Below the pieces are notes generated by a model. The model saw only the letters and a list, made by a program, of their open reading frames with translations. It had not been told where the DNA came from and did not search any database. Below, one piece after another: positions 1-53,916 of a stretch of 53,916 nt of DNA. Source of the stretch: Candidatus Gugararchaeum adminiculabundum. Its GTDB lineage: Archaea; Micrarchaeota; Micrarchaeia; Burarchaeales; Gugararchaeaceae. The stretch spans positions 1-53,916 of the forward strand of contig CABMDC010000016.1 of assembly GCA_902384795.1 (NCBI GenBank). Reading direction: 5' to 3'. Position numbers and translations under genes: made by a program. Positions within the stretch are counted from its first letter, which is position 1, and every line of letters starts with the position of its first letter.

Positions 1-314
1 CTAAGCTGCATCAGTTCAGGGTTGTCCATGGAACGGAACTGGCACCAGGCGCCCACGAGCTGGTTGTTTCCGCCGATGGGCAGGCTTGTCGCATCATAGG
101 CATCGTTAAACCCGTAATAGGAGCCGCGCGAATCAATCTTGCAGATTAGCGCGGTGCAGGTGCCGGTTATGCAGGTCATCTGGGTCCCGTTCTGGCCGGT
201 CACGCTCCCGCCCAGGTTGGTCTTGAACTGGAATCCGGAACAGCCTGCGAGCGCTATTAATATTAGGAAGAACGAGGCGTACAATGCAATTTTTTTTCCG
301 AATTGTTTTTTCAT
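1..314 (-). CDS. Partial secreted lipoprotein, 3' end beyond the window
   Basis: The gene reads from an ATG at 314 towards base 1 and leaves the window after 104 codons. The product starts with a lysine-rich n-region, a hydrophobic helix of about 15 residues and a lipobox-like LIALAGC, so Cys24 is the probable lipidated residue. The visible mature part is polar, Asn/Gly-rich and has several cysteines (CITGTC, LICK, WCQF). I do not recognise the family. It is the last visible gene of the six-paralogue array and follows it after an A/T-rich leader that carries a partial copy of the shared intercistronic element. The secretion call is well supported; the function is unknown. Confidence 0.75.
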   Translation of the reverse strand, partial: MKKQFGKKIALYASFFLILIALAGCSGFQFKTNLGGSVTGQNGTQMTCITGTCTALICKIDSRGSYYGFNDAYDATSLPIGGNNQLVGAWCQFRSMDNPELMQL

Positions 315-379
315 ATTATTTTCACGTTTATTTTTCTTTTTTATTTTTTTAGTTTTTCATTTATTTTTTCTTTTTTATT

Positions 380-411
380 TTTTTAGTTTTTCTTTCTCTC
401 CATTCGGGGCC
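380..411 (-). repeat. Partial copy (C) of the intercistronic element, hairpin missing
   Basis: On the minus strand this reads GGCCCCGAATGGAGAGAAAG followed by an A-rich tract. It starts three bases after the TAA (416-414) of the upstream array gene. It matches the core of the 54-bp repeat (CCCCGAATGGAGAGAAAG) but lacks the hairpin segment. The A-rich tract then continues for about 65 nt to the ATG at 314. Confidence 0.8.
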
Positions 412-413
412 GA

Positions 414-1499
414 TTAAACCAACTTTGAAACTCCCTGTATTAAGTACGTGCTGTCCCCGCCCAGAATCGGCGTTGCCGCGCGCACGAACATTATGGTGAT
501 TGCAAGGATTATGAAAGGCTGGATCACATATTCCATGTAGAGCATGGGAATATCAGCGCCTATGCGCGTGTACAGCGGGTTCACCGCGTTGGCCTGCTCG
601 AATCCTTTTTTCAAAAGCCTGTCGGCCCCGCCCACGTCCCCGTAGCACGCTTCGTTGGGATTGAACCCGAGCAGGGTCGAGGCCGAGCCGATTTGGGCGA
701 CGGTCGTCAGGTTGAAAGTTGAGACCATGAAAAATACCGGGTAGACGATGTAGAAGCCGATGGCGATCGCTATCAGGAGCCCTCCGATTCCGCGCGTGAG
801 CGGCAGGATTCTCAGGATTATTCCGAGCGGAAGCAGGATGTTCAGCATGGAATTCTGGACAATCTCAATGAGCGTGAGTTCCGCATCCATGACTATCTGC
901 AGCTCCGAAAGCTTCCAGTTGATGAAGTGCGCGCGCTCAACGGTCGGGTGCAGGTCCCAGCCGCAGTACATCTCGACCCCGAAGAAAATCACGCACGAAT
1001 GCTCCGCGGCCTCGATGGGCGCGTTTGCCGCGAGCACCTGCATGTATAACATTTCAATGCGTATTTTGGCCTTGTTGATTTTATCGTGGACAGGGGTGTA
1101 GGGCGAAACGCCGGATAGGGTGTTTTCACGGGTTACTGCGCCGCTGCTGCACAAATCCGGCTGGGTCAGGCAGATGGATTGGAAGACCACTGTGGAAATT
1201 ATTGCAATCAGGAAAATTACCAGGAAGCCGGACGCGACCGCCTGGAGCAGCTCCCCCTGCGCCCATCTTTTCAGGGTGTCGTTCTGGATGATGACCGAAG
1301 CCATGTAAACCAGCGAAACGAAAAAGAAGCACGCAAGGACCGCGAGCAGGGCAAAGCCCATCCAGTCATAGGTGCCCCCGATTTGCCAGGCATCGGAGAG
1401 GCTGGGCGAGGTTGAGGTAGGATTAACCTGGGATGCGGCCAAAGCTGCGAACGCTAGCAAAATGAAAAACGACAATGCAAATGTTTTTTTCAGTTCCAT
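414..1499 (-). CDS. Array membrane protein 6 (polytopic, signal peptide, LLPLG motif)
   Basis: The 361-aa product has an N-terminal signal peptide, then a TM segment followed by the family motif YMASVII...RWAQGE, a second TM, and an outside loop of about 100 residues with four cysteines (residues about 110-190). Next comes the paired helix LLPLGIILRILPLTRGIGG with IAIGFYIVYP, and a C-terminal TM ending in FVRAATPILGGD. The same blocks recur in the five genes upstream, so this is a member of a tandem paralogous family. The ATG at 1499 follows a long A/G-rich leader holding the 54-bp repeat. The function is not recognised. A VirB6/TrbL/CedA-like membrane channel component is a guess from topology alone. 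Confidence 0.85.
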   Translation of the reverse strand: MELKKTFALSFFILLAFAALAASQVNPTSTSPSLSDAWQIGGTYDWMGFALLAVLACFFFVSLVYMASVIIQNDTLKRWAQGELLQAVASGFLVIFLIAIISTVVFQSICLTQPDLCSSGAVTRENTLSGVSPYTPVHDKINKAKIRIEMLYMQVLAANAPIEAAEHSCVIFFGVEMYCGWDLHPTVERAHFINWKLSELQIVMDAELTLIEIVQNSMLNILLPLGIILRILPLTRGIGGLLIAIAIGFYIVYPVFFMVSTFNLTTVAQIGSASTLLGFNPNEACYGDVGGADRLLKKGFEQANAVNPLYTRIGADIPMLYMEYVIQPFIILAITIMFVRAATPILGGDSTYLIQGVSKLV

Positions 1500-1562
1500 T
1501 TTTTCACTTTTTCATTCATTTTTCTTTTTTCATTTTTCCGTTTCTCTTTTTTCATCTTTTCC

Positions 1563-1616
1563 GTTTTCTTTCTCTCCATTCGGGGTCTCTTTCTTTTTTA
1601 AAGAAAGAGAGGCTGA
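1563..1616 (-). repeat. 54-bp intercistronic repeat, copy A (perfect match to copy B)
   Basis: The minus-strand sequence is identical over 54 bp to the plus-strand sequence at 32891-32944. It starts directly after the TGA (1619-1617) of array gene 5 with TCAGCC. It then has a hairpin with 10-bp arms (CTCTTTCTTT and AAAGAAAGAG), then CCCCGAATGGAGAGAAAG, and runs into an A/G-rich leader ahead of the ATG at 1499. Confidence 0.95.
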
Positions 1617-2534
1617 TCACACCATTTGCGCCAATCTCGATATGTCAACTTCCTGGCCGAGCATCGCTGAAAGCTGGCGCGTGAAAATTATGATTACCAG
1701 GAAATTCAGGGCAGGGAGGAAAACATTGGCGATGAAGAAAACCGCTGCATAGGTATAGGCCGTATTGCTCGTGGATTTCAATGCCGTGTAGGACAGGCCG
1801 AAGAAATTGCCGATCATCAGCCCGTTCAGGACTATCAGGAACGGGTAGAGCAGGAACAGGCCGATTGTTATTGCGATCAATGCGCTGCCGAACCCCCGCA
1901 GGAATGGCATGGAGCGGAAGAAAGTCCCGAGCGGCAGCAGTATGAGCAGTGCCCCGATTTCCAGGTATTTGAGGACCCATAGCTGGAACAGGACAGTGAA
2001 CAGGCTTAGCTGCAAACTGCTCATTGCCATGGTGAGCGCGCCGATGCGCGAGTATAATCCGGCGCCGGGCTGGATGGAATAGCCTCCCTGGAAAATGCCG
2101 CACAGGATTATGCATTTGTACTCGGATCGGGTCGCCTGCTTTTCCTGCTCGCCCACATCCGCCCGCACCATGTCGTAAAACACATAGTTCAGGTTTCTCA
2201 TTGCCACCAGCTCTTTTGTGGCGGCATCGAAATAGGTGTCACTGGGCAGCACCTTTGCCGAGGCCGGGAACGTAAGGCCTGAGAAAGACATCATATCCCC
2301 GATGTTTGTGCTGCATGCCGCGGTTATGGACACGCTTATCAGCACTATGATCATGGCGGAGATTATCGCCTGGTAGATTTCAAGCCTGCTCCAGGCCGTG
2401 ATGTTCGGGTTGCGGAACATCTGGCCAAGCATGTAGATTGCCGAGATTGCGCAGAAGGTGATGAACATGCCCACTATGGCTAGCCCCTGCCAGTCTGTAA
2501 CGCCGGCTCCCGGAATTGGACACACACCTACCAT
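1617..2534 (-). CDS. Array membrane protein 5 (polytopic, LLPLG motif)
   Basis: About 305 aa, lacking a clear cleavable signal but starting with a TM segment. Family blocks are IYMLGQMF...AWSRLE near the N-terminus, LLPLGTFFRSMPFLRGFGS followed by ITIGLFLLYP in the middle, and FTRQLSAMLGQEVD at the C-terminus. The central loop has two cysteine pairs (CSTN, CIILC). It is the shortest paralogue. Its start overlaps the end of the upstream paralogue: a TTG at 2543 overlaps that stop as TTGA, while an ATG lies at 2534; I chose the ATG. The overlap implies translational coupling. The 54-bp repeat begins directly after its TGA. Function unknown. Confidence 0.83.
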   Translation of the reverse strand: MVGVCPIPGAGVTDWQGLAIVGMFITFCAISAIYMLGQMFRNPNITAWSRLEIYQAIISAMIIVLISVSITAACSTNIGDMMSFSGLTFPASAKVLPSDTYFDAATKELVAMRNLNYVFYDMVRADVGEQEKQATRSEYKCIILCGIFQGGYSIQPGAGLYSRIGALTMAMSSLQLSLFTVLFQLWVLKYLEIGALLILLPLGTFFRSMPFLRGFGSALIAITIGLFLLYPFLIVLNGLMIGNFFGLSYTALKSTSNTAYTYAAVFFIANVFLPALNFLVIIIFTRQLSAMLGQEVDISRLAQMV

Positions 2535-2539
2535 AGTAC

Positions 2540-3700
2540 TCAACCCATTCTAACTAGCGATGAAACATCAACGTCCGCGCCCATTATCACCGCAAACCAT
2601 CGGACGAACGTGAGAGTTATGAAAATTTTCAAAGTCGGCAAAAGCACGGTCAAAATCACTGTGCGGAATACCAGCGGCTCGGAGAAACCCGGTGAGACGA
2701 GATCCGCCACAAAGTTGTTTTCCTGCACCTCGCCCCATTTATTATAGGTGGGCATGTGCACCACGGAAATCGTTGCGCCGCTCGGGTTGTGGGCCACGTA
2801 GTCAGCGAAAATATTGTACTCGACAATCACCGCGACCGGGAAAACAATATAGAAGCCCAATGCCAGCGCAATGAGCAATCCGCCTGCCGCGCGCGTGTAG
2901 GAAAATGAGCGCAGCACTATTCCGAGCGGAAGGAGCAGGGAGAACATCGAGCCTTGGAAAATTTTCAGCAGGAAATATTGCCCTTCCATGGCGGTGAGCC
3001 CGGATGAAACGGCGCTCACCGCTCCGCCCAGCGAGCCCTGGGTGTCGGAAAGATAACGTCCCTCCATTATGGAAAAGCCGCCTGCGGACATGGCGTAGCA
3101 ATAGCCGGAAACGGTGGAAACCTTGCCCACTGTTTCGGAATAGTAAGTCATTTGATTATACTGCGCGGCTAGGTAGGTGATTTGCGATTTGGTGTAGACC
3201 TGCGCAAACTGCATTGCCGAGCCTCCGCCGCTTTCCATTTTGTTTAGCTCGACAGTGGATGTGTCCAGGTCGGCAAAGCCGAGCGAACCGCCATTGTGCT
3301 TGAATTCCTTTGCCGCATCGGCTGCGATTGTTTTGCTGAAAGTGTCCACTCCGGTGACCAGCAGGATGACGAAAACAACGGTGACTGCCACCTGGAAAAT
3401 TTCCTGCTTTGCCCAGAGTTCCAGCATGGGCATTTCAAATCCCTTGCCAATCATGTAGGCCATGGAGATTACTAGGAAGGAAACGATCAATGCCGCAAAG
3501 GCGGTGGCCTGCCAGGGGAGAAAAGCCTGCTCCGCGGTTACCGGCGTTGGCGGTGGAGCCGCGAAAAGCACGGAGGAAACTGAAAGCACCAGGATTAGCG
3601 CGATGAGCAATGGCGCGAGCAGCCGCGGGGCTGCGGCAGGGCGGATTTTCGCCATTTTATTTTTCCTATTTTTTTCGTTTTTTTCTTTTTGTTTTTCCAT
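2540..3700 (-). CDS. Array membrane protein 4 (polytopic, signal peptide, LLPLG motif)
   Basis: 386 aa if translated from the ATG at 3700. This gives a highly charged N-terminus rich in Lys/Glu/Asn; an ATG at 3655 (MAKIRPAAAP) would give a more ordinary signal peptide, so the start is uncertain. A cleavable signal (residues about 25-48) is followed by AYMIGKGF...LWAKQE, an outside loop of about 130 residues rich in Gly/Ser/Tyr/Gln, the paired helix LLPLGIVLRSFSYTRAAGG with ALGFYIVFP, and the C-terminal FVRWFAVIMGADVD. All blocks match the other array members. It overlaps the next gene and lies 15 bp from the previous one, so it belongs to one transcription unit. Function unknown. Confidence 0.85.
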   Translation of the reverse strand: MEKQKEKNEKNRKNKMAKIRPAAAPRLLAPLLIALILVLSVSSVLFAAPPPTPVTAEQAFLPWQATAFAALIVSFLVISMAYMIGKGFEMPMLELWAKQEIFQVAVTVVFVILLVTGVDTFSKTIAADAAKEFKHNGGSLGFADLDTSTVELNKMESGGGSAMQFAQVYTKSQITYLAAQYNQMTYYSETVGKVSTVSGYCYAMSAGGFSIMEGRYLSDTQGSLGGAVSAVSSGLTAMEGQYFLLKIFQGSMFSLLLPLGIVLRSFSYTRAAGGLLIALALGFYIVFPVAVIVEYNIFADYVAHNPSGATISVVHMPTYNKWGEVQENNFVADLVSPGFSEPLVFRTVILTVLLPTLKIFITLTFVRWFAVIMGADVDVSSLVRMG

Positions 3701-3715
3701 GCAACCAACTTCAGC

Positions 3716-6154
3716 TTACAATAATTTCGTGATGCCCGGCAGTTCCGCATCCCCTCCGAGCAGCGGGGAGAAAATCCTGATGAATGAAATTGTCACCAGC
3801 AGGTTGAATAATGGCGCGACCAGGGAAATCACCAGCAGCCTTCCGATCATTGCAATGTCGCTGGAGTAATCCGGAGTGATCGCAGTGCCGGTGAGGCCGA
3901 TGGATGAGGGCGCGTAGTAAACTGTGGCGCCCCCTTTGTTCAGTTCGCTGTCGCCTCCGATGCAGATTGTTTCGCAATCGGGCGAGCCTCTCTTTTTGGC
4001 GGTCCCGACCCCGGCGCAGTCCGCGTCAAATTGGTCATTGGCGCTCTTGGCCGGGTCGCTAAGGCATCGGTCCTGGCTCGGGCAGCAGCCGTCGATGTGA
4101 TTGCCATACCTGCTCGCGCCGCACAGGATGATCGGTGTGGAGTAGGGGATTTGGTTGAGGCAGGCGGCAGGGCCGTGGGAGGTGTCGTACTTGGACCCTG
4201 CTGAAGGGCAGTCCGGGTCGCTGGAAACGGCATTGTTCGGGCAGCAGCCGTCGGGAGTTAAACTGGCAGGGGTGTTCTTACTGCATTTGCTCGAGCAGTC
4301 TGAATCAAACTGTATCTGGGTCGGCGCTGTTGCTCCTGGCTTGGTGATGGATTTGCATTTGTCCTGCGGAACGCAGTAGAAATCATCGGCTGTCCCGCAG
4401 TCCGCGCTCGCAGGAACCCCCTGAATCCTGCAATCGACAACCGGGCAGTCTGGCGAGCGGTACATCTGGTTCACCCTGCAGTCCGCGGTGCATCCGGTAT
4501 GCCCGGCAGCCGGAGCAGTCACTCCGCAAAGCACATCGCAGCACGCGGAAGTATGAGCGCCATTGGTTACGTCAAATTCATGGAGCGCCTTCCCGCTGTC
4601 CTTGTCGCACTGGATATTCATGCAGGATGCGGGCTGGTTTAACGGGTCCCTGCACTCTGTTGGGCAGCCGACCATGACTTTGCCCCCGTTATTGCAGCAG
4701 GGAACTGCATTGGCCATAGAATCGTACTCGCTTCCTGAAAGCTGGGGGGCCACCGCAGGGCAGAGCGCGTTTAGCTGGGTTGCATCCGCAGTGCTGGTGT
4801 CCGCGGCTTCGCGCGAAATGCACCTTTCATCGAAGGTCCAGCTCTTACATCCCTTGCACTGCCAGTTGATTTGGTCCCCAAAGAGCTTTGCAATGTAATA
4901 ATATTGCGAAGTGGAATCCTTGCTTGCGAGGTACAGGTAATCGCATCCATATTGCTCGATGATGCAATTGATGGGATCTTTTGCGAACGGGTCGCACTTG
5001 GTGCTCGCAATGCAATTCACCTGGTTGAAATTCGCACTGTTCAAATCACAGTAATCCGCATTCGGCATGGGAGGTTTTCCTCCTGCCCCGTTTCCTGCCT
5101 GGCAGAAAAGTTTCTGGGTAGTGTCAGGGGGCTTGGCCGGATCGAACGTGAAATCGCTTGGATCAGTTCCGACCTGGGTTTCGGCATTTCCATTGCATCC
5201 GTATTTTTTCAGGTTGCAGGAATCGGTGCACGCGCTCGGGGCGACAGGGGTGAGGCTTTCGCTCACGGTGAAATTCAGGTTAAGCATTATGAACCAGAGG
5301 ACATACATGAGCGGATAGATCACGAGCAGCGCGAGGCCTGTTGCCATCATCAGCCCCCCGAGCTTGCGCGTGAAAAAGAATGTGCGCAGGAATACTCCCA
5401 GCCCGAGGAATATGGGCGCGATGCCTTCGCGGATGTAATCCAAAAACCCGATCTGCGCGTCAATCGAGCCCATTATGTTTATGAGATGCGTGAACACCAG
5501 GCGGTAGCGGTCGGTCCACATGGCTTCGCCAGCCTGGGTCATGGTGCTGAAGCCTACGAACGGAATGTCCGTGTAAACAAGCCCGTGCTTGGTGGAGGAT
5601 GAGCGCGTCTTCTCGATATTTTTGTTGAGGATTATTTCGCCCAGAAGCTTGGTTGAGTCGCTTATCCCTGTCAGGTACTGGCGCGCGATGAGCACATGGC
5701 ATCCTTCGGCATGGCAGCCGGTGGAAGTGCCGGTGATCACATCCGCGAGAATGCTTGCGAAAACCACCAGGTAGGCGATGGAGATTATGATGAGCAGGGA
5801 CATCACCACATGCGAGAATTCATTTTTTGCCCAGAGGTGGATTGCGCGGCTCTGGAAAATGGAACCTGCCATGTAGGCAAGGGATACCAAGAGGAGGGAT
5901 GCCGCGACCGCAATCACTGAAACCTGTTTCCAGGAACCGGAATCCCCGAACAGCTCAAGGAATCTTCCTTCGGTGGTGGTGCATTTATTTTGGAAGCATG
6001 TGCCCTTGCAGCAATCGGCCGCAGTGGTGCACGCGGAAGGATGGCCGGTGGCATCCAATGCCGGCTTGCACTGGACCGTGTCCGCTGCGAGCAACGGGCT
6101 TGACAGTAGGAAAATTGCAATCGCGAACAATGCCAATAGTTTAAATTTTTTCAT
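3716..6154 (-). CDS. Array membrane protein 3 with giant Cys-rich extracellular insertion
   Basis: 812 aa, more than twice the length of its paralogues. After a signal peptide comes a small six-cysteine knot-like segment (residues about 28-58), then the family block AYMAGSIF...LWAKNE, and the central pair FLGLGVFLRTFFFTRKLGG with LLVIYP. Between this pair and the last TM sits an insertion of about 450 residues (about 300-750) with around 42 cysteines, in units such as PCCNNGG, ACCDVLCG, DGCCPNN and GCCPSQDRC. The C-terminus returns to the family pattern (FIRIFSPLLGGDAE). About 50 cysteines in total imply an exported, disulfide-rich domain, possibly adhesin-like or surface-exposed; that role is inferred. 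Confidence 0.85.
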   Translation of the reverse strand: MKKFKLLALFAIAIFLLSSPLLAADTVQCKPALDATGHPSACTTAADCCKGTCFQNKCTTTEGRFLELFGDSGSWKQVSVIAVAASLLLVSLAYMAGSIFQSRAIHLWAKNEFSHVVMSLLIIISIAYLVVFASILADVITGTSTGCHAEGCHVLIARQYLTGISDSTKLLGEIILNKNIEKTRSSSTKHGLVYTDIPFVGFSTMTQAGEAMWTDRYRLVFTHLINIMGSIDAQIGFLDYIREGIAPIFLGLGVFLRTFFFTRKLGGLMMATGLALLVIYPLMYVLWFIMLNLNFTVSESLTPVAPSACTDSCNLKKYGCNGNAETQVGTDPSDFTFDPAKPPDTTQKLFCQAGNGAGGKPPMPNADYCDLNSANFNQVNCIASTKCDPFAKDPINCIIEQYGCDYLYLASKDSTSQYYYIAKLFGDQINWQCKGCKSWTFDERCISREAADTSTADATQLNALCPAVAPQLSGSEYDSMANAVPCCNNGGKVMVGCPTECRDPLNQPASCMNIQCDKDSGKALHEFDVTNGAHTSACCDVLCGVTAPAAGHTGCTADCRVNQMYRSPDCPVVDCRIQGVPASADCGTADDFYCVPQDKCKSITKPGATAPTQIQFDSDCSSKCSKNTPASLTPDGCCPNNAVSSDPDCPSAGSKYDTSHGPAACLNQIPYSTPIILCGASRYGNHIDGCCPSQDRCLSDPAKSANDQFDADCAGVGTAKKRGSPDCETICIGGDSELNKGGATVYYAPSSIGLTGTAITPDYSSDIAMIGRLLVISLVAPLFNLLVTISFIRIFSPLLGGDAELPGITKLL

Positions 6155-6171
6155 GCGTGTGCCACATTTTT

Positions 6172-7224
6172 CTATTCCATCATGCCCGCATCGAATCCAT
6201 GCGATAGCATTTTTGAAAATCCCATTATGAACGAAACCGTGAGTATGATGCTGAGGTTGGGGAAGAAAACCGCCTGGGGAATCAGCCTGCCGATTGCATT
6301 GAAGGGCAGGTACAGGTCCGGGTTCCAGTTTAGGTCGCTGACTATTTTAGCCGTCTGCGCATCCTTTGGATTGTCGATCTCATTGATTACCTGCCCGTTA
6401 ACCACGTAGGTGAGCGGGAATACGATGTAGAATCCGATGGCAACCGCGATGATGAAATCCGCAGTCCCGCGCATGTAGGGAATCAGCCTGAGCACGAAAC
6501 CCAGCGGGAGCAGGTAAACCCAGGCGAATGACTGGATCCCCTCAAGCAATATCCTCTGCACCCTCAGGCTCGCGATCATGGGGATGAGCAAATCGGTTGC
6601 CGCATCCTGCGATTCGGCATATGCCTTTTTCTCCCCGTGGCGCGCTATGCCGCTTCCTCCAAGAAGCGGGGGCGAGGAGTAGGTGAAATCAGTCGCCCAT
6701 AGCCGGTTGTCAAAGCTTCCCTGAACCAGGCTGACCACAAGGGGGACTCCTTCGCGCGAAATCAGCTTGTCCAGGTATTCCTCTGCAACGCAGATGTGCG
6801 ATTTGTCGGAATGGGCGATGGAGGAGGCCGCGGTTGCGAGCGCGACCGAACCTACAACCACTGCGAAAATCATAAGGCCTGACATGAACGTTTCGGAAAT
6901 TTCCGCCTTGACCCAGGCCTCTGCGCCATGGTTCTGGGTCAGCTGGCTGATCATGAAGGCGACTGCCAGGAAAAAGGAAACAAACACCACGGCAATCGCA
7001 AGAAGGGAGGACTGCTCTGCAAAGGAAACATAGGAGGGGATGTCGCATTCGTTCATAACCAGGGGCTTGGTGGAGGCCGCGGTTCCGTAGCCTTGCGCAG
7101 CCACGCTAGGGGCCGCAAAAATAATTGCCAGGAAAATGAACAGCACTGCTGCGAGCGCTGCGGAGTTGCGCTTCCAGGCGCCGGGTTTTTCTTTTTTATT
7201 TTTTTCCATTTTATTTTCCCGCAT
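6172..7224 (-). CDS. Array membrane protein 2 (polytopic, signal peptide, LLPLG motif)
   Basis: 350 aa. A lysine-rich start (ATG 7224; an alternative ATG at 7209) precedes a signal peptide ending near VAAQG. Then come a TM with AFMISQLT...AWVKAE, an outside loop of about 110 residues, the pair LLPLGFVLRLIPYMRGTAD with AIGFYIVFP, and a C-terminal TM with FIMGFSKMLSHGFD, the most divergent version of the terminal LGGD motif. The leader is A-rich (repeated GAAAA units), as in other array genes. It lies 17 bp upstream of the Cys-rich paralogue and 32 bp downstream of the first paralogue. It is part of the same operon by spacing. Function unknown. Confidence 0.85.
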   Translation of the reverse strand: MRENKMEKNKKEKPGAWKRNSAALAAVLFIFLAIIFAAPSVAAQGYGTAASTKPLVMNECDIPSYVSFAEQSSLLAIAVVFVSFFLAVAFMISQLTQNHGAEAWVKAEISETFMSGLMIFAVVVGSVALATAASSIAHSDKSHICVAEEYLDKLISREGVPLVVSLVQGSFDNRLWATDFTYSSPPLLGGSGIARHGEKKAYAESQDAATDLLIPMIASLRVQRILLEGIQSFAWVYLLPLGFVLRLIPYMRGTADFIIAVAIGFYIVFPLTYVVNGQVINEIDNPKDAQTAKIVSDLNWNPDLYLPFNAIGRLIPQAVFFPNLSIILTVSFIMGFSKMLSHGFDAGMME

Positions 7225-7256
7225 GTTTTCAGCTCATTTTCCGATTCCTCAAGCCA

Positions 7257-8441
7257 TCATACTATCTTGAACAAACCGATGATGTTCGTGTCCCCGCCGA
7301 TCATTTTCGAAATGTTTGTGATGCTGGTGACGGTTATGAAAATGCTGAGTATTGGGAGTATGAAAGTGATGGCCGAAATCCTTGCAACCGCCGGAAGGAC
7401 GCTGTTTGCCAAGGGCCAGTAAACCTGTGAAACGCTGATGTTGGCGTACGCTATGAGCGTTGGAACCGCGGCGATAAGGAAGCCCATGCTGAGCCAGTTG
7501 AACCAGACCATCACTCCCGCATGGCAGCCCCAGAAGCATATCCAGAAGTGCGGGCCCGCGCACTGGGGAATGCACTTGATCAGTGTCCACAGCCACTGGC
7601 CGAGCGAAATCATGAACTGCATCGTCTGGTCGCACATGTATTTCGGAGGCGGCGGAAGGTCCTTGGGAAGCGCGACTGCGCTCGGGTCGATTCTCGGGAC
7701 AGAGTAGTAGATGTTGCCTGCGAGCACGACCGTGAGCGGGAATACGATATACATGCCGATGGCAATGGCGATGATTGTGCTTCCCAGCTTTCTTGTGATG
7801 GAGAATGCGCGCATCAGGATTCCCAGCGGGAGCAGGAACCGGAACGCGTTGTACTCGAAAATTTTCAGGAACAGCTTTTCAGCGGTGTTGAATGCGACCC
7901 CGTTGGAAAGAGCGTTCACACCCTGGGAGACTCCGATGGAAACCAGGGAGATTCCGCCGCTCGGGGACATGGAAAAAATGCCTGCCACATACCAGCCCGG
8001 GGTCGCTATATTATAGCTGAAAGTGGTGTATTTGACAAGAATCTTTTCCGCCTCAAGAAGCCGGAGATACATGCGAGCCATGTAATCGCTGGACTCGTCG
8101 AGATAGGCATAGGCCATTTTGAAATAGTTTCTTACCTCGACGGTTGAACCGAACACGGTCGCGGACTGGGAAACCGGGGCGCCCATTGCCGTTGGAATCT
8201 GGGCGGCGTATTGCTCGTAGAACAGGCTCCCGAAATTGTCGGCCAGGGGCACGATTAGCGACGCAAGAAGCGAAACCAGGAGTATGCTTATCACTGCCTC
8301 GCGGAACTCGACTTTTGCAAACGCCTCCAAATGGGGGCTTTGGAATATCCTCGAAGCCATGAAGGAGATGGCGACAACTAGGATAGAAACCATTGAGCAC
8401 GCAAATGTTAATGGAAGCCATGCCGCTAGTAAATCCGCCAC
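7257..8441 (-). CDS. Array membrane protein 1 (polytopic, LLPLG motif), first gene of the array
   Basis: 394 aa from a GTG at 8441, preceded by a G-rich SD-like stretch. It lacks a separate signal peptide; the first TM carries SFMASRIF...AFAKVE, the weakest match to the WAK.E block. A loop of about 140 residues leads to the pair LLPLGILMRAFSITRKLGS with AIGMYIVFP. Then comes an extra Cys/Trp-rich loop (CDQT, CIPQC, CFWGCH; about residues 270-310) and a final TM with SITNISKMIGGDTN. As the most upstream paralogue it probably follows the operon promoter, which would lie between it and the multi-hairpin element at 8500-8603. Function unknown. Confidence 0.85.
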   Translation of the reverse strand: MADLLAAWLPLTFACSMVSILVVAISFMASRIFQSPHLEAFAKVEFREAVISILLVSLLASLIVPLADNFGSLFYEQYAAQIPTAMGAPVSQSATVFGSTVEVRNYFKMAYAYLDESSDYMARMYLRLLEAEKILVKYTTFSYNIATPGWYVAGIFSMSPSGGISLVSIGVSQGVNALSNGVAFNTAEKLFLKIFEYNAFRFLLPLGILMRAFSITRKLGSTIIAIAIGMYIVFPLTVVLAGNIYYSVPRIDPSAVALPKDLPPPPKYMCDQTMQFMISLGQWLWTLIKCIPQCAGPHFWICFWGCHAGVMVWFNWLSMGFLIAAVPTLIAYANISVSQVYWPLANSVLPAVARISAITFILPILSIFITVTSITNISKMIGGDTNIIGLFKIV

Positions 8442-8499
8442 TCACCAACCCCCTTTATCCGAGAATACTTTATTCGAGCTATTAAAAAACCTATCTGCT

Positions 8500-8603
8500 G
8501 TGATGGCGCCGCCGATATGGCGGTTGCGTTCTGGAGAACGCAAGTCTGCCCTCGAAGCAGACCAATCGTGCTTCGAAGCACGATTGCCGCGGCGCGCCAT
8601 CAC
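8500..8603. other. Multi-hairpin element: closed by a 10-bp stem and filled with four hairpins
   Basis: Bases 8500-8509 (GTGATGGCGC) pair perfectly with 8594-8603 (GCGCCATCAC). Inside are four hairpins: 8510-8522 (CGCC/GGCG, 5-nt loop), 8524-8543 (TTGCGTTC, loop TGGA, GAACGCAA), 8544-8562 (GTCTGC, 7-nt loop, GCAGAC) and 8563-8586 (a 24-nt perfect palindrome, CAATCGTGC stem around TTCGAA). The last three abut with no linker. It could be a structured RNA, a MITE-like element with terminal inverted repeats, or a cruciform-forming site. It sits in the 187-bp gap between two minus-strand genes. No coding potential is evident. Confidence 0.85.
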
Positions 8604-8628
8604 TAACACTGCCCTGCTCCTTCTTCGC

Positions 8629-9432
8629 CTAATTCAACGGGGGAGCTGCCACATCCTTTACCACAAACCCGGGCGGGACTTGGAAAATGGAATCCGAGAA
8701 ATCTGCGAAGGTCACGTTTTTTGCCTGGATCACCGCAGAACCGTATTGGGTGTCCACCTGCATTTTGAGGATTATACCTTTTTCCTTCCAGACCCAGGCG
8801 GTCACTGTTTCACTGGAAGAGGGGTTTGAATACTCGTAGACTTCGGTGGGCACTCCGAACAGGTCCCTGGTGCCGAGGTAGGTTTCCTTTCCCTCTATTT
8901 TTGCCCCCTGGGCATAGGTTTGCGGGTTCGGGTCGCTGAGGCGCGATGCCGTCTTTTGCTCGGAGTTCAGGAAATAGACCGTGCCGTTTTCGCTATCGAT
9001 CAGGGTCACCATGTTGGACTGGTATTCGCCCCAACCGCCCATGGACTCGCGCCTTGTCTTGTTTCCCTTGACAAAAACGCGGGCGCTGTCCATGTCTATG
9101 CCGTTCATGGAAATCACCTCGTCATAGGAGAAGGAGGTGAAATTCCTGGAAAGCGCGGCATCTATCTTATAGTCCTGCGCCCCCTGCTCGTCCGTGGGAG
9201 TGGCGCCCGGGAAAACCGGGGTCGGTGAGCCAGGGGATGAAGAATTTGCATTGGTGCCATTCGGGCCGCTTGTGATGTTCGAACTTGCATTGGGCAGGAT
9301 TGAGAACGGCGAGGCTTCCAGGTCAGGATTGTACTTGCCGGGCGAGTCCGGAGGAGAGACGAAATAGTTAAGGCACCCTGCGGAGAAGAGCGAAACTGCA
9401 AGAAGCAGGATGAGCAAGGCGTGTTTTCCCAT
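8629..9432 (-). CDS. Secreted lipoprotein, LolA-like or DUF-type fold possible
   Basis: 267 aa from the ATG at 9432, ahead of which no stronger start is seen. A hydrophobic signal ends in LFSAGC, a lipobox, so Cys near residue 20 is probably the membrane anchor. A low-complexity Asn/Ser/Pro/Gly linker (residues about 30-85, with many N-x-S/T sites) leads to a beta-rich domain with alternating hydrophobic strands (SFSYDEVISMNGIDMD; VTAWVWKEKGIILKMQVD). That layout resembles LolA/LppX-type outer-leaflet lipid-binding proteins, but the match is only impressionistic. It is divergent from the pilin-like gene at 9494 and upstream of the array on the same strand, separated from it by the multi-hairpin element. 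Confidence 0.75.
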   Translation of the reverse strand: MGKHALLILLLAVSLFSAGCLNYFVSPPDSPGKYNPDLEASPFSILPNASSNITSGPNGTNANSSSPGSPTPVFPGATPTDEQGAQDYKIDAALSRNFTSFSYDEVISMNGIDMDSARVFVKGNKTRRESMGGWGEYQSNMVTLIDSENGTVYFLNSEQKTASRLSDPNPQTYAQGAKIEGKETYLGTRDLFGVPTEVYEYSNPSSSETVTAWVWKEKGIILKMQVDTQYGSAVIQAKNVTFADFSDSIFQVPPGFVVKDVAAPPLN

Positions 9433-9463
9433 TTTTCCCACAAACAAACTTCAGCCAAGAAAG

Positions 9464-9473
9464 CTTATAAATA
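9464..9473 (+). promoter_or_regulatory. TATA box for the pilin-like gene at 9494
   Basis: CTTATAAATA is centred about 26 nt before the ATG at 9494. The transcript would therefore start at or next to the start codon, the usual archaeal leaderless arrangement. Confidence 0.65.
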
Positions 9474-9493
9474 TTGAAAAGAGAAACCATTCC

Positions 9494-10096
9494 ATGAATT
9501 CGATGAAAGGGCAGAGCAAGGCTCTGGAACTCGTTGTTGCGCTTTTTGTTTTGCTTATTGTTGCGTGGCTGGTGATTTCGCTGGTGACGCAATTTTTCAA
9601 CAAGGGGCAGACTAATATTAGCGGCCAGATTGATGAGCTGAAAGAAAACCAGCTCATTGATTCCGCGAAACAGGAATGCGAGCAGAAATGCAGCGCCATC
9701 AAGAGCGCGAGCGGAAGTGAGGGAAAAATTGTTGATTTCTGTTCCGGAGTCCCGCAATCCGCAGGAAGCGGGCTGCTGATCGGAAGCGCAACGAATGCGA
9801 CCGGAAAAAGCGGCTATGCCGAATTGAACGGAGTAGGAATCTGCCGCGAGAGCGTGCCTTGTTTTGAATTGATTGACTGCGCCTACCCCGAGGGAAGCCA
9901 GAAGATTGACGCGGCAGCGTGCAAGAGGAACATTTGCGCCTACTATTCAACGCTCCTTACTAGCGACCAGAGGGTCGATGAGGAACTGAACAAGAGGATA
10001 TTGCCGGGCAAGTGCTACAAGAGCACAATGGACTTGCACTGGTATGCGATTGCGTTCGGAGCCAAGGATGCGGGAACGCTGACTTGCGGCGGATGA
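9494..10096 (+). CDS. Pilin-like membrane-anchored secreted protein
   Basis: 200 aa. The N-terminus MNSMKGQSKALELVV resembles an archaeal class III prepilin signal: a short positive n-region, then G followed by Q.....E, then a hydrophobic helix of about 20 residues. EppA-type processing before the Gln is likely. The mature part has several cysteines (CEQKC, FCSG, CAYPEG, CKRN, LTCGG), suggesting disulfides. The ATG at 9494 was chosen over upstream starts because a TATA box sits 26 nt before it. The last 21 bases recur in imperfect form at 11434-11454 beyond the AbiE genes. Role: minor pilin or pseudopilin is inferred from the signal only. Confidence 0.72.
   Translation: MNSMKGQSKALELVVALFVLLIVAWLVISLVTQFFNKGQTNISGQIDELKENQLIDSAKQECEQKCSAIKSASGSEGKIVDFCSGVPQSAGSGLLIGSATNATGKSGYAELNGVGICRESVPCFELIDCAYPEGSQKIDAAACKRNICAYYSTLLTSDQRVDEELNKRILPGKCYKSTMDLHWYAIAFGAKDAGTLTCGG
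10076..10096 (+). repeat. Left direct repeat flanking the AbiE module
   Basis: This 21-bp end of the pilin-like gene (ACGCTGAC.TGC.GCGGAT.A) matches 11434-11454 at 18 of 21 positions. The toxin-antitoxin genes lie exactly between the two copies. It could be a target-site or attachment-site duplication, or the relic of a duplicated gene end. Confidence 0.6.
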
Positions 10097-10098
10097 GA

Positions 10099-10683
10099 TT
10101 AGCCCAGTTTGGCCAGTTTTTTTACTTTTCTTCGGGTTATTTCAGGGCAGCGCTTCAGGTATTCAAGCAATTTTTTCCTGTCCAAATTTTTCCTCAGCCC
10201 TGCGAGCGCTTCATTGCTCAAAGGCTCGTTGAAGTAGGCGAAGTCTATGAGCGTTTTTTCGTTGTCTGAAACCGGAATCCAGAAGTCCTTGTACCTCATG
10301 GTGGTGAAACCGAAAAACATTTTCCTTGCGATTCTTCTGACAACAAAATTTGAGCCTTCAAACTGCCTGACTCCACTTCTCACTTTCCTCGGGGTTAGCA
10401 CAATCGGGTTTGTTTCCTGCTCCCACAGGTTTTTGAGTGAGAGGGCTTCCTGCAACCCGTAATAAAAAGGCGTGAAGCCGAAGCCCACGGTCTCCGATTC
10501 ATCCAGGAAAGTGTAGACTCCCCGGGAAATTTTCTTGATTTCGCCGCTTTTAACCAGGTTGTGGATCAACAGGTACAGGTAATTTTTGCTGATTTTTTTT
10601 GTTCCGAGAAAAACCTGCAAGTCCGAAATGGTGAAAGCAGGAAGGCTGCCAAATTTTTCGCGCACTTCGCTTAGGTACTTCAT
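10099..10683 (-). CDS. AbiEi-like antitoxin / transcriptional regulator
   Basis: 194 aa. Residues about 1-65 form a winged-helix domain (FTISDLQVFLG, then NYLYLLIHNLVKSGEIKKISRGVYTFL). This is typical of AbiEi/COG5340 antitoxins, which autoregulate their operon. The C-terminal half (VRRIARKMFFGFTTM, VSDNEKTLIDFAYF) matches the usual AbiEi C-terminal region with the ekTliD motif. Its ATG overlaps the toxin stop by 4 bp (ATGA). The order is unusual: the nucleotidyltransferase gene comes first, whereas abiEi normally precedes abiEii. The likely operator is the inverted repeat at 11341-11372. The family call is from sequence pattern; neutralising activity is inferred. Confidence 0.82.
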   Translation of the reverse strand: MKYLSEVREKFGSLPAFTISDLQVFLGTKKISKNYLYLLIHNLVKSGEIKKISRGVYTFLDESETVGFGFTPFYYGLQEALSLKNLWEQETNPIVLTPRKVRSGVRQFEGSNFVVRRIARKMFFGFTTMRYKDFWIPVSDNEKTLIDFAYFNEPLSNEALAGLRKNLDRKKLLEYLKRCPEITRRKVKKLAKLG

Positions 10684-11327
10684 GCGAACCGCCCCTGCAA
10701 AAATTCGACCATTTGTTTAAACGAAGGGATGTTTCCGGAATAAACTATCGCCTTCAGGTTCTTCTCATCAACAGGAGGCTTGATTGATTTGAGAAGCAGC
10801 AGGACCCGCTGCTTTGCCTTAGGTTCGCCTTTGACAAAATTTGAAAGGTGGAAAATGTCGTAAATGTCGCGCACAAATAGCCTGTTGGCGTAGGCATCGC
10901 ATTTTTCCAGAATAAGGTCTTCAGGCGAAAGCGTTAGCACACTCATGAACGAGCCGTCAATTTTTTCAAACGGCTTTGCAACCGGGGGGGCAGGCTTTGA
11001 TGAAAAATTTATCTCAACGCGGACTTGCATGTCAGCGCCTGAAACCTTGCAGAAGATTAAGTTCCCGGTTTTCTTGAACTTGTCAACATTAAGCCCCCGG
11101 GCTTCAAGCCTTTCCTTCAGCCCCTCTTCAACTTTTGTTGCATCGCTGCAATAAAAATCCAGGTCTTCGGAAAACCTGTTGCCACCATAGCAGCGCCAGA
11201 CTGCAGTGCCACCGTGAAAAACCAGCCTGTTTTCCAGGGAATACAAAACTTCCGTTACCTCGTCCTGCAAGAGCCCCACGTCGATGTGTGCCCTTTTCTT
11301 CAACCTCTTCTCGAGCGGGATGTTCAT
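10680..11327 (-). CDS. AbiEii-like nucleotidyltransferase toxin
   Basis: 215 aa from the ATG at 11327; a TTG at 11342 is less likely because the TATA box would then overlap the leader. It carries the polymerase-beta-type NTase signature: HGGTAVWR at residues 38-45 and SEDLDFY at 53-59, with Asp55 and Asp57 as metal ligands. Downstream come the family's ...SPEDLILEKCDAY..R...RDIYDIFHL block (about residues 135-165). AbiEii toxins transfer nucleotides to tRNA or other targets in type IV toxin-antitoxin systems. Translation is coupled to the AbiEi gene through ATGA. Flanking direct repeats suggest the pair arrived as a unit. Confidence 0.85.
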   Translation of the reverse strand: MNIPLEKRLKKRAHIDVGLLQDEVTEVLYSLENRLVFHGGTAVWRCYGGNRFSEDLDFYCSDATKVEEGLKERLEARGLNVDKFKKTGNLIFCKVSGADMQVRVEINFSSKPAPPVAKPFEKIDGSFMSVLTLSPEDLILEKCDAYANRLFVRDIYDIFHLSNFVKGEPKAKQRVLLLLKSIKPPVDEKNLKAIVYSGNIPSFKQMVEFLQGRFA

Positions 11328-11340
11328 GCATATATTAAGC

Positions 11341-11372
11341 AACCAAACATATAAAAAACTATAAGTTTGGTT
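11341..11372 (-). promoter_or_regulatory. AbiE promoter with inverted-repeat operator
   Basis: A perfect 8-bp inverted repeat, AACCAAAC at 11341-11348 and GTTTGGTT at 11365-11372, brackets an A/T-rich core holding a minus-strand TATA-like sequence (TTTTTTATAT). The core lies about 25 nt upstream of the toxin ATG (11327). AbiEi antitoxins are known to bind inverted repeats in their own promoter, so this is a strong operator candidate. Confidence 0.7.
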
Positions 11373-11433
11373 AATTCATGCAAAAAAGGCTTTTAGCTGG
11401 CGCGGACTACGGGTTAGGTTAAAAAACAGGAGC

Positions 11434-11454
11434 ACGCTGACCTGCAGCGGATAA
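11434..11454 (+). repeat. Right direct repeat flanking the AbiE module
   Basis: It matches 10076-10096 at 18 of 21 bases. Read in frame it would again encode a pilin-like tail (STLTCSG then stop), although no intact upstream reading frame remains. Confidence 0.6.
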
Positions 11455-11468
11455 AAAAATATGAAAAC

Positions 11469-11795
11469 TTAGGATCTTCCGCCGCGCCCAATGCCCCCAT
11501 ATAATCCGCCGGCTATGGTTCCGATTATAATGACCAGGGCTATTATGAACAGGAGATAAAGAGCCAGCGGGGCAAGCATGGCCAATTTTTGCCTGGTTCG
11601 CGTATTGCGGAAATTCAGCAGGAAGTGAATGGCCCAGAACAGGGGATAGGCCGTAAAAACCAGGATCGACCCCAGGGCGTAGGCGAGAAGCACGAAGAGC
11701 GCCAGGAAACCAAATGCAATGGACGAGGTTTTCAGAAAGCTTGACTCTTTGGTCAGCAGAAAAACGCGCGCATAATCTCGCAACTCGGATGCCAT
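11469..11795 (-). CDS. Small multi-pass membrane protein
   Basis: 108 aa with three hydrophobic segments (about residues 22-42, 44-60 and 73-95) and a glycine-rich, positively charged tail (GGLYGGIGRGGRS). There is no recognisable family motif. The start ATG at 11795 lies 51 bp from the divergent pilin-like gene at 11847; the A/T-rich spacer (ttttaataaaactttagg) could carry promoters for both. It is placed next to the pilin-like operon, so a role in envelope assembly is possible but unproven. Confidence 0.65.
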   Translation of the reverse strand: MASELRDYARVFLLTKESSFLKTSSIAFGFLALFVLLAYALGSILVFTAYPLFWAIHFLLNFRNTRTRQKLAMLAPLALYLLFIIALVIIIGTIAGGLYGGIGRGGRS

Positions 11796-11846
11796 GGGGA
11801 TAGTGGGGCATTACCTTTTAATAAAACTTTAGGGGTTAACAATAGC

Positions 11847-12389
11847 ATGCGCTTACGCAAAGGCTCAACGGCTCCGTCATCCTGGATTTGGATTATCGGC
11901 GGGCTAATTTTAGCGGTGATTACCATAGCCATAGTCTGGCAATTGTTCGCAAACATGAGCCTGGGCTTTGCACGCAACAATGCGAGAAGCGAATTCCAGA
12001 ATTTCGTGGGCAGGGTTGAATCGATGTGCTCCAGCGTTTCCGTGGGCTCGAAAATGACATTTGAAATGAAACTGCCGAACGTGGTGGAAGCGGCCTATGC
12101 TTCCATTTCCCCGGGATTTGTCCCTGGGAATATCACGGAGTTCGTGGGAAGCCCGTACAATACCGGCGGGGTTTCAAACGGCGATTATGTGTGCATGAAA
12201 CTGCAGGGGGAAACAGAGCCCAGGTGCGAGAAGCTTGACTGCGATGTCACCATGAATTATCTGGGAACGCCGCCTGCCGGGAGCTTTTTCGACCAGATGC
12301 AAAGGGCGGCCGGCTCGCAGAATTTCGAGTATGAAATCACCATTGAAAAACAGGGAAGCACGATTATGGTCTATGACAAGAGAAAGTGA
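11847..12389 (+). CDS. Pilin-like anchored secreted protein
   Basis: 180 aa. A short basic n-region (MRLRKGS) is followed by one hydrophobic helix (about residues 12-33) and an extracytoplasmic domain with four cysteines (CSS, VCMK, RCEKLDC). The signal lacks the perfect Q.S.E motif, so it may be a plain signal anchor or a divergent prepilin. It is the first of three co-oriented genes (to 13975), the next being 72 bp downstream. Like its neighbours it has one N-terminal helix and a soluble outer domain, the plan of minor pilins. Not recognised beyond that. Confidence 0.7.
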   Translation: MRLRKGSTAPSSWIWIIGGLILAVITIAIVWQLFANMSLGFARNNARSEFQNFVGRVESMCSSVSVGSKMTFEMKLPNVVEAAYASISPGFVPGNITEFVGSPYNTGGVSNGDYVCMKLQGETEPRCEKLDCDVTMNYLGTPPAGSFFDQMQRAAGSQNFEYEITIEKQGSTIMVYDKRK

Positions 12390-12461
12390 TGAACAGGCGC
12401 GAGGCTGGAAATTAAACAAAAGCAGATGCAAGAAAGCGGATGAAAAGGAGAATGAAAGATT

Positions 12462-12860
12462 ATGATGAACAAAGGCGACGTGAACGAAATGGTGCTCGCG
12501 GTCGGCACGCTTCTTGCGGTGGTGGTGATAGTTGTGGCGGTCTGGCAGCTGCTTGTTTTCCAGTCGAATGTGCTCAACCAGGCGCAGGCGGAAAGGACCG
12601 CGGTCGAGCTTTCCAAAACCATCAATGCGCTCCAGGTGCAGAACAGCGAAACTGACATTACGAGAAAATATCCGGTTGAGAATGATTTCACTTTCCAGTT
12701 TGGGGACGGGTTCGTGATTGTGAAAAACAACAATATAGAGGCAAGGGCGCCGTACTTTGGTGCGGTTGCCGTGAATCAGATTGAAACCAAAAAAGGGCAG
12801 CTGCTCTGCATCAGAAAAGTGCAAACATCTCTGGAAGTGGAACTATGCGGGGCCAACTAA
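12462..12860 (+). CDS. Pilin-like anchored secreted protein, small
   Basis: 132 aa. MMNKGDVNEMVLAVG begins a hydrophobic helix ending near residue 32, followed by a helix continuation (NVLNQAQAERTAVELSKTINAL) as in the long N-terminal alpha helix of type IV pilins. A beta-rich tail follows. AGGAG near 12446-12450 may be its SD. It overlaps the next gene by 16 bp, indicating a shared operon and probably coupled translation. Only two cysteines (LLCIR, ELCG) near the C-terminus. Pilin-like from architecture; no family identified. Confidence 0.7.
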   Translation: MMNKGDVNEMVLAVGTLLAVVVIVVAVWQLLVFQSNVLNQAQAERTAVELSKTINALQVQNSETDITRKYPVENDFTFQFGDGFVIVKNNNIEARAPYFGAVAVNQIETKKGQLLCIRKVQTSLEVELCGAN

Positions 12861-13975
12861 GCCTAGTAACCCGCCTGTTTTTCATAACAGGAATGCTCAT
12901 CATGCTCGTAGTTTTCACCAGCGAGCTTTCGTTTTACAACGCGGAGGTAAGAAACCAGGTCTCGCGCTATGATCTGGTCTATGCCGCCCAGGACCTGGCA
13001 TCCGCGCTTATTTCCGAGAACTGCCTGCTGGGCGACAATGCGCTCACCAGGGAAAAATTGGATTTGTTTGCCGCCGAGTTCAATTCCAGCGAGCATCCCT
13101 GCGCGCGCCTCTATGGCTATGGCTACACTGCGAAAGTCGAGACTTTTCCATTGCCCGTGAAAATCGCAATCGTAGTGGGCGAGAACGGAACGAACGGAGG
13201 ATTTGCTAAAATTGAAAATGCGGAATTTTTCACTGGAATCGGCCTGATTGAGGACAGGTATTCGCTGGTGATTTTTGCGGAGAATTCCGTTTCCCAGGAT
13301 GTTTCGTGGGTGAAATCAAAAAGAATATTTTTCCCGCAGGAGGACGGATTGGCAATGGGGAAAATCTATGCAATGCACAGGATGAACGCTAGCGCAAAGG
13401 TTTCCACTAATTCTTCCGGCATGAATTTTGCCGCGGTTTATTCCTATGCAAAAGGGAGCGACTGCGAGACCATTGCCAGGAATGACAATGATGAATCGGT
13501 GGTTGTGAAATGCGGGGATGACCTGTTTGTCGGGCTTTCTGAAAACAGCGAAAATTTCCAGCAGGTCGCCCCGGGGCTTGCCATGGGGCAGGCGGGCATT
13601 GCGCCCAAAGCCTCCTGGGAATTCGGGGCCGGGGGAATTTCGCGCATCCCGCAGGTGAGCTTCGGTTTCCCGGTGATTGTGGACTATGACGGAGCGGATG
13701 CCCCGGGCAAATTGTCGATTTCAGTTGCAAGCGGAGAATTGGAAAGGGTTGCGGGCGCGATTGATTACGCGTGCGCGAGCGGCAAGGATTCGAACCTCAA
13801 TATCGTGGTGAAAAACAGGCTGTATTTGAAAGCAGGCGAATTGTGCGTTGATTACGGGGATGCGCAGAGCTGCCGGAGAATTGAGTGCGGAAAAATCGTG
13901 GAAATGCCGGACCTGCTGCCTGGAACGCATTCCATCACTGTGAGAGTGGGGGAAAGGATTGAAGTCAGCCCCTAG
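12845..13975 (+). CDS. Large pilin-like secreted protein
   Basis: 376 aa. The start MRGQLSLVTRLFF has the GQ.S. sequence of class III prepilins, then a hydrophobic helix (residues about 10-30) continuing as an amphipathic helix (YNAEVRNQVSRYDLVYAAQDLASALIS). The remaining 320 residues are beta-rich and contain about nine cysteines, in pairs such as NCLLG, PCARL, DCETI, KCGDD, ACASG, LCVDYGDAQSC and ECGK. It is last in the three-gene unit starting at 11847 and converges on the transglutaminase-like gene at 14005. It could be a tip pilin or anchored surface protein; that is inference. Confidence 0.72.
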   Translation: MRGQLSLVTRLFFITGMLIMLVVFTSELSFYNAEVRNQVSRYDLVYAAQDLASALISENCLLGDNALTREKLDLFAAEFNSSEHPCARLYGYGYTAKVETFPLPVKIAIVVGENGTNGGFAKIENAEFFTGIGLIEDRYSLVIFAENSVSQDVSWVKSKRIFFPQEDGLAMGKIYAMHRMNASAKVSTNSSGMNFAAVYSYAKGSDCETIARNDNDESVVVKCGDDLFVGLSENSENFQQVAPGLAMGQAGIAPKASWEFGAGGISRIPQVSFGFPVIVDYDGADAPGKLSISVASGELERVAGAIDYACASGKDSNLNIVVKNRLYLKAGELCVDYGDAQSCRRIECGKIVEMPDLLPGTHSITVRVGERIEVSP

Positions 13976-14004
13976 GCGGGATTGACTAGACTAATTTAGC
14001 TGGC

Positions 14005-15174
14005 TTAACTGGCTCCGAAATTTTGCGCCAGCCTTGCGGCGATCCTCTGTTCCAGTGTTTCTATTTTGCCGGAGTAATAGGCATAGCTGGTCCATTTGCC
14101 CCCGGAAAAAGTGTACAGGTCATTGTCGGAGATTACGAAATAGATGTGATTGATTTCCTGGTCGCAGCCGTCCTCGCCGTCGGTGCAGACATAATAGTCA
14201 GTGCCGATTTTTCCCAGGTACTGCCCGGTCTGGGGCTCGAAAGTTGCGGACCTGTCAATCTTGCGCACATCTGCGACCGAATTTATTTTCGAGGTGGAAA
14301 GCGCGATTATGCAATGGCCCGATTCACCCTGGCTGAAGCAGATGACATAGGGGTTCAGGTCCTGGATTGAGCCGAGCTTCTTGCCGGTTGCGTCCGGGTA
14401 ATAGAAATAGGAGTCGCCCTCCTCGTAAATGATGTACTGGCCGGATCCCGCGCTGTCCCAGGCCTCCACATCCAGGTCCTTGCCGTTCTTTTTTAGGGTG
14501 TTCAGGATCGCTTTCAGCAGGAGCGAGAAATCCTCGCAGTCACCGCCTTTTCTTTTGATTATTTCCTTGAGCGAATAGAGCTGGTCATAGCCCTCTTCGT
14601 CGATGTATGCAACGCCTTTCTTGTCCTTGAGGATTGAGTCTATGCACCCGAGCTTCACTTTTGAGCCGGTCACGCAATAGAGGTCTATGTAGTTCATGAA
14701 AGCAAATCCTTCGTAGTCCGGCATGAGCGAATTGTCCTCGAACCACTGGATTGAGGAATTTATGGTATCGCTGACCCGGTTAAGGTCGGACTGGACGGAC
14801 ACAAGCTCTTCTTTTGTTTCAGTGAGCACGGTGTTTTTCTCGGCTATTTCATTATTCGCAGCTGCCAGATCTTCCTGGGTTTGCGCCAGCTCGCCCCAGG
14901 TGAGGTTCAGCTCGTGCTGCGTGTCCGCCAAATTTGACCGGGTTATTTCCAACTCGCCTTCTGTTTGGATGAGGTTGCCGCGGGTGTCAATCAGTTCAGA
15001 CTGGGTTTCCTGCAGGCTCGAGGATAAATCGGATGCATTGGCTTTTGATTCGCCGAGGGATTTTTCAAGCGAGATGTTGGTGAAAAGAAGGAGAAGGGCG
15101 GCGAGGAATAGCACTATTGCTGACGCAAAAAGCTGGACTGGCGGGAACCGTTTCACGATTTCGTTTATGCCCAT
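14005..15174 (-). CDS. Membrane-anchored coiled-coil protein with transglutaminase-like domain
   Basis: 389 aa. One TM segment (residues about 15-32) is followed by a long coiled coil (about 35-135) built of near-repeats such as TQSEL, TEGEL, TQHEL and TQEDL. A globular domain follows with the papain-like transglutaminase pattern: GGDCEDFSLLL with Cys213, and ESGHCIIAL with His287, in the usual spacing for the Cys-His pair. The coiled coil would project the domain from the membrane. Such domains can be peptidases, transglutaminases or inactive. It lies tail to tail with the pilin-like operon, so action on surface proteins is plausible but not shown. Confidence 0.8.
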   Translation of the reverse strand: MGINEIVKRFPPVQLFASAIVLFLAALLLLFTNISLEKSLGESKANASDLSSSLQETQSELIDTRGNLIQTEGELEITRSNLADTQHELNLTWGELAQTQEDLAAANNEIAEKNTVLTETKEELVSVQSDLNRVSDTINSSIQWFEDNSLMPDYEGFAFMNYIDLYCVTGSKVKLGCIDSILKDKKGVAYIDEEGYDQLYSLKEIIKRKGGDCEDFSLLLKAILNTLKKNGKDLDVEAWDSAGSGQYIIYEEGDSYFYYPDATGKKLGSIQDLNPYVICFSQGESGHCIIALSTSKINSVADVRKIDRSATFEPQTGQYLGKIGTDYYVCTDGEDGCDQEINHIYFVISDNDLYTFSGGKWTSYAYYSGKIETLEQRIAARLAQNFGAS

Positions 15175-15204
15175 AGGCTAGCTTAGGTGCGATGGGAATA
15201 AAAA

Positions 15205-16422
15205 TTATGCACCCAGAAGCGGCTCGCACTCGTTTTCGAAGCAGTGGATTCCTGCACCAGTTTTTGCGTGCTCGGTTAGCGGCTCTTTTGTTGCGATGTA
15301 ATCAATTCCCTCCTGCTTCAGAACTTCTATTGTTCCGGGGTAGTTCCCGACCAGCACCATTTTATCCGGGAGTATTTCCATGCATGCGGGAAAAAAGTCT
15401 GACTCTGCTTTTGGCAGGGTGCGTATCCTGACGCCGCTCGCGGCAATAACATCAAGGAAATCTTTTGCCTGCTCGTAATACCAGCCGTAAACCAGAAGCA
15501 GGTTCTTCCACCAGATGTAGGAAACTACAAGATCGATATGATTTGATTCGGAATAGAGCGGGGTCCCTTCTGCCCAGTCAATTCCGTCAAAAACCGTGGG
15601 TATGCGCTTGTGCGCAGGGGGAAGATAGAAGAGAAAGAAACCTTCTCCCAGATGGGCAAACATTTTGTGGAGTTCATTTTTATCCCATGTGCCCACCAGG
15701 ACAAAACGTGGAAAAGGCACAATCCTGCCGCCAACAAAACTGCCAAACACTTTATTCATGGAGATGCTTATCTCTATTGTCTCTTTATTCGGAGTAAACT
15801 CGTAGGAAAGGTCGCGAATCCATAGGAACCAGCGGGAAAACCGGCTGAGCGAACCTTTGGATTCGGCCATGTCCGCTGGGAGGGATGCAAACATTGCACC
15901 GAGCGTTTCAGCGTTTTTACAAAAGTAACTAAGGTTGCTCACTCCGTCCGTGGATAGAACCATCGCACTGAAAGAGTTTTTGAGCAGAAGCCCGAGCACC
16001 TCGAGCCTTTCGTCGGCCATTCTTTTGCTGTTCAAATCTCCGAAGCTGTAGAGAGTTGACGGGATGGATGAAGGGAGATGCATAGGCTCGGGAATGAGAA
16101 TGCCGCGCTTGGCGTCAAACTTCACCAGGGGCAGGGAAGAAAATGAAGCGTCCTGCCCGCACGGAAAAACAATGCCGCGCTCGGTTTCGAATGCCTTTAC
16201 AAATTGGCTGCCTTTATCACGCAGAATACCATCATCGCTTTGCTTAAGTTCTTGCTTTAATTTCGCGATATTTTCCGCAGCTCCCTGCATAATATTTTTT
16301 CTCATTTCTGGAAAAAAACCGTCACGAAAACTTGTATTGGGCCAGGGGGACATTAGAATTGTGGTATTCTGCCGGGTTGCTTCGGGTGTGATTAATTTTG
16401 GCCGAAAATAATAGTGCGTCAT
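15205..16422 (-). CDS. Pentein-superfamily (arginine deiminase/DDAH-like) protein
   Basis: 405 aa. The C-terminal 120 residues follow the pentein pattern of guanidine-modifying enzymes. SNHIDLVVSY supplies a candidate catalytic His295, then a segment with a G...V..LP..E turn, then NYPGTIEVLKQEGID, and a final GAGIHCFE with candidate nucleophile Cys394. The N-terminal half (PWPNTSFRDGFF) is divergent and I do not see a clear EGGD motif, although AEGT precedes the His. Substrate unknown: arginine deiminase, amidinotransferase or hydrolase activity cannot be told apart here. The neighbour at 16450 reads in the same direction, but the long gap and own start suggest separate function. Confidence 0.6.
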   Translation of the reverse strand: MTHYYFRPKLITPEATRQNTTILMSPWPNTSFRDGFFPEMRKNIMQGAAENIAKLKQELKQSDDGILRDKGSQFVKAFETERGIVFPCGQDASFSSLPLVKFDAKRGILIPEPMHLPSSIPSTLYSFGDLNSKRMADERLEVLGLLLKNSFSAMVLSTDGVSNLSYFCKNAETLGAMFASLPADMAESKGSLSRFSRWFLWIRDLSYEFTPNKETIEISISMNKVFGSFVGGRIVPFPRFVLVGTWDKNELHKMFAHLGEGFFLFYLPPAHKRIPTVFDGIDWAEGTPLYSESNHIDLVVSYIWWKNLLLVYGWYYEQAKDFLDVIAASGVRIRTLPKAESDFFPACMEILPDKMVLVGNYPGTIEVLKQEGIDYIATKEPLTEHAKTGAGIHCFENECEPLLGA

Positions 16423-16449
16423 GTTGCCTGCCTCATTATTTCTTAACCC

Positions 16450-18318
16450 TTAAATATTTGCCGGAACTCTGCCGTTGACTTTCCCTTTCCCATTGGTTCC
16501 GTCCTTTTTCTGGAAAGCGGCTATGGCTGAAACAGGGATTTTTCTATCATCCCCGTTTTTTCCATTGCCATTGGGGCCGGCCATATTCATGAATAATTGG
16601 TTGAAGTCTTTTTCTGAAAGCGGCTTGTTATCTCCAAAGCGATCTGAAACCTGAGGGTCTGGTCTTTTTTCGAATGGCGTGGGCCCGAGGCTGGACAGGC
16701 TCGGGTACATTGCGCACAATACTTGGAGCGCCTGGGTCAATCGGGCGTTGGTGGTGGGGGCATCGTTTGGAAACTTGGCATTCATCTCCCTGATCAGCTC
16801 GTCCCTGGTCGAACCTGGCTTGGTTTGCTTCAGCTCCTTGAGAAACTCCAGTTTTCCGGTCCAGTCATAATGTTCCTGTATTTTGGCCTGGAATGTAAGG
16901 CCTTTCAGCTCGGGATATTTTTGGTACAGCTTTGAGATTCCTTCTGCCATTTTGGAAGTGTTTGCGCGGGCGCCATCCGGAAATTTGCGGTTCAGCTCAT
17001 CGGCAATCTCATGCCTTTCCAGGCCGGGCTTGGTTTGTTTTAGCTCTTTGAGAAATTCCAGGTGCGCGTCGTCCCATCGATATAGCTGGCCCGGCTTATG
17101 GCGGGTCTTTTCCTTTTCATCAGGATAAAGGGAACCCAGCTTATTTAGGATAATTTGGTAGGTTGCCTGAACCCCTTTGGGATAGCGCTGGTTCATCTCC
17201 TTGGCAAGCCGCTTGGAAACCCAGTCACTGTGGCGGGTGTGCAGTTTTTTCAGGCAAAGCTCTTTTTCGGTTGTCCATTTGTAGCGCACCTGGGGGCACT
17301 TTTTGAGATCAGGAGCGGTTTGGTACAGTGTGCGCAGCTTGTCCCTTACGGTTCTCTCGGTTGCGAGAACGTCTTCCTTGTATTTTTCATTTAATTTTTC
17401 CGCAATCTGCGCCCGGGTCATGGCGCGGTCGGCTTGCCTCAAATCCTTGATGAATTGCTCCTTTTCAGCGGTCCAGTTGTAGGGTTCGCTTGGCTTGGGG
17501 TATTTTCTCAAACCCGCGTTGGGCTGCTTTTTGCAGAGCTCCATAAACTTGCTTTCCACTGCCCCGGCATCTGCGCGCGGGCCTTCCTTGAATTGCCCGT
17601 TCAGGCGCTCGGCAAGCTGGGAGTAGGTAAGTTTTTTGTCGGCTTTCCTTAGCCGGATGAGGAAGTTTGTTTTTTCGGTCGTCCATTTGTAGGGCTCGGG
17701 CTTCTTTGGCTTCAGTTTCCGCAGGCGCGGGTTCTGCTTGTAAATCGAACGAAGCCCTGATGCAACAACGTGCCTGCGCGCCCTGATTCCTTTGGGGAAT
17801 TCCTTGTTTAATGCCGCTGCCATCTGATCCAAGGTCATGGCGCGGTGATTCCTTTTCAGCCCCCTTAGGAATTTCCTTTTTGCGTCGGTCCATTCATAGG
17901 GGGAGCTGTTTCTCTTTAGCCAGGGCCTTCTTTTTTCAAGCTTGATGAGCTTGTTCCCAACCCCGGTTTTGTCCACTCTTTCCCCTTTTGGGAAATAGGC
18001 ATTAAGCGAGTCGGCGATTTGCTGTTCGTTGTATTTGGGATGGAAAACCTTGCAGGCGACCAGGAATTTCGTTTTCGCCCGGTTCCACTTGTAGGCCGGC
18101 TTGCGGTCGAATGATTTGAGCTCGGGGTGCGCTGGGTAGAGGTCCCGCAGCGCGTATTCGACTGTTCTGCAGTCCACTTGGTGGGATTTTGGAAAACGTT
18201 GGTTTATGCGCGCTGCCAGCTGCTTGTAGGTAAGCCTGCGATTGGCCTTCCGTTCCCTAATCAGAAAATTTTCCTGTTTTTTATTCAGCTCGTATCTTTG
18301 CTTTCTCAAACCTCGCAC
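16450..18318 (-). CDS. Protein of eight tandem HTH-like (Myb/SANT-like) repeats
   Basis: 622 aa, mostly eight repeats of 65-71 residues starting near residues 9, 76, 141, 210, 280, 346, 413 and 484. Each repeat has Y.WT.EK..FL..L+, then a linker, then a helix like MT..QIAE.LN, then F..G..A...TV...L..LY..P.LK. The pattern is that of a three-helix DNA-binding unit, and the protein is very basic. The C-terminal 70 residues are Gly/Asn/Lys-rich and look disordered. The GTG start at 18318 is supported by a TATA box about 26 nt upstream, giving a leaderless mRNA. DNA or chromatin binding is inferred; I know of no archaeal family with this exact layout. Confidence 0.85.
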   Translation of the reverse strand: MRGLRKQRYELNKKQENFLIRERKANRRLTYKQLAARINQRFPKSHQVDCRTVEYALRDLYPAHPELKSFDRKPAYKWNRAKTKFLVACKVFHPKYNEQQIADSLNAYFPKGERVDKTGVGNKLIKLEKRRPWLKRNSSPYEWTDAKRKFLRGLKRNHRAMTLDQMAAALNKEFPKGIRARRHVVASGLRSIYKQNPRLRKLKPKKPEPYKWTTEKTNFLIRLRKADKKLTYSQLAERLNGQFKEGPRADAGAVESKFMELCKKQPNAGLRKYPKPSEPYNWTAEKEQFIKDLRQADRAMTRAQIAEKLNEKYKEDVLATERTVRDKLRTLYQTAPDLKKCPQVRYKWTTEKELCLKKLHTRHSDWVSKRLAKEMNQRYPKGVQATYQIILNKLGSLYPDEKEKTRHKPGQLYRWDDAHLEFLKELKQTKPGLERHEIADELNRKFPDGARANTSKMAEGISKLYQKYPELKGLTFQAKIQEHYDWTGKLEFLKELKQTKPGSTRDELIREMNAKFPNDAPTTNARLTQALQVLCAMYPSLSSLGPTPFEKRPDPQVSDRFGDNKPLSEKDFNQLFMNMAGPNGNGKNGDDRKIPVSAIAAFQKKDGTNGKGKVNGRVPANI

Positions 18319-18340
18319 CTGGTGGTAATTAGGGATTTAA

Positions 18341-18350
18341 AGAATATAAA
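18341..18350 (-). promoter_or_regulatory. TATA box for the HTH-repeat gene
   Basis: The minus strand reads TTTATATTCT, centred about 27 nt before the GTG at 18318. It predicts a leaderless transcript and supports that start over internal TTG codons. Confidence 0.6.
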
Positions 18351-18490
18351 GGTGTGGTTAATGTTTAATAGTGGGAAACTGTTTCTTCTTCGTTTTGTCC
18401 GCGGGTTCTGCCTTCATCGGCATCACGGCTGAATTCTGCTTTTAAACGGAGAAATTGCCAACCATTAGGAGTGGAAGAGGCGCCGGAAAC

Positions 18491-18545
18491 CTTTATATAT
18501 ACAATAACTACACAATAAATGCACAAAAAGTGCACAAAATGGTGG
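18491..18545 (+). promoter_or_regulatory. Promoter and 4 x 11-bp operator array of the CopG/RelE-type module
   Basis: A TATA box (CTTTATATAT, 18491-18500) is followed by four half-sites at exact 11-bp spacing: TACAA at 18500, CACAA at 18511, CACAA at 18522 and CACAA at 18533. They cover the expected transcription start. One-turn spacing places them on one face of the helix, as for ribbon-helix-helix repressors. An SD (GGTGG, 18541-18545) precedes the ATG at 18550. Confidence 0.7.
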
Positions 18546-18549
18546 TAAA

Positions 18550-18795
18550 ATGGTTGTGGTGAACCTTCATTTGAAAGGAAAGCTGGAGAAGCTCGTCAAC
18601 AGGTACGTCAGCAGCGGCTATGCCGCGTCAAAGGCCGAAGTGCTGCGCATGGGCCTGCGGAAACTGGCTGATTCAAATGATTTCGAGGATGTTTCCGACG
18701 ACCCTGAGCTTCAGAAGTTACTGCTTGGCATAAAGACCGGCAAAATAAAACCCAGGTTCAAGGGGCCGGTTTCAAGCGTTGACCAGATGGTGTGA
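18550..18795 (+). CDS. Ribbon-helix-helix (CopG-like) antitoxin
   Basis: 81 aa. The N-terminal third fits a ribbon-helix-helix fold: a beta strand (VVVNLHLKG) then helix KLEKLVNRYVSSG, then YAASKAEVLRMGLRKLAD. The C-terminal tail (DDPELQKLLLGIKTGKIKPRF) is the kind that wraps the toxin. A GGTGG SD lies four bases before the ATG. It overlaps the toxin gene by 4 bp (GTGA). It is expected to neutralise the toxin and repress the promoter through the half-site array upstream. Confidence 0.85.
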   Translation: MVVVNLHLKGKLEKLVNRYVSSGYAASKAEVLRMGLRKLADSNDFEDVSDDPELQKLLLGIKTGKIKPRFKGPVSSVDQMV

Positions 18796-19043
18796 TTTTT
18801 ACGAGAAGAATCATTTATCGCGAAGAATTCATGCAGGAGAAGAACGGGTTTGACAAGTCCCTGCAGCTTAGGATACGAAAGGCGATGATTAAGGTTCATG
18901 AAAAGCCGGAACTGGGAAAGCCGCTTTGCGCACCGCTTTCAGGTTTTTTCTGCGAGCGAATAGGGAATGTTAGAATAATTTACACTTTTGACCAGGAAAC
19001 CGTCTGCTTTTACTCGTGTAGGCTGAGAAAAACAGGTTATTGA
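18792..19043 (+). CDS. RelE/ParE-family toxin
   Basis: 83 aa from a GTG inside the antitoxin stop region, which couples their translation. It has the small RelE/ParE layout: an N-terminal helix region (FDKSLQLRIRKAMIKVHEKPELGKPL) and a C-terminal beta sheet (GFFCERIGNVRIIYTFDQETVCFYSCRLRKTGY). The G..R...GN.RIIY pattern is typical. RelE toxins cut mRNA on the ribosome and ParE toxins inhibit gyrase; the sequence does not decide between them. It sits between the HTH-repeat gene and the RNB gene, with no mobile element visible beside it. Confidence 0.83.
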   Translation: MIFTRRIIYREEFMQEKNGFDKSLQLRIRKAMIKVHEKPELGKPLCAPLSGFFCERIGNVRIIYTFDQETVCFYSCRLRKTGY

Positions 19044-19061
19044 AACGGAACAAGTTGTGAG

Positions 19062-20564
19062 TTACCTTCTTCTCCATTTTTTGCGCTTGTCCGGCCAGAA
19101 GGTGGTTTTCTCAAAGTCAATGAATCCCCGGGTAGGATCGAGGTTTACTAATTTGACAGATACTTTTTGCCCGACCCTCAGGCCTTCGCCGCCGCGGATT
19201 ACGCACCCTTCCGCCGGAATTGCGGTTAGCCGCACATAGGTGCCATGCAGATTGGCGCCGGTGATGATACCCTCGAAAGACTGGCCGATTTTTCCGGCCA
19301 TGAGCATTGCCGCCGCAACCTTTCGCATGAACCGCTCCGCCTTGTTTGAAGCCCTTTCGCGCTCGGTGCACTGGAAGGCGATTTCCGAAAGCTCAAGGCT
19401 TTTGTAGGGAGTTTTGGTTTTTGCCAGCACTGATTTCAGAAGCCGCTGGATCACCAAATCCACGTATCTCCGGTTCGGTGCTGTCCCGTGAGTATAGCCG
19501 CTGACCGCTAAGCAAAAGTGGCCTATTCTTGGCTGGAACTTGTCAAACAGGACGTATTCGCCGAAACCCAATAGCTTCACTATTGTCAGCGAAAGGTCCG
19601 GGAATCTTTCCGGGTCTTTTAATTTTTCTTTTTGCAGGAATAGGGAAAGCGCTTTTGCATCGGGAGTGGCGGGCAATCTTGTGCCATGCGATTTGGCAAC
19701 AGCTGAAATTCCCTGCCAGTCTTTCGGGATGCGGACGACTCTTTGGATTGTGGGGACATCCGCCTTGTCCAAAAATCCGGACATGACCCCGTTCGCAGCC
19801 ACCATGAAATTTTCAATTATGTTTCGCGCCTTGTTTTCCTCGACCACCACCAGCGCGAGGACCTTGTCATGTTCGATTATTGCCTTTGCTTCCAGGGTGT
19901 TGAACTGCAGGGCTCCGCGCGCTACTCGGTATTTTCCAAGCCTTTGCGCCGCCTCATCTTGTAGGCGGAGCTGCGCCTCAAGGCCTTCGGTGGAACCGAC
20001 TAATTTTGGCTTTGGGCCTGTGCCCTCAAGCCACGCGCCGATTTCCTCGTACACTAGTTTTGCCTTGTTTCTCACAATGGCGTGATAGATGTGGCCGGGC
20101 CTGACGGTTCCATTGGTGAGTACGGTATATTCTGTTACCATTGCCAGGCGGTCTCCGTCCGGCAGAAGCGAAGAAAGGTTTTTTGAGAGCTTGTCCGGGA
20201 GCATTGGGTAGATTTCCACTTCAGCGTAAACCGAAGTGGTGTTGTTGCGTGCGTATTTGTCGGCCGGGGAATCCTTTGGCACATAGGTGTCCACGTCCGC
20301 GACAGCGATTTTGACATGGATTTCGCCGGCTTCGCCTTTTTCGCAGTATTCTATCTGGTCAAGGTCCTCGGAATCGCTGTTGTCGATGGAGGACCAGAGA
20401 AGATTGCGGAGGTCTACAGTGTTGGGCGCTAATTTTTTCTTTGCGTGGTCGTCGAGCGCGTTTACCTCTTTTATCACGTCTTTCGGGAACTCTGCCTCGA
20501 ACCCGTACTGCGCCATCGCCTTTCGGGAAATGGATTTCAGGTCGAGGTTGCGGAAATTGACCAT
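19062..20564 (-). CDS. RNB-domain exoribonuclease (RNase II/R family)
   Basis: 500 aa. The catalytic RNB domain begins near residue 50. The metal-binding signature IDNSDSEDLDQ has Asp61, Asp67 and Asp69 but Gln70 where E. coli RNase II has a fourth Asp; DLDQ also occurs in some other RNB proteins, so activity is not excluded. Later blocks include the GTAPNRRYVDLVIQR motif (about residues 365-380), which matches the conserved T.P.RRY.D segment. A short S1-like beta domain follows (GIITGANLHGTYVRL...). It lacks the long N-terminal cold-shock domains. It should degrade RNA 3' to 5'. RNB proteins are patchy in archaea. Confidence 0.87.
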   Translation of the reverse strand: MVNFRNLDLKSISRKAMAQYGFEAEFPKDVIKEVNALDDHAKKKLAPNTVDLRNLLWSSIDNSDSEDLDQIEYCEKGEAGEIHVKIAVADVDTYVPKDSPADKYARNNTTSVYAEVEIYPMLPDKLSKNLSSLLPDGDRLAMVTEYTVLTNGTVRPGHIYHAIVRNKAKLVYEEIGAWLEGTGPKPKLVGSTEGLEAQLRLQDEAAQRLGKYRVARGALQFNTLEAKAIIEHDKVLALVVVEENKARNIIENFMVAANGVMSGFLDKADVPTIQRVVRIPKDWQGISAVAKSHGTRLPATPDAKALSLFLQKEKLKDPERFPDLSLTIVKLLGFGEYVLFDKFQPRIGHFCLAVSGYTHGTAPNRRYVDLVIQRLLKSVLAKTKTPYKSLELSEIAFQCTERERASNKAERFMRKVAAAMLMAGKIGQSFEGIITGANLHGTYVRLTAIPAEGCVIRGGEGLRVGQKVSVKLVNLDPTRGFIDFEKTTFWPDKRKKWRRR

Positions 20565-20607
20565 GGATTATAGTTTATGGGCTGGGAATAAATAGGTAAC
20601 GTGCGCG

Positions 20608-21258
20608 TTAAGCATCGCTAAGATTAATCGGGTCTTGACTATTTTTGCGTAATAAAACAACCCCAAGCACCAGCACCCATAGCATAGATGAATAAACGCT
20701 TACGCGCTCCATGACTCCCATCCACGGGGTCGGCAATTGCGCCGCCACACTTGGAGCCTGCTGGCCGACCAAAGCGCCGAAAATTAACATGGCTAAGATT
20801 GTCAAAATAGAGTAGATGCGAAACCATTTTCCCTGGGTACCGGATCCAAATCCAATCATCGCTATTATTAGGAGAACGGTCACGCCAGACATGACCAGGT
20901 GCATGGTATCCGTAAATGACCCGATGGCTCCGCGCATGTGCATGGGGAATAGCAGCCACACGAAACCTAGGGTGCCCCAGATGGATAGCAGTATTCCAGT
21001 GATGCGCAGTGAACGATTTTCACCGGCCGATTTCAAGACGCCTATGCCGAATGCGATCACCAGGGGCGCGTAGATGAAGCTCATGGCAATCCAGAGCGGC
21101 CGGGTCTGAGCGCCTATAGCAGACAGCTCGCTTATCGCCTGATCCAAGTAGCTATAACCGGGTATCTGCATGGCCGCGAATATGTCGGTGCCGACATAGA
21201 GCACCGAAGACAGGATGCCGCAAATAAGCAATATCTTACGCAGCATTTTCGAATCCAT
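20608..21258 (-). CDS. DUF998-like six-TM membrane protein
   Basis: 216 aa from the ATG at 21258 (MDSKMLRKILL). A longer frame from 21339 is rejected because its first 20 codons lie inside tRNA-Asn. The product has six hydrophobic helices and the DUF998-type opening: LLICGILSSVLYVGTDI followed by YLDQAISELSAIGA, and a histidine late in helix 4 (DTMHLVMS). The function of DUF998 proteins is not known. It lies just downstream of the tRNA gene, in the same direction, with only 23 bp between. Confidence 0.8.
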   Translation of the reverse strand: MDSKMLRKILLICGILSSVLYVGTDIFAAMQIPGYSYLDQAISELSAIGAQTRPLWIAMSFIYAPLVIAFGIGVLKSAGENRSLRITGILLSIWGTLGFVWLLFPMHMRGAIGSFTDTMHLVMSGVTVLLIIAMIGFGSGTQGKWFRIYSILTILAMLIFGALVGQQAPSVAAQLPTPWMGVMERVSVYSSMLWVLVLGVVLLRKNSQDPINLSDA

Positions 21259-21281
21259 AACAACGCACCTAAAAGAATAAG

Positions 21282-21354
21282 CGCCTGGGGAAGGACTTGA
21301 ACCTTCGACATCTTGGTTAACAGCCAAGCGCTCTACCAACTGAGCTACCCAGGC
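21282..21354 (-). tRNA. tRNA-Asn (GTT)
   Basis: The minus strand folds as a cloverleaf. The acceptor stem GCCTGGG pairs with CCCAGGC, a D arm contains AGCTCAGTTGGTAGAGC, the anticodon stem CTTGG/CCAAG encloses loop CTGTTAA with anticodon GTT, and the T arm contains GGTTCAAGTCC. Discriminator base is G. There is no intron and CCA is not encoded. Seventy-three nucleotides. Its 3' half overlaps the out-of-place N-terminal extension of the DUF998-like frame, which is an annotation trap. Confidence 0.97.
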
Positions 21355-21455
21355 ATTTGCATGCGCGATTGCTGGCGCATACTGTTGGCATTAGGGAATG
21401 ATTTTATCTGAAATATTATATATATCATTCGCTCTAATTTTAGCGGTGTTTTTTG

Positions 21456-22949
21456 ATGGCAGAAGCAAGAAAGGAAAACGAACAGCCCTTGTTTGTCACC
21501 TCTGCCGGACTTCCCCTGTTCGAAGGGGAGGTAAAGGGCAAGCAGTTTGTGATGTTCAGGGATGAGCACCACAATTTGCGGATCGGAAAAATTCAGAGCG
21601 TCGATCTCGCCACCGGGAAAGCGATAGTGAAAGTCAACCTTGGCGGAGGCGCGCTCAAGGATTTGCTCCGCGGCTTCAGGAAAACCAGGAAGATGGAGAT
21701 AGACTTAAACAGCATAACCGGGGTCGGAGTTACAAAAACCGATGCAACCAAACCCATCCCGATGAATGCCAAAATAGAGAAGGTCGAGCCCAGGATAGAA
21801 AAAGCGGAATCTGCGCGCTACCCAGAGCTTATGGAAAACCTGAACCCTGCGGAAAAGGATGCGTTCAGGAGATTCCTTGGCAAAGCGGACTATTACTACC
21901 GAATGCCCAGGGAACTCGCCGCCCAGTTCGAGGATTGGGAGAAAACGCTGAAGGCAGGCAGGTATCCGGAATTTGCCGGGGCATGGGAGGCCTTCAAAAA
22001 AACATATGAATACCAAAAGGCGCGGGACCATATCCGCGAATACAAAAAGTTCCGGGTGAAGGAGGGGGTTTCGGACAGGATAACCGCTTTCACTGCGCGC
22101 CATATAACAAAGGACGAGGATGTCTACAGGGAAACCGCGGGCAGCAAAAGGATACACTTGGAAGTGGACCGCATTGACCCCGAAAAGGCCGGCCAGTATG
22201 CAAGAAAATACAACGAGCTGGTTTCGGACATTGTTTCTGTGCTGAGGGACGTGCCCAAGGGGGATATGACAGAGGAGAATTTCATAGTGCTTGTCTGGGG
22301 AGTGATAAACTCCAATCTGAACATAGTCTATGGAACAAACCAGTATGGATTTTTGAACCAGTCAATCAGGACCGGAAAATTTGACTGCGACACTTCGGCA
22401 TTCCTAGTGTATGACATTGCAAAGCGCCTGGGAGTGGAGGTGCAGATGGTGGCGACAGTCGCACATGCGCTCCTGAAAACAAGGAAATATTATTTTGAGA
22501 CCACAAACGGGAGATTTGGGGACATTGAAAAACTCGGAAAAATATATAAGCGGTATATTGTGCTGAGCGATGAGCAGGTGCAGTCAATAACCTATACCTC
22601 CAGAGGCAATTACTACAATGATGCAAAAAAGGACGAGTTAGCTATGCAAGACTTTGCCAAGGCAGTGCAGATGGTTCCGGAATCTTCTAGCTACCATAAT
22701 AACCTGGGAGTCGCTTACGACAATAGGGACAACGTGAAAAAAAGTAATAACCGGGGAGTCGCGTATAGTAATACGGGCAACGTGAAAAAAGCGCTTGAGG
22801 AATACGACCTTGCCATAAAATTGGATCCGGAGAATGCGATAGTGTATAAAAACAGGGCGGAAGTTTATTCGAGATTGGGAGAACCGGAACTTGTAAAAAA
22901 AGATCTCGAAATGTATTACAAGCTGAAAGGAACAAAACCGGCTAACTAA
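21456..22949 (+). CDS. Transglutaminase-like cysteine-protease domain with C-terminal TPR repeats
   Basis: 497 aa from the ATG at 21456; a TTG one codon earlier is unlikely. Residues 1-95 form a small beta-rich domain. Residues about 300-352 carry a transglutaminase-like triad pattern: KFDCDTSAFLVYDIAKRLG with Cys311, VAHALL with His337 and YFETTNG near 346-352. The C-terminus has TPR units, including a half unit created by a 48-bp tandem duplication. There is no signal peptide or TM, so it is cytoplasmic. A TATA-like ATTATATATAT about 35 nt upstream fits the start. Substrate unknown; TPRs suggest a protein partner. Confidence 0.78.
   Translation: MAEARKENEQPLFVTSAGLPLFEGEVKGKQFVMFRDEHHNLRIGKIQSVDLATGKAIVKVNLGGGALKDLLRGFRKTRKMEIDLNSITGVGVTKTDATKPIPMNAKIEKVEPRIEKAESARYPELMENLNPAEKDAFRRFLGKADYYYRMPRELAAQFEDWEKTLKAGRYPEFAGAWEAFKKTYEYQKARDHIREYKKFRVKEGVSDRITAFTARHITKDEDVYRETAGSKRIHLEVDRIDPEKAGQYARKYNELVSDIVSVLRDVPKGDMTEENFIVLVWGVINSNLNIVYGTNQYGFLNQSIRTGKFDCDTSAFLVYDIAKRLGVEVQMVATVAHALLKTRKYYFETTNGRFGDIEKLGKIYKRYIVLSDEQVQSITYTSRGNYYNDAKKDELAMQDFAKAVQMVPESSSYHNNLGVAYDNRDNVKKSNNRGVAYSNTGNVKKALEEYDLAIKLDPENAIVYKNRAEVYSRLGEPELVKKDLEMYYKLKGTKPAN
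22698..22793 (+). repeat. 48-bp tandem duplication within TPR coding region
   Basis: Bases 22698-22745 and 22746-22793 align without gaps at 37 of 48 positions. The unit encodes 16 residues (NN.GVAY.N..NVKK), half a TPR motif, so the copy number changes the TPR solenoid by half a repeat without breaking the frame. Confidence 0.85.
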
Positions 22950-24742
22950 AGTTGCGGGTTGTAGGTCATAATCTGTATGCTGCACTTGTCCTCCAGCTCG
23001 CGGATTGTCTTTGATTCCTCCGAATGCTGGAGCATGAAAATGAATTTCACGTCCTTGCCCTTTTCATCTATGAAATCCATGATTCCGCAGACCGCATCAC
23101 GGGAATTTCGGAGCGCGATGCGCACACGCGCGCCCCTTGCCTCGAGCATTGACCTCATGGTGAACAGTTCCTTCTGCTTTGTGGGCCCGAGGGTGATTAG
23201 CGACTGGTCAAGCGGAACAGTCGGCGGCAATTCTATTATGTGAAGCAAAGTGACAGGCAGGCCGTTCTGCTTGGAAACATTCGCTATCATGTCCAATGAG
23301 TCCTCCTCAAAATGAACCAGCCGCAGGGGCACGAGAATTGTGCTCTCATGGGTCTTGTCCTCAAGGAACATATTCTCGATTTCAGGTATTCTCTGCTTGT
23401 AATATTTGTAGGAGAAATACATGATTATCCCGCAAACCATCCACAGGAAAGCGAATGTCCTTCCCTGCTCGTGGAGCAATGCGACCAGGGCGAAAACCGC
23501 CGAGCAGCTGATTACTCCGACAATGGAGATGAGCGGGATGTCATAGCCTTTTATTTTGATGTTGAACGGGACCTTGTAAGGCCGGAAAAGATTAGGCTCC
23601 CTTATGCGCAGGGAAATCACGGACGCGTTGCCGATCAGGTAGGCGATGAGCGCGCCGAATGCGTACAATTCCGCGAGGAATACGAGATCGCCTCCGAATA
23701 CGAGAACTATGGCCAATGAGGAAAAGAGAATTATGCTGACCCAGGGAGTGCGGTATTTGGGATGGAGCCAGCAGAGCCTGCGCGAAATCATCCCGTTCTT
23801 GCTCAGCGCGTAGACAACGCGCGATGAGCCGATCACTCCGGTGTTCGCGGAAACCGTGCAGATGAGCGCGCCTGCGAACGCTATTATCGGGACTAGTATG
23901 TTGGTGAACGGCAGCTTTTTCGCAACCGCTGTCATGGGGTTGTCAATGTTCTCGGGCTTGGAAAGCTCCTGGGGCGAAATTATTCCCAGCACCATTACCG
24001 AGGCGACCAGGGCGAAGATTATGACAACGTAAATGGCAAGGCCCGTGGCGCGCGGGATTATTTTTCCCGGGTCCTTGGTTTCCTCGGCCGCCTGGGAAAT
24101 GCTTTCAATGCCGATGAACGTGACCATGGCGATGGTGATGGCATAGAGGAAATTGTGCACGCCTGGGTCTTCCTGCAATGGCTTGATTGTGGAAATGAAC
24201 ACGTTGGTGTCGAATTTTGTGGAGAACGCGAAGGCGATGAAGCAGGAGACAATCAGGATGGTGAACATGGTGAGCATGGTGTTGAACCTGCTCGATTCCT
24301 TTATCCCGAGCATGTTAATCAGCGCTAGCAGGACAATGAGCACTGCAACCGCAACGCTGAAAGTCTCGCGCAGGAAGGGCATGAAAAAAGTGAGATAGCC
24401 GACCGCGGCATAGGCGAATAGCGAGATGTCAATTGTATAGTCTAAAATCAGCCCCCAGCCTCCGAGGAAACCCACGAACGGGCTGAACGCCCTTCTTCCA
24501 TAGGAGCTTGCGCCGCCTGCAACAGGCATTGCGGAAGCGAGCTCGGCATAGGCATAGCCGGTGCATGCGTAAACAAGCGCTGCGATCAGAATTGCAAGAG
24601 GCCGCGCGCCTGCCGCATAGGCAGATATTAATCCGAGGGTTAGGAATAGGTCTGCGCCCACATCGGCGAAGCCGATGGAGAAGCTGCCTAGCAGGCCCAT
24701 GCCCCGCTTCAGGTGGACCTCTTGCGTTTGTTCACATTTCAT
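22946..24742 (-). CDS. APC-family amino acid permease with C-terminal USP-like domain
   Basis: 598 aa from the ATG at 24742 (a GTG at 24751 is possible). The first 450 residues form about 12 TM helices of the APC superfamily, with the helix-1 region LGSFSIGFADVGADLF and ELASAMPVAGGASSYGRRAF. The last 130 residues are soluble (ESTILVPLR...DMIANVSKQNGLPVTLLHI) and look like a universal-stress-protein-type regulatory domain. Expected to import amino acids or polyamines. The gene starts 11 bp after the MscS gene and overlaps the opposing gene's stop by 4 bp (22946-22949). The pairing with MscS suggests a response to osmotic or stress state. Confidence 0.9.
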   Translation of the reverse strand: MKCEQTQEVHLKRGMGLLGSFSIGFADVGADLFLTLGLISAYAAGARPLAILIAALVYACTGYAYAELASAMPVAGGASSYGRRAFSPFVGFLGGWGLILDYTIDISLFAYAAVGYLTFFMPFLRETFSVAVAVLIVLLALINMLGIKESSRFNTMLTMFTILIVSCFIAFAFSTKFDTNVFISTIKPLQEDPGVHNFLYAITIAMVTFIGIESISQAAEETKDPGKIIPRATGLAIYVVIIFALVASVMVLGIISPQELSKPENIDNPMTAVAKKLPFTNILVPIIAFAGALICTVSANTGVIGSSRVVYALSKNGMISRRLCWLHPKYRTPWVSIILFSSLAIVLVFGGDLVFLAELYAFGALIAYLIGNASVISLRIREPNLFRPYKVPFNIKIKGYDIPLISIVGVISCSAVFALVALLHEQGRTFAFLWMVCGIIMYFSYKYYKQRIPEIENMFLEDKTHESTILVPLRLVHFEEDSLDMIANVSKQNGLPVTLLHIIELPPTVPLDQSLITLGPTKQKELFTMRSMLEARGARVRIALRNSRDAVCGIMDFIDEKGKDVKFIFMLQHSEESKTIRELEDKCSIQIMTYNPQL

Positions 24743-24753
24743 AGGGGCCACTC

Positions 24754-25599
24754 TTAATGCTGTGTTTCACTGGTAAATTCGGAATATATTTTTTTCAGCA
24801 CCTTGGTGAGAGTTTTGTGCGCGGCTAGGGTCGAAGCCGGGTCGTTCAGGTTAATGGCTGCGATGAATTTTGTCTTGCCAGGGGCGGTCTGGAAAAAGCC
24901 CACCTTTGTCCTGTCGAATCCCGAGAGCGAAAGCTCCTGCTGTATCTTGTTCGCAATCAGCTCGGCATTGTTTCCGGAAACCGGAAGCTCCAGCGAATCC
25001 TGCAGCTTGAGGTGCGGGGACTTGGAATAGTTGATGACATGGGAGCTTGCAAGCTTCTTGTTCGGGAGGCATACGATCGTGTTGTCATCCCTTTTTATGA
25101 CCGTGAAAAGCGGGCCGAACTCCTGAACCCTTCCCTTGATTTCGCCCGTTTCTATATAGTCTCCGATGTTCACGGAAGGGGTTGCCAGGAAAATCAGGCG
25201 TATGATGAAATCCTCGACCAGGTCGCGGGAGGCGTAAAGCACCATGACGAATGCGATTGCCAGGAATATGGTGAGCACCAGCAGGTCCTTGGAGAATATG
25301 GCGAATATCAGGAGCAGGGTAAGGGCGAAAAAAGAAAAGTTAATCACTGTTTTCAGCGATTTGGCAAGATCCACCGAGTGGCGGGTGGAGGATTTTTCTA
25401 TCACCACCAGCAGTAGCTCGCGCGCGATTATGGCGCCGAGTATCACCAGTATCGCCTCGATTGTCGGAAGGATGAAGGGCGAGAAATCAATGGCAGAACC
25501 GAACTTTTTCTGGTAAACGTCAAGCAGATAGACAACCGCACCGAGCAGAACGCACAGTATGAACAGGGAAAAGATAGTTTTGAAATCAGTTAGACCCAT
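24754..25599 (-). CDS. MscS-family mechanosensitive channel
   Basis: 281 aa from the ATG at 25599, chosen because GGTGG lies five bases upstream. Three or four N-terminal TM helices (to about residue 140) are followed by the MscS pore-lining and beta domain: SVNIGDYIETGEIKGRV, then VIKRDDNTIVCLPNKKLASSHVINYS. The C-terminal alpha/beta cage domain completes it at about residue 280, the usual length for a small MscS. It should open under membrane tension to release solutes. The permease gene follows closely on the same strand. Confidence 0.9.
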   Translation of the reverse strand: MGLTDFKTIFSLFILCVLLGAVVYLLDVYQKKFGSAIDFSPFILPTIEAILVILGAIIARELLLVVIEKSSTRHSVDLAKSLKTVINFSFFALTLLLIFAIFSKDLLVLTIFLAIAFVMVLYASRDLVEDFIIRLIFLATPSVNIGDYIETGEIKGRVQEFGPLFTVIKRDDNTIVCLPNKKLASSHVINYSKSPHLKLQDSLELPVSGNNAELIANKIQQELSLSGFDRTKVGFFQTAPGKTKFIAAINLNDPASTLAAHKTLTKVLKKIYSEFTSETQH

Positions 25600-25665
25600 A
25601 GAACCCACCACGCACATAATTCATTTAATCTGAGGAATTTGGCAACTAACTGTTAATAAACACAA

Positions 25666-26766
25666 CTATCGGGAGACAGTGGCGTGGAAGTAGGGCTCTT
25701 CCTCGAAAATCTGGCCTTTTAGGAAATCCTGGGTAAAGCCCTTGGAGAGCAATTTTTTGGAGAATTTGGGCAATTGAGAGGAGGAGAGAAGAAGCTCGTC
25801 CACCTGCACGAACTTCTGCCCAAAAACGCGCGCCAGGTAGTCGCTAATTGATTCTGCGCTGAATTTGAAGCCCAGGGATTTTGCAGCCAAAGAAAGAAAA
25901 GGAAAATTCACATCCATAGTATATTGTCCGCCATATTCGCGCGCTAAAAATTCGTTCCAGAATGGCTTTGGAGTTGCGGAAATTTCTGAGAGGTCCAGGA
26001 AACCGTAGTCGTAAAATTGCATCAGTGAAAAATTGTCCCGCGACAGGATGCGGTTGATTTCCTGAAAATTTTTCGCTGCACCGAAATTGATTGGAACTTC
26101 ATAGCCCTCCGGGATCTGGCTCATCAGGGAAGCTGCTTCCCGGGCAAAAGGAAGCGAGGAGATTTTTGCCTCGGAATAATTTTTCTCAAGCGGAGTTTTG
26201 CCTTTTCCTAATTTCACGAAAACTTCCATTAGTTTTCCATTGGTTTCGCTCCTCACGAGAATTTTTGATGGCAGATCGTCGTACATCTCGTTGGTTTTGA
26301 TGTAATGGACTGAATTGGACTTGAAAGGGAGAGCTGCGCCTGCATCAAGAAGCTGGAAATGAAGATGAGCGGAATGGGCTTTGCCAAATTTTGAATTTTT
26401 GGCTTGGTCGAGCAGTTTTTGAGATGTGTCACCTAATGTATAAATGATGCGCGAATAGAAATCTGTTTTCTCGATCTCATCCAGGTATTTCATTGAATTG
26501 AGAAAGTTGAAAGCGAATTGCCCGTTACCTATTCCATATTCATGAACATGGATTTCTTTTGGGAGCGCGCCTTTGCTTTTCGCTGAGACTAGGCGGTAAT
26601 GGAATTCCATTGAATTGGCAACGGCGATTTTCTCGCACTTCTGAACCAGGGTGTAAAAGTCGCTGTAGAGCGCCCTGCCCTTGCGCGAGTAATATTCCTC
26701 GTTCACCTGCTTCTGGAAAATGTCGAATGGGATGAAACCTGAAATCGAATTGCCTGAACCTGCCAT
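25666..26766 (-). CDS. SAM-dependent methyltransferase-like protein, possibly MidA-related
   Basis: 366 aa from the ATG at 26766; a TTG at 26793 is possible and lies nearer the predicted transcription start. Residues about 75-110 contain a Rossmann-type motif (HVHEYGIGNGQFAFNFL) followed by YTLGDTSQKLLDQAK. A later block, QFYDYGFLDLSE...GGQYTMDVNFPFLSLAAKSLGF, recalls MidA/NDUFAF7-type arginine methyltransferases, where a similar GGxxTxDVxF segment occurs. Other methyltransferases cannot be excluded. No operon partner: the MscS gene ends 67 bp away in the same direction. Substrate not predictable. Confidence 0.6.
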   Translation of the reverse strand: MAGSGNSISGFIPFDIFQKQVNEEYYSRKGRALYSDFYTLVQKCEKIAVANSMEFHYRLVSAKSKGALPKEIHVHEYGIGNGQFAFNFLNSMKYLDEIEKTDFYSRIIYTLGDTSQKLLDQAKNSKFGKAHSAHLHFQLLDAGAALPFKSNSVHYIKTNEMYDDLPSKILVRSETNGKLMEVFVKLGKGKTPLEKNYSEAKISSLPFAREAASLMSQIPEGYEVPINFGAAKNFQEINRILSRDNFSLMQFYDYGFLDLSEISATPKPFWNEFLAREYGGQYTMDVNFPFLSLAAKSLGFKFSAESISDYLARVFGQKFVQVDELLLSSSQLPKFSKKLLSKGFTQDFLKGQIFEEEPYFHATVSR

Positions 26767-26885
26767 GGATGAATTTTGAACGGTGCAATTCAAATTGCTT
26801 TAGATTGAAGCCGAGACGGCATTATTATAAACATAATAATAGGTAAATTATAACAGCTATGATAACGGTTGAATAGGGGAGAAAT

Positions 26886-27716
26886 ATGAAAAAGAACAGT
26901 GCAGCTAGCAAATGGATGGACAGGGAAGCGGTGGAAAGGCTACTTAAAAGTTACAGGGGAGAGGAGGATGTTAAGAGGATAAAGAACACGCTGATTGAGC
27001 AGGTCCAGAGTGGGAACGCCGTTGTTGTAGAAGTGCTCGGAGAAGCGCTCAGGAATCACCGCAAACTAACAGACCAAAAGCATGCCGCCAGGCTTCTGGC
27101 CGAGATTGGAACCAATGAAGCAGTGGACGTGCTCTATGCTGCCGGTTCGAAAGATGCTGTCAAAATATCGGTTTTTGCCGTCTGGGAGATCGAACAGCAT
27201 GCTGGTGCAAAGCCAGCGCTTCTTGGGGCGCTAAGGGCGATGGACAGCCTGGACATAAACGTACAGGGAATGGCAATGGTGGCGGGGCTTGCGAGATTCA
27301 GGAACGAAAACAAGAAGAAAGAGGAGGATAGAGATGTGGAACTCTGCAAGCAGCTTAGGGAGCTTGGAAAGCAGGTGCTGCTAAAAGGAATGCAGAGCGG
27401 GCATCCGTTCATAAGGGAACTGGCCGCAGGGAGGATGGCACAGGATTTTGCTGATGATGGCGAAGTGCTGAAGGCGCTGTTTAAACTCATGAAAGATGAG
27501 ATGCCGGAAGTGAGAATGGCGGCTAGGAGGACGCTGGAAAAAGTCAGGGAGAAAGAAGTGGAAGAGGGAAAGGCTTCGATAACATTAAGGGACTATTTTG
27601 AAAAAATGCCAGAACTTCCAAAGGCAGGCGGACAGACATTTGTGCTGCAGCGCAATAGGCAGAGCGGTAGGTTTAATTTTGTCCAGGGCGCTCCGCTCAA
27701 ACGGATGGTTTACTGA
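26886..27716 (+). CDS. HEAT-like repeat protein
   Basis: 276 aa, nearly all helical. Repeated helix pairs such as EALRNHRKLTDQKHAARLLAEIG, DVLYAAGSKDAVKISVFAVWEI and LFKLMKDEMPEVRMAARRTLEKV are typical HEAT/PBS-lyase-like units that scaffold protein contacts. The C-terminal 50 residues are basic and extended (QRNRQSGRFNFVQGAPLKRM). A GGGGAG SD precedes the ATG, and AAATTATAAC at 26846-26855 is a plausible TATA box. Function not known. Confidence 0.65.
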   Translation: MKKNSAASKWMDREAVERLLKSYRGEEDVKRIKNTLIEQVQSGNAVVVEVLGEALRNHRKLTDQKHAARLLAEIGTNEAVDVLYAAGSKDAVKISVFAVWEIEQHAGAKPALLGALRAMDSLDINVQGMAMVAGLARFRNENKKKEEDRDVELCKQLRELGKQVLLKGMQSGHPFIRELAAGRMAQDFADDGEVLKALFKLMKDEMPEVRMAARRTLEKVREKEVEEGKASITLRDYFEKMPELPKAGGQTFVLQRNRQSGRFNFVQGAPLKRMVY

Positions 27717-27742
27717 TTTCTGATTTTAGGGTATTCTTCCGT

Positions 27743-29176
27743 TTAGATCAGGTAATTGATCAGTATGTAGGTGAACAATATGGGGAAGAACAGGAATGCC
27801 CAGATGAAGAAATTCCACTTGATGACATCCTTGCCCGGCATCGGATGTATAGGCAGGATTTCCAGCATGGTGTAGAATGAAAGAATGGTAAAGCACATCT
27901 GCAGGAATTCGCTCGGGAAGAAGAAATTGATTCCTGCGAAAAGGACTGCAAAAAACATGCACGCCAACGATGGAAGCATTCCCACGATTGCCTCGCTCCT
28001 TGTCTCCTTGCGCTCGCGCTCTTGCTTCAGCTCCTCTGCTGTTTTCGGCTTTTCTCCCCTGGCTTCAGCCGCCTTTTGCGCTTCCTCGTCCTTCTCGTTC
28101 GCCTCTTCTTCCTCGTCCTCATGGACATACATGAAGCCTGCAAGCCCGAACGGGTTTCCCAGCACCGAGGAGACCAGGGTAAGCGCGCTTCCCTGTTTCC
28201 AGAAAACATATTCGGCATCGATTTTGTAGTGCTGCTCCGCAATCTCCTGGATGGTGCTGCGGAGAACCTGGACCATCAGGCAGATTACTAAATTGAGGAT
28301 GAAAAGGTTGGTGAAATCCGGAAAAACCAGGCCAGTGAATGAGTAGGTGACTGCGATTGCGATAACCGCGCATCCTAGGAATATGGCAATGACTTCGCGG
28401 ATCTTGATTCCGAAGATGGATTTCGCCTCTTTGGAAAGTTTCACATTTTTTTCGCCGATCTTTTCGATTATTTTTTCCTCGCCGATGGACTGGGCGAACG
28501 GGAACAGCGCCTGCACGATGAGCATGAGGATTACGGAGATTCCGGTCGCTGCAACGGGCACGTATTCCCTGGGGATGAAACTGTTGAGCGGGGATTTGGC
28601 TGCGCCTTCCCTGGGAAGGTTGTCATAGCCCCTGGAGTCTGAAATCACGAGGATTTTCTGGCCGGATTTGGTGGTCCCCTCCTGCGCGTTGAGGAAGCCG
28701 AAACTGGTGGCGCGCGTGCCGGTTATCATGCCCTGCTCATTTGCGAGCCTGGTCGCAAAATTCTGGCTCGGGCCGCCCACGAAAACCACCGGGCCGTCGG
28801 AATTTATTATCTTGTCATAATTCTCCGGGGTGTCCTCTACGATCTGCACGTCCTTGAGTTCCGGGAATTTTTCCTTCAAAAGCCCCCAGGAGGCCTTTTC
28901 AGACCCGGTGAGCTGGCTGCCTATGACAATCATGGACTTGGTGCGCCAGAGTTCCAGTTCTTCCGGAGTCATGTTTTCGTAGAACTCCTTTACCTTTTGA
29001 ACCGCGCCGCCGTTCACATCCTTGATTCCCAATTGCGCAGCGGCCTCCTTTATGCGCTGCAGCGTCGCATCGTCGACTTCCGCGCTTTTGCCCGTGGCTG
29101 CGGAAACCATGGACACTAATAATAGAAGGGTGATTGCAATCGCGAATGCAGATATTCCAAAGGATAGTTTCGCCAT
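27743..29176 (-). CDS. Signal-peptide membrane protein with S-layer-like and degenerate S2P-like regions
   Basis: 477 aa. A signal peptide ends near residue 26. An outside domain (about 30-205) contains VVFVGGPSQNFATRLANEQG, which resembles the GGP.VN segment of archaeal S-layer and cell-wall-binding-type proteins. Five or six TM segments follow. GNPFGLAGFMYV and, later, MLEILPIHPMPGKDVIKWN lie at positions comparable to the NP.....P.DGG region of site-2 (M50) proteases, but no HExxH is seen. A very acidic and basic cytoplasmic loop (DEEEEANEKDEEAQ... KQERERK) lies between. A non-catalytic relative is possible; the family is not certain. Confidence 0.6.
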   Translation of the reverse strand: MAKLSFGISAFAIAITLLLLVSMVSAATGKSAEVDDATLQRIKEAAAQLGIKDVNGGAVQKVKEFYENMTPEELELWRTKSMIVIGSQLTGSEKASWGLLKEKFPELKDVQIVEDTPENYDKIINSDGPVVFVGGPSQNFATRLANEQGMITGTRATSFGFLNAQEGTTKSGQKILVISDSRGYDNLPREGAAKSPLNSFIPREYVPVAATGISVILMLIVQALFPFAQSIGEEKIIEKIGEKNVKLSKEAKSIFGIKIREVIAIFLGCAVIAIAVTYSFTGLVFPDFTNLFILNLVICLMVQVLRSTIQEIAEQHYKIDAEYVFWKQGSALTLVSSVLGNPFGLAGFMYVHEDEEEEANEKDEEAQKAAEARGEKPKTAEELKQERERKETRSEAIVGMLPSLACMFFAVLFAGINFFFPSEFLQMCFTILSFYTMLEILPIHPMPGKDVIKWNFFIWAFLFFPILFTYILINYLI

Positions 29177-29277
29177 GAGAACGCGCCTCCCGCAGATTGC
29201 TTTGGGTTGAGAATTTAAAAAGCTATTTTTGGTTTTGGAGCAACTGTTTTATGCTGCGTCTTGCCAAATGATTAAAC

Positions 29278-29925
29278 ATGAAAGTCGCCTGCTTGTATTC
29301 CGGGGGAAAGGATTCCAATTACGCCTACTTCTGGGCAATTTCCCAGGGGTTCGAGGTTGAACTGATGACCATGGTTTCCGGAGAGAATTCAATGATGTTC
29401 CATCACCCGAACACCAAATGGTGCAAATTGCAGGCCGAGGCGATTGGCGCGAAAATAACTTTTGTTGAAACAGGGAATGAAAATGAATTGGGAGATTTGA
29501 AAAATGCGCTCGCGAAAATGAAAATCCAGGGGGTTGTTTCAGGCGCGGTTGCGAGCGAATACCAGAAGCAGAGGATCGAGGAGATCGCGGAGGAACTGAA
29601 GCTTGCGAGCTATTCTCCGCTCTGGAGAAAGGGGATCGGATTTTTGCGCGAGCTGTGCGAGGAGTTTGAAATAATTTTGAGTTCTGTTTCAGCCCAGGGG
29701 CTGGGAAAGGAATGGCTGGGAAGGAAAATTGATTCGGCTGCGCTGGGCGAGATTGAAAAACTAAATAAAAAATTCGGCGTTGACCCGTTTTTTGAAGGCG
29801 GCGAGGCCGAGACTTTTGTGTGCAACGCCCCTTTTTTCAAAAAAAGAATTGAGATAAAAAAAGCGGAGAAAAAATGGGAAAAAACAAACGGAGTTTACGA
29901 AATTGTAGAGGCGAAACTGGCTTAG
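29278..29925 (+). CDS. dph6: Diphthine-ammonia ligase (Dph6), ATP-PPase family
   Basis: 215 aa. The N-terminal PP-loop is SGGKDS (residues 8-13). The family blocks GAVASEYQKQRIEEIAEELKL and SPLWRKG follow, and the C-terminal EGGEAETFVCNAPFF matches the Dph6 signature with Cys replacing the usual Asp/Leu context. The enzyme amidates diphthine to diphthamide on the histidine of elongation factor 2, using ATP and ammonium. Length is usual for archaeal members. It converges with the downstream gene, overlapping by 4 bp at the stops. Confidence 0.93.
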   Translation: MKVACLYSGGKDSNYAYFWAISQGFEVELMTMVSGENSMMFHHPNTKWCKLQAEAIGAKITFVETGNENELGDLKNALAKMKIQGVVSGAVASEYQKQRIEEIAEELKLASYSPLWRKGIGFLRELCEEFEIILSSVSAQGLGKEWLGRKIDSAALGEIEKLNKKFGVDPFFEGGEAETFVCNAPFFKKRIEIKKAEKKWEKTNGVYEIVEAKLA

Positions 29926-30659
29926 TTAGACGCCTTCTCCAATCTGCTGATTATGTCGTCAAGCTCGGTGCCCCAGACATTTCCGGTCTTTACTACTGCG
30001 TTAACATTGGAGCTGATTGGAATCGAGTATTTGACATCGATCGTCTTTCCGGCGGCCGCTGTCCTGGCATCGATCGAAAGCTTCATTGTCCCTGATGCGG
30101 AACCCTTGAACGGAACTTGCGAGACTCCTACGCCCGGAAGATTGACAGTGATTGTTGTGTCGATGGGCAGAGTGTAGGGGACTTCCAGGTCAAATTTCGC
30201 AGGCATTGCATTTGCAGCCGGCACCGAGGTCGCGAGTTCGACCGTGCCCTGGAGCGGGGTGTTCAGCTCAATGGACTTGTCCTTCATGGCCTTCAAATCA
30301 CTGACTATTCCTTTCAGTTCGGCCTTGGAGATTCCTCCTCCTGCGCCCATGAAAACCATTGCCAGTGCGACCACTGCGAGCAGGAGCGCGAGCCCGCTTA
30401 ATATTAGCGGAAGCTTGCTGCCCACTCCGCCTTCCCCATCTTCGCTCATTCTCGGGGCGGGTGCCGGGCGCGAGTAGGTTGGAGCAGGCGCAGGCCTTGG
30501 CTCAGGCGCCTTATACTCCGGAGCTGGCGCGGCTTCTTCCCTAGGCGGTTTAGAAATTGGTGCCGCTGACTTTGGAATTTGATAGCTGGATGGCGGGGCG
30601 AGCGGTTTCCTTCCCCTCAATCCGCTTGGTAGATTCGAATCTTCTGGCAAATGCATCAT
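29922..30659 (-). CDS. Membrane-anchored protein with Pro-rich cytoplasmic tail and beta-sandwich outer domain
   Basis: 245 aa. Residues 1-80 are low-complexity Pro/Ala-rich (for example EYKAPEPRPAPAPTYSRP), one TM helix lies at about 80-103, and the outer domain (about 105-240) is Val/Thr/Ser-rich and beta-predicted (VPYTLPIDTTITVNLPGVG). No cysteines in the outer domain. No family recognised; it recalls LEA14-type or immunoglobulin-like folds, but this is weak. Starts MM; the second ATG is equally possible. Confidence 0.65.
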   Translation of the reverse strand: MMHLPEDSNLPSGLRGRKPLAPPSSYQIPKSAAPISKPPREEAAPAPEYKAPEPRPAPAPTYSRPAPAPRMSEDGEGGVGSKLPLILSGLALLLAVVALAMVFMGAGGGISKAELKGIVSDLKAMKDKSIELNTPLQGTVELATSVPAANAMPAKFDLEVPYTLPIDTTITVNLPGVGVSQVPFKGSASGTMKLSIDARTAAAGKTIDVKYSIPISSNVNAVVKTGNVWGTELDDIISRLEKASN

Positions 30660-30754
30660 CTCAAATTAATGCAACTGAGTTGATTGAAATTGACCGGGTA
30701 TATAAGGCTTGCACTGAGGAACGGATGAGTTGGGAAAAAATTGAAAGAAAAAAA

Positions 30755-32041
30755 TTACGTTCCTTCTTTCCACGAGTTCGCGTATTCCGCCTGCTCTTTT
30801 GTCGGGGGCGAAAGTTTTATTCCCTGGGATTCCAGCGCGAGCCGAGCCACTAAATTGTCGGTTTCGGTTGGAACGCTGGTTACGCCTGGTTTTAATTTGC
30901 CCCTGTTGTCAACCAAAAATTTCACACTCAGCGCCTGGACCGCGAACGAGCCGTCCATTATTTCTATGGGGTGTCCCTGGCCGCTTGGGCGCGCCAAATT
31001 CACGAGGCGCCCCTCAGAGAGGAGGTACAGGGTTTTGCCGCTTTTCAATTCATAGGCGTCAACATTTTCTTTTATTTCGCGCTTGCCTTTTGCGAGCGAA
31101 TTCAACGCCTCTTCGTTTATCTCATTGTTGAAGTGGCCTGCGTTTGCAAGAATTGTTCCAGTTTTCATTTTTTGCAAATGCTGCTTGTCAATAATATTCT
31201 TGTTTCCGGTTGCGGTGATGAAAATATCTCCCAACCCTGCTGCTTCATCCATGCTCATGACTCTAAAGCCTTCGTACAAGGCTTCGAGCGCGCGATGATA
31301 ACCGGACTCGTGTTCACCCAAAGTGCCAGCTGTTTCAACCACTATTACATTTGCTCCGAGCCCGCGCGCGCGGCTGGCGATTCCCCTTCCGCACCAGCCA
31401 TAGCCTGCGACCACGATTGTTTTTCCAGCAATCAATTTGTTGGTGGCGCGGGAAATCGCATCCAATGTGCTCTGCGCCGTGCCGAACCTGTTGTCAAACA
31501 AATATTTTGAGTAGGCGTTGTTCACCGCTATTACCGGGAATTTGAGTGCCCCGTCTTTTTGCATCGCCTTTAATCGGATTACTCCGGTGGTGGTTTCCTC
31601 GCAGCCGCCGATTATTTTTTTGAGCAGCTCTTTCCGTTTTTCATGGATTGCGAAAATCAAATCGCAGCCATCGTCAATCACAATGTCCGGGCTGCCGTCA
31701 AGCACGGAATTCAGGCAGGAGTAGTATTCATCTTTAGTCTGCCCTGCCCAGGCAAACACGTTCATATTGGGCTGCTTTGCGAGCGCCGCTGCCACGCGGT
31801 CATCGGTTGTGAGCGGATTGCAGGATGAGCAGAAAACTTTCGCGCCCCCGGCTGCGAGAGTTTCCAAAAGTATGCCGGTCTTTTTTTCCAGGTGAAGGGC
31901 GGTTCCAATGGTCAAACCTTTGAGAGGCTTGTCACGCTCAAAATCTTTCCTGATTTGCGCGAGCACGGGCATGTTCACGCGCGCCCATTCCAGTTCCCGG
32001 TCGCCTTCGGCGGCGAGTTTTTCATTTTTCACTTTGCTCAT
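30755..32041 (-). CDS. ahcY: Adenosylhomocysteinase
   Basis: 428 aa from the ATG at 32041 (MSKVKNEKLAAEG). A frame extending to 32323 is rejected because those codons lie upstream of the conserved family start and overlap the divergent KaiC-like gene. Features: ELEWARVNMPVL at the N-terminus, DDGCDL, AVNNAYSKYLFDNRFGTAQS, and the NAD-binding GYGWCGRG with VVVE. It ends with SFAVQALSVKFL and a C-terminal tail. The enzyme splits S-adenosylhomocysteine to adenosine and homocysteine, removing the product inhibitor of SAM-dependent methyltransferases. Confidence 0.95.
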   Translation of the reverse strand: MSKVKNEKLAAEGDRELEWARVNMPVLAQIRKDFERDKPLKGLTIGTALHLEKKTGILLETLAAGGAKVFCSSCNPLTTDDRVAAALAKQPNMNVFAWAGQTKDEYYSCLNSVLDGSPDIVIDDGCDLIFAIHEKRKELLKKIIGGCEETTTGVIRLKAMQKDGALKFPVIAVNNAYSKYLFDNRFGTAQSTLDAISRATNKLIAGKTIVVAGYGWCGRGIASRARGLGANVIVVETAGTLGEHESGYHRALEALYEGFRVMSMDEAAGLGDIFITATGNKNIIDKQHLQKMKTGTILANAGHFNNEINEEALNSLAKGKREIKENVDAYELKSGKTLYLLSEGRLVNLARPSGQGHPIEIMDGSFAVQALSVKFLVDNRGKLKPGVTSVPTETDNLVARLALESQGIKLSPPTKEQAEYANSWKEGT

Positions 32042-32122
32042 ACAAAACTTTTCAGCCAGCAAACTTAAATACTTCCCTGGGCTTTTCCCTGGCTGAACAA
32101 GTTTTGGAAAAATTTGGCGCAA

Positions 32123-32134
32123 TAAATATATATA
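32123..32134 (+). promoter_or_regulatory. TATA box for the KaiC-like/pilus operon
   Basis: TAAATATATATA is centred about 27 nt upstream of the ATG at 32157. The transcript would be nearly leaderless. The 115-bp gap to the divergent AHCY gene holds the promoters of both. Confidence 0.65.
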
Positions 32135-32156
32135 CCTCGCAGGGATAAAATGGAGC

Positions 32157-32888
32157 ATGGCAACCGACAAAACTAAAGTAGAGAAACAACCTGACTTGGA
32201 CCGGGTGCCGAGCGGCATCCCGGGCCTGGACGAAACCATTGGCGGGGGGTTCGAGAGGAACAGCTCCATACTTCTTGCAGGCGACGCGGGCTCGGGCAAA
32301 ACCACTTTTGCAATGCAGTTCATTTACAAGGGCGCGCAGGACTACGATGAGCCGGGTGTTTACATCACGTTCGAGGAGCCGCGCGAGGCGCTGCTGAGGC
32401 ACATGAGCGAGTATAACTGGAACCTGGAGAAACTTGAAAGGGCGGGAAAGATTGCGATTCTGCAGTACAAGCCCCACGAGGTGCAGAAGCTTCTCGAAGA
32501 GGGCGGCGGGACAGTTTATGATTTGGTGAACTCAATAGGCGCGAAAAGGCTGGCGATTGACTCGCTCACAAGCTTCGGGCTTTTGTTCGAAAGCCAATAC
32601 CAGACAAGGGAAAACGAGCTCGAGCTTCTCGAGCTCCTGAGGAACTGGAAAACCACGAGCATGCTTGTTTCAGAGGTTTCGGCGCTGGATGAGCGAAGGG
32701 CGTCGCTGGACGGAGGGGGCGCGGAATTCCTGACCGACAGCGTGCTGCTGCTCTACCACTCGCACAAGGAAAGCGAGCGGGTCAGGGCGTTCGAAGTGCT
32801 CAAGATGAGGGGCTCGCAGCACACGGAAAGGGTGTTTCCGCTGGAGTTCACTGCGGGCGAGGGAATCAGCATCCGCTCAAAAATGTAA
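32157..32888 (+). CDS. Single-domain KaiC-like (RecA-superfamily) ATPase
   Basis: 243 aa. It opens with the KaiC/RadA pattern DRVPSGIPGLDETIGGGFERNSS, then Walker A GDAGSGKTT (residues 42-50), EEPREAL as candidate catalytic glutamates, and RLAIDSLTSF as Walker B. The end (VLKMRGSQHTERVFPLEFTAGEGISI) matches KaiC-domain proteins. Archaeal relatives include the archaellum protein ArlH/FlaH. Its position as first gene ahead of five pilin-like genes and the pilus motor suggests a regulator or assembly partner for the pilus. The next gene follows after the 54-bp repeat. Confidence 0.88.
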   Translation: MATDKTKVEKQPDLDRVPSGIPGLDETIGGGFERNSSILLAGDAGSGKTTFAMQFIYKGAQDYDEPGVYITFEEPREALLRHMSEYNWNLEKLERAGKIAILQYKPHEVQKLLEEGGGTVYDLVNSIGAKRLAIDSLTSFGLLFESQYQTRENELELLELLRNWKTTSMLVSEVSALDERRASLDGGGAEFLTDSVLLLYHSHKESERVRAFEVLKMRGSQHTERVFPLEFTAGEGISIRSKM

Positions 32889-32890
32889 GT

Positions 32891-32944
32891 TCAGCCTCTC
32901 TTTCTTTAAAAAAGAAAGAGACCCCGAATGGAGAGAAAGAAAAC
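32891..32944 (+). repeat. 54-bp intercistronic repeat, copy B
   Basis: Identical over 54 bp to the minus-strand sequence at 1563-1616. It begins two bases after the TAA of the KaiC-like gene, contains the 10-bp-arm hairpin (CTCTTTCTTT / AAAGAAAGAG), and ends in CCCCGAATGGAGAGAAAG before the pilin-like gene. Confidence 0.95.
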
Positions 32945-32974
32945 TAAAAAATGTATCCATATATTGGTGCAAAA

Positions 32975-34366
32975 ATGGGGATGAAAAACGGTCAGGCGTC
33001 AGTCGAATTGGTCGTGCTTCTTGCCGTAGCGCTGTTCATACTCGGCGCGGTCGTGATTGTTGCCAATAATGAGATACGGGCGTACAATGCGCTCCAGGAA
33101 AAAAACAAGGCCGAGCTGGCGGTGAAGCAGATTGTCACCGCCGCGGACCAGGTCTATTTGCAGGGGAGCGGGGCGAAAAAGAAAATCTGGGTCGAGCTCC
33201 CGGGAGGGATAAGCTCGGCGAACGTGAGCGGCCATTATGTTTCCCTGCGCGTAAGGGGCTCTGATACTTCCCCCTATTCATCAAAAGGCGAGCTCTATGG
33301 AACTGTGCCGCCGGAAGAGGGGGGGCACTGGCTCTGGGTTGTTTCATCGGGGAACAAGGTAAGGATCGGGTCCGTGGATTTGGACATAGACCCCACCCTG
33401 CTGGTGGTCTATACGTTCACCTCGAATTTCGACCAGTATTACCAGAAGAGCTTCAAGGTTTCCAATGTGGGCGTTTACAATGAAACCGTTGATGTGCTGA
33501 TTGTCTGGGATGAGGCGAATGTGACGGTCAGGATAAACAACACGGCAAACCGCTTCACCCTTGCGCCCGGCGCCAGCAGGACCATACTGGTCGACTTTTA
33601 CACGACCGCGAGTTCCATCGGGTCTTTCAACGGGTACATAAGAATGAACTCCAGCAAGGGGGACGAGGCGCGGGTCGACCTGGCGGTCAACCTGGTGAAC
33701 CAGGAATGCGTGCGATGCAGCGAGCTTGTGGCCGGATGCGTGCCGGCGTATTATGAGATCAAGACTTTTGCCAATTCGGATTACTCGGTGGAAAAAACAG
33801 CGTTTGACCCGGGGGAAAATGTCTATTACTCGGTGAGGAATTACAAGGAGAACGGGGTGCTTTCAAACACCCCTCTCCGTGTGAAAATATCCGACCCGGT
33901 GGGCAACCTGACCCAGGAAATGGACGTCTCGACCTGGAACGCGACAGGGACCTACCTGAACTTTTTCCAGGTGCCGGACGTGCCGCTCACTGGGGCGTGG
34001 AACATCACGGTTTCGCACTGCACGGTGGGAACGGGAAAATTCTACGTGGGCACGGGCACCCATGAGCTTAACAGGATTGAAATCAGCGAGCCTGAAAGGA
34101 AGAGCTATGCTTTTGGAGAACTGGTCGGAGTGCGGTTCAGGATTGAGAACCTGCAGGGCGTGGGAGTGGCGGGCCTGAATAGCGAGGAAAGGATGATGCT
34201 CGATGTGGGGGACGGGAACAACTATGTCACGGATGTCATTGATTTGGGAGGAGGTACCTACAACTTCTCCTATGTGCCCGTCAATGCGGGAGTGAACAAG
34301 ATCAGCGTCACTGCGAACAACACGCGGGTGAATGTCACTGCTGAAAAAACAATTTATGTTTCATGA
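32975..34366 (+). CDS. Large class III pilin-like protein
   Basis: 463 aa from the ATG at 32975, five bases after a GGTG SD; the ATG at 32951 is possible. MGMKNGQASVELVVLLAV is a clear class III prepilin signal with the Q.S.E motif, so EppA-type cleavage before Gln is expected. The long helix continues (LQEKNKAELAVKQIVTAADQVYLQG) and then beta-sandwich modules follow (about 70-460), including a Pro/Gly-rich segment with four cysteines (ECVRCSELVAGC). It overlaps the next gene by 4 bp (ATGA). A tip or adhesive pilin is a reasonable but unproven reading. Confidence 0.85.
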   Translation: MGMKNGQASVELVVLLAVALFILGAVVIVANNEIRAYNALQEKNKAELAVKQIVTAADQVYLQGSGAKKKIWVELPGGISSANVSGHYVSLRVRGSDTSPYSSKGELYGTVPPEEGGHWLWVVSSGNKVRIGSVDLDIDPTLLVVYTFTSNFDQYYQKSFKVSNVGVYNETVDVLIVWDEANVTVRINNTANRFTLAPGASRTILVDFYTTASSIGSFNGYIRMNSSKGDEARVDLAVNLVNQECVRCSELVAGCVPAYYEIKTFANSDYSVEKTAFDPGENVYYSVRNYKENGVLSNTPLRVKISDPVGNLTQEMDVSTWNATGTYLNFFQVPDVPLTGAWNITVSHCTVGTGKFYVGTGTHELNRIEISEPERKSYAFGELVGVRFRIENLQGVGVAGLNSEERMMLDVGDGNNYVTDVIDLGGGTYNFSYVPVNAGVNKISVTANNTRVNVTAEKTIYVS

Positions 34367-34806
34367 TTGATGATGCGGGAAAAATGAAAGCGAAAAGCAA
34401 ACCTGTGGGAAAGATGCAAATGAAAAAATACAAAGGCCAAGTGACAGCCGAGTTCCTTATCATACTGATCGCCCTGCTCGGAGTGCTTCTTTTCGCCTAC
34501 GGGGCCTCGTACAATTTCAAAAAGGCGGAGCTGTCTTTTGAGAACATGCTGCAAGGGAAGAGCATCGCCTACCGGGTTGCGCGCACGGTGAACGAGGTCT
34601 ATTTCGCAGGGGACGGGACCGAAGCGAAAGTTTTCATAGACAGCGGCTATACGCTGGAAGCGACGCCGAATATCCTGGTCGTGGAAAAGGAGAAGAGGAT
34701 AATCGGGGATTTCCCGTTGGCCACCATGAACGTGACCGTTATGACGACTTCTTTTGGAAAATACGCGAGCGTGAGGAACATTGATGGAGTGGTGTATATC
34801 TCATGA
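34363..34806 (+). CDS. Class III pilin-like protein
   Basis: 147 aa if started at the ATG overlapping the previous stop (ATGA); ATGs at 34384, 34414 and 34420 would give shorter, more typical leaders. The signal KYKGQVTAEFLIILIALLG has the class III G|Q..(A)E pattern. The long N-terminal helix (SYNFKKAELSFENMLQGKSIAYRVARTVNEVYF) parallels that of the previous gene, including the NEVYFAGDG/DQVYLQGSG turn, so the two are related. A small beta tail completes it. Probable minor pilin of the operon. Confidence 0.85.
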   Translation: MIDDAGKMKAKSKPVGKMQMKKYKGQVTAEFLIILIALLGVLLFAYGASYNFKKAELSFENMLQGKSIAYRVARTVNEVYFAGDGTEAKVFIDSGYTLEATPNILVVEKEKRIIGDFPLATMNVTVMTTSFGKYASVRNIDGVVYIS

Positions 34807-35339
34807 AAAGGAAACGCGGAGCGCAGGGAACTGAAAATAAATCCCGCAAAGGCCAGTTCTTTTCGCTGGATGTGCTTTTCGGAGCCACCATTTTCCTAGT
34901 GGTGCTGCTCACTGCGCTCACGACCTGGAACAGCGCGTTCCAGAAAACGGCAAAGCTTGAGGAGCAGAGGGAAACAAATGAGATCGCCTGGGTGGCCGCG
35001 CAGCAGCTGGTCCAGGGGCCCGGGATTCCCGCGCTTTGGGAAAATGAGACAGACCTGGAACGGATTGGCAAGATCGGGCTGGCTACGACCTACGGCGAGT
35101 TTGACGAGGGAAAAATATTGAGGCTTGAGGAGCTGAACGCCAGCCATGAGGATTATGATGAGGCGAAGCAGAAACTGGGCGCGGGGAAGTTTGAGCTGTA
35201 TGTTTCGTTTGAAAGCAATCTCACGAGGATACACGAGTTCGGGGCGCCGCCCCCGGAGACAAGCCCGTCCATAGTTGTCACAAGAATGGGAAGCCTGAAC
35301 GGGGAGCCGGTGAAAATGCACGTGGTGGTCTGGAAGTAA
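34803..35339 (+). CDS. Pilin-like protein
   Basis: 178 aa. ATG overlaps the upstream TGA by 4 bp. The n-region is long and basic (MKRKRGAQGTENKSRKGQ). It is followed by FFSLDVLFGATIFLVVLL, so the motif is KGQFFSLD, with Asp at the place of the usual Glu. A helix follows (AFQKTAKLEEQRETNEIAWVAAQQLVQG). The C-terminal part is mixed and has no cysteines. Its stop is followed by the shortened intercistronic element at 35342. Confidence 0.8.
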   Translation: MKRKRGAQGTENKSRKGQFFSLDVLFGATIFLVVLLTALTTWNSAFQKTAKLEEQRETNEIAWVAAQQLVQGPGIPALWENETDLERIGKIGLATTYGEFDEGKILRLEELNASHEDYDEAKQKLGAGKFELYVSFESNLTRIHEFGAPPPETSPSIVVTRMGSLNGEPVKMHVVVWK

Positions 35340-35341
35340 AA

Positions 35342-35366
35342 TCAGCCCCGAATGGAGAAAGAAGAA
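35342..35366 (+). repeat. Shortened copy (D) of the intercistronic element
   Basis: TCAGCCCCGAATGGAGA at 35342-35358 follows the TAA (35337-35339) after two bases. It equals the 54-bp repeat with the hairpin segment removed. An A/G-rich leader of about 70 nt then leads to the next gene. Confidence 0.85.
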
Positions 35367-35437
35367 ATGGATGAAGGGAAAAATGAGGAAAAAAGAAAAA
35401 TGGAGAATAGATGAAGAGAAGGAAAGGAGAAATGAAA

Positions 35438-35923
35438 ATGAAGAAAGAAAAAAACGAAAAAAAGAAATTGAGGAAAAAAATGGAAAACAAAAAAGAAAAA
35501 CGAAAAAACAGAACGAAAAAAGGGCTGGTAATTTCCTTTGATTCGATCATAGCCCTTTCGGTAATGTTCATGATGGTCATCGGAGTGAACGCGATGCTGG
35601 GAAAGACGAACAGCCAGACATTTGAGGAGCTGAACTCCATAAAAATGACCAACGACATCCTTGCGGCGATGGAAAAAACGGGCGCGATTGAGCGCGCGGT
35701 GATGAAAGACGACCCGGCATCGCTTGAGAAATTCCTCAAGGAAACGCGCCAGAACGACTGCTACATGATGAGGGTCTATGACAATGAGAACAAAACCGAG
35801 GTAGCGATGGTGAAGCAGGGATGCAGCGCGCACGGGGAGGACGTGAGCGTGAATTCGCGCACGATTATTTTTGGCAACAGGGAGCATTTGGCTGTGCTAA
35901 GCAGTTGGAGCAGGGGTTCGTGA
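35438..35923 (+). CDS. Pilin-like protein with Lys/Glu-rich leader
   Basis: 161 aa from the ATG at 35438, seven bases after GGAGA; starts at 35411, 35432 or 35480 are possible. Before the hydrophobic helix is a run of about 30 Lys/Glu/Asn/Arg residues, encoded by an A/G-rich tract. The signal region KKGLVISFDSIIALSVMFMM keeps the G....SFD pattern of the operon's pilins. The mature helix (NSQTFEELNSIKMTNDILAAMEKTGAIE) and a small domain with two cysteines (DCYMM, GCSAH) follow. The unusual leader makes the true N-terminus uncertain. Confidence 0.78.
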   Translation: MKKEKNEKKKLRKKMENKKEKRKNRTKKGLVISFDSIIALSVMFMMVIGVNAMLGKTNSQTFEELNSIKMTNDILAAMEKTGAIERAVMKDDPASLEKFLKETRQNDCYMMRVYDNENKTEVAMVKQGCSAHGEDVSVNSRTIIFGNREHLAVLSSWSRGS

Positions 35924-35925
35924 TT

Positions 35926-36810
35926 ATGCATTTTGGCTTTGCATCGATTAAGAAAGGATTCGTGTTCACCATCGCCACTCTGCTAATTTTCTCCATGCTC
36001 ATCTATTTTGCCCAGTTTTATTTGCTGCTCTCGTCCCAGTACCAGGAGGATGCGGTCGGGGCCGAGTATATCGCAAGGGCGGGGTATATTGCGGATGACA
36101 TCGGCTGGGACCTCACCAAGCTCATGGGAGTGGACGTGAATTTTGAAAGGAATGAGACAGCGCTGAGCCTGCGCTTCAGGACGGAGATCGCACCTGCGAA
36201 CATGAGCGATGTTTTGGACGGGTACAAGGATTTTATCGAGAACACCTATGCCAAGGCGCAGAATGTGAACATCAGCCTGGGCCTGGACGAAACAGGCCGC
36301 ATCGAGTTCAGCAATGGAATCGTATACGAGTATAATTACTCGCTGGAGAACACGAGCATCATAACTATTTACAATTCGAACGGCGGGACGGGATTCACGG
36401 ATTTGTCCATCAACATTTCAAGCGAAGAGAGCGGGAGGAACGGGACGCAGGAGTTTGCCTTCAACCCCGACGGGGACATGGGCGTGAACGTCAGGTACGC
36501 GGATGGCGAGGGGTATTTCCCCATGAATGGCATAATGAGTTCGACCGGGCTCGAGCGGTTCACCATGGAATACGGGGAAGAGCCGCGCAGGACGCTGGAG
36601 ATACGGATTGGCGACCTGGGCGGAGTCAGGACAGGGGCGATAATGATAATTGCAGCCAACGGGTACACCGCCTCGGAAGTGAATATCACCGCAAGCATGG
36701 CGCCGATGGCCGTTGAGCAGGATTTGTCCTACCAGGTGCCGGTGCATCTGACAATTGAAAATGAGGGAGTGAAAAAAATAACGGACGCGGTTGTTTTGCG
36801 CAGAGGGTAA
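35926..36810 (+). CDS. Pilin-like protein with beta-rich outer domain
   Basis: 294 aa from the ATG at 35926; a GTG at 35920 overlaps the previous stop. The n-region MHFGFASIKKG is followed by FVFTIATLLIFSMLIYFAQFY and a helix (SQYQEDAVGAEYIARAGYIADDIG). The motif lacks Gln but keeps KKG before the hydrophobic stretch, as in the previous gene. The outer domain (about 60-290) has alternating strands and no cysteines. It is last of five pilin-like genes before the motor ATPase. It is probably a structural or capping minor pilin. Confidence 0.78.
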   Translation: MHFGFASIKKGFVFTIATLLIFSMLIYFAQFYLLLSSQYQEDAVGAEYIARAGYIADDIGWDLTKLMGVDVNFERNETALSLRFRTEIAPANMSDVLDGYKDFIENTYAKAQNVNISLGLDETGRIEFSNGIVYEYNYSLENTSIITIYNSNGGTGFTDLSINISSEESGRNGTQEFAFNPDGDMGVNVRYADGEGYFPMNGIMSSTGLERFTMEYGEEPRRTLEIRIGDLGGVRTGAIMIIAANGYTASEVNITASMAPMAVEQDLSYQVPVHLTIENEGVKKITDAVVLRRG

Positions 36811-36859
36811 ACATGGTTGCAAAACTTAATAAACGGGGATAAATAAAGGTGAGAACGCT

Positions 36860-38605
36860 ATGATAATCCGAACAGAGATAGACGATTTGTGCGAACTGGC
36901 CGAGAAGGGGCCCATTGCCTATTCCGATATTTCCAAGAAATTTGGCTGGAAACCCGAGATGGTCGACGAGATATGCGAGGTGCTGGAAAAGCGCGGCATC
37001 ATCAAAAGAAACTATCCCATGACCGTTGTCCAGCAGCCGAGAATCACGCTCCTGAAAAAACTCCCAAGGGCGGTGGAGGAGGAGGAAGGGGGCAAGCTGG
37101 TTGATTCCTATTACCTGAAAGCGGACAGGGTTCCGGGAAAGGTTGTGATTTCAGCTTCCAAGAGAGAGTCAAGGCCCACCTATAATATACTCATCCCAGT
37201 GACAGGCGCCTACACCGCGATTTTCCTCGAGCACCTGAAGGACAGGGTCGCGGAAAAGGTTTCTGTCGAGACGCAGCAGCTGCTGGATGTGAAAATGAGC
37301 GACGAGATAAAGCACCAGTTTGAGATAGTGACTGCCGCCGAAGTGGCCAAGTATTTCGGCAAGGACGCGGAGAAGGCAGGGCTGATTACGGGCATATTGC
37401 TCCATTCCATGTACGGGCTCGGGAATATCGAAGTGCTCATGGCGGACGACATGCTTGAGGAAATAATAGTGAACAACGCCGCCACCCCGATTTCCGTATA
37501 TCACCGGAGGCTGGGCTGGCTGAAAACCAACATCTACCTGAGTACCGAGGACGACATTGCCAATTACTCGTCGCAGATTGGAAGGAAGGTGGGCAGGCAG
37601 ATTACCGTGCTTGAGCCGATCCTGGACGCGCACCTGATGTCCGGGGACAGGGCCTGCGCAACGCTTTTCCCGATTTCCAGCAGGGGGAACACGCTCACCA
37701 TAAGGAGATTCGCACGCGACCCCTGGACAATGATTAACTTCTTTTCCGAGGAGATGGGATCGCTTTCCATTGACATGGCCGCGCTGATTTGGCAGGCCAT
37801 TCACTTTGAACTGAACATGATTGTGGCAGGAGGAACTGCCAGCGGAAAAACCAGCATGCTGAACTCCATGTGCGCGCTCATTCCGCCCCACCAGAGGGTG
37901 GTCACCATCGAGGACACCAGGGAGCTGATGTTCCCGTCCCACCACTGGAACTGGGTGCCCCTTACCACCAGGGAGGCGAACGCCGAGGGAGTCGGCCAGG
38001 TGGACATGCTGAATTTGCTTATCCACTCATTGCGTATGAGGCCTGACAGGATAGTGCTGGGAGAAATAAGAAAGAGGGAAGAGGCGGAGGTGCTGTTTGA
38101 GGCGATGCATACCGGGCACGCGGTGTATTCGACACTGCACGCGGATACGGCTTCCCAGGTGCTGCGGAGAATGACCCAGCCTCCCATGGAAATTCCAGAG
38201 GAGGAAATGGATTCCCTGCACCTGTTGGTGGTGCAATACAGGGACAGGAGAAAAAATATCCGCAGGACTTTGGAAATCAGCGAGGTCACGAGCGGCGGGG
38301 CCGAGGGGAAGCTGGGCCTGAACCGCGTCTGGCTGTGGAGGCCGAGGGAGGACTCGTTCCAAAAATTCAAGGAGCCGACCAAGATGATCGAAGCGCTTAA
38401 CCTGCACACGGGGATGACTGAAAAGGAGATTGCCCGTGATTTGAAGGACAGGAACGCGGTGCTTTCGTGGATGCAGAACAAGAAGCTTGACAAGACGGAA
38501 GATGTCGGAAAAGTGATGAGCGCTTACTATGCGAGTGCGGATGAGATAATCGATGCCGCGTATAAGAATTTGGATCCTGCGAAAGTTTTCCAGGAAAAAG
38601 CTTGA
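36860..38605 (+). CDS. Type IV pilus assembly ATPase (GspE/PilB/ArlI family) with N-terminal winged-helix-like domain
   Basis: 581 aa. Residues about 1-65 look like a winged helix (ISKKFGWKPEMVDEICEVLEKRGIIKR). The secretion ATPase core has Walker A GGTASGKTS (residues about 324-332), the Asp box TIEDTREL, and the Walker B/His-box region DRIVLGEIRKREEAEVLFEAM...HTGH..YSTLHAD (about 393-430). A GGTGA SD precedes the ATG. It should power pilin polymerisation at the cytoplasmic membrane with the platform proteins encoded next. Family certain; the N-terminal HTH-like part deserves a structural check. Confidence 0.95.
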   Translation: MIIRTEIDDLCELAEKGPIAYSDISKKFGWKPEMVDEICEVLEKRGIIKRNYPMTVVQQPRITLLKKLPRAVEEEEGGKLVDSYYLKADRVPGKVVISASKRESRPTYNILIPVTGAYTAIFLEHLKDRVAEKVSVETQQLLDVKMSDEIKHQFEIVTAAEVAKYFGKDAEKAGLITGILLHSMYGLGNIEVLMADDMLEEIIVNNAATPISVYHRRLGWLKTNIYLSTEDDIANYSSQIGRKVGRQITVLEPILDAHLMSGDRACATLFPISSRGNTLTIRRFARDPWTMINFFSEEMGSLSIDMAALIWQAIHFELNMIVAGGTASGKTSMLNSMCALIPPHQRVVTIEDTRELMFPSHHWNWVPLTTREANAEGVGQVDMLNLLIHSLRMRPDRIVLGEIRKREEAEVLFEAMHTGHAVYSTLHADTASQVLRRMTQPPMEIPEEEMDSLHLLVVQYRDRRKNIRRTLEISEVTSGGAEGKLGLNRVWLWRPREDSFQKFKEPTKMIEALNLHTGMTEKEIARDLKDRNAVLSWMQNKKLDKTEDVGKVMSAYYASADEIIDAAYKNLDPAKVFQEKA

Positions 38606-38631
38606 ACTGTTTTAGTTTTTGGGTGGAATGA

Positions 38632-39519
38632 TTGGCTAACAAAATTCCAGTAATGATTTTCCCGGTAAAAAAACTGTCCAAGCTGGTAAATCCTTTTCAG
38701 AAAACCATTGGCGGAAGGATTGCGAAGAGGCAGCCGAATTTGGAATATGATTTGCGCGAGGCGGGGATAGAATTCACGCCGGAGTATTACTGCACCGCCT
38801 CTTTCTATTCCTCCCTGATGTGGGGGGGATTTCTCGCTGTTTTCACCCTGATCGCAACGCTTGCCAGGGGAATTGCACACCCGTTTATCACGGCGGGGGC
38901 CGTGGGCTTTGTTTTCTTTGCGCTTTTGCTTTTCCTGCATTTATGGTACCCGAAAATCCTTGCGCGCAAGATTGCGGAGAGCGTTGAGAAGGAGCTGATT
39001 TTCGCGCTCAAGGAGCTGCACATGCAGGTCGGCGCGGGAGTGCCGCTTTTCGAGGCCATGTCCAATATCGCGAAATCCGATTACGGAAAAGTCTCCAGGG
39101 AATTCGACATTTCCTCCAAGCAGGTGACCGCAGGGACCCCGGAGATTGTTGCGCTGGAAAGGATGGCGCTGAGAACCAATAGTGAACATTTGAAGCGCGC
39201 GCTCTGGCAGATTATAACCGCCATGCGGTCGGGCTCGTCGGTTGCCAATGCGGTGAAAAGCGAGGTGGATTTGCTGCTTTCGTATAAATACCGGGCGATC
39301 AAGAGCTACTCGAGCGAATTGAATTTCATGATTTTGATGTACCTGCTGTTCGCGGCGGTCACCCCTTCCATTGGATTGACCTTGATAATTTTGCTTTCCG
39401 GGTTTGGCGGGATAAAAATCACCCCGGAATTTTTCATGGCGATGATTGCGCTTTCGTTTGTCGCGCAGGTGATACTGATCGGCATAATCAGGTCAAGGAG
39501 GCCGGAACTCGGCATGTGA
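38632..39519 (+). CDS. Type II/IV secretion platform protein, TadC/GspF-like (first)
   Basis: 295 aa from a TTG at 38632, five bases after GGGTGG; the preceding in-frame codon is a stop. TM helices occur near residues 60-80, 85-105, 225-255 and 265-285. The cytoplasmic domain between them contains LIFALKELHMQVGAGVPLFEAMSNIAKSDYG and GTPEIVALERMA, the T2SSF half-domain pattern. It is the inner-membrane platform on which the ATPase acts. The next gene encodes a second, larger platform protein, a two-gene arrangement common in archaeal Tad-like pili. Confidence 0.92.
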   Translation: MANKIPVMIFPVKKLSKLVNPFQKTIGGRIAKRQPNLEYDLREAGIEFTPEYYCTASFYSSLMWGGFLAVFTLIATLARGIAHPFITAGAVGFVFFALLLFLHLWYPKILARKIAESVEKELIFALKELHMQVGAGVPLFEAMSNIAKSDYGKVSREFDISSKQVTAGTPEIVALERMALRTNSEHLKRALWQIITAMRSGSSVANAVKSEVDLLLSYKYRAIKSYSSELNFMILMYLLFAAVTPSIGLTLIILLSGFGGIKITPEFFMAMIALSFVAQVILIGIIRSRRPELGM

Positions 39520-39551
39520 GTGAATGAAATGCGTAGGGCAGAGTGACAATT

Positions 39552-40595
39552 ATGGGTTTGTTCAAAAGATTTTTGAAAATTTTAGGAAGAATCCTGCCCA
39601 GGGGCATGCGCGACAGCTTTGCCAAAACCGCGGTGTATGCCGGCATTGAGGAGGACGTGGACATACTGGTGGGGAAAAGACTTTTCACATCCTGCATAAT
39701 CTCGTTCCTGCTGATGCTTGTTCCGCTTGTCATTGTCGCGCTCAGGATTGACCTGTTTGGATTCGGCACCGGCAAAGCGGGCATGGTTGCAGGGGCCCTG
39801 GTTGCCCTGGGAGTTTTCATTTTCACAAACCTGTTCCTGATGTCAGTCTACTATTTCTCCATGTACTATGCCGCCGAGGACAGGACGCAAAGGGTGGAGA
39901 AAGTTTTGCCGGATTTCCTGATGCTGGTGGCGGCGAACATGCGCGCGGGCATGACCCCGTTCAACGCGTTCAGGGCGAGCAGCAGGAAGGAGTTCGGGCC
40001 GCTGGAAAGGGAAATTCAAATTGCAACAACGAAATCGCTGGGAACCGAATCCTTTGAGAGCGCGCTTTCGCACCTGACCACCACGGTCAATTCCAACATA
40101 CTCCAGAAAACCGTCGCCCTGTTCGTAAAGGGCGCGCGGAGCGGAGGGCACATGGCAAAGCTGCTCGAATCGAGCGCCCAGAGCGTGCGGGAAATCCAGG
40201 AGCTGAAGAACGAACTGGTCGGAAGCACAAGGACCTATGGGATTTTCCTGCTGTTCATTGTCGCCGTGGGGATTCCGGTGCTGCTGGCGATTTCAGGCCA
40301 ATTTCTGCTGATCTACTCAGATGTGAATGCGCAGACCACCAACACGAAGATCCCGGAGCAGATCGGGCTGGGGATGGTCAGCGGAGGGGGCACGCCGCTC
40401 TCGCCGGTGCTGGTGCAGCAGACTTCCTATTTCATCATGATTATCACGGCGTTCCTGGTATCGCTCCTGGTGGGAGCCATTGCCGAGGGCAAGATGCAGC
40501 ATGGGGTGAAGTATTTCGTCCCCATCGCCCTGTGCGCGGTGATCCTGTTCTTCGGGGCGAGGATTGTGATTTCCAATTTCCTCGCGTTCAGCTGA
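39552..40595 (+). CDS. Type II/IV secretion platform protein, TadC/GspF-like (second)
   Basis: 347 aa from the ATG at 39552, preceded by GAGTGA; a GTG at 39543 is less likely. It has a T2SSF cytoplasmic domain (VLPDFLMLVAANMRAGMTPFNAFRASSRKEFGPL; LFVKGARSGGHMAKLLE) between pairs of TM helices, with a further helix pair at the C-terminus. It is longer than the first platform protein. It pairs with the upstream TadC-like protein and the ATPase in the pilus base. Confidence 0.92.
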   Translation: MGLFKRFLKILGRILPRGMRDSFAKTAVYAGIEEDVDILVGKRLFTSCIISFLLMLVPLVIVALRIDLFGFGTGKAGMVAGALVALGVFIFTNLFLMSVYYFSMYYAAEDRTQRVEKVLPDFLMLVAANMRAGMTPFNAFRASSRKEFGPLEREIQIATTKSLGTESFESALSHLTTTVNSNILQKTVALFVKGARSGGHMAKLLESSAQSVREIQELKNELVGSTRTYGIFLLFIVAVGIPVLLAISGQFLLIYSDVNAQTTNTKIPEQIGLGMVSGGGTPLSPVLVQQTSYFIMIITAFLVSLLVGAIAEGKMQHGVKYFVPIALCAVILFFGARIVISNFLAFS

Positions 40596-40673
40596 GCAGA
40601 ATTTGCTTTGCCTAAGCGAAAGATTAAAATAAGGCGGGAACAAACAAAAAAGAGTTAAACAGAAGGTGATGGT

Positions 40674-41147
40674 TTGTATAGTTCAACTAGAAAAGGACAG
40701 GGTTCAACCGAATATTTGGTCTTGCTCGCCATAGTTCTTGTGGTGGCAGGGGTCGTTGTCTATTTGCTCGGATTCTTCCCCGGATTGACCGGAGGGATCA
40801 GCGAGGACCAGAGCAAAATCTACTGGAAGAGCATCACGCCCATAAGCATCATTGATTACACCATTGCAAGCGGGACAGGCCTCGCGCAGGTTGACATGCA
40901 GAACACGCTTAACGAGGATGTTTCAATCACCTCGATTTCATTCGACGGGAACGCGCTCACAGGGCTGACTAACGCCAATTTGACCGCAGGGCAGAGGAAA
41001 ACCATCAGCGGGACAATTCCCTCGGGAGTGCGCTGCACCGGGCCGGGCACCCAGTTCTCCTATAGGGTTGTGATCACCTACAACACCAAGAACCTGCTAG
41101 GAAAGCAGGAACAGGGGGACAAGGAGCTCGTAGGGAAATGTACCTAG
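40674..41147 (+). CDS. Class III type IV pilin, probable major pilin
   Basis: 157 aa from a TTG at 40674, just after GGTGAT; an ATG nearby is in the wrong frame. The signal MYSSTRKGQGSTEYLVLLAI is a textbook EppA-type class III prepilin signal: cleavage expected between Gly8 and Gln9, with the QGSTEYL motif. The mature protein is small with two cysteines (RCTG, KCT at the end). Its size, perfect signal and place at the end of the motor genes fit the main structural pilin. Its upstream AAAGATTAAAATAAGG may hold a separate promoter. Confidence 0.92.
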   Translation: MYSSTRKGQGSTEYLVLLAIVLVVAGVVVYLLGFFPGLTGGISEDQSKIYWKSITPISIIDYTIASGTGLAQVDMQNTLNEDVSITSISFDGNALTGLTNANLTAGQRKTISGTIPSGVRCTGPGTQFSYRVVITYNTKNLLGKQEQGDKELVGKCT

Positions 41148-41156
41148 TTTATATTA

Positions 41157-41179
41157 TCTTTTTTCTTTAATTTTCTTTT
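41157..41179 (+). terminator. T-rich tract after the pilin gene
   Basis: TCTTTTTTCTTTAATTTTC-type pyrimidine run in the 32-bp gap after the pilin stop. Archaeal termination often uses such U-tracts without a hairpin. It also directly precedes the ATG at 41180, so a role in that gene's start is possible. Confidence 0.4.
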
Positions 41180-42145
41180 ATGTATGACGTATTGGGATTG
41201 GGAACCGCGGTTGTGGACTATTTCGCCAAGTGCGATGACAGGGAGCTGGCCAAGCTTGGCTTGGTTAAAGGCGCTTCCAATTTCTATGACAATGCGATTG
41301 TGCAGAATCTGATTGAGGGCATTTCAGGAAAAATTTTCATGAAAGCGGCCGGGGACAATGCGCGCAATGTGTGCGAAGCGGTAGCGCGGCTTGGCGGCAA
41401 GCCTGCCTATGCGAGCATGATTGGGGATGACAGGGAAGGCGGATTTTTCGAGTCCAATTTGAAGGAGATTGGAATCAACAGCCTGCTGGAAAAAACAGGA
41501 GGAAAAGCCGGCACCGGGAGAATTATCACTTTTATTACTCCGGATTTGGAGCGCACGTTCGTGGTGAATTTGGGGGACACGCCTTCCTATTCGCGCATTT
41601 TGAAAAAGGAGATTGATGGATGTAAATATTTCTTCTGCACTTCCATTACAACCGCCTGGGACACCAATATTGCGAAAGCGTCGGTGGAATGCATGAAGTA
41701 TGCCGGAAACCACGCGGACAACGGGGTCGCCTATGCGCTGGAAAGCCCGCCGCTTATCAAAAAGGAAAAGGACAAGATAATGAAAATAGTGGAGCAGCAT
41801 GTGGATGTGCTTTTCTGCAACCGTTCGGAATTGGCTGCGCTCACCGGATTGAACGACCCCCATGCGGCGATCAGGGAGATCGAGGATTTGGTTCCGAACA
41901 TTTGCGTGAAGCTTGGGAAGAAAGGCTCGATCCTGAAGGATGAGATCGGGGATAGCTACGAACAGAAAGTATACCCGGCCAAGGCGGTTGATACGACCGG
42001 GGCAGGGGATTTCTATGCCGGCGGGGTTCTGTATGCGCTGGCGCAGGGGAAAACCCTGAAGGAAGCAGGGGATATCGGGTCGCGCATTGCAGCCAAGAAA
42101 GTGGAGCAGTTTGGCGCGCGCTTGGATAAGAGTTTTAAGCTCTAG
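41180..42145 (+). CDS. PfkB-family carbohydrate/nucleoside kinase, possibly adenosine kinase
   Basis: 321 aa. The PfkB signatures are GDNARNVCEAVARLGG (motif 1, with the N and GG) and DTTGAGDFYAGGVLYALAQG (motif 2, with the anion hole and catalytic Asp). The overall layout, including SMIGDDREGGFFESNLKEIG, resembles the ribokinase/adenosine kinase group. With AHCY and an SAH/MTA deaminase in the same window, adenosine or inosine as substrate is attractive but only inferred. PfkB members are hard to assign by sequence. Confidence 0.9.
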   Translation: MYDVLGLGTAVVDYFAKCDDRELAKLGLVKGASNFYDNAIVQNLIEGISGKIFMKAAGDNARNVCEAVARLGGKPAYASMIGDDREGGFFESNLKEIGINSLLEKTGGKAGTGRIITFITPDLERTFVVNLGDTPSYSRILKKEIDGCKYFFCTSITTAWDTNIAKASVECMKYAGNHADNGVAYALESPPLIKKEKDKIMKIVEQHVDVLFCNRSELAALTGLNDPHAAIREIEDLVPNICVKLGKKGSILKDEIGDSYEQKVYPAKAVDTTGAGDFYAGGVLYALAQGKTLKEAGDIGSRIAAKKVEQFGARLDKSFKL

Positions 42146-42185
42146 GACTATAACATTAATAAACACTTTTTGACATAATTAAGTG

Positions 42186-42827
42186 ATGGCGGACAATGGA
42201 CCACTTTTAACTGCGTATCAGATAGCTATGCAAAGGGCTGGCGGGATAAAAGAAACAAAAACAGCTGGAGCCGCGGCTCCGGGGATGCAGGCGACGCAGG
42301 AGAAATCCTCAGGACCGCAAATTGGCAGGTACCACGTGAGTGAACGCTATTTTTCTATTGTTAGGAGAAGGCTGGAGAAAAAGCTCGGAAAGGAAGCGTC
42401 CGGGAAGCTGATGCAAAATGAGGAGCGCGTCAATTTCGCAACTGGGATAATTTTCAAAGAACTTGGAATTACAGGGAATGAAGCGGAGTTTTTATTGCGC
42501 GAACCCCTTGACGGCATTTTGAAGCCTACGCCAAGAAGGGGCTGGGACGTGAGCCATTTTTCAAGTTCGGTCTGGGAACACTGGGGGCTGGACACAAAAA
42601 AACTTCATGATTATCTGATTGGAAAAGTCAAAAGCAAAATGCAGACGTCGCGGGAATTTGAAAAGGACGCGCTGCCAGTGATTATTGAAACGGCAGTTTC
42701 TGTAAGAGGTTATCTTCTGGGCAATGAAATGTGGAAACGGACAGAAGCGGACCTGGGGGGAGAGGAAGCCCGGAGGAGTGGCAACTGGCACCGTTTATAC
42801 CCCAAGTTATGCAGATTAGGGAGATGA
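42186..42827 (+). CDS. 5' part of a frameshifted methyltransferase gene
   Basis: 213 aa from the ATG at 42186. The product is soluble and helical (VSERYFSIVRRRLEKKLGKEAS; WDVSHFSSSVWEHWGLDTKKL) and looks like an N-terminal recognition domain. After LGG at about residue 193 the frame turns into an Arg-rich stretch (EEARRSGNWHRLYPKLCRLGR) and stops, while the frame at +2 continues with good coding character. The junction lies at the GGGGGG run 42755-42760. One more G would join this frame to the methyltransferase part. The two parts are probably one gene, broken, mis-sequenced or recoded. Confidence 0.7.
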   Translation: MADNGPLLTAYQIAMQRAGGIKETKTAGAAAPGMQATQEKSSGPQIGRYHVSERYFSIVRRRLEKKLGKEASGKLMQNEERVNFATGIIFKELGITGNEAEFLLREPLDGILKPTPRRGWDVSHFSSSVWEHWGLDTKKLHDYLIGKVKSKMQTSREFEKDALPVIIETAVSVRGYLLGNEMWKRTEADLGGEEARRSGNWHRLYPKLCRLGR

Positions 42828-43678
42828 CTGCGAATTTCTTTATTCAGATGATCAGGAACGACAGGAAGGAGATGGCTGCCAGGGAAGCGGTGATAATTGA
42901 CCTTGGAACTGGGAGTGGAAGCTCTGCATGCAGCATGGCCGAGCACCTGAAAGAGAGGGGGATTGAGGCAGTGAGGATTGTTCTGGTTGACAGGAGCAAA
43001 AACGCGCTTGCTATTGCAGTCAAAAAACTTGCGGAAACAGGATTCCCCAGGGACAAAATAAACCCGATAAACTGCGATTCCCTTGAACTTCTTGAAAATG
43101 AAAAAATAGCCGAGCTAGGCAAGGCGGATTTTGTAATTGCAAACTCCCTTGTCTACTCCGTGGACCCAATGATATACTTTGATTTGATAAACGAACTTTT
43201 GAGGCCAGGGGGAAGGGCGGTTGTCTCTGGCTATGAAAGTGTGGTGAAAAGAAGCAGAAATTTGAGAGTGATTGATGAAGCGTGGAAAAAAGTCTCCCAT
43301 GACGGACGTTACTATGCTTGGGCAGGGATACCGGAATATGCACCGAAAGGGGAGGCGTTTATTTCTATGGAGGAGTTCAAATCCATGAGAAAACTACTGG
43401 AATACAGTGAAAGAAGTGGTTTTGGAACTAGTGGAATACACGAATATTTCGAAAAGCAGCTTAGGGAGGGCAAACCCATTGATTTTATCGGATATTTGGA
43501 AAACCGGGGAGATATAGAACTGATAGATAATTTCAGAACACTGCTGACGATAATGGAATGCGGAGGAGTAGTATCGAATAGCGCAAAGGGATATTTTGAA
43601 ATGGGAGGATATTCTTTCGGTTCACCGGTGATGACACAATCGGTCTATTTATTGGAACTGACAAAGCCGAAGAATTAG
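42731..43678 (+). CDS. 3' part of the same gene: SAM-dependent methyltransferase domain
   Basis: The open frame begins at a GTG (42731) but real coding character starts about 42761, with EEWQLAPFIPQVMQIREMTANF. The SAM-binding motif is VIIDLGTGSGSSACSMAEHL, then VRIVLVDRSKNALAIA (motif II), NPINCDSLELL and ADFVIANSLVYSV (motif IV), with a class I Rossmann layout. The N-terminus before the domain is supplied by the upstream frame. No SD fits the GTG. Substrate unknown. The stop overlaps the opposing deaminase gene by 4 bp (43675-43678). Confidence 0.75.
   Translation: METDRSGPGGRGSPEEWQLAPFIPQVMQIREMTANFFIQMIRNDRKEMAAREAVIIDLGTGSGSSACSMAEHLKERGIEAVRIVLVDRSKNALAIAVKKLAETGFPRDKINPINCDSLELLENEKIAELGKADFVIANSLVYSVDPMIYFDLINELLRPGGRAVVSGYESVVKRSRNLRVIDEAWKKVSHDGRYYAWAGIPEYAPKGEAFISMEEFKSMRKLLEYSERSGFGTSGIHEYFEKQLREGKPIDFIGYLENRGDIELIDNFRTLLTIMECGGVVSNSAKGYFEMGGYSFGSPVMTQSVYLLELTKPKN
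42755..42760 (+). other. GGGGGG run at the frameshift junction
   Basis: Six consecutive G at the point where coding potential shifts frame. A seventh G would fuse the two frames into one methyltransferase of about 497 aa. It could be a sequencing or assembly error, a slippage-prone phase-variable tract, or a recoding site. Confidence 0.65.
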
Positions 43679-44964
43679 AATTTCTCGGCTATCTTCTGAA
43701 CCTGCTTTCCGATTTCTTCCTCGTTTATTCCTTTCACGCACAGCTTTTTTTCACGCACTACGAATTTTCCGCCAACCATCACATCAGTGACATTGGACGG
43801 GTCTGCCGCGTAAACTATTTGCGAAACCGCATTGTGAAGCGGGCGCAAATTGGGCGAGTTCAGGTCCAAGAGAACGATGTCTGCATCTTTTCCTTTTTCA
43901 ATCGAGCCGCCATTGAAGCCGAGCATCTTTGAGCCATTAATTGTGGCGCAATCCAACGCCTGCTGGGCCGGCATTACTGTCCCGTCCCATCTTTGATTCT
44001 TCTGAGCCAGGCAGGCGAGCTTCATTTCAGAAAACATGGAATGGGAATTGTTGCTTGCTGCCCCGTCCGTGCCAATGCCGACTTTCACTTTTGCATCGAA
44101 CAATTCGGGAAGGGGCGCGACTCCGCCGCTTGCCAATTTCATGTTGCTTGCAGGGCAGTGGGCAATGGAAACACCCTTCTTGCCTAGGAGTTCACACTCG
44201 CGCTTGGAAAGCCAGACACCATGGGCGGCAATCACGTTTGGGCCAAGGAAGCCGATGGAATCCAGATATTCGGCCGGCCTTTTCTTTTTCTGCTTGAGCG
44301 AGTCAGCTAACTCTTTCCTTGTTTCACTCAGGTGAATGTGAAGCTTCAGGCTGTTTTCCCTGGCAATGCGCGCTGATTCGCGCAAAAGTTCTTCGGAGCA
44401 GGTGTAGGGCGCATGGGGGCAGACGCTTGCCTTGATGAGGCCACCCGGGCTGCTTGCTTTGATGCTGGCGATTGAATTTTTGCATTCCTTTAGCTCCTTT
44501 TCCCGCTTGCTGGAATCACCCAAATCAATCATGCCATAGCCGATTAATCCGCGGATGCTGATTTTCTCGGCTGCTTTTGCGATTTCCGAAATCTGGAAAT
44601 ACATGTCATTGAAGCAGGTTGTCCCGCCTCGGAGCATTTCAATGAACGAGAGAAGCGAGCCGGAGTAAATGTCGCTTGGGGTAAGCTTGGATTCCGCTGG
44701 CCAGATTCTTTTTTCCAGCCATTCCTGCAGGCGCAAATCATCCCCATAGCCGCGGAGCAGGCTCATTGCCGCATGGGTGTGGGTGTTCACCAGGCCGGGC
44801 ATAAGGAGCTTGTCCTTGCAGTCAATTGTTTCGTCGTAGTTTGAACCTTTGGCTTCTTTGCTTACCTCTGTGATTGCGCCGTTTTCCACAACTACATCTA
44901 GGCGCGAGCATTCACGCGAGGAATTCTGCGTAACGACCAGTGCGTTCCTGAACAGGGTTTTCAT
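43675..44964 (-). CDS. mtaD: SAH/MTA deaminase-like amidohydrolase (MtaD/TrzA family)
   Basis: 429 aa from the ATG at 44964. Metal-site motifs are HTHAAMSLLRG (near the N-terminus), HIHLSET, AAHGVWLS and GTDGAASNNS, in the order and spacing of the TrzA/MtaD subgroup. The family deaminates S-adenosylhomocysteine, methylthioadenosine or 5'-deoxyadenosine to the inosyl form; the exact substrate needs assay. The C-terminal beta domain carries the VGGKFVVREKK segment. Function fits next to AHCY and the PfkB kinase. Confidence 0.9.
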   Translation of the reverse strand: MKTLFRNALVVTQNSSRECSRLDVVVENGAITEVSKEAKGSNYDETIDCKDKLLMPGLVNTHTHAAMSLLRGYGDDLRLQEWLEKRIWPAESKLTPSDIYSGSLLSFIEMLRGGTTCFNDMYFQISEIAKAAEKISIRGLIGYGMIDLGDSSKREKELKECKNSIASIKASSPGGLIKASVCPHAPYTCSEELLRESARIARENSLKLHIHLSETRKELADSLKQKKKRPAEYLDSIGFLGPNVIAAHGVWLSKRECELLGKKGVSIAHCPASNMKLASGGVAPLPELFDAKVKVGIGTDGAASNNSHSMFSEMKLACLAQKNQRWDGTVMPAQQALDCATINGSKMLGFNGGSIEKGKDADIVLLDLNSPNLRPLHNAVSQIVYAADPSNVTDVMVGGKFVVREKKLCVKGINEEEIGKQVQKIAEKF

Positions 44965-44996
44965 TGCTAGAGATAGGAAGGGGGCTGTTTTTATAA

Positions 44997-45383
44997 TTGA
45001 CTTGCCCAAAAAAATGCGTGGACGAGGCTAAAACAGCGGTCGCAGCTGCACTAATCGCCCTAATCGGGGTAATGCTCCTTTACTATTTTTCGCAGAATAC
45101 GGGCGCAACTCCGATGAAAATCGGAGAATTGAGCTACAAGAATATAGGGGAAAAAATCGAGGCTAATGGAATTATTGCAAGCGCAAAAATGAGCGGAAAA
45201 ACCTGCATGATGGATTTCTGCGAGAGCAAGGCGAATGATAGCGCCTGCATCTCTGTTGTTTCGTTTGACAAGGACTATACTCAGCAAGCAGGCTATGGCG
45301 CGCAGGTTACTGGAGAAGTTCAGCTGTACAAGGGGAATCTGGAGATTGTTGCTGATAAAGTGATTGTTGAGGCTGTAAAGTGA
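44997..45383 (+). CDS. Small membrane-anchored protein with OB-fold-like domain
   Basis: 128 aa from a TTG at 44997; a GTG at 45018 is as likely. One TM helix (residues about 12-30) is followed by a domain with KIGELSYKNIGEKIEANGIIASAK and GAQVTGEVQLYKGNLEIVADKVIVE, the beta pattern of tRNA_anti/OB-fold modules. Four cysteines lie outside (CMMDFCES, ACIS). It is divergent from the deaminase gene, only 32 bp away. Function unknown; OB-fold call is moderate. Confidence 0.6.
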   Translation: MTCPKKCVDEAKTAVAAALIALIGVMLLYYFSQNTGATPMKIGELSYKNIGEKIEANGIIASAKMSGKTCMMDFCESKANDSACISVVSFDKDYTQQAGYGAQVTGEVQLYKGNLEIVADKVIVEAVK

Positions 45384-45423
45384 AAAATGAAAAAATAAGC
45401 GTGAAGAACGAGATGAATAAATT

Positions 45424-46605
45424 ATGGATTTGATTGGGGCGATTGTTGGAATTCTGCTCGGAATTTTCAGCAGCCTGATTCCGGGAATCCATTCCAATAC
45501 CATTGCCGCGCTTCTGCTTCACACCGGGACTGAGACGAATTTTCTCATAGCCGTGATTATTGCAGTGACTGCCGTGCATGTGGTGATTTCATTCGCGCCT
45601 GCGCTTTTCCTGGGAATTCCCGAAGCTGAAACAATTGTTTCCGTATTGCCTGGGCATAGGATGGTGCTTGAGGGGAAAGGCAGGAAAGCGCTGCATGCGG
45701 TTGCAATTTCCGCGCTCGTGGCCGCTGTTGCCACTGCGCTTCTTTCGCCATTAGTTGCACCTTTTCTCCCAAAAGTGAATGATGCGATCCGCCCGCTTCT
45801 TTTGCCGGTAATCTCATTTGCCTCTGTTTTCCTTTTGCTCCATGAGCGCGAGCCAAAGAAAATTTTGATTGCCGCGTTTATTTTTGTTTTATCCGGGGCG
45901 CTGGGGATTATTCTTCTGAATTCAAATGTGGTGAACGAGCCGCTTTTGCCCGCATTTTCCGGGGCGTTCGCGCTTTCAGGCATTTTGATTTCATTGAGGA
46001 AAAAGGGGGGAAGCGGAAAAATTGGAAACCAGGAGAGCGGGGAGATTGATTTCCGAAATCTGCTGCCTGCGATTCTGCTTGGGGTGATTTTCGGGGCTGC
46101 CGCTGATTTGATTCCTGCCATAAGCACGCCTGCGCAAATCGCGGTTTTCGCCTCGCTGCTGATTGCCATGGATTCGCTAAGATTTCTTGCCTTTTCCAGC
46201 GCGCTCGCCTCAAGCCACATGGTTTTTTCGCTCACAGCCCTGGCGCAGATCGGGGTTGCGAGAACAGGCTCGGCCATAGCCCTGCGGAGCGCGGCGGATT
46301 TTTCGCAGCTGCTCCTTCCGGAAATGATTGGCCTGAGCATTGTGGCAATCGCGATAGGGGCGCTTGGCCTGCTTTTCATTTCAGGGAAAATGGAATCGCT
46401 CGCAAGAATTGACGAGAGGAAAATGAACCTGCTTGTGTTCGGCTATTTGATTTTCCTGGCATTTGCCATGGGCGGGCCGCTCGGGCTTTTGGTGCTCGCA
46501 ACTTCCGCCATGATCGGGCTGATAGGGCCGTTCACCGGGGTGAAAAGAACACATTTTATGGGAGTAATAATAGTACCGACTATTTTGGGGATGGCGGGTT
46601 TTTGA
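45424..46605 (+). CDS. TctA-like (COG1784) membrane protein
   Basis: 393 aa with about ten TM helices. The N-terminus GIVGILLGIFSSLIPGIHSN fits the archaeal tripartite tricarboxylate permease-like group, with the LIPGIH.NT.A motif at residues about 18-30, and a second motif (GVIFGAAADLIPAISTPAQIA) about 210 residues later, the inverted-repeat signature of this family. The family's substrate in archaea is not known. It starts 40 bp after the OB-fold gene and converges on the orphan gene at 46618. Confidence 0.82.
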   Translation: MDLIGAIVGILLGIFSSLIPGIHSNTIAALLLHTGTETNFLIAVIIAVTAVHVVISFAPALFLGIPEAETIVSVLPGHRMVLEGKGRKALHAVAISALVAAVATALLSPLVAPFLPKVNDAIRPLLLPVISFASVFLLLHEREPKKILIAAFIFVLSGALGIILLNSNVVNEPLLPAFSGAFALSGILISLRKKGGSGKIGNQESGEIDFRNLLPAILLGVIFGAAADLIPAISTPAQIAVFASLLIAMDSLRFLAFSSALASSHMVFSLTALAQIGVARTGSAIALRSAADFSQLLLPEMIGLSIVAIAIGALGLLFISGKMESLARIDERKMNLLVFGYLIFLAFAMGGPLGLLVLATSAMIGLIGPFTGVKRTHFMGVIIVPTILGMAGF

Positions 46606-46617
46606 TTTCTAATTTAA

Positions 46618-48993
46618 TCAGCGTTGCTTCCTGAATCCGCCGAGTGAAAAAATAGATCGCTTTGTTTGCTTTTCAGGTGCAACAACTGAAGGCTGCCCAG
46701 GGCCGGTTACTTCCGATGTATCCAGGTGCCGGCGTTCGAACTGATCGGGCATTTGGATGCCTGCCGCTTCAGCGGTTTTTGGCGGTTCTGGCTGCGCAGG
46801 GGTTATTTCTTTTGGGGGTATTCGCAATAGCACGGGGGCAGGAGCAGTAGCCGCTGGCTCGGAAACGGTTGCAGTGGCGGTTGGCGATGGATCTGGCGCG
46901 AGGATCGGCGGAAACTCCGGCTGGGCGTTCCTTCTATTGCTAAGATTGGCGAGCACTCCGGGAGCAAACTTTGCTGTGAGCGGATTTGGATTTATGGGTG
47001 AGAGTTTGACTGCGGGATATTCGGCACTGGAATAGCGGCGTAACCGGCGCGCGGCACGGATGCCTGCCCGCGCCCCTAGGTGCCGCAATATTGGTTTGCT
47101 GGTTTGCGGCCGTGTTTTTGGAATAGTTAGGGCGGGATAGCCTGCAAGGGGAGTGGCAGCTGCCGCAGGCTTTGGCACCGGTGAATCGCGGTGTTTCGCT
47201 GGGCCGGTGGAGGATAGGTGGTAGGCAAAAAATGTTCCTATAAAGGCAGCCGTAAAAATGCCTGCGGCCAATGCTGCGGGAAAGTGCCTGCTCTTTTCAT
47301 TTCCGGGAATAAGGCGGTAGGCAAGACTGTAGTCCGCAAGCCGCCGAATCTCAATGGTTGTTTCTGGCTCGATAAATGGAATTGGATTAAGCGGAGTAAT
47401 GGATCGCGGCCGGAATACTGCGGGATCTGTCTTTGACAGGAGAAGCGCCAACTGCATCTGCGTGGTTGCCCTTAGCCTTTGCAGCTCCGGATTTGTTTCA
47501 AAAGCTGAAGGGCCGGGGGATGGAAATTTCTGGTTTAGATATTCCACATACCACGCCAATTGCACTGAAAGCGGAACATCGGACTGGTCCTGGAATGAGG
47601 CGGGATCCTTGGTTGACAGGAGATCGGACAATTGCTGCGCGGTTGAGCGCACTCGCGTAAGTTCCATGGGAATTCTGATTGGTTTTTTGGAAGTTGCCTG
47701 GGCTTGGGTTGGAAGCAGTTCCACCGGAACAGTAGCCACTTGGTGCGGAATCTGGAATTCAGGCGCGCCTGTTGCAGGGGATTGGATTGCGAAATCCAGC
47801 GCGGTTGTTTTAGGCTGCAACAAATCCACTTTATGGGTTTTCACCGCTTGCGGCAAGCCAAAAATCTCTGCGCGCAAAGCGTTCAGTTTCTTGCTTAATT
47901 CGGGAGCGCTCAACTCGGTAAGATTGTTTTCTACTATGAAATCGAACAGTTCGCCCTGGTTGATTGAAACTTTTCTTTTGTCCTGGGCGGTGTAGCATTT
48001 GTTTCCCTTGCCTTTGACAATAGCGAACTTCCTTTCCTGCGGAGGGGAATTCTTAAGCCCGGGACCGGTGTATCTGAACCAGATCTCCTGGCCCAGGCAA
48101 TCTCCCCGGGGCTTCCCGTTTTCATCTTCGCCCGCGTAAAAATTGAACTGGGAAATTGAATTCAGAGTCCTTTTGCCTGTGCCGTATTCCGTTACCATTG
48201 ATTCGAAAGTGTCAATCATTTCCAGCTTTTGCTGTGCGGAGGATGGAAGCACTTGCGCTTCTTGCTCCCCGGCGGGCGCTGCAGGTTTCGGGGCCAGGAT
48301 TACTGCATTTACTTGGGACCGCACCAATGCGAGCGGCTCCGGAGATGGCAGCCGGGGCAAGAATTCCAACTGCACGGATGCTTGCGGCTTGGCCGCTGCG
48401 GTGCAGGAGTCCAATAGGGACCAGACGGCATCCTGAAGATTCGACAGGTTGGACGAGTCTGGGCCGGCAGCGAAATTTCGTGGGAGGACAATGGACTGCT
48501 CCCCTTTTTTCGCGTCAATCATAACGATTATCCCCACCTCGGACGCCAGGTGGAAATTGCGGATCGGGATATAGCCGTTCAGGTGAACGACAACACTGTC
48601 CCCTTTCTCGGACTGGTGCAGGTGCACCTGCTTGACTTCATCGGACATGGACAGGGTATTTTGCAGGAACACCTCCCATATCGCCTTGTTGCGGATGCTG
48701 CGGAGCGCGTTCACTTTTTCGGCTATGGACATTTGCTTGAAATTCGGCACCTGCCCGCTGAATTTGCCAACCAGCGCGAGCCGCTGTTCTTTTGTGAGCC
48801 TTGGAATAGCCCGGGCGTCCACTGCCCCGCCATTCACCAGCGCCTGCCTTGCCTCGAGCAGCTCGATTAGAATTTTGGCGTTGGAAATGATCCAAAGAGC
48901 CGAGGCTGTGTCTATTTTCAATGCACTGGAAACGACTCCTCGCGCTAACCCGCCCGCCCCGGGGCTGGATGTTATTAGTTCGGAATTACTCAC
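46618..48993 (-). CDS. 791-aa orphan protein with one TM helix and Pro/Ala-rich tail
   Basis: GTG start at 48993, five bases after a GGTG SD. The N-terminal 200 residues are helical (ALWIISNAKILIELLEARQAL...). A middle region includes KPRGDCLGQEIWFRYTGPG and later LSVQLAWYVEYLNQKFPSPGPSAFE. Two similar segments (TAQQLSDLLSTKDPASF and QMQLALLLSKTDPAVF) suggest internal repeats, at about 455 and 510. One TM helix lies near 580-600, followed by a 190-residue Pro/Ala/Thr-rich tail ending RSIFSLGGFRKQR. I recognise no family. One TM and large flanking domains suggest a membrane-anchored scaffold; this is inference. Confidence 0.72.
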   Translation of the reverse strand: MSNSELITSSPGAGGLARGVVSSALKIDTASALWIISNAKILIELLEARQALVNGGAVDARAIPRLTKEQRLALVGKFSGQVPNFKQMSIAEKVNALRSIRNKAIWEVFLQNTLSMSDEVKQVHLHQSEKGDSVVVHLNGYIPIRNFHLASEVGIIVMIDAKKGEQSIVLPRNFAAGPDSSNLSNLQDAVWSLLDSCTAAAKPQASVQLEFLPRLPSPEPLALVRSQVNAVILAPKPAAPAGEQEAQVLPSSAQQKLEMIDTFESMVTEYGTGKRTLNSISQFNFYAGEDENGKPRGDCLGQEIWFRYTGPGLKNSPPQERKFAIVKGKGNKCYTAQDKRKVSINQGELFDFIVENNLTELSAPELSKKLNALRAEIFGLPQAVKTHKVDLLQPKTTALDFAIQSPATGAPEFQIPHQVATVPVELLPTQAQATSKKPIRIPMELTRVRSTAQQLSDLLSTKDPASFQDQSDVPLSVQLAWYVEYLNQKFPSPGPSAFETNPELQRLRATTQMQLALLLSKTDPAVFRPRSITPLNPIPFIEPETTIEIRRLADYSLAYRLIPGNEKSRHFPAALAAGIFTAAFIGTFFAYHLSSTGPAKHRDSPVPKPAAAATPLAGYPALTIPKTRPQTSKPILRHLGARAGIRAARRLRRYSSAEYPAVKLSPINPNPLTAKFAPGVLANLSNRRNAQPEFPPILAPDPSPTATATVSEPAATAPAPVLLRIPPKEITPAQPEPPKTAEAAGIQMPDQFERRHLDTSEVTGPGQPSVVAPEKQTKRSIFSLGGFRKQR

Positions 48994-49135
48994 GCACGCA
49001 CCTGGTAAAAAATTGATTAACTGGCAGAATATTGCAGAAACCCATAAATAAACCTTTCCGTTAACAACACGCGGGGCTCGGGGCGGCTGATGGTTAACGC
49101 AAGATTAAAATAGATGGGCAGGCAAGTCCGGTGCT

Positions 49136-49726
49136 ATGAACAAAATCGCAGTGCTGGTAATCCTGGTCCTGCTGGTGGCGGGCGCAGTCTATTTAATCGC
49201 ATCGCCGAAGGCCGGGCTGAAAAGCGAGGAAGACGCTAAAACTTTCATGACCGAATATCTGAAAGGAAAATTCCCGGATGCGGACGAGGTCGGAGTTTTC
49301 AGCATTGAAAAGAAAGGGACGAATTACCAGATTAAGGCGCGGGTTTCCTATGGGTTGACAACCGAATGCCCGAGGAGATACCACTTCCTTACCACCTATC
49401 CGGAAACAGGGATTACCAGCGAGGCGTTCGTGCTTCCGCCCAGGGAAACGATAGTCGGGGAGGACTGCAAAATATGCCAGGGAAAACCCCAATGCCTGAT
49501 TTCCTATGAGGAGGAGGCGATAGTCGCTTCGCACATCATGCCTGGCTCGGAAAGGATCAACCAGTTCATTGCGGCTTACTCCGATGCAAGCGCGAGCGCG
49601 AACTTCCGCGATGATTACAACGGGCTCAAGAATGTGTGGCTCGTGAGATGGAACTCAAAGGAAGCGTCTATGCCGGTCACTGCCGTTATTTCCAAGGACT
49701 CGGGCCAGATTCTCAGTGTGGAGTAA
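49136..49726 (+). CDS. Membrane-anchored secreted protein
   Basis: 196 aa. A TM signal anchor (residues about 4-22) is followed by a domain with SEEDAKTFMTEYLKGKFPDADEVGVFSIEKKGTNY-type layout, somewhat like PepSY/YpeB-fold proteins, and a four-cysteine segment (TECPRRY, EDCKICQGKPQC). The tail ends TAVISKDSGQILSVE, typical of PepSY-like strands. A TATA-like GATTAAAATAGA lies about 27 nt upstream. It is six bases ahead of the DUF59 gene and probably co-transcribed with it. Function not known. Confidence 0.65.
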   Translation: MNKIAVLVILVLLVAGAVYLIASPKAGLKSEEDAKTFMTEYLKGKFPDADEVGVFSIEKKGTNYQIKARVSYGLTTECPRRYHFLTTYPETGITSEAFVLPPRETIVGEDCKICQGKPQCLISYEEEAIVASHIMPGSERINQFIAAYSDASASANFRDDYNGLKNVWLVRWNSKEASMPVTAVISKDSGQILSVE

Positions 49727-49732
49727 ACCGAT

Positions 49733-50056
49733 ATGGCAGCAGAACCGAAAGCGCAGAAAGAGAGGCTAAGGGAAAAAGTGATGGCTGTTTTAAGGGAATG
49801 CTATGACCCCGAGCTTCGGCTGAATATTGTTGATTTGGGGCTGATTTACGGGGTGGAAGTGGACAGAAGCACTGTGAAAATCACCATGACGCTGACCAGC
49901 CCCGCGTGCCCGCTTTACCCGCAGATGAGGGCCGAGATTGAGCAGAAAGTCATGCAGATTCCGGGCGTGAAGGATATCGAGATTGAGCTTGTTTTTGACC
50001 CGCCCTGGAGCATTGACAAGGCGAGCGAGGACGTGCGCGCCCTGATGGGATTGTGA
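49733..50056 (+). CDS. MIP18/DUF59-family iron-sulfur assembly protein
   Basis: 107 aa. The DUF59 signature appears: CYDPELRLNIVDLGLIYGV (near residues 24-42) and TLTSPACPLYPQM, with the Cys of T.P.CP at about residue 61. DUF59 proteins (SufT, PaaD, MIP18, ApbC-associated) help Fe-S cluster transfer or carrier function. Length is normal for the single-domain form. Immediately follows the anchored secreted-protein gene. Confidence 0.88.
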   Translation: MAAEPKAQKERLREKVMAVLRECYDPELRLNIVDLGLIYGVEVDRSTVKITMTLTSPACPLYPQMRAEIEQKVMQIPGVKDIEIELVFDPPWSIDKASEDVRALMGL

Positions 50057-50078
50057 GTTGAAGCGGGGGTCGTAGAAC

Positions 50079-50846
50079 TCAGAAGAACAGCATTTTGATA
50101 ATCAGAATTCCGACCACTGCGAACAGCAGGTGCCTCAGGGACCGTTCATCGGCCTTTAGCGCAAGGCTTGAGCCGGCAAGCGCGCCGATTGTGCCGCCCA
50201 GAACCATGGGGATGAACAGCACAAAATCTATGCTTCCGGAAGTGAGCGGGATTATTGACGCAACGCTTGAACCGAACACGGTCAGCACAAGCTCTGCGAG
50301 CGCGGCCTCAAGCGGAGTGTAGCAGAGCAGCAGGATGAAAATCAGGCGCGAGGTCGTGCCCACCCCGCCTCCGACAAATCCCTCGTAAACTCCCAGGACG
50401 AAAACAAAGAAGCAGATGATCGCAAGCTTGATTTCGCTCGGGCTCTCGTCCCTTTTGCCTGGCTTGCACGAGGCGCGCCTGGTTTCAAGATAAAGGATGG
50501 TGGCCATTGCCAGCAGGAGCAGGGAGCCTATTGCCGGCTTTATTGAATCGGGGGAAAAATGCAGGAGAAGAACTGAACCGGAATAGGCACCGCTGATCCG
50601 GAAAACAATGAACAGGGCCATGAGCCGGAAGTTTAATCTCACTTTCTTTTTCAGATAATTCAGCGAGGCTGCGAGCGAGAAGAATATGGTGTAGAACCGG
50701 TTGTTTGCAATCGCAGTGTAGATGGGAACGCCGAGGATGATGAGAGACGGAAGGGTGAACACGCTGGAGACGGCCACCATCACATCCACGAACTCTGCAA
50801 CTAAGCATACGATTAAACCCAGTGAATAGAAAATGAGGTCAGGCAT
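50079..50846 (-). CDS. TauE/SafE-family membrane transporter
   Basis: 255 aa from the ATG at 50846 (MPDLIFYSLGLIV); a frame to 50906 lacks support. Eight TM helices in two halves, each with the family's glycine-rich loop: SVFTLPSLIILGVP in the first half and GFVGGGVGTTSRL in the second. TauE/SafE proteins export or import sulfur-containing anions or sulfoacetate-like compounds. Substrate unknown here. It converges with the DUF59 gene (22-bp gap). Confidence 0.86.
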   Translation of the reverse strand: MPDLIFYSLGLIVCLVAEFVDVMVAVSSVFTLPSLIILGVPIYTAIANNRFYTIFFSLAASLNYLKKKVRLNFRLMALFIVFRISGAYSGSVLLLHFSPDSIKPAIGSLLLLAMATILYLETRRASCKPGKRDESPSEIKLAIICFFVFVLGVYEGFVGGGVGTTSRLIFILLLCYTPLEAALAELVLTVFGSSVASIIPLTSGSIDFVLFIPMVLGGTIGALAGSSLALKADERSLRHLLFAVVGILIIKMLFF

Positions 50847-50874
50847 ATTCAAACAACACCAAATTAATAACCAG

Positions 50875-51258
50875 TCATACGCTTCTGAAAATCTGCGAAT
50901 TTGCATGCCCCTTCACGCTGACGGTAAAACTCTTGTACCAGCCGAAAGATGCACGCTTGCATGGAACTTTTTTGCAGAGCGAATCCAGAACTTCTATCGC
51001 TTCCTTTGGCTTTGCCAATTCCGAAGAAAGGTGCGCGAACGGATTTAGGAGAAGATTAGAGTTGCCGGATTTTTCCTTTAGCTCCTTGAGAACTCGCGCG
51101 CAATCGTCTGTTTTCTTGGAATCGCCCGGCTCAATCGCGATGAAAGCAACTAGGGCATCAGCGTAACTGCCTGATTGGGAATCAACTTTCTCGGCAACAG
51201 GCGTTGGATGGTCTAGCTGGAAAGAAAACGAGTTGCAGTCAAGACACAAGATTTTCAT
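50875..51258 (-). CDS. Freestanding archaeal threonyl-tRNA synthetase editing domain
   Basis: 127 aa from the ATG at 51258. It matches the N-terminal editing domain of archaeal ThrRS (DTD-like fold) almost end to end: ALVAFIAIEPGD, then NPFAHLSSELAKPKEAIEVL (residues 72-91), then RASFGWYKSFTVSVKGH (102-118). The FGWYK and KGH motifs are typical of its active site, which hydrolyses Ser mischarged on tRNA-Thr. The catalytic and anticodon-binding parts are absent and the frame is complete, so this is a separate protein. Next to ABCE1 on the same strand. Confidence 0.87.
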   Translation of the reverse strand: MKILCLDCNSFSFQLDHPTPVAEKVDSQSGSYADALVAFIAIEPGDSKKTDDCARVLKELKEKSGNSNLLLNPFAHLSSELAKPKEAIEVLDSLCKKVPCKRASFGWYKSFTVSVKGHANSQIFRSV

Positions 51259-51277
51259 AAATTCATCCTGAAAACAG

Positions 51278-53074
51278 TTACTTTTCATAGTAATAGTATT
51301 CCCCTGCTTCCTTCTGCTCCCGGTCCATTTTCGAATCCAGCTTGTTCACGCGCGGCCTCTTGGTGTCCCGATCCCTGCGCAGGGTGACGTTCATCTGCGC
51401 CAGGAAGCTGTTCATTCCCTCGCGCTTTTCCTGGGGCGAGCTGGATTCCCCGTGAACGCTGCTCTTGCCGTCAAAAACAATCAGCCTGCTGGAAACCGAA
51501 TCAACCAGCACTATGTCATGGTCAATAACGAACGCGCATTTTTCGGAATTTTCAATCACGCTTCGGAGCAGATGCGAAAAGTGCAGCCTTTGCTCCACGT
51601 CCAGGAATGCGCTCGGCTCGTCGAACAGATAGACATCGGCATCGCGCGAAAGAGCGAGCGTGATGGCAACGCGCTGAAGTTCCCCTCCGCTCAGATTCTT
51701 CACCTGGTTCAGGAGCAGGTCGCGCACGGCCAATCGGTTCATGCATTCGTTGAGAACATTATTGACCAATTTCTCGGAATCAAACAGCTCCTGGACTGTG
51801 CCGGAAAAATCAGCCTGAATGTATTGGGGCTTGTAGGAAACCTTGAACTTCTTTTCCGGCTTGTCACTTCCCTTGTCAGGCTCGTCTGCGCCTGCAATCA
51901 GCTTCATGAACGAGGTTTTTCCGATGGCATTCCTTCCGACTATGCCGATCACTTCGCCCGCCTTCATTGAACCTGATGAAATTTCAAGCTTGAAATCCTT
52001 CCAGGTTTTCTTCATTTCAGGATAGGAATATTTGGTGGCGCCTTTCCTTTCCCCTGCGCCGCTGGATTCGGTCGTGAATTTCAGCTCGTTCTGCCTGAAG
52101 CGCACATTCTCATCTTTCAAATAGCCGTCCAGGAATTCGTTGATGCCTGAGCGCACACCCTTGACTGCCGAGACAACTCCGTAAGCCCCGGGGGTGCCGT
52201 AGAAAACCTGGACAAAGTCGCTGGAATAATCAAGAACCGCCAGGTCGTGCTCAACCACTATGATTTTTTTCTGTTCGCCCAATTTCTTGAAAGCGCGCGC
52301 AACCCTGAGCCTTTGGTCTATGTCTAAATAACTTGAGGGCTCGTCGAAGAAATATACATCCGCGTCCTTCATGTAGGCTGCGGAGATTGCCACGCGCTGG
52401 AGCTCGCCTCCGCTTAAATTTTTGATGTCGCGGTCAACCACTTCGCCCAAATCAAAGGATTCGATTACTTCGTCCAGAACTTTTCTCTGGTCGCTTTTCT
52501 TCAGGAGGTCTTTCACTTTTCCCTTAACAACTTCAGAAAGCCGGTCAACATTCTGCGGCTTGTAGGAAAGTTTTGCATTTTTCATTTGCGTGAAATAGTT
52601 TCTCAAATCCGGAGAATTTTCAAATTTCGAGATGACGAATTCCCAGGTTGCCTTGTTTTTGAAATCGCCCATGTTCGGGATGAAGGCGCCGGAGAGGATT
52701 TTGAGAGCTGTTGTTTTCCCAGTGCCGTTTGAGCCAATGAGGCCGACTACGCCCTGGCGCGGGAGCGGGAGATTGTACAAACGGAAAGTGTTCACTCCGT
52801 ACTGGTGCATCAGTGTGCCGGCTTCGCGCGCGAGGTTGATTATCTTGATGCAGTCAACAGGGCATTTTTTCACGCACAGGCCGCAGGCAGTGCACGGGTC
52901 TTCGAGAATCACCGGGAAGGGGTAATTGGGATTGGTTTTTTCGTCTTTCTTTTCAGGCACCACTACGCAGTCGGTGTTCATGCGCTCCACTGGGCAAACG
53001 TTGTGGCAGATGTAGCCGCATTTTGTATTCGTGCATTTGTCGCGGTCAATTACCGCTATCCGTAGTTTGGACAT
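51278..53074 (-). CDS. abce1: ABCE1 (Rli1) ribosome recycling ATPase
   Basis: 598 aa from the ATG at 53074. An N-terminal Fe-S domain has two clusters of cysteines (KCGYICHNVCPVE and DPCTACGLCVKKCPVDC). Two ABC domains follow, with Walker A motifs GSNGTGKTT and GRNAIGKTS and two signatures LSGGELQRVAI. The C-terminal tail is Lys/Glu/Tyr-rich. ABCE1 splits 70S ribosomes after termination or rescue. It is divergent from pelota (57-bp gap), its partner in archaeal ribosome rescue. Confidence 0.97.
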   Translation of the reverse strand: MSKLRIAVIDRDKCTNTKCGYICHNVCPVERMNTDCVVVPEKKDEKTNPNYPFPVILEDPCTACGLCVKKCPVDCIKIINLAREAGTLMHQYGVNTFRLYNLPLPRQGVVGLIGSNGTGKTTALKILSGAFIPNMGDFKNKATWEFVISKFENSPDLRNYFTQMKNAKLSYKPQNVDRLSEVVKGKVKDLLKKSDQRKVLDEVIESFDLGEVVDRDIKNLSGGELQRVAISAAYMKDADVYFFDEPSSYLDIDQRLRVARAFKKLGEQKKIIVVEHDLAVLDYSSDFVQVFYGTPGAYGVVSAVKGVRSGINEFLDGYLKDENVRFRQNELKFTTESSGAGERKGATKYSYPEMKKTWKDFKLEISSGSMKAGEVIGIVGRNAIGKTSFMKLIAGADEPDKGSDKPEKKFKVSYKPQYIQADFSGTVQELFDSEKLVNNVLNECMNRLAVRDLLLNQVKNLSGGELQRVAITLALSRDADVYLFDEPSAFLDVEQRLHFSHLLRSVIENSEKCAFVIDHDIVLVDSVSSRLIVFDGKSSVHGESSSPQEKREGMNSFLAQMNVTLRRDRDTKRPRVNKLDSKMDREQKEAGEYYYYEK

Positions 53075-53131
53075 AATGGAACTACCTGTAAGAAGAAACA
53101 TTTATCCCTTTTGACTAATAAAAGGTTTCCC

Positions 53132-53916
53132 ATGAAGGCTATGTTTAACAGGGAAACAAATACCATGAAGGTTACGCCCGAGAATATGGAAGATCTCTGG
53201 CACCTTAATAGGGTAATCGAGGCAGGTGACGTGGTGCATGGAAGGAGTTTCCGCAGGTTCAAGCAGGATGAGGGGGATTCGGGAGAAAAAAAGGCGGTGA
53301 ATATCGAGCTGAATGTGGAAAGAACCGAGTTCTCAAAGCACGGGAATTATCTGCGCGTAACGGGTGTGATCAAATCCGGTACGCCTGAGGAATTTGTGCA
53401 GATTGGAAGCTATCACACTTTGGATGTCGAGGAAAACAGGCAATTTCTGCTGGTGAAAAAGGAATGGAAGGAATGGCAGGTCGGATTGCTCAAGCAGGCT
53501 GTGACCGAGACCAAAAGGCCGAAAATCGCAGTGATTGTGATGGATGAGGAGTCTGCGCTGTTCGCTTCGCTCCACAGCTATGGGGTGGATTTCCATTTTG
53601 ACATTGAAAGAAAGGGAAGCAAGCGGGATGAGAATTACGAGGAGAAACGAAAGGGGTATTACGCTGAAGTGATGGAAAAATTGGCTGAGATTAAGGCGCC
53701 GAAAATTATTGTTGCCGGCCCTGGATTTGCAAAAGAGAATTTGAAAAAGCTGATTGGCGAGAAGAATCCCGCGCTTGGGAAAAAGATTGCCTATGAAAAC
53801 TGCTCCAATGCAGAAAAGAGCGGAGTGTATGAGCTGCTGAAAAGCGGGGCAATCGAGAAAGTCGCTGGCGAGGAAAGGATGCAGAAGGAGATTATGCTCA
53901 TTGAAAAATTAGTGGC
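53132..53916 (+). CDS. pelA: Pelota/Dom34 ribosome rescue factor, 3' end beyond the window
   Basis: At least 261 codons from the ATG at 53132, running off the end. The pelota start MKAMFNRETNTMKVTPENMEDLWHLNRVIEAGD-type layout aligns with archaeal pelota (strand, then EDLWHL..VIE.GD). The central domain follows, with KRPKIAVIVMDEESALFASL and later PKIIVAGPGFAKENL. An AACATTTATCCC sequence about 27 nt upstream fits a TATA box for a leaderless mRNA. Pelota recognises stalled ribosomes and works with ABCE1, which is encoded divergently next door. Confidence 0.95.
   Translation, partial: MKAMFNRETNTMKVTPENMEDLWHLNRVIEAGDVVHGRSFRRFKQDEGDSGEKKAVNIELNVERTEFSKHGNYLRVTGVIKSGTPEEFVQIGSYHTLDVEENRQFLLVKKEWKEWQVGLLKQAVTETKRPKIAVIVMDEESALFASLHSYGVDFHFDIERKGSKRDENYEEKRKGYYAEVMEKLAEIKAPKIIVAGPGFAKENLKKLIGEKNPALGKKIAYENCSNAEKSGVYELLKSGAIEKVAGEERMQKEIMLIEKLV

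Follow-up and report, generated by a model that had tools for sequence, protein, structure and literature searches.

An ancient set of six different VirB6/CedA-like paralogues as probable components of a type IV secretion machine akin to Ced and Ted in Micrarchaeota

Few parts of type IV secretion systems are as poorly understood as VirB6, and it is debated how cargo gets past it. In the solved systems a VirB6 homopentamer sits at the base of the VirB2 pilus, above a VirB4 hexamer (PMC12624023), and the A. tumefaciens protein has its N terminus outside, its C terminus inside, five transmembrane (TM) helices and a large outer loop (PMC6120205). Tandem VirB6 paralogues are found in Rickettsiales, four in Anaplasmataceae and five in Rickettsiaceae; VirB6-3 and VirB6-4 of Anaplasma are surface-exposed and suspected of an adhesin- or tip-type role (PMC7648143). 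Among archaeal relatives, CedE has five TM helices (PMC11868833, PMC9905601), and Saccharolobus carries two CedA-type paralogues (PMC11868833).

We analyzed a stretch of 53,916 nucleotides (the window) that is the entire contig C16 of the 1.47 Mb draft genome of Candidatus Gugararchaeum adminiculabundum (Micrarchaeota, DPANN). At the left end of the contig, reaching its edge, lie six consecutive minus-strand open reading frames (ORFs) at positions 414-8441. All-against-all BLASTP detected every pair among them (best E values from ~1e-5 to 1e-24), so the six consecutive paralogues described in a first-pass annotation were recovered, each pair at 1e-5 or better. Numbered by position in the array, these VirB6/CedA-like paralogues are position 1 (7257-8441, 394 aa, predicted GTG start), position 2 (6172-7224, 350 aa), position 3 (3716-6154, 812 aa, with a big Cys-rich outer loop ahead of the last TM helix), position 4 (2540-3700, 386 aa), position 5 (1617-2543, 308 aa, predicted TTG start overlapping the preceding gene), and position 6 (414-1499, 361 aa). 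Besides BLASTP paralogy, positions 1, 2, 3, 5, and 6 were each assigned by their own clade in trees and position 4 by its group; AlphaFold models of positions 4 and 6 and a CedE model match of position 6 (4e-5) add to this. The same annotation had listed three common sequence blocks, and these line up in a MAFFT alignment of the six, where the invariant columns include M66, E83, L223, G226, R230, R236, P254, and P328 (numbering of the 414-1499 protein). Right after the array, the start of a lipoprotein gene (3-314, minus strand, an open-ended ORF with the lipobox LAGC) is broken off by the contig end. Giant Cys-rich lipoprotein ORFs lie downstream of the array in relatives with the same array type (loci L061, L064, L067, L068, and L070), and ORF 3-314 is probably one of these. 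A second array is present in the same genome at C1:116,000-124,000.

Hydropathy and charge across 92 family members gave five TM helices behind an N-terminal signal/anchor, which is present in most members and absent from some annotated starts. The LR..TR turn is strongly positive in these members (net charge +2.3) and is therefore placed in the cytoplasm; the two long loops carry Cys, are acidic, and show little conservation, and they are therefore placed outside. The predicted orientation has the N terminus outside, the C terminus inside, the WAK.E and LR..TR..GG turns in the cytoplasm, and variable outer loops. It agrees with that of A. tumefaciens VirB6 (PMC6120205). The TM core and the cytoplasmic turns are conserved across all six. 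Mean pairwise identity among the six was 0.11-0.14 in the two long loops versus 0.39 in the LR..TR turn and TM4, in keeping with the annotation's remark that divergence is mainly in the outside loops. The largest outer loop is that of position 3 (median 415 aa, ~36 Cys), and CPxxC motifs are conserved among the position-3 orthologues.

Tandem paralogues with variable outer loops might be the product of a recent, lineage-specific duplication with diversifying loops, that is, phase- or antigen-variable exported-loop proteins. We find this hardly credible, since the trees group by position across families and not by genome, and the number of members in the complete arrays read was always six. The family profile matched 258 of 295 Micrarchaeota genomes. 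From a sample of the arrays, 35 distinct complete ones from many families (only those uncut by a contig or stretch end, each counted once, with L115 and G028:C5 taken as one array) contained exactly six members in one order, and none of these 35 had any other number. Twelve of them came from genome-collection loci outside the set that built the position profiles. Six additional, cut arrays were consistent with the same order, and several genomes had two arrays. In a tree of 94 members each position formed one clade or nearly so, with 7 label changes for 7 groups (minimum 6; shuffled 63), and members clustered with others of the same position rather than of the same genome. The position profiles scored closely in f7 and f8, the most divergent families, and some best matches there were to a neighboring position; the ambiguity was resolved because the 94-member tree gives position clades. 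From these clades it follows that the six-fold set is older than the sampled families, and a recent local duplication was ruled out on the same ground. Trees and gene order show the six to be old orthologous subfamilies kept in one order and no diversifying pool; the earlier suggestion of a set of variable exported-loop proteins is not supported. The ORF rule missed the position-3 gene of G054, at whose place there are family and CedE matches. Across all genomes, a motif scan returned 23 related loci, 21 labeled Candidatus Micrarchaeota and two labeled only 'archaeon'; the scan used a position-6 motif that is too specific to show distribution outside Micrarchaeota.

In seven genomes (G054, G038, G051, G056, G014, G002, and G011) a single cluster held one or more VirB2-like pilins, the six paralogues, two 2-TM proteins, and an ATPase of ~505 aa, often with a protein of 5-12 TM helices between the pilin(s) and the six. 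Beyond the ATPase there was often a short protein, and then came a 2-TM protein with CxxC, a PCI-like protein, and a large membrane protein that has Ig-like matches (in G054 the last two are on the next stretch, L060). The ATPase adjoins the array in these seven genomes and in G020, where the same cluster has no recognised pilin. In genomes with the array type of the window's genome (type A), the array is apart from the ATPase cluster, which still exists (contig C19, locus L054, in the window's genome); the VirB2-like pilin is encoded elsewhere in the window's genome. The ATPase was closest to the CedD (9e-22), CedB (2e-20), and VirB4-like conjugal ATPase models. The pilin at the head of the cluster is a small protein with a signal and two TM helices. 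Eleven of 17 pilins matched type IV secretion pilin families of Pfam (T4SS_pilin, TrbC), and R388 TrwL/VirB2 was the sole convincing PDB match of the pilin profile (9e-4). The first-pass annotation had proposed examining whether the six copies are conserved in synteny with pilus genes; the window has type IV pilus genes at ~33-41 kb. The six copies are indeed conserved in fixed order, but a link to such an operon was rejected: type IV pilus genes were neighbors in none of the arrays read, and the family's pilin is VirB2-like.

For the two 2-TM proteins after the array (~271-277 aa), nothing beyond coiled-coil noise came out of Pfam and PDB searches, so we dropped an assignment as VirB3 and the VirB4 N-terminal domain and left them unnamed. 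Five genomes have a separate, minimal locus (L085-L089) that couples a pilin and an ATPase with just one family member and a 2-TM protein, the latter identified by similarity in four of these loci; the single members form a clade of their own in the 94-member tree. No match to PF03432, the one relaxase family searched, was above the cut-off in 14 genomes. The VirD4 family PF02534 was absent from 10 of the 14 and gave weak, short matches in four, two of them just above the cut-off and within giant ORFs. This is as expected of a Ced/Ted-like machine and not of a conjugative element (PMC9905601, PMC11868833).

In the 96 genomes with completeness of at least 90% and contamination of no more than 5%, the family and the ATPase were both present in 88 and both absent from seven, and the ATPase alone was found in one (G155). 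Fisher's exact test gave p = 7e-10, which is too optimistic because the genomes are related. The seven genomes with neither (G037, G059, G062, G069, G070, G077, and G156) are spread over five families. Within family f21 both were present in G073, G075, G166, and G254 and both were missing from G070, G097, G122, and G140. Most genes were read from metagenome-assembled genomes. As far as genome sequences can tell, the six form an ancient set in fixed order that is linked to, and co-occurs with, a VirB2-like pilin and a VirB4/HerA-class ATPase.

At the level of sequence the family remained unrecognised, as it had been at first reading: Pfam recognised no family and, for 54 members at an E cut-off of 0.1, gave no VirB6/TrbL match, Pfam and PHROGs searches with single members and with the 54 gave nothing useful, and searching PDB sequences with the family profile was no more productive. 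With a 347-aa membrane protein of the C7 element the right block aligned, without significance. CedA was compared via NCBIfam models, and the CedA and CedE models were run in six frames over 20 whole genomes. Within family genes lay 13 of the 14 weak CedA matches and all 19 weak CedE matches; three CedE places outside the stretches first read were checked and lie in further arrays. All matches fall on the middle block only and therefore indicate a local relation only, and the equivalog cut-offs (NF041796, NF053657; 330 or 400 bits) were not reached, the best match being ~27 bits. The family is accordingly not assigned as CedA or CedE, nor to the VirB6/TrbL sequence family of Pfam; its likeness to VirB6/TrbL lies in topology, fold, and gene company.

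The AlphaFold2 models of positions 6 and 4 (pLDDT 78 each) were compared with the PDB, with fold scores in a range where helical proteins may match by chance. For position 6, R388 VirB6 ranked second by Foldseek (probability 0.72, E 0.22) and shared the top VIA score (Z 7.4, rmsd 6.6, 236/260 residues). For position 4, VIA ranks 1-3 were all R388 VirB6 (Z 8.8, 8.7, and 7.8; rmsd ~6.9, 223-236 residues), followed by scores of 7.3 and then 6.4; by Foldseek, R388 VirB6 was only at rank 4. The family might instead be another polytopic one that works with an archaeal VirB4/HerA-like ATPase, for instance in the export of surface proteins or glycans, as would suit the lack of a Pfam family and sequence and fold scores that are each weak. 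This is improbable given that, among all membrane proteins of 20 genomes, the CedA/CedE matches concentrate on these genes, that a VirB2-like pilin is adjacent even in the four-gene minimal loci, that the family is lost together with the ATPase, and that R388 VirB6 is at or near the top of the fold lists for two separately predicted paralogues. Fold scores that are not decisive alone, topology (PMC6120205), and gene company, taken together, lead us to favor a VirB6 identity, and from such homology and modeling the family appears to be VirB6-like. The channel of VirB6/TrbL/CedA type that had been guessed from topology was thus right in kind, as gene neighborhood, co-occurrence, CedA/CedE matches, and fold comparison indicate.

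In our assessment the six are most likely obligately co-inherited, different VirB6/CedA-like subunits of a type IV secretion machine that resembles Ced and Ted, has no relaxase, and is found across Micrarchaeota. The VirB6 role, normally homo-oligomeric, would here be divided among six obligate subunits that form one assembly at the base of a VirB2-like pilus and are powered by the VirB4-like ATPase. Subunit 3, by its Cys-rich outer loop, and the lipoproteins encoded downstream would face a partner cell, and the cargo may be DNA, by analogy with Ced and Ted. The minimal locus, with one pilin, one subunit, and one ATPase, would be the homo-oligomeric version. Membership of all six in one complex is suggested indirectly by the fixed six-fold set. 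A more specific arrangement, which we put forward tentatively, is a single hetero-hexameric VirB6 ring with one copy of each subunit in fixed cyclic order, matched to the VirB4 hexamer; its channel would be asymmetric, subunit 3 would supply an arm for contact, and the five-to-six symmetry mismatch known from solved type IV secretion systems would not arise. Instead of six places in one ring there may be five and an accessory subunit, or more than one ring. It is also conceivable, if rather doubtful, that the proteins are VirB6-like without forming one mixed ring, as separate homo-oligomers or with some paralogues, such as the Cys-rich position 3, acting as surface adhesins or tip proteins. 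The strongly differing size of the outer loop between positions, the two surface-exposed VirB6 paralogues of Anaplasma (PMC7648143), and the sufficiency of one member in minimal loci would fit such a division; set against it, each complete array read keeps all six together in an unvarying order, and the TM core and cytoplasmic turns are conserved in all six.

If the six are subunits of one machine, a long-kept set of six different VirB6-like subunits is a natural labeling of the ring: which subunit faces the pilin, the ATPase, or the partner could be read from co-variation, and each could be tested one by one. The distribution further points to a Ced/Ted-like machine in most Micrarchaeota, and this has a bearing on DNA uptake or on the dealings of these DPANN archaea with their hosts.

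No description of such a set in DPANN archaea was found in the literature searched, which was thin in subscription journals and preprints. Tandem VirB6 paralogues as such are already known from Rickettsiales. The Ced (CedA/CedE) and Ted (TedA) systems of Thermoproteota likewise combine an archaeal VirB6-like polytopic protein with a VirB2-like pilin and a VirB4/HerA-like ATPase and have no relaxase (PMC11868833, PMC9905601), but they belong to a different phylum and have one or two such proteins per system, compared with six in Micrarchaeota. R388 TrwI/VirB6 (PDB 7O3V, 8RT9, 8RTD) is among the best solved folds for both modeled paralogues, with alignments that span almost all of the VirB6 chain; it differs in being a homopentamer of one protein (PMC12624023), with ~10% identity to the paralogues. 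The type IV secretion system of Patescibacteria resembles the proposed machine in being phylum-wide and reduced, with VirB2-, VirB4-, and VirB6-like proteins, in ultrasmall host-dependent cells; it is bacterial, and the parts of its description available to us mention no six-fold VirB6 set (PMC12102498). The closest precedent is the tandem set of Rickettsiales, which shares one operon with VirB3 and VirB4, includes some members with very large outer domains, and occurs in host-dependent cells (PMC7648143), whereas its members are bacterial and are recognised by the TrbL/VirB6 model. VirB6 has probably been multiplied independently in the two groups, which hints at a recurrent solution.

On contig C19 of the window's own genome, which carries the ATPase cluster (stretch L054), a VirB2-like pilin and a 2-TM protein flank a PAP2-superfamily phosphatase (L054:11559-12536, minus strand; PAP2 match 6e-29). 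The slot between pilin and 2-TM protein is filled by the phosphatase in this genome, whereas relatives have the six-gene array in that position. A second and separate conjugation-like cluster was found on contig C7 of the same genome (G000:C7, L053:5720-12047). It encodes a pair of VirB2-like pilins, a surface protein of 527 aa, a membrane protein of 347 aa with eight TM helices, and a VirB4 of 798 aa that closely resembles the CD1110 family (3.5e-81). DNA methylase-like ORFs adjoin this cluster, which is probably a mobile element.

Within the window, ORF translations alone revealed an archaeal type IV pilus-like operon on the plus strand (32951-41147), comprising pilin-like proteins, a secretion ATPase (36860-38605, plus strand), two membrane proteins, and a small pilin-like protein. 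No linkage between this operon and the six-gene array was observed in any relative read. Upstream of the array lies a lipoprotein gene and, immediately past it, an AbiEi/AbiEii-like type IV toxin-antitoxin pair (10099-11342, minus strand) that matched AbiEii at 4e-22 and, slightly under the cut-off, AbiEi_4 at 6e-5. A 622-aa protein (16450-18318, minus strand) consists of a homeodomain-like unit (HTH_32) repeated approximately seven times.

Short T4SS-DNA_transf (VirD4) matches were located in giant open frames of two Micrarchaeota genomes, G044 (C15:89226-89360; 4596 aa) and G003 (C6:8809-8955; 3271 aa). These frames are reminiscent of the giant "SPEARE" proteins of nanohaloarchaea, which reportedly carry a VirB4/TraG-like ATPase domain (PMC10266531).

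What the first reader, a model, noticed from the sequence alone, without database searches (positions are those of the whole stretch)
1563..1616. Perfect 54-bp repeat shared by the membrane array and the pilus operon, placed right after stop codons
Copy A (1563-1616, minus) and copy B (32891-32944, plus) are identical over 54 bp although about 31 kb apart. Two shortened copies (380-411 minus; 35342-35366 plus) lack the hairpin but keep GCCCCGAATGGAGA. All four start 0-3 nt after a stop codon, read in the sense of transcription, and lead into A/G-rich leaders of envelope genes. The shared placement suggests an intercistronic control element or a spreading mobile sequence, and ties the two loci together.
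Basis: seen in the sequence. Interest (0 to 1): 0.85.

Follow-up and report, generated by a model that had tools for sequence, protein, structure and literature searches.

The report
Triplex-shaped repeat at archaeal gene ends
The repeat is one of at least eleven copies of a small dispersed DNA element in an archaeal genome whose three arms change together so that one strand could always fold into a triple helix, and it sits at the ends of all sorts of genes rather than marking a special pilus or membrane control circuit.

Summary
In detail: 54 identical bp at 1563-1616(-) and 32891-32944(+), plus two shortened copies, all 0-2 nt after stop codons. The proposed link between a membrane array and a pilus operon is not supported. 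The whole genome (1.47 Mb, archaeal) holds at least 11 copies: 7 long and 4 short. Their neighbours include atpB/atpD, scpA/scpB, ribB/ribC, Alba, GDH and Spt5.

The long copies share an overlooked anatomy: TCAGCC, pyrimidine arm, loop, purine arm, CCCCGAATGG, second purine arm. The last arm is the mirror image (not the complement) of the first purine arm. Five different arm sequences occur, and each is matched perfectly three ways. This is a class II potential intrastrand triplex, the architecture of E. coli BoxC/PIT repeats. An unsupervised scan of 172 kb recovers exactly these seven and none in shuffles.

Four copies lie between direct repeats of the downstream gene start or flank, and relatives have an 8-14 nt atpB-atpD gap where this genome has 148 nt, so the element inserts. 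Neither this family nor a sister family, mostly at tRNA genes, was found in 300 same-class genomes.

Best reading: a lineage-specific dispersed PIT-like element; triplex formation is unproven.

The parts
1611..1616 (-). Copy A, invariant 5' motif TCAGCC, directly after TGA stop of ORF 1617-2543
1600..1610 (-). Copy A, pyrimidine arm TCTCTTTCTTT
1586..1596 (-). Copy A, purine arm AAAGAAAGAGA (Watson-Crick partner of the pyrimidine arm, loop AAA at 1597-1599)
1576..1585 (-). Copy A, invariant linker CCCCGAATGG
1565..1575 (-). Copy A, third arm AGAGAAAGAAA, mirror image of the purine arm
32891..32896 (+). Copy B, TCAGCC, 2 nt after TAA stop of KaiC-family ORF 32157-32888
32897..32907 (+). Copy B, pyrimidine arm TCTCTTTCTTT
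32911..32921 (+). Copy B, purine arm AAAGAAAGAGA
32922..32931 (+). Copy B, linker CCCCGAATGG
32932..32942 (+). Copy B, mirror third arm AGAGAAAGAAA
386..413 (-). Short copy (TCGGCCCCGAATGGAGAGAAAGAAAAAC): hairpin missing, linker and third arm kept; directly after stop of ORF 414-1499
35342..35369 (+). Short copy (TCAGCCCCGAATGGAGAAAGAAGAAATG): hairpin missing, linker and third arm kept; 2 nt after stop of ORF 34803-35339

Best explanation
The repeat is a copy of a lineage-specific family of short (about 50-55 bp) dispersed elements with the architecture of a class II potential intrastrand triplex (PIT): 5'-TCAGCC / Y arm / 3-nt loop / R arm / CCCCGAATGG / mirror R arm-3'. SHOWN: 7 long and 4 hairpin-less copies in one 1.47 Mb archaeal genome; five arm variants, each perfectly matched three ways; same orientation as the host gene at every site; 7 of 11 within 6 nt after a stop codon; direct repeats flanking the other four; an expanded gene junction where relatives have almost none. 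INFERRED: copies spread by insertion with duplication of 24-72 bp of flanking DNA, by an unidentified non-autonomous route. They persist where insertion is harmless, meaning just after a gene end or with the gene start re-created by the duplication. The three-way match is kept because the strand folds into a hairpin whose major groove takes up the mirror arm (R.R-Y on the coding strand, T.A-T/C+.G-C on the other, H-DNA in the duplex), which matters for copying or maintaining the element. Short copies arise by loss of the hairpin between its flanking CC repeats. Any effect on host transcripts is secondary.
For: Copy census. Mirror arms: 7/7 long copies perfect over 10-12 nt; in five distinct types the true arm-tail pairing scores 50/50, the best of all 120 permutations; a perfect 10-nt mirror has P 0.008-0.02 per type given composition; direct-repeat alignments are always worse. 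Unsupervised Y-R-mirror scan: exactly the seven in 172 kb, 0 in shuffles; in 558 kb these seven plus two copies of a sister family and five unrelated hits at k=7, 0 in shuffles. Insertion: flanking repeats at C1:82010 (24 nt ungapped, 92%), C20:51661 (about 40 bp), C12:62340 (72 bp) and C7:23348, P<=0.002 each against random sites. atpB-atpD gap 8-14 nt in six relatives, 148 nt here. Placement. DNA folding forms the predicted hairpin.
Against: No biochemical evidence that the triplex forms; the third arm is A-rich, so A.A-T triplets dominate the coding-strand form, which are weak. The 7 stop-adjacent copies show no clear flanking repeat. No mobilising enzyme was identified; the single IS200-type TnpA found has unrelated ends. 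No same-genus or same-family genome is held, so insertion polymorphism could not be seen. Four short copies persist without the hairpin, so the triplex is not needed at every site.
Confidence: 0.72

Rival explanations
1. Host-selected 3'-end element: the pyrimidine tract and hairpin just after the stop codon act in RNA, as a transcript 3'-end, terminator or stability hairpin, or an intercistronic valve.
For: 7 of 11 copies lie 0-6 nt after stops and all 11 are in the sense of the host gene. A sister family follows tRNA 3' ends at three sites. An RNA hairpin is predicted for most copies, about -12 to -17 kcal/mol. Arms and core are intact where the adjacent duplication has diverged.
Against: Four short copies lack the hairpin. 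Two copies are inside ORFs and several are inside operons (scpA-scpB, atpB-atpD, ribB-ribC), where termination would be harmful. The mirror third arm has no role in an RNA hairpin, and purine-motif triplexes do not form in RNA (PMC4666352). E. coli PIT elements had no promoter or terminator activity (PMC4666352, citing Maher). Absent from 300 same-class genomes.
Confidence: 0.17
2. Ordinary palindromic repeat (REP/MITE-like): only the hairpin and core matter, and the mirror tail is a by-product of A/G-rich sequence.
For: The genome's leaders are A/G rich; the hairpin and conserved core suffice for a REP-like element.
Against: Arm-specific mirror matching beats every permutation and composition shuffles, with zero mismatches in 7 copies. 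Direct-repeat alignment is worse. Random hairpins with mirror tails are absent from the shuffled control.
Confidence: 0.08
3. A chromosomal signal (segregation, replication barrier or uptake-type motif) spread by recombination and kept by the host.
For: Invariant CCCCGAATGG and strict arm matching; triplex motifs stall polymerase in vitro (PMC4666352).
Against: Only 11 copies, unevenly spread (4 in 54 kb); flanking direct repeats point to insertion events.
Confidence: 0.03

Closest known systems
E. coli BoxC / PIT elements / TM_ECO (PMC4666352; originally Hoyne and Maher, cited there)
   Same: Class II order Y arm - loop - R arm - loop - mirror R arm on one strand; many near-identical intergenic copies; patchy distribution; deletion derivatives.
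   Different: BoxC arms are G/C-rich and nearly invariant, loop 2 is 3 nt, no strand bias to genes, often one mismatch. Here arms are A-rich, occur in five co-varying variants with no mismatch, the linker is an invariant 10-mer (outside that study's 1-6 nt loop limit), all copies are sense to the host gene, and four have flanking direct repeats.
REP/BIME and other palindromic repeats, MITEs
   Same: Short non-coding hairpin repeats spread through intergenic DNA, presumably non-autonomous; long flank duplication resembles a target duplication.
   Different: Third mirror arm; variable-length 24-72 bp flanking repeats; no terminal inverted repeats of a resident IS. The one Y1 transposase in the genome has unrelated ends.
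Rickettsia palindromic elements (from general knowledge; mentioned in PMC10969869)
   Same: Two copies are inserted in frame within ORFs (scpB N-terminal region, C7 beta-helix protein).
   Different: No sequence relation was tested; most copies here are outside ORFs and the fold is a potential triplex.

Membership tests
Potential intrastrand triplex (PIT), class II | Y arm, its reverse complement R arm, then an R arm that mirrors it, on one strand, arm >=8 nt | tested here: met
   7/7 long copies, 10-12 nt, no mismatch
Potential intrastrand triplex (PIT), class II | Loops of 1-6 nt (ITxF) or 0-10 nt (Hoyne) | tested here: inconclusive
   Loop 1 is about 3 nt; linker is 10 nt: inside Hoyne's limit, outside ITxF's
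Potential intrastrand triplex (PIT), class II | Oligonucleotide forms a triplex (CD, NMR, footprint) | not testable with these tools
   needs bench work
BoxC / TM_ECO sequence family | CCCTCNCCC N3-6 GGGNGAGGG N3 GGGNGAGGG | tested here: not met
   All copies are A/G-rich with CCCCGAATGG linker
MITE of a resident transposon | Ends shared with an autonomous element, fixed-length target duplication | tested here: not met
   Only the IS200-type locus was examined and its ends differ; flanking repeats vary 24-72 bp; other transposases were not searched
Mobile insertion (any mechanism) | Direct repeats at the junctions and an empty site in relatives | tested here: met
   4 of 11 copies with flanking repeats; empty-type atpB-atpD junction in six relatives of other families
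Rfam RNA families | Match to a curated covariance model | tested here: not met
   Only tRNA hits

The most novel reading that the evidence does not exclude
A mobile element whose identity is carried by a DNA triple helix: the arm sequence is free to change as long as all three strands change together, so a triplex (not a sequence) is what the copying or maintenance machinery recognises, with sister families specialised for protein-gene ends and tRNA ends.
Probability: 0.3. Interest if true: 0.85.

Novelty: new variant of a known kind. Interest (0 to 1): 0.6.

Why it matters
Whether potential intrastrand triplexes in prokaryotic genomes are ever selected as triplexes is open: the E. coli family has nearly invariant arms, so sequence and structure cannot be separated there. 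Here arm sequence varies and the three-way match does not. That is the comparative signature one would ask for, and it gives natural variants for a direct test. It also gives a case where such a repeat carries insertion footprints (flanking duplications), in an archaeon.

Tried and rejected
Relatives: exact 13-mer hits in two of 60 relatives are chance (TFB coding sequence and an unrelated site). Pattern scan of 84,980 GTDB species: one chance hit in Christensenellaceae coding sequence. Viral contigs, plasmids, phages: nothing. IS200/TnpA as mobiliser: ends unrelated. Rfam: nothing. Direct-repeat reading of the tail: worse than mirror. Envelope-gene regulon: neighbours are mixed. CCCCGAATGG hits at C4:12604 and C19:9596 are not elements. 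The whole genome was not available as a file, so the unsupervised scan covers 558 kb and the rest was searched by pattern only.

Full report
OBSERVATION. Copies A and B are identical over 54 nt, the two short copies are as described, and all four begin 0-2 nt after a stop codon in the sense of transcription. The genome is archaeal: Spt5, archaeal riboflavin synthase, archaeal ATP synthase B and RLI are present.

CENSUS. In the whole genome (1.47 Mb, 26 contigs) CCCCGAATGGAGA occurs 9 times, with 0 for the reversed control. Relaxed patterns add C1:82010 (different arms) and C7:23348 (short, one C fewer). Long copies: window 1616-(minus), window 32891, C1:81979, C1:171411, C12:62307, C20:11761, C20:51628. 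Short copies: window 413-(minus), window 35342, C1:10664(minus), C7:23352(minus). Four of the 11 are in this 54-kb contig.

ANATOMY. Long copies read TCAGCC / Y arm / loop / R arm / CCCCGAATGG / second R arm. The second R arm is the mirror image of the first: for example R arm AAAGAAGAAAGA with tail AGAAAGAAGAAA, R arm AAAAGAGAAAG with tail GAAAGAGAAAA, R arm AAAGAAAAGAGA with tail AGAGAAAAGAAA. All seven are perfect over 10-12 nt. With five distinct arm types, the true pairing is the best of 120 permutations, and the chance of each perfect 10-nt mirror given its composition is 0.008-0.02. A scan that knows nothing of the core finds exactly these seven in 172 kb and none in Markov shuffles. 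No copying process makes mirror images, so the match must be kept by structure or by recognition (inference). The layout is class II of the intrastrand triplex scheme on the coding strand, with the pyrimidine class on the other strand (PMC4666352). The DNA hairpin is predicted at -7 to -11 kcal/mol. No tail carries a T, although T.A-T would be allowed in a purine-motif third strand; this weakly favours the pyrimidine-motif or duplex H-DNA form (inference).

SHORT COPIES. They equal the long form minus hairpin and one CC. Their tails match arm types present in long copies, so deletion across the hairpin between CC repeats is the simpler direction (inference).

INSERTION. Four copies are flanked by direct repeats of the downstream gene start or flank: C12 (72 bp, riboflavin synthase start), C20:51661 (about 40 bp, atpD start), C1:82010 (24 nt ungapped at 92%, inside scpB) and C7 (low complexity). 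Scores are at P<=0.002 of random sites. In six relatives from other families of the order the atpB-atpD gap is 8-14 nt, against 148 nt here. Copies are either stop-adjacent without a clear repeat (7) or not stop-adjacent with one (4). The first group is 7 of 11 within 6 nt of a same-strand stop, P about 2e-8 even against non-ORF positions. The median co-directional gap is 33 nt, so compactness of the genome explains part of this. At the three sites with non-repetitive duplications the flanks have diverged while the arms show no mismatch, which suggests maintenance in place, gene conversion, or a duplication that was inexact from the start; these cannot be separated here.

CONTEXT. Neighbours: KaiC-type ATPase and pilin-like operon, unassigned membrane ORFs, PQQ propeller/Spt5 (convergent), GDH (convergent), ScpA/ScpB, DHBP synthase/riboflavin synthase, DUF460/Alba, atpB/atpD, and a beta-helix protein. 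There is no envelope regulon.

SISTER FAMILY. A related class II layout, TCCTTTTCTTT-loop-AAAGAAAAGG-CTGGTCGAAYCC-AAAAGAAAAA, has 6 copies: 3 directly after tRNA genes, one apparently inside a tRNA-Gly-like gene (ARAGORN did not call it), two on contig C5. Its arms hardly vary, so it adds no co-variation. In F1 the R arm is followed by CC and the tail preceded by GG; in F2 this is swapped (GG, CC), which would fit a closed turn between the two purine arms but is a single difference.

DISTRIBUTION. Neither family was found in 300 other genomes of the class, nor did the F1 pattern hit GTDB species (one chance hit), IMG/VR, plasmids or phages. No genus- or family-mate is held.

VERDICT. A real, lineage-specific, dispersed repeat with the architecture of a PIT element and insertion footprints; a new variant of a known kind. 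The most interesting point is co-variation of all three arms. Triplex formation, mobiliser and any effect on host genes are unproven.

Noticed in passing
L089-L094 (C4:71859-, C5:11418, C5:13048, C1:104983, C20:25523-, C12:78536): Second class II triplex repeat family; three copies directly follow tRNA-Pro, tRNA-Ala and tRNA-Val genes, one apparently interrupts a tRNA-Gly-like gene.
   Followed up: partly
L061 (C7:22990-23265): The first 59 nt of ridA are duplicated (88% identical) around a roughly 180-bp insertion built of other small repeats that recur at C12:202131, C2:18151, C5:13092 and C5:11461: the same pattern of gene-start duplication with a different insert.
   Followed up: partly
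L071 (relative G006, atpB-atpD junction): A relative has a different hairpin-rich insert of about 168 nt at the same atpB-atpD junction.
   Followed up: no
window 327-395 and 1515-1571: A-rich leaders right after two copies are imperfect tandem repeats (periods 34 and 22), possibly slippage next to the element.
   Followed up: no
L076 (C1:140020-140364): Single IS200-type TnpA with its own hairpin ends, unrelated to this repeat.
   Followed up: yes
window 22697-22790: 48-bp direct tandem repeat (82%) inside a TPR-type ORF.
   Followed up: no

What the first reader, a model, noticed from the sequence alone, without database searches (positions are those of the whole stretch)
3716..6154. One paralogue carries a ~450-residue, ~42-cysteine insertion
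The core topology is retained, but a very Cys-rich domain sits between the central helix pair and the last TM. About 50 cysteines in total is exceptional for an archaeal membrane protein and implies oxidising export and many disulfides. It may be the receptor, adhesin or toxin-like face of the array.
Basis: partly seen in the sequence, partly recalled or inferred. Interest (0 to 1): 0.7.

Follow-up and report, generated by a model that had tools for sequence, protein, structure and literature searches.

The report
Cysteine-rich subunit of archaeal secretion-like machine
A membrane protein of a tiny archaeon (Micrarchaeota) carries a very large cysteine-rich outer domain, and it is the third of six related neighbouring genes that look like the membrane part of a DNA- or protein-transfer machine (type IV secretion/Ced type), which makes it a candidate for the part that touches other cells.

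Summary
It is neither artefact nor oddity. It is gene 3 of a fixed six-gene array found across Micrarchaeota: 42 of 56 distinct arrays are complete and six-membered, and gene 3 has >=20 Cys in 31 of those 42. Position 1-6 equals orthologous group. Positive-inside charge and Cys exclusion put the insert outside the cell. Its Cys pattern is ordered (CPxxC[R/K] 118 versus 0.6 shuffled). A giant Cys-rich lipoprotein usually lies directly downstream. Across 60 genomes the array co-occurs with a Ced/VirB4/HerA-like ATPase (50 of 51; 0 of 9 without the array) and VirB2-like small proteins (49 of 51; 0 of 9). Weak CedE/CedA profile hits and VirB6 among the closest solved folds point to VirB6/CedA-like channel proteins. 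Best reading: a Ced-like type IV machine whose VirB6 part is built of six specialised paralogues, subunit 3 bearing a disulfide-rich extracellular crown. Function, stoichiometry and the insert's fold (pLDDT ~30) remain inferred; sequence homology to classical VirB6 was not detected. No toxin signature was found.

The parts
3716..6154 (-). gene 3 of the array (g3), 812 aa, 50 Cys: VirB6/CedA-like core with Cys-rich extracellular insert
3875..5254 (-). Cys-rich insert of g3 (residues 301-760, 42 Cys), predicted extracellular; no known fold
5978..6073 (-). N-terminal Cys cluster of g3 (about residues 28-59, 6 Cys), weak UPF0506 match below cut-off (E 0.026)
3761..3865 (-). last transmembrane helix of g3 (residues 764-798), conserved motif ending in LGGD
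7257..8441 (-). gene 1 of the array (g1), 394 aa
6172..7224 (-). gene 2 of the array (g2), 350 aa
2540..3700 (-). gene 4 of the array (g4), 386 aa; AlphaFold2 model pLDDT 83.8; VirB6 (TrwI) among its closest solved folds
1617..2543 (-). gene 5 of the array (g5), 308 aa
414..1499 (-). gene 6 of the array (g6), 361 aa; weak match to CedE (NF053657, E 4.2e-5, below curated cut-off)
1..413 (.). contig end: the place where relatives carry the giant Cys-rich lipoprotein gene is cut off here

Best explanation
The ORF is subunit 3 of a six-paralogue membrane complex of a Ced-like type IV secretion/DNA-transfer machine of Micrarchaeota. Each paralogue has a VirB6/CedA/CedE-like core: N-terminus outside, five hydrophobic helices, a ~100-residue outer region between the second and third, C-terminus inside. 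The fixed order and number suggest that one copy of each builds a hetero-oligomeric ring above a Ced/VirB4/HerA-type ATPase (such ATPases are hexamers), with small VirB2-like two-helix proteins as pilin or channel lining. Subunit 3 carries, in its last outer loop, an array of CPxxC[R/K]-type Cys modules that is most likely a rigid disulfide-bonded crown outside the membrane. With the giant Cys-rich lipoprotein it would line the passage through the cell envelope or dock on the partner cell. Shown: gene structure, conservation, orthology by position, Cys order, co-occurrence with ATPase and VirB2-like genes. Strongly inferred: outside location, type IV/Ced affinity. Inferred only: ring with one copy each, disulfides rather than metal, contact role, substrate.
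For: Position in the array equals orthologous group in a tree of 125 core domains (6 changes, minimum 5, shuffled mean 76.3). 42 of 56 distinct arrays are complete with six genes, g3 >=20 Cys in 31 of 42. Topology from Cys exclusion and K/R enrichment. Co-occurrence in the same 60 genomes: ATPase in 50 of 51 array-bearing and 0 of 9 array-less genomes, VirB2-like family in 49 of 51 and 0 of 9. The whole set lies side by side in L057 and L071. ATPase best NCBIfam matches are CedD 8.6e-22 and CedB 2.4e-20. CedE and CedA are the only NCBIfam families matched by more than one of 108 array proteins (7 and 3); none of 10 other proteins, several of them polytopic membrane proteins, matched them. VirB6/TrwI of R388 at ranks 2-4 (Z 8.0-8.5) for the g4 model and 3-4 (Z 7.6-7.9) for the g3 model. 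Giant Cys-rich lipoprotein directly after g6 in 21 of the 31 complete arrays (5 unreadable there, 5 without).
Against: No sequence-profile similarity to R388-type VirB6 (hhalign probability 0.14); no meaningful Pfam hit; Foldseek best E 0.57, top hits unrelated; VIA Z about 8 can be a common helical arrangement, and unrelated chains (IncA mutant, designed repeat) score as high. CedE/CedA matches are far below curated cut-offs. In this genome the ATPase cluster is on another contig (C19) than the array. R388 VirB6 is a homopentamer (PMC9259494, passages), not a hetero-six. The insert was not foldable with 25 sequences (pLDDT about 30); total Cys of g3 is odd in 15 of 32; VKOR not found. Co-occurrence is not corrected for phylogeny: 7 of the 9 lacking genomes fall in three families.
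Confidence: 0.66

Rival explanations
1. The six paralogues are a Micrarchaeota-specific surface/adhesion complex whose link to type IV machines is only that both are gained and lost together; the Cys-rich insert is a host-binding adhesin or envelope anchor and nothing is transported.
For: Weak sequence link to VirB6/CedA; insert and the giant Cys-rich lipoprotein are large, variable and predicted surface-exposed.
Against: Adjacency with the ATPase and VirB2-like genes in L057 and L071, by coordinates the ATPase also near the array in G004, G007, G011, G014, G015, G041; ATPase nearest CedD/CedB; near-perfect co-occurrence.
Confidence: 0.17
2. The cysteines bind metal (zinc-ribbon-like knuckles or Fe-S), so the insert is a metal-binding or redox domain rather than a disulfide scaffold.
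For: CPxxC motifs are strongly enriched (147 versus 8.0 shuffled); similar motifs occur in metal-binding domains (recalled, no call); VKOR not found.
Against: Predicted location outside the membrane; the enriched spacing is C-x3-C, whereas C-x2-C, the usual zinc knuckle spacing (recalled), occurs once in the window insert; few His (5 in 460); exported DsbA-like proteins present.
Confidence: 0.15
3. The six paralogues do not form one ring but several different oligomers or alternative channels, like the functionally separated CedA and CedE in Saccharolobus.
For: CedA and CedE act differently in import and export (PMC11868833, passages); two arrays exist in this genome.
Against: Closely spaced same-strand genes (gaps 32, 17, 15, -4, 117 nt), constant number and order with one-to-one orthology, unlike independent channel duplications.
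Confidence: 0.3
4. Assembly artefact or chance ORF: the insert is foreign sequence joined into a normal gene.
For: None found beyond the fragmented assembly.
Against: Same insert position in orthologues of many independent assemblies, third-position composition like the core, open frame without stops.
Confidence: 0.01

Closest known systems
Ced system of Sulfolobales (CedA/CedE VirB6-like, CedB/CedD VirB4/HerA-like, CedA1 pilin) and Ted of Thermoproteales
   Same: Reduced archaeal type IV apparatus: VirB6-like membrane proteins (CedE has five TM helices), VirB4/HerA-like ATPase whose best curated models are CedD and CedB, small two-helix pilin-like proteins. In CedA the N-terminus resembles the CedA1 pilin (PMC9905601, passages), and here two pilin-like proteins in L057 match the N-terminal third of the array profile (E 8.4e-5 and 4.5e-11)
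   Different: Six paralogues instead of one or two; large Cys-rich outer domain on subunit 3; giant Cys-rich lipoprotein; another phylum; function unknown. The words DPANN and Micrarchae- do not occur in either Ced paper read
VirB6 (TrwI of R388) and 'extended VirB6' proteins of type IV secretion systems
   Same: Seven helices with helices 1, 2, 5, 6, 7 mostly hydrophobic in TrwI (PMC9259494, passages); the g4 model has the same order; 'extended' members carry large hydrophilic domains (PMC12857230, passages)
   Different: No detectable sequence similarity; TrwI is a homopentamer; a Cys-rich insert is not mentioned in the passages read
Rickettsiales tandem VirB6 paralogues (rvhB6a-e)
   Same: Tandem, strongly diverged VirB6 paralogues with large flanking extensions, clustered with VirB4 (PMC2653234, passages)
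   Different: Bacterial, five copies; extensions flank the domain; no Cys-rich domain mentioned in the passages read
Nanohaloarchaeal giant SPEARE-type proteins with VirB4/TraG ATPase domain
   Same: DPANN symbiont, giant outer region joined to a proposed type IV apparatus for host contact (PMC10266531, passages)
   Different: One giant Ig-domain protein fused to the ATPase, not a six-subunit channel with a Cys-rich loop

Membership tests
VirB6/CedA/CedE family | Match to a curated profile above its cut-off | tested here: not met
   Pfam none; NCBIfam CedE in 7 and CedA in 3 of 108 at E<=0.01, best 4.2e-5 and 2.7e-4; window g6's CedE score of 23.5 bits is far below the 400-bit cut-off; hhalign to eight VirB6 proteins probability 0.14
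VirB6/CedA/CedE family | Five hydrophobic helices among about seven, outer region between helices 2 and 5 | tested here: met
   (predicted, not measured)
VirB6/CedA/CedE family | VirB6 fold | tested here: inconclusive
   VIA Z 8.5/8.1/8.0 (7o3v, 8rt9, 8rtd; 236/245/161 residues, rmsd 7.2/7.3/3.7) for g4 and 7.9/7.6 (8rtd, 7o3v; 220/233 residues, rmsd 5.3/5.2) for g3, tied with unrelated helical chains; Foldseek best E 0.57 is an unrelated protein
Ced/type IV secretion system | VirB4/Ced-type ATPase encoded with it | tested here: met
   CedD 8.6e-22, CedB 2.4e-20 (below equivalog cut-offs); 50 of 51 versus 0 of 9 genomes; adjacency in L057, L071; not adjacent in the window's own genome
Ced/type IV secretion system | VirB2/CedA1-type pilin | tested here: inconclusive
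   Two-helix small-protein family co-occurs in 49 of 51 versus 0 of 9; PDB profile match to TrwL E 0.03, but NorA scores 0.022; Pfam T4SS_pilin E 0.049
Ced/type IV secretion system | Transfers DNA or protein between cells | not testable with these tools
Ced/type IV secretion system | Oligomeric channel ring | not testable with these tools
Known Cys-rich domain (Pfam, PDB) | Profile or sequence match of the insert | tested here: not met
   Pfam none in the insert; no PDB chain at E<=1

The most novel reading that the evidence does not exclude
Micrarchaeota have turned the VirB6 channel of a type IV machine into an ancient hetero-hexameric ring of six non-interchangeable subunits, kept as a unit and duplicated as a unit, with one subunit carrying an asymmetric disulfide-rich crown that is the contact organ for partner cells. 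It would be a type IV apparatus with a subunit-differentiated membrane ring, which I have not seen described.
Probability: 0.38. Interest if true: 0.87.

Novelty: new variant of a known kind. Interest (0 to 1): 0.72.

Why it matters
How DPANN archaea touch, feed on or exchange DNA with other cells is poorly known at the molecular level. A conserved, co-inherited set of ATPase, VirB2-like proteins and six VirB6-like paralogues gives a concrete candidate machine for most of the sampled Micrarchaeota, and its Cys-rich subunit is the obvious part to tag, label or solve. If the ring really contains six different subunits, it departs from the homo-oligomers seen in known type IV stalks and would show how a channel ring gains asymmetry.

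Tried and rejected
Artefact or chance: rejected on orthologues and codon composition. Known Cys-rich family: none found. Conventional VirB4 as partner: PF19044 does not follow the array (25 of 60 genomes at E<=1e-8, counting both the large VirB4 and the smaller ATPase; the large form is strong in the array-less G024 and G058); in this genome the large VirB4 belongs to a separate conjugation-like cluster on C7. The smaller 523-aa ATPase does follow the array. Sequence homology to VirB6 by profile comparison: not found. Single pilin-like proteins against the array profile by hhalign gave low probability (6.5 and 0.3), although the HMM search had scored two of them. Fold of the insert: not obtained. 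Foldseek found no significant fold. In the VIA lists, chains of equal Z other than VirB6 were set aside as unrelated helical proteins on judgement, not test. Literature: searches listed no paper that I recognised as describing this array; no preprints are held, and most listed papers were seen as listing only. PMC12892359, PMC8407392 and PMC7308576 were searched by terms and gave no passage on such a system.

Counting notes: the 14 arrays that are not six-membered mostly run into a contig end; L058 has a gene broken in frame and L086 shows seven matches, some partial, not resolved. Nine loci that duplicate other loci were dropped before the count of 56. Searches used only complete six-gene arrays of L073-L115 (plus the window), not all loci, and still contains the duplicates of L053-L070. 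L112, counted as lacking the lipoprotein after g6, has a match to it elsewhere in the locus, and L091 (g3 with 23 Cys, second array type) lacks it. The C-terminal Cys total (122) comes from rows outside complete arrays, where the mapping is unreliable. The ATPase cut-off (E<1e-50) was set after seeing the list; G024 and G058 had weaker matches (1.6e-17, 3.6e-20) that I took as the large VirB4, and G038 counts as present on a partial match at a contig end.

Full report
OBSERVATION. The ORF at 3716-6154 (minus) is 812 codons with 50 Cys; residues 301-760 hold 42. Five hydrophobic segments plus an N-terminal signal-like stretch were found, and the insert lies between the fourth and fifth. Third-position GC of the insert (0.68) is like that of the core (0.70) and of the neighbours (0.64-0.73). 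The genes 414-1499, 1617-2543, 2540-3700, 3716-6154, 6172-7224 and 7257-8441 are on one strand with gaps of -4 to 117 nt and are paralogues.

ARRAY. The genome (1.47 Mb, 26 contigs) has a second six-gene array on contig C1 without the Cys-rich insert. The window starts at a contig end (C16:1), just after gene 6. In 60 genomes (own plus 59 relatives) 51 have the family. Loci from a scan of GTDB contigs are titled Candidatus Micrarchaeota, Burarchaeum, 'ainarchaeum' or unnamed archaea (43 loci). After removal of nine duplicate loci there are 56 distinct arrays; 42 are complete and have six genes; most of the other 14 run into contig ends. In the 42, gene 3 is the Cys-richest in 32 and has >=20 Cys in 31.

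ORTHOLOGY BY POSITION. A tree of 125 core domains from 22 loci (quick search, LG+G4) groups them by position in the array: six changes for six groups, where five is the least possible and shuffled labels need 76.3 on average. The misfits are rows of L071, a long-branched array. Within each of the six groups most arrays with a Cys-rich gene 3 (window, L053-L056, L058-L066, L070) separate from the others (L021, L057, L067-L069, L071). So the six had diverged before the lineages did, and whole arrays were duplicated or inherited as units. That is the pattern expected for six parts of one complex (inference).

TOPOLOGY. With loops mapped through a profile, the loop between TM1 and TM2 and the turn between TM3 and TM4 hold almost no Cys (0.19% and 0.00% over all rows) and are rich in K/R (12.7%, 18.4%); the N-terminus, TM2-TM3 loop and TM4-TM5 loop hold 4.5%, 1.5% and 5.9% Cys with about 6% K/R. 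This is the positive-inside rule plus avoidance of Cys in the cytoplasm; it puts the insert outside. In 33 complete arrays gene 3's TM4-TM5 loop averages 410 aa and 34.7 Cys; those of the other genes 35-130 aa and 1.2-4.0 Cys.

THE INSERT. In 26 gene-3 proteins with >=20 Cys, CPxxC[RK] occurs 118 times (0.6 in shuffles), C-x3-C 275 (99), while CC (8 versus 100) and CxC (2 versus 99.5) are avoided (related sequences count repeatedly). It is therefore a patterned module array, not random enrichment; the window copy is one of the less regular ones. No Pfam family lies within it, no PDB relative at E<=1, and AlphaFold2 with 25 sequences left it unfolded (pLDDT about 30) while most of the core scored 80-93. 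Disulfides are inferred from the outside location and from exported DsbA-like proteins with CPFC in the genome; VKOR was not found.

PARTNERS. Of 31 complete arrays of L073-L115, 21 carry directly after gene 6 a giant Cys-rich protein with a lipobox-like start, all with a Cys-rich gene 3; 5 could not be read far enough (L089 shows a piece of it); it is absent there in L101, L106, L112 and L113 (gene 3 under 20 Cys) and in L091 (gene 3 with 23 Cys, second array type). In the own genome a remote relative, a 976-aa lipoprotein with 44 Cys and a Peptidase_M23 domain, lies on C10. A 523-aa ATPase on C19 with AAA_10/DUF87/P-loop_TraG matches is nearest CedD and CedB among curated models. In the 60 genomes it is present (E<1e-50) in 50 of the 51 array-bearing ones, the miss being a 73% complete genome, and in none of the 9 others (Fisher 7e-10, not corrected for kinship). 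A small two-helix family is present in 49 of 51 and 0 of 9. In L057 and L071 the order is: small two-helix protein(s), six array genes, two ~275-aa proteins, ATPase, ~100-aa protein, a short Cys-pair protein that looks like a zinc finger, and a protein related to the PCI-domain protein of C19, with a ~250-aa protein also upstream of the array; in the own genome much of the same set, without the array, is on C19.

WHAT IT WORKS LIKE. The g4 model (pLDDT 83.8, pTM 0.77) has seven helices after the signal-like part, of which 1, 2, 5, 6, 7 are hydrophobic, the order reported for TrwI/VirB6 of R388 (PMC9259494, passages). Structural comparison put TrwI at ranks 2, 3, 4 for g4 (Z 8.5, 8.1, 8.0) and 3, 4 for g3 (Z 7.9, 7.6), but at a level the tool calls common for helical folds, and unrelated chains tie; Foldseek alone found nothing significant. 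In NCBIfam, CedE (7 of 108 members) and CedA (3 of 108) are the only families hit more than once, far below the curated cut-off where I saw it; a scan of ten other proteins, several polytopic, hit neither. Profile comparison with eight plasmid VirB6 proteins found no similarity. CedA and CedE are described as VirB6 homologues, CedB and CedD as VirB4/HerA-like (PMC11868833, PMC9905601, passages). I conclude that it works like, and probably is, a strongly diverged VirB6/CedA-type channel protein, but formal family membership is not shown.

MECHANISM PROPOSED. The ATPase drives a ring of array subunits; VirB2-like proteins line or extend it; the Cys-rich loop of subunit 3 and the giant lipoprotein form a stable structure outside the membrane, through the envelope or on the partner cell. 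Shown: genes, conservation, co-inheritance. Inferred: ring, one copy each, disulfides, contact, substrate. Precedents: reduced archaeal Ced/Ted, tandem diverged VirB6 in Rickettsia (PMC2653234, passages), 'extended VirB6' proteins (PMC12857230, passages), and type IV-like giant proteins proposed for host contact in nanohaloarchaea (PMC10266531, passages). In the passages read, none of these has six positional orthologues with a Cys-rich outer loop. My searches of the open-access library found no description of this array; preprints and subscription papers were not covered.

VERDICT. Observation confirmed; interpretation partly right (outside, probably disulfide-rich, face of the array), toxin unsupported. 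New variant of a known kind, interest 0.72.

Noticed in passing
L123 (G000:C7:57001-77000), 4719-11046: A separate conjugation-like cluster: two short VirB2-like proteins (by eye), 527- and 347-aa exported-looking proteins, a weakly PrgI-like 358-aa protein and a 798-aa VirB4, near a type III restriction subunit gene.
   Followed up: partly
L201 (G000:C10) 6352-9282: 976-aa lipoprotein-like ORF with 44 Cys and a C-terminal Peptidase_M23 domain, remote relative of the giant Cys-rich lipoprotein beside the arrays; a candidate envelope-cutting part of the machine.
   Followed up: partly
L057 17283-17582 and several ATPase loci: A separate ~99-aa protein that repeats the C-terminal end of the 523-aa ATPase lies right after it in some families; meaning unknown.
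   Followed up: no
L113 9455-11011: A 518-aa array ORF also matches the small VirB2-like family, suggesting a pilin-like domain joined to a channel subunit, or a pilin resemblance of its N-terminal helices.
   Followed up: no
L067, L068, L082 gene 1; L069 gene 5: In other arrays the Cys-rich expansion sits in other subunits (gene 1 with 28-45 Cys, gene 5 with 38), so the Cys-rich extension has probably arisen in more than one subunit.
   Followed up: partly
window 9410-10096 and 11847-12389 (+): Two short proteins with one N-terminal hydrophobic helix after a short charged stretch, looking like archaeal type III-signal pilins (by eye, recalled), on the opposite strand beside the array.
   Followed up: no
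window 10099-11342 (-): Two adjacent ORFs that look like an AbiEi/AbiEii-type toxin-antitoxin pair (by eye, recalled; not scanned).
   Followed up: no
G041 and G044: Members of a family that otherwise lacks the array keep a single match to it (E 1.1e-13 and 2.4e-8) plus a diverged ATPase copy; perhaps a reduced or diverged form of the system.
   Followed up: no

Follow-up and report, generated by a model that had tools for sequence, protein, structure and literature searches.

The self-complementary element at positions 8500–8603 of the window (the whole analysed stretch of 53,916 nucleotides from Candidatus Gugararchaeum adminiculabundum) is very probably an old, end-decayed copy of a dispersed MITE family (non-autonomous DNA transposable elements) of Candidatus Micrarchaeota. 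At the family level, we found dispersed copies, terminal inverted repeats (TIRs), target-site duplication, and a short length without a transposase gene. By these tested defining features, the family is a MITE, as a variant with nested palindromes.

Fold and surroundings of the copy in the window

A sequence-only reading had described the element as 104 bp of almost fully self-complementary DNA with a density of pairs beyond chance, and folding bore this out on both strands and for both RNA and DNA. The RNA fold of 8500–8603 reached −61.2 kcal/mol on the + strand (z −5.9 against shuffles) and −70.0 kcal/mol on the − strand (z −6.5), and the DNA fold had a z of −8.65. No shuffle was as stable in either RNA strand fold or in the DNA fold. 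In the core, the outer stem encloses a bulge on one side only, a junction stem of 4 bp, and three hairpins that abut one another (20, 19, and 24 nt; Table 1). The perfect 10-bp outer stem, the three directly abutting hairpins, and the 24-nt perfect palindrome named in that reading are all present. Apart from this palindrome, no inverted repeat in the whole window is fully complementary over arms of at least 12 nt.

Two details of the reading had to be amended. Of its four hairpins, three stand, while the fourth (CCGCC GATAT GGCGG, 8509–8523) competes with the GCGG/CCGC junction stem. It is this junction pairing, not the fourth hairpin, that is conserved in the family (96.6% of cells), and the stretch preceding it acts as a bulge of 5–7 nt. 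Two loops starting with TTCGA, also described there, occur on the − strand (TTCGAGG and TTCGAA), whereas the + strand has only one.

Table 1. Features of the element copy in the window
Feature	Position	Strand	Remarks
Element core	8500–8603	+	Outer stem, bulge, junction stem, three hairpins; orientation adopted for the family
Covariance model R1 match	8503–8601		93.6 bits, E 6.8e-15; this copy was among the five used to train the model
Possible left TIR remnant	8478–8491	+	GCTATTAAAAAACC; family version GCTCTGTAGAAAACC
Outer stem, left arm	8500–8509	+	GTGATGGCGC; pairs with 8594–8603
One-sided bulge	8514–8519	+	GATATG (alignments A3 and A5); AATAG, AACAG, or AATTG in other copies
Junction stem	8520–8523	+	GCGG; partner CCGC at 8587–8590; kept across the family
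Hairpin 1	8524–8543	+	TTGCGTTC TGGA GAACGCAA; letters vary in nearly all copies, pairing retained
Hairpin 2	8544–8562	+	GTCTGC CCTCGAA GCAGAC; best-conserved hairpin; relatives have GTCTGCCCTCGAGGGCAGAC
Hairpin 3	8563–8586	+	24-nt perfect palindrome CAATCGTGCTTCGAAGCACGATTG
Junction stem	8587–8590	+	CCGC; partner GCGG at 8520–8523
Outer stem, right arm	8594–8603	+	GCGCCATCAC

The ends of this copy are less clear. The possible left TIR remnant had a local alignment score of 16 (p 0.013) with one gap, and the ungapped test was not significant. Comparison of ends and flanks revealed neither a recognisable right terminal repeat nor a target duplication. The window copy thus belongs to the family through its core, not its ends.

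The element is enclosed by two co-directional − strand ORFs (8629–9447 and 7257–8441), and its position upstream of the first paralogue, as previously stated, holds in the sense of transcription. The paralogues form an array of six membrane-protein genes (414–8441, − strand); no Pfam match was obtained for the four that were scanned, and 51 of 60 relatives have homologues, often with several in one genome. An AbiEi/AbiEii-like toxin–antitoxin pair lies near this array (10099–11342, − strand), with AbiEii supported by PF08843 (E 4e-22) and AbiEi_4 below the cut-off.

Copies, ends, and target-site duplications

Using covariance model R1, which was built from five copies, we detected about 48 copies in six genomes: about 17 in the genome that contains the window and about 31 in five other Micrarchaeota genomes. 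The carriers represent 6 of the 301 genomes of the phylum scanned with the model. Among the relatives, G006 had about 12 copies, G001 about 6, and G003 three; the remaining 12 genomes of the order had no R1 match. The class-wide and phylum-wide scans added only two further positives, G081 (seven copies and one larger) and G093 (two copies). Plain BLAST recovered only the window copy in its own genome, with no second full copy; its partial matches elsewhere in the order fell in Candidatus Micrarchaeota WY4.bin88, where the loci fold alike. The idea of a single-copy oddity was thus rejected, as the covariance model gives about 17 copies where BLAST saw one. Copies in other phyla were likewise dismissed: two bacterial matches to the hairpin-2 pattern (Reyranella and Synergistota) were chance palindromes in unrelated sequence. 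The viruses, phages, and plasmids searched contained no copies.

Insertion sites differed between genomes. The copies were mostly intergenic, lay in both orientations beside different genes, and were present in all gene arrangements. Such a patchy distribution, combined with insertions beside different genes, is the pattern of mobile elements. Within one genome, nearly identical copies were found (up to 96% identity). One intergenic site was shared, by G006:C11 (L117) and G093:C22 (L164), whose genomes belong to two different families. The orthologous genes on either side encode proteins that are 79% and 55% identical and that, by eye, resemble subunits B and D of a V-type ATPase. We rejected this single shared position as evidence of conserved function: by rough reckoning, chance alone would give about one such site, and the copies there are of different subtypes.

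Full copies were bounded by the TIRs GGCTCTGTAGAAA...TTTCTACAGAGCC, which were seen in G000, G003, G006, and G081. In 13 copies, both ends were within three mismatches of GGCTCTGTAGAAA. The flanking 8-mers of these 13 copies agreed at 62 of 104 positions, compared with 32.0 expected, and none of 5000 shuffles of the right flanks among copies reached so high a value. Perfect target duplications of 8–9 bp were present in five copies (GAGAACAA, GTTGCTTT, AGTTTTCGA, CATACTAC, and GATAAATCT). Together, the TIRs in 13 copies, the matching flanks, and the perfect duplications identify a MITE-type mobile element. The sequence-only reading had raised a MITE with TIRs as one possibility and had suggested searching for further copies and target-site duplications; both were found for the family, and for the window copy there is at most the left-TIR remnant.

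The full copies span 145–319 bp, which is too short for a transposase gene. Most copies in the window's own genome had no clear ends, and given this, some other route may have let the core spread or persist. In copies that lack TIRs, the folds extended into the flanking DNA, so that ends defined by the stem gave no information on target duplications. In G006, a variant end-like sequence, (G/A)GCTCTGTCGAAA, occurred four times (C58:9128, C92:510, C93:18756, and C56:6407) without a paired inverted copy.

Covariation and maintenance of the palindromes

The sequence-only reading had also proposed a covariation search in related genomes, and compensatory changes were indeed found. Across 22 cores with three hairpins, pairing was kept in 96.0% of pair cells, and 33 of 39 pairs had changed on both sides. 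Double-change cells numbered 206, compared with 56 in shuffles, and shifting the pairing partner by one base lowered pairing to 25–34%. Fitting this alignment to the model is expected to introduce some lean, but the MAFFT alignment A3 agrees with it. Hairpins 1 and 3 were only about 48% identical between copies, against 71% in unpaired columns, yet 97–99% paired (47.5% identity with 96.6% paired for hairpin 1; 48.7% identity with 99% of cells paired for hairpin 3). All six modelled pairs of the outer stem showed two-sided changes across copies. The apices were mostly YCGR and chiefly TCGA (44 of about 117).

Only 12 of 816 standard pairs (1.5%) were G.T. Structured RNAs usually hold many more G.U wobble pairs, and selection on RNA normally proceeds via G.U intermediates. 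From the rarity of G.T pairs and the low sequence identity of hairpins 1 and 3, we infer that a process at the DNA level, and not RNA selection, keeps the palindromes. Covariation is not diagnostic for RNA here, as maintained DNA palindromes are expected to give the same signal.

These observations bear directly on the proposal of a new structured RNA, in which a non-coding or cis-regulatory, riboswitch-like multi-branched structure is selected on the transcript. The very strong covariation on which it relies was found, along with constant hairpin lengths and a conserved one-sided bulge and junction, and by our own count about 10 of 13 clean insertions between co-directional genes are antisense to the genes. 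However, the copies have no common neighbouring genes except at the one coincident site in two genomes, they carry TIRs and target duplications, and Rfam gave no match above the gathering score. The hairpins are perfect palindromes right to the apex, and the G.T frequency lies below what structured RNAs usually show. With scattered sites and rare G.T pairs fitting a mobile DNA palindrome better, we regard an RNA selected on the transcript as unlikely.

Still lower probability, and about equal to one another, attaches to two other accounts. A role unconnected with mobility, as an insulator or a terminator of transcription between two genes, would agree with the position of the window copy between co-directional genes and with a run of six U (8491–8486) that follows the hairpin on the transcribed − strand; the scan, however, scored no intrinsic terminator-like site there, a single hairpin would be enough for such a role, the copies are found whatever the gene arrangement and vary in length, and the TIRs and target duplications elsewhere would be left unexplained. 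A recombination or integration site for an integrase, either an attC-like folded single strand or a protein-binding cruciform, recalls the folded strand with its asymmetric bulge, multiple hairpins, and conserved TCGA apex. It is very improbable in view of copies that lie dispersed one by one, none seen in a cassette array, and of 8–9 bp target duplications typical of DDE transposition.

For the MITE family, we propose the following scheme. A full copy is ordered GGCTCTGTAGAAA, arms, core, arms, TTTCTACAGAGCC, covers about 145–320 bp, has no transposase gene of its own, and gives 8–9 bp of duplicated target at insertion, as the sequences show. It would be moved by a DDE-type transposase that acts in trans and recognises the terminal repeats. 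Once the DNA is single-stranded, the core palindromes would open into a multi-branched hairpin. The palindromes change fast and in both arms together, so that pairing stays nearly always Watson–Crick; the most likely cause would be a DNA-level process in which one arm is copied onto the other by foldback and hairpin modules are exchanged between copies. The folded form might also be selected during mobilisation. The window copy would now be passive between its two co-directional genes, and any possible effect on the transcript (termination or processing) would be secondary.

Tentatively, the hairpins might be kept perfect by single-stranded foldback copying during replication or transposition, which would yield symmetric mutation, module exchange, and added hairpins (from three to about nine in G081:C24). 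In G081, young copies that are otherwise up to 96% identical differ in hairpins 1 and 2, which were swapped whole, as symmetric blocks. If foldback copying is correct, the family would be a palindromic mobile element of DPANN archaea that elaborates itself.

G081 also contains the largest complete form, a 319-bp element whose TIRs are intact and whose many perfect hairpins form a tree (G081:C24:24960–25278, L165). A 450-nt stretch comprising this copy and its flanks folded at −203 kcal/mol. This copy suggests the stepwise addition of hairpins. Three further G081 contigs (C36:1–300, C37:1–300, and C4:48680–48850; L157, L158, and L166) stop within a still longer version with several extra hairpins, and this long repeat version appears to have broken the assembly.

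Transposase partner and comparison with known elements

No autonomous partner with the same ends was found in the six carrier genomes, which are draft metagenome assemblies of the kind from which insertion sequences are often lost, so that this absence is weak evidence. The IS6-type DDE transposase (PF13610) was absent from G000, G001, G003, and G006 and was not listed for G081 or G093, and the IS6-type transposase loci of sampled class members had no ends like the family TIRs. An IS4/IS5-type DDE_Tnp_1 (PF01609) occurred once each in G000, G001, and G006, and was rejected as the partner, as its surroundings showed no matching ends.

IS6 elements have an end consensus with a G dinucleotide at the tips and cTGTt and caaa motifs, generate 8-bp direct repeats, and include MITEs of 227 and 336 bp (PMC7986276). 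The family resembles IS6-family MITEs in its ends (GG-nn-CTGT-nn-AAA) and 8-bp duplications. It differs in that PF13610 is missing from the carriers, some duplications seem to be 9 bp, and the interior is a hairpin tree. We did not file the element as IS6-derived.

In behaviour, the closest analogues are REPINs and REP elements, which are likewise dispersed extragenic palindromes that fold as single-stranded DNA hairpins. The REPIN spacer conserves length and pairing while its sequence changes, with compensatory changes (PMC3116915). REPINs, however, are REP doublets with proposed Y1 (RAYT) transposases, whereas the full Micrarchaeota copies have conventional TIRs, 8–9 bp duplications, and four-way hairpin cores. 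As read from the copies, the duplications indicate DDE-type insertion, as opposed to Y1 for REPINs. The M1/M2 repeats of Pithovirus are also highly folded, intergenic, and MITE-like, at about 140 nt, with a transposase that is not known (PMC10664404); unlike the family, they belong to giant viruses, their TIRs are long and simple, and the duplication is TA; there is no known sequence relation. Fungal mitochondrial double-hairpin elements and palindromic mobile repeats are described as mobile and almost all hairpin (cited in PMC7218506). They are organellar, and we place them beside the family as a parallel case by that description, with no demonstrated relation.

We found no description of Micrarchaeota elements of this kind in the open-licence literature, and the family is apparently undescribed. 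Archaeal MITEs have been little studied, and a review of prokaryotic MITEs makes no mention of DPANN archaea. The family offers a natural system for testing how genomes retain perfect palindromes and how these diversify. Covariation of textbook strength in mobile DNA also calls for caution in covariance-based RNA discovery. The cloverleaf-like fold can moreover yield false tRNA annotation: ARAGORN called a tRNA-Arg(acg) inside one element copy (G000:C1:12382–12465; L104 1483–1566).

Follow-up and report, generated by a model that had tools for sequence, protein, structure and literature searches.

A mirrored purine third arm in a short archaeal repeat: a candidate mobile element that may fold as an intramolecular triplex

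The repeat at positions 32891-32944 of the window (the whole 53,916-nt stretch of Candidatus Gugararchaeum adminiculabundum DNA that was analysed) consists of a pyrimidine-purine hairpin followed, across a short spacer, by a further purine arm that matches the hairpin in mirror order. We propose, with a probability of roughly 0.5, that it is a small mobile element under selection to form an intramolecular triplex, and that the copies without a hairpin are recurrent losses; at about the same odds, its copying or insertion would use the three-strand fold of its single strand. The proposal draws on several features of the sequence: the anatomy of the element, the exact mirror match, co-variation of all three arms, sense orientation, duplicated flanks at part of the copies, and recurrent hairpin loss at nearly the same junction.

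Anatomy of the element and its mirrored arm

Full copies have the order TCAGCC / Y1 / loop / R2 / CCCCGAATGG / R3, where Y1 is a pyrimidine arm and R2 and R3 are purine arms. In the copy at 32891-32944 (plus strand, ~54 bp), TCAGCC (32891..32896) begins 2 nt past the stop codon of the upstream gene, a KaiC-type ATPase by domain match (PF06745; 32157..32888, plus strand). A hairpin scan places Y1, TCTCTTTCTTT, at 32897..32907 and the loop AAA at 32908..32910; R2, AAAGAAAGAGA (32911..32921), is the perfect Watson-Crick partner of Y1, giving an 11-bp stem with a 3-nt loop (TCTCTTTCTTT-AAA-AAAGAAAGAGA). The 10-nt spacer CCCCGAATGG (32922..32931), with complementary ends (CC..GG), leads to R3, AGAGAAAGAAAA (32932..32943), which mirrors R2 at 11/11 positions, against a longest direct match of 7; all of these parts are read on the plus strand.

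A second full copy with the same arms lies on the minus strand at 1563-1616, directly after the stop codon of a gene ending at 1617. Two short copies, TCAG-CCCCGAATGG-AGAAAGAAGAAA (35342-35367, plus strand) and TCGG-CCCCGAATGG-AGAGAAAGAAAAA (387-413, minus strand, directly after the stop of a gene ending at 414), keep R3 and have no hairpin. A sequence-only reading of this DNA had noticed the core pattern, two copies with the hairpin and two without, and it holds; the hairpin that it described is real, with arms of 11 bp rather than the 10 bp given. We also agree that no U-tract follows the hairpin, since what comes next is, in every copy, CCCCGAATGG and a purine tract, and that the repeat is not a simple terminator: a hairpin and then a U-tract, as in an intrinsic terminator, is not what we found. 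What that reading overlooked is that the tract after CCCCGAATGG is a third arm, matching the hairpin in mirror order.

The search for further copies covered all 26 contigs of the genome (1.47 Mb). With the 12-mer core and at most one mismatch there were 15 matches, ten belonging to the family and five with no purine arm next to them; a looser purine-tailed pattern gave 12, namely the same ten, the full copy C1:82010 and one unrelated match. The family thus comprises 11 copies, seven full and four short. Their lengths are bimodal, and the genome-wide comparison of copies gave no sign of the graded distribution that would speak against a modular repeat, so the modularity claimed earlier stands. 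The 12-base core alone, with two mismatches allowed, is not significant (chance mean 6.0): the significance resides in the whole element. The window holds two pyrimidine-purine hairpins of at least 10 bp, both with a mirrored third arm, while 60 dinucleotide shuffles of the window produced no such hairpin and no mirrored third arm. Rfam gave no match to the element at gathering score, with sub-threshold matches only, at E up to 1, and RNA folding of the copy at 32891-32944 (z -2.66) adds little beyond the hairpin.

In all seven full copies, which represent five arm types and have hairpin loops of 2-3 nt, R3 is an exact mirror of R2 across the whole arm (10-12 nt), and each R3 fits its own arm type only. 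The longest mirror and direct matches per full copy are 11/7, 11/7, 10/7, 12/7, 12/10, 12/8 and 11/9; a direct-repeat order of R3, as a switch would have, was tested throughout and loses to the mirror order. Pyrimidine-purine-purine tracts, a stem above 7 and a third tract mirroring the second, which together define an intrastrand triplex, were found in 7/7 full copies. Copying yields direct or inverted repeats, not mirror repeats, whereas a purine third strand obeys mirror order. The order found here fits a purine strand running antiparallel along a purine-pyrimidine duplex, which leads to the reading as an intramolecular triple helix. On the complementary strand a matching pyrimidine-motif triplex could arise; because either strand could fold, the folding strand is not given by sequence alone.

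A full copy would then be a ~54-bp non-autonomous mobile element folding on itself in three strands: Y1 and R2 would pair as a hairpin, the short turn CCCCGAATGG, with its complementary ends, would return the strand, and R3 would follow the stem as a third, purine strand running antiparallel to R2, with A on A-T and G on G-C. We infer that this triplex physically forms, probably as DNA rather than RNA, on single strands exposed in replication, transcription or transposition, and that the fold would serve the copying or insertion of the element rather than a host gene. Among purine-motif triplexes, those with much A-A-T are regarded as less stable than G-rich ones, and the A-rich arms of this element weigh against the triplex reading. 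The accessible text of Holder et al. 2015 (PMC4666352) likewise rests the stability of purine-motif triplexes on G-G-C.

The short copies bear on the history of the repeat. What they retain is TCAG or TCGG, the spacer and an R3; Y1, loop and R2 are gone. Three of the four share an identical junction (TCAG or TCGG + CCCCGAATGG) with four Cs left, as would remain if a deletion ran from one CC pair at the foot of the hairpin to the other, and the fourth has three Cs. Their R3 arms are of types otherwise seen in full copies, which makes loss of the hairpin simpler than gain. Most simply, the short copies would represent at least three separate hairpin losses from full copies: dead remnants of elements that lost their hairpin, the likely cause being slippage of the polymerase from one basal CC pair to the other. 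In part they could be read or assembly losses at the hairpin. The earlier suggestion had been the reverse, a free cassette of ~27 bp put into a short repeat, and the R3 that the short copies keep, matching the hairpin in every full copy, does not sit well with it. A separate hairpin cassette entering a resident short repeat would explain the exact TCAG/TCGG + CCCCGAATGG junction in three of the four short copies, and palindromes do nest in a second repeat family of this genome; nevertheless we find it improbable, as the incoming hairpin would have to fit a pre-existing R3 in every copy, across five arm types, and among spacer-selected loci in relatives none of 30 lacks a stem.

The same design and co-variation of three arms in relatives

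A 441-kb sample of the own genome (window included) together with ~0.89 Mb from 11 relatives contained several long pyrimidine-purine hairpins with a 3' mirrored purine arm, often in or beside tRNA genes, as well as other hairpins with no mirrored arm. The exact-arm pattern together with the family spacer was found in this genome only (1/98 in the relatives set; 0 in a further contig search); what the relatives have in common is the architecture and not the spacer. Pattern searches of 246 genomes of the class recovered CTTTCTTT..AAAGAAAG hairpins in 61 genomes and CCTTTTCTT..AAGAAAAGG hairpins in 38, and the same patterns read backwards were nearly absent from these 246 genomes.

Of 60 class loci, 36 have a third arm of at least 8 close to the hairpin; the far flank holds one in 2 loci and the other strand in none. 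Mirror order was better than direct order in 32, worse in 7 and tied in 21. The ties, and the fact that the arms are A-rich and partly symmetric, are what chance matching of low-complexity A/G tracts in purine-rich intergenic DNA would predict. We nevertheless consider such chance matching very improbable as a full account, given the empty window shuffles, the 2/60 and 0/60 at the control positions, and the following tests of co-variation.

In the co-variation searches the first pyrimidine run is fixed (T3 or T4, flanked by Cs), with no constraint on the third arm. In two sets from this class of Micrarchaeota, the presence of A3G or A4G in R3 is predicted by C-T3-C or C-T4-C, respectively, in Y1. 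The first set comprised 60 loci, 48 with one clear orientation and 12 set aside as ambiguous or with no third arm: T3 was accompanied by A3 in 20/25 and by A4 in none, and T4 by A4 in 21/23 and by A3 in one (Fisher 8e-11). The second set, 61 hairpins in 60 further loci picked among those listed, left 49 oriented hairpins after 12 were set aside for the same reasons: T3 was accompanied by A3 in 21/31 and by A4 in 2, and T4 by A4 in 18/18 (Fisher 9e-10). These p-values overstate independence, as many loci are related by descent (L133 and L134 are one site in two genomes). Where the T-runs of Y1 are of unequal length, the third arm follows the mirror order in 56 cases, the direct order in 1 and neither in 8.

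A third set was selected by the spacer CTGAGGGTTTCACCCC of one subfamily, with 30 loci taken of at least 49 places in 20 genomes. Run lengths match in 19/19 scorable loci of the 30, six of the 19 being new and T5 with A5G among them. The co-variation rule holds across several arm types and spacers. In 7 of the 30 loci a GGGGA..TCCCC stem occupies the same frame, and an A-rich third arm is found in none of these seven; an A-rich stretch lies near two other G-first stems. The seven (L327-L329, L344, L346, L355 and L356) have ends CCCATAT + CTGAGGGTTTCACCCC, and in most of them the third position is CCCCCT, which could be a pyrimidine-motif counterpart. At L126, 3' of a tRNA-Ala gene, spacer and third arm (CCTCGG-AAAAAAGAAAGAAA) stand twice in tandem.

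In vitro, intramolecular triplexes are a familiar structure; to our knowledge, evidence for their selection in cells is thin, because most examples are a consensus or simple repeats. Co-variation is the kind of evidence that established Watson-Crick RNA stems, and here the third strand changes stepwise with its hairpin from copy to copy and from genome to genome, so that selection for a triple helix can be put to the test. We tentatively extend the reading to the whole class, as a possibility rather than an expectation: sense-inserting mobile elements of Micrarchaeota may use an intramolecular triple helix as their working structure, evolution having kept the three strands matched. If this is true, natural co-variation over many genomes, and not one consensus, demonstrates selection for a triple helix, and triplexes are tied to the spread of tRNA introns; the element may then help to explain how unusual tRNA introns spread in tiny archaea.

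Placement, strand and mobility

All 11 copies in the genome follow the 3' end of, or sit inside, a gene of the same direction: seven begin 0-6 nt past a stop codon (two of these face a convergent gene), two lie in frame within lysine-rich reading frames (C1:82010 was read by eye), and two stand behind duplicated gene starts. For the relatives, tRNA genes were assigned by deleting the element and re-running ARAGORN at 96 oriented class loci. This assigned 36/96 loci to a tRNA gene, with 34 of the 36 in sense orientation (L136 and L313 are antisense), and left 60 unassigned; a few loci labelled as inside a tRNA actually adjoin one, for example L306, where the tRNA start is duplicated. At part of the loci the restored tRNAs carry insertions in the T-loop and the anticodon loop, and several class loci lie directly 3' of a tRNA. 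GTTC(A/G)A occurs within 32 nt 5' of the hairpin in 38/96 loci and at the mirror position in 0/96. With tRNAs interrupted in this way splicing is needed, and the genome encodes a splicing endonuclease of 395 aa that matches ARMAN-2 EndA over its length (E 3.8e-128). In the accessible parts of PMC12397907 and PMC4033280, the ARMAN-2-type (epsilon-2) endonuclease is reported to tolerate introns of varied structure.

Since the orientation of the copies and their tie to tRNA genes suggest a part played in transcripts, action as RNA is a serious alternative, which we hold possible and yet doubtful. The Y1-R2 hairpin, a small spacer hairpin and the purine arm would form a compact fold that guides splicing or protects 3' ends, with third-strand docking or a switch between Y1-R2 and Y1-R3 pairing as variants; within tRNA genes, the element would be the body of an intron cut out by the broad-specificity endonuclease. 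The strong sense bias (34/36 tRNA-assigned loci, 11/11 own copies) and the placement in tRNA genes may fit an RNA role equally well, and the interrupted T and anticodon loops, the one-sided GTTCRA and the endonuclease gene agree with it. In contrast, mirror order (56 to 1, with 8 neither) is useless for ordinary Watson-Crick switching, all-RNA purine-motif triplexes are reported to be unfavourable, and four own copies have no hairpin. A G-U wobble at one stem position was matched once in the 246 genomes (10-base arms, loops of 2-8), against 94 perfect hairpins, a summed count, in 38 genomes under a shorter pattern (9-base arms, loops of 2-12). A scan for hairpins with one mismatch returned mostly slips at tract ends and few interior cases, and does not separate RNA from DNA. 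If the repeat is instead a mobile element with a triplex fold, its sense orientation would be kept by the insertion route or by selection.

We give little credence to a third account, in which a U-rich arm after a stop codon or tRNA end halts the polymerase as a terminator or attenuator and the hairpin tunes the downstream gene. It would suit the seven own copies that begin within 6 nt of a stop codon and the relatives' copies directly 3' of a tRNA; however, many copies interrupt a tRNA gene at its anticodon or T loop, and a stop at that place would leave no intact tRNA, the T-runs are broken by C, the mirrored third arm is not needed, and two own copies lie in frame inside reading frames. The related proposal of the sequence-only reading, that the cassette sets processing, attenuation or mRNA stability for the downstream pilin-type gene, finds no support, as position and strand are fixed to the upstream gene and the design recurs within tRNA genes of relatives. 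The downstream gene itself (32951..34366, plus strand) has a pilin-like N-terminus by eye; its product of 471 aa carries an MG2 domain behind the hydrophobic N-terminus, which suggests a larger surface protein rather than a simple pilin.

Duplicated flanks are clear at three to four of the 11 own copies: C12:62340 at a gene start (score 37), C20:51661 at atpD (21.5), C1:82010 at a lysine-rich gene (19) and the short copy C7:23338 (16), against 110 swapped flank pairs with a mean of 8.5, a 95% level of 13.05 and a maximum of 19.5. At these four the duplications are direct and long, and the left copy ends 0-5 nt ahead of TCAGCC; the remaining seven copies, with scores of 6-9.5, have no flanking duplication. 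Of 93 class loci, 10 score at least 14, compared with 1.0% of 2309 swapped pairs, and here too the target-site-type duplications are long and of variable length; loci with a duplication include L306 (tRNA-Arg start) and L185 (gene start, read by eye). The element after atpB is absent in all 14 relatives listed (of 80 loci found), and at the atpB end the nearest of the 14 resembles the duplication's left copy, which a recent insertion would lead one to expect. At the window locus, the KaiC neighbour has at most 52% identity in the relatives listed, so that an empty-site comparison is not possible there. Long flanking duplications and an empty site in relatives apparently point to mobility; the seven own copies with no duplication, and a lone Y1 transposase gene with no copy beside it, speak against it. 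At L133, L134, L270 and L275, a short C/D-box-like sequence (GTGATGAGAAACTGGAGCTCTGAG in L133 and L134) adjoins the element on its 5' side and recurs on the 3' side, forming a duplication that spans the insert.

Known systems and neighbouring repeat families

REP elements have a GTAG-type head. The present element resembles MITE- and REP-type repeats in being short, multi-copy, hairpin-forming, non-coding and apparently mobile, and differs from them in its long and variable duplications and, from REP, in having no GTAG-type head. TCAGCC..AAAAC has no terminal inverted repeats, and a search for a linked Y1 transposase found a single such gene in the genome with no copy beside it; we therefore set aside both a MITE, defined by terminal inverted repeats and a related transposase, and a REP/IS200 partnership.

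The closest likeness is to the bacterial intrastrand triplex repeats (PIT elements, Hoyne and Maher; TMECO, PMC4666352), which, as far as the accessible text describes them, consist of a pyrimidine stem, loop, purine stem, loop and mirror purine stem, and are repeated, mostly outside genes, and missing or mutated in some related loci. Holder et al. 2015, in the same accessible portion, describe related loci that lack the TMECO motif and offer replication slippage for the losses. The differences are several. The archaeal element is A-rich where the bacterial ones are described there as G-rich, and its sense is fixed, whereas no strand bias is given for TMECO. Its arms vary between copies yet stay matched, and it lies in or beside tRNA genes and has long flanking duplications. 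Its second loop measures 10 nt, and about 6-21 nt in relatives, whereas that of TMECO has 3 nt; of the limits quoted in PMC4666352, its hairpin loop of 2-3 nt and 10-nt spacer fall within the 0-10 nt of Hoyne, and the spacer exceeds the 1-6 nt of ITxF. The TMECO sequence family (CCCTCNCCC-N3-6-GGGNGAGGG-N3-GGGNGAGGG) does not include it, the arms being A-rich and the loops different.

Two likenesses concern archaeal tRNA introns. Transposed introns of Thermoproteales (Fujishima et al. 2010, as cited in the accessible text of PMC4033280) are inserts that resemble one another and occupy canonical as well as non-canonical positions in different tRNAs, and the accessible part of PMC12397907 associates non-canonical introns in ARMAN with the epsilon-2 endonuclease, the type that this genome has. 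Unlike such introns, the element also occurs outside tRNAs, after stop codons and in reading frames, and it has a mirrored third arm and flanking duplications; its splicing is predicted from sequence. Our search of the open-licence literature found no description of an archaeal element of this design.

Two further repeat families were seen. The first, CCTTTTCTTT..AAAGAAAAGG-CTGGTCGAAYCC-AAAAGAAA, has six copies in the own genome (L052-L057); three of the six lie 3' of tRNA-Pro, -Ala and -Val, and the spacer resembles a tRNA T-arm. In L053 another palindrome sits inside the hairpin loop, and a tRNA-Trp gene (L038, ~11852-11875) has a predicted long intron made of an element of this family and further palindromes. 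The other family is palindromic: perfect hairpins of 9-12 bp, with loops resembling TCGA, stand in groups of two or three, several of them after GCCAACGAGC; a hairpin scan located such groups at 8524-8586 of the window, L032 12430, L043 19828-19893, L045 16365-16431 and L047 11521-11580.
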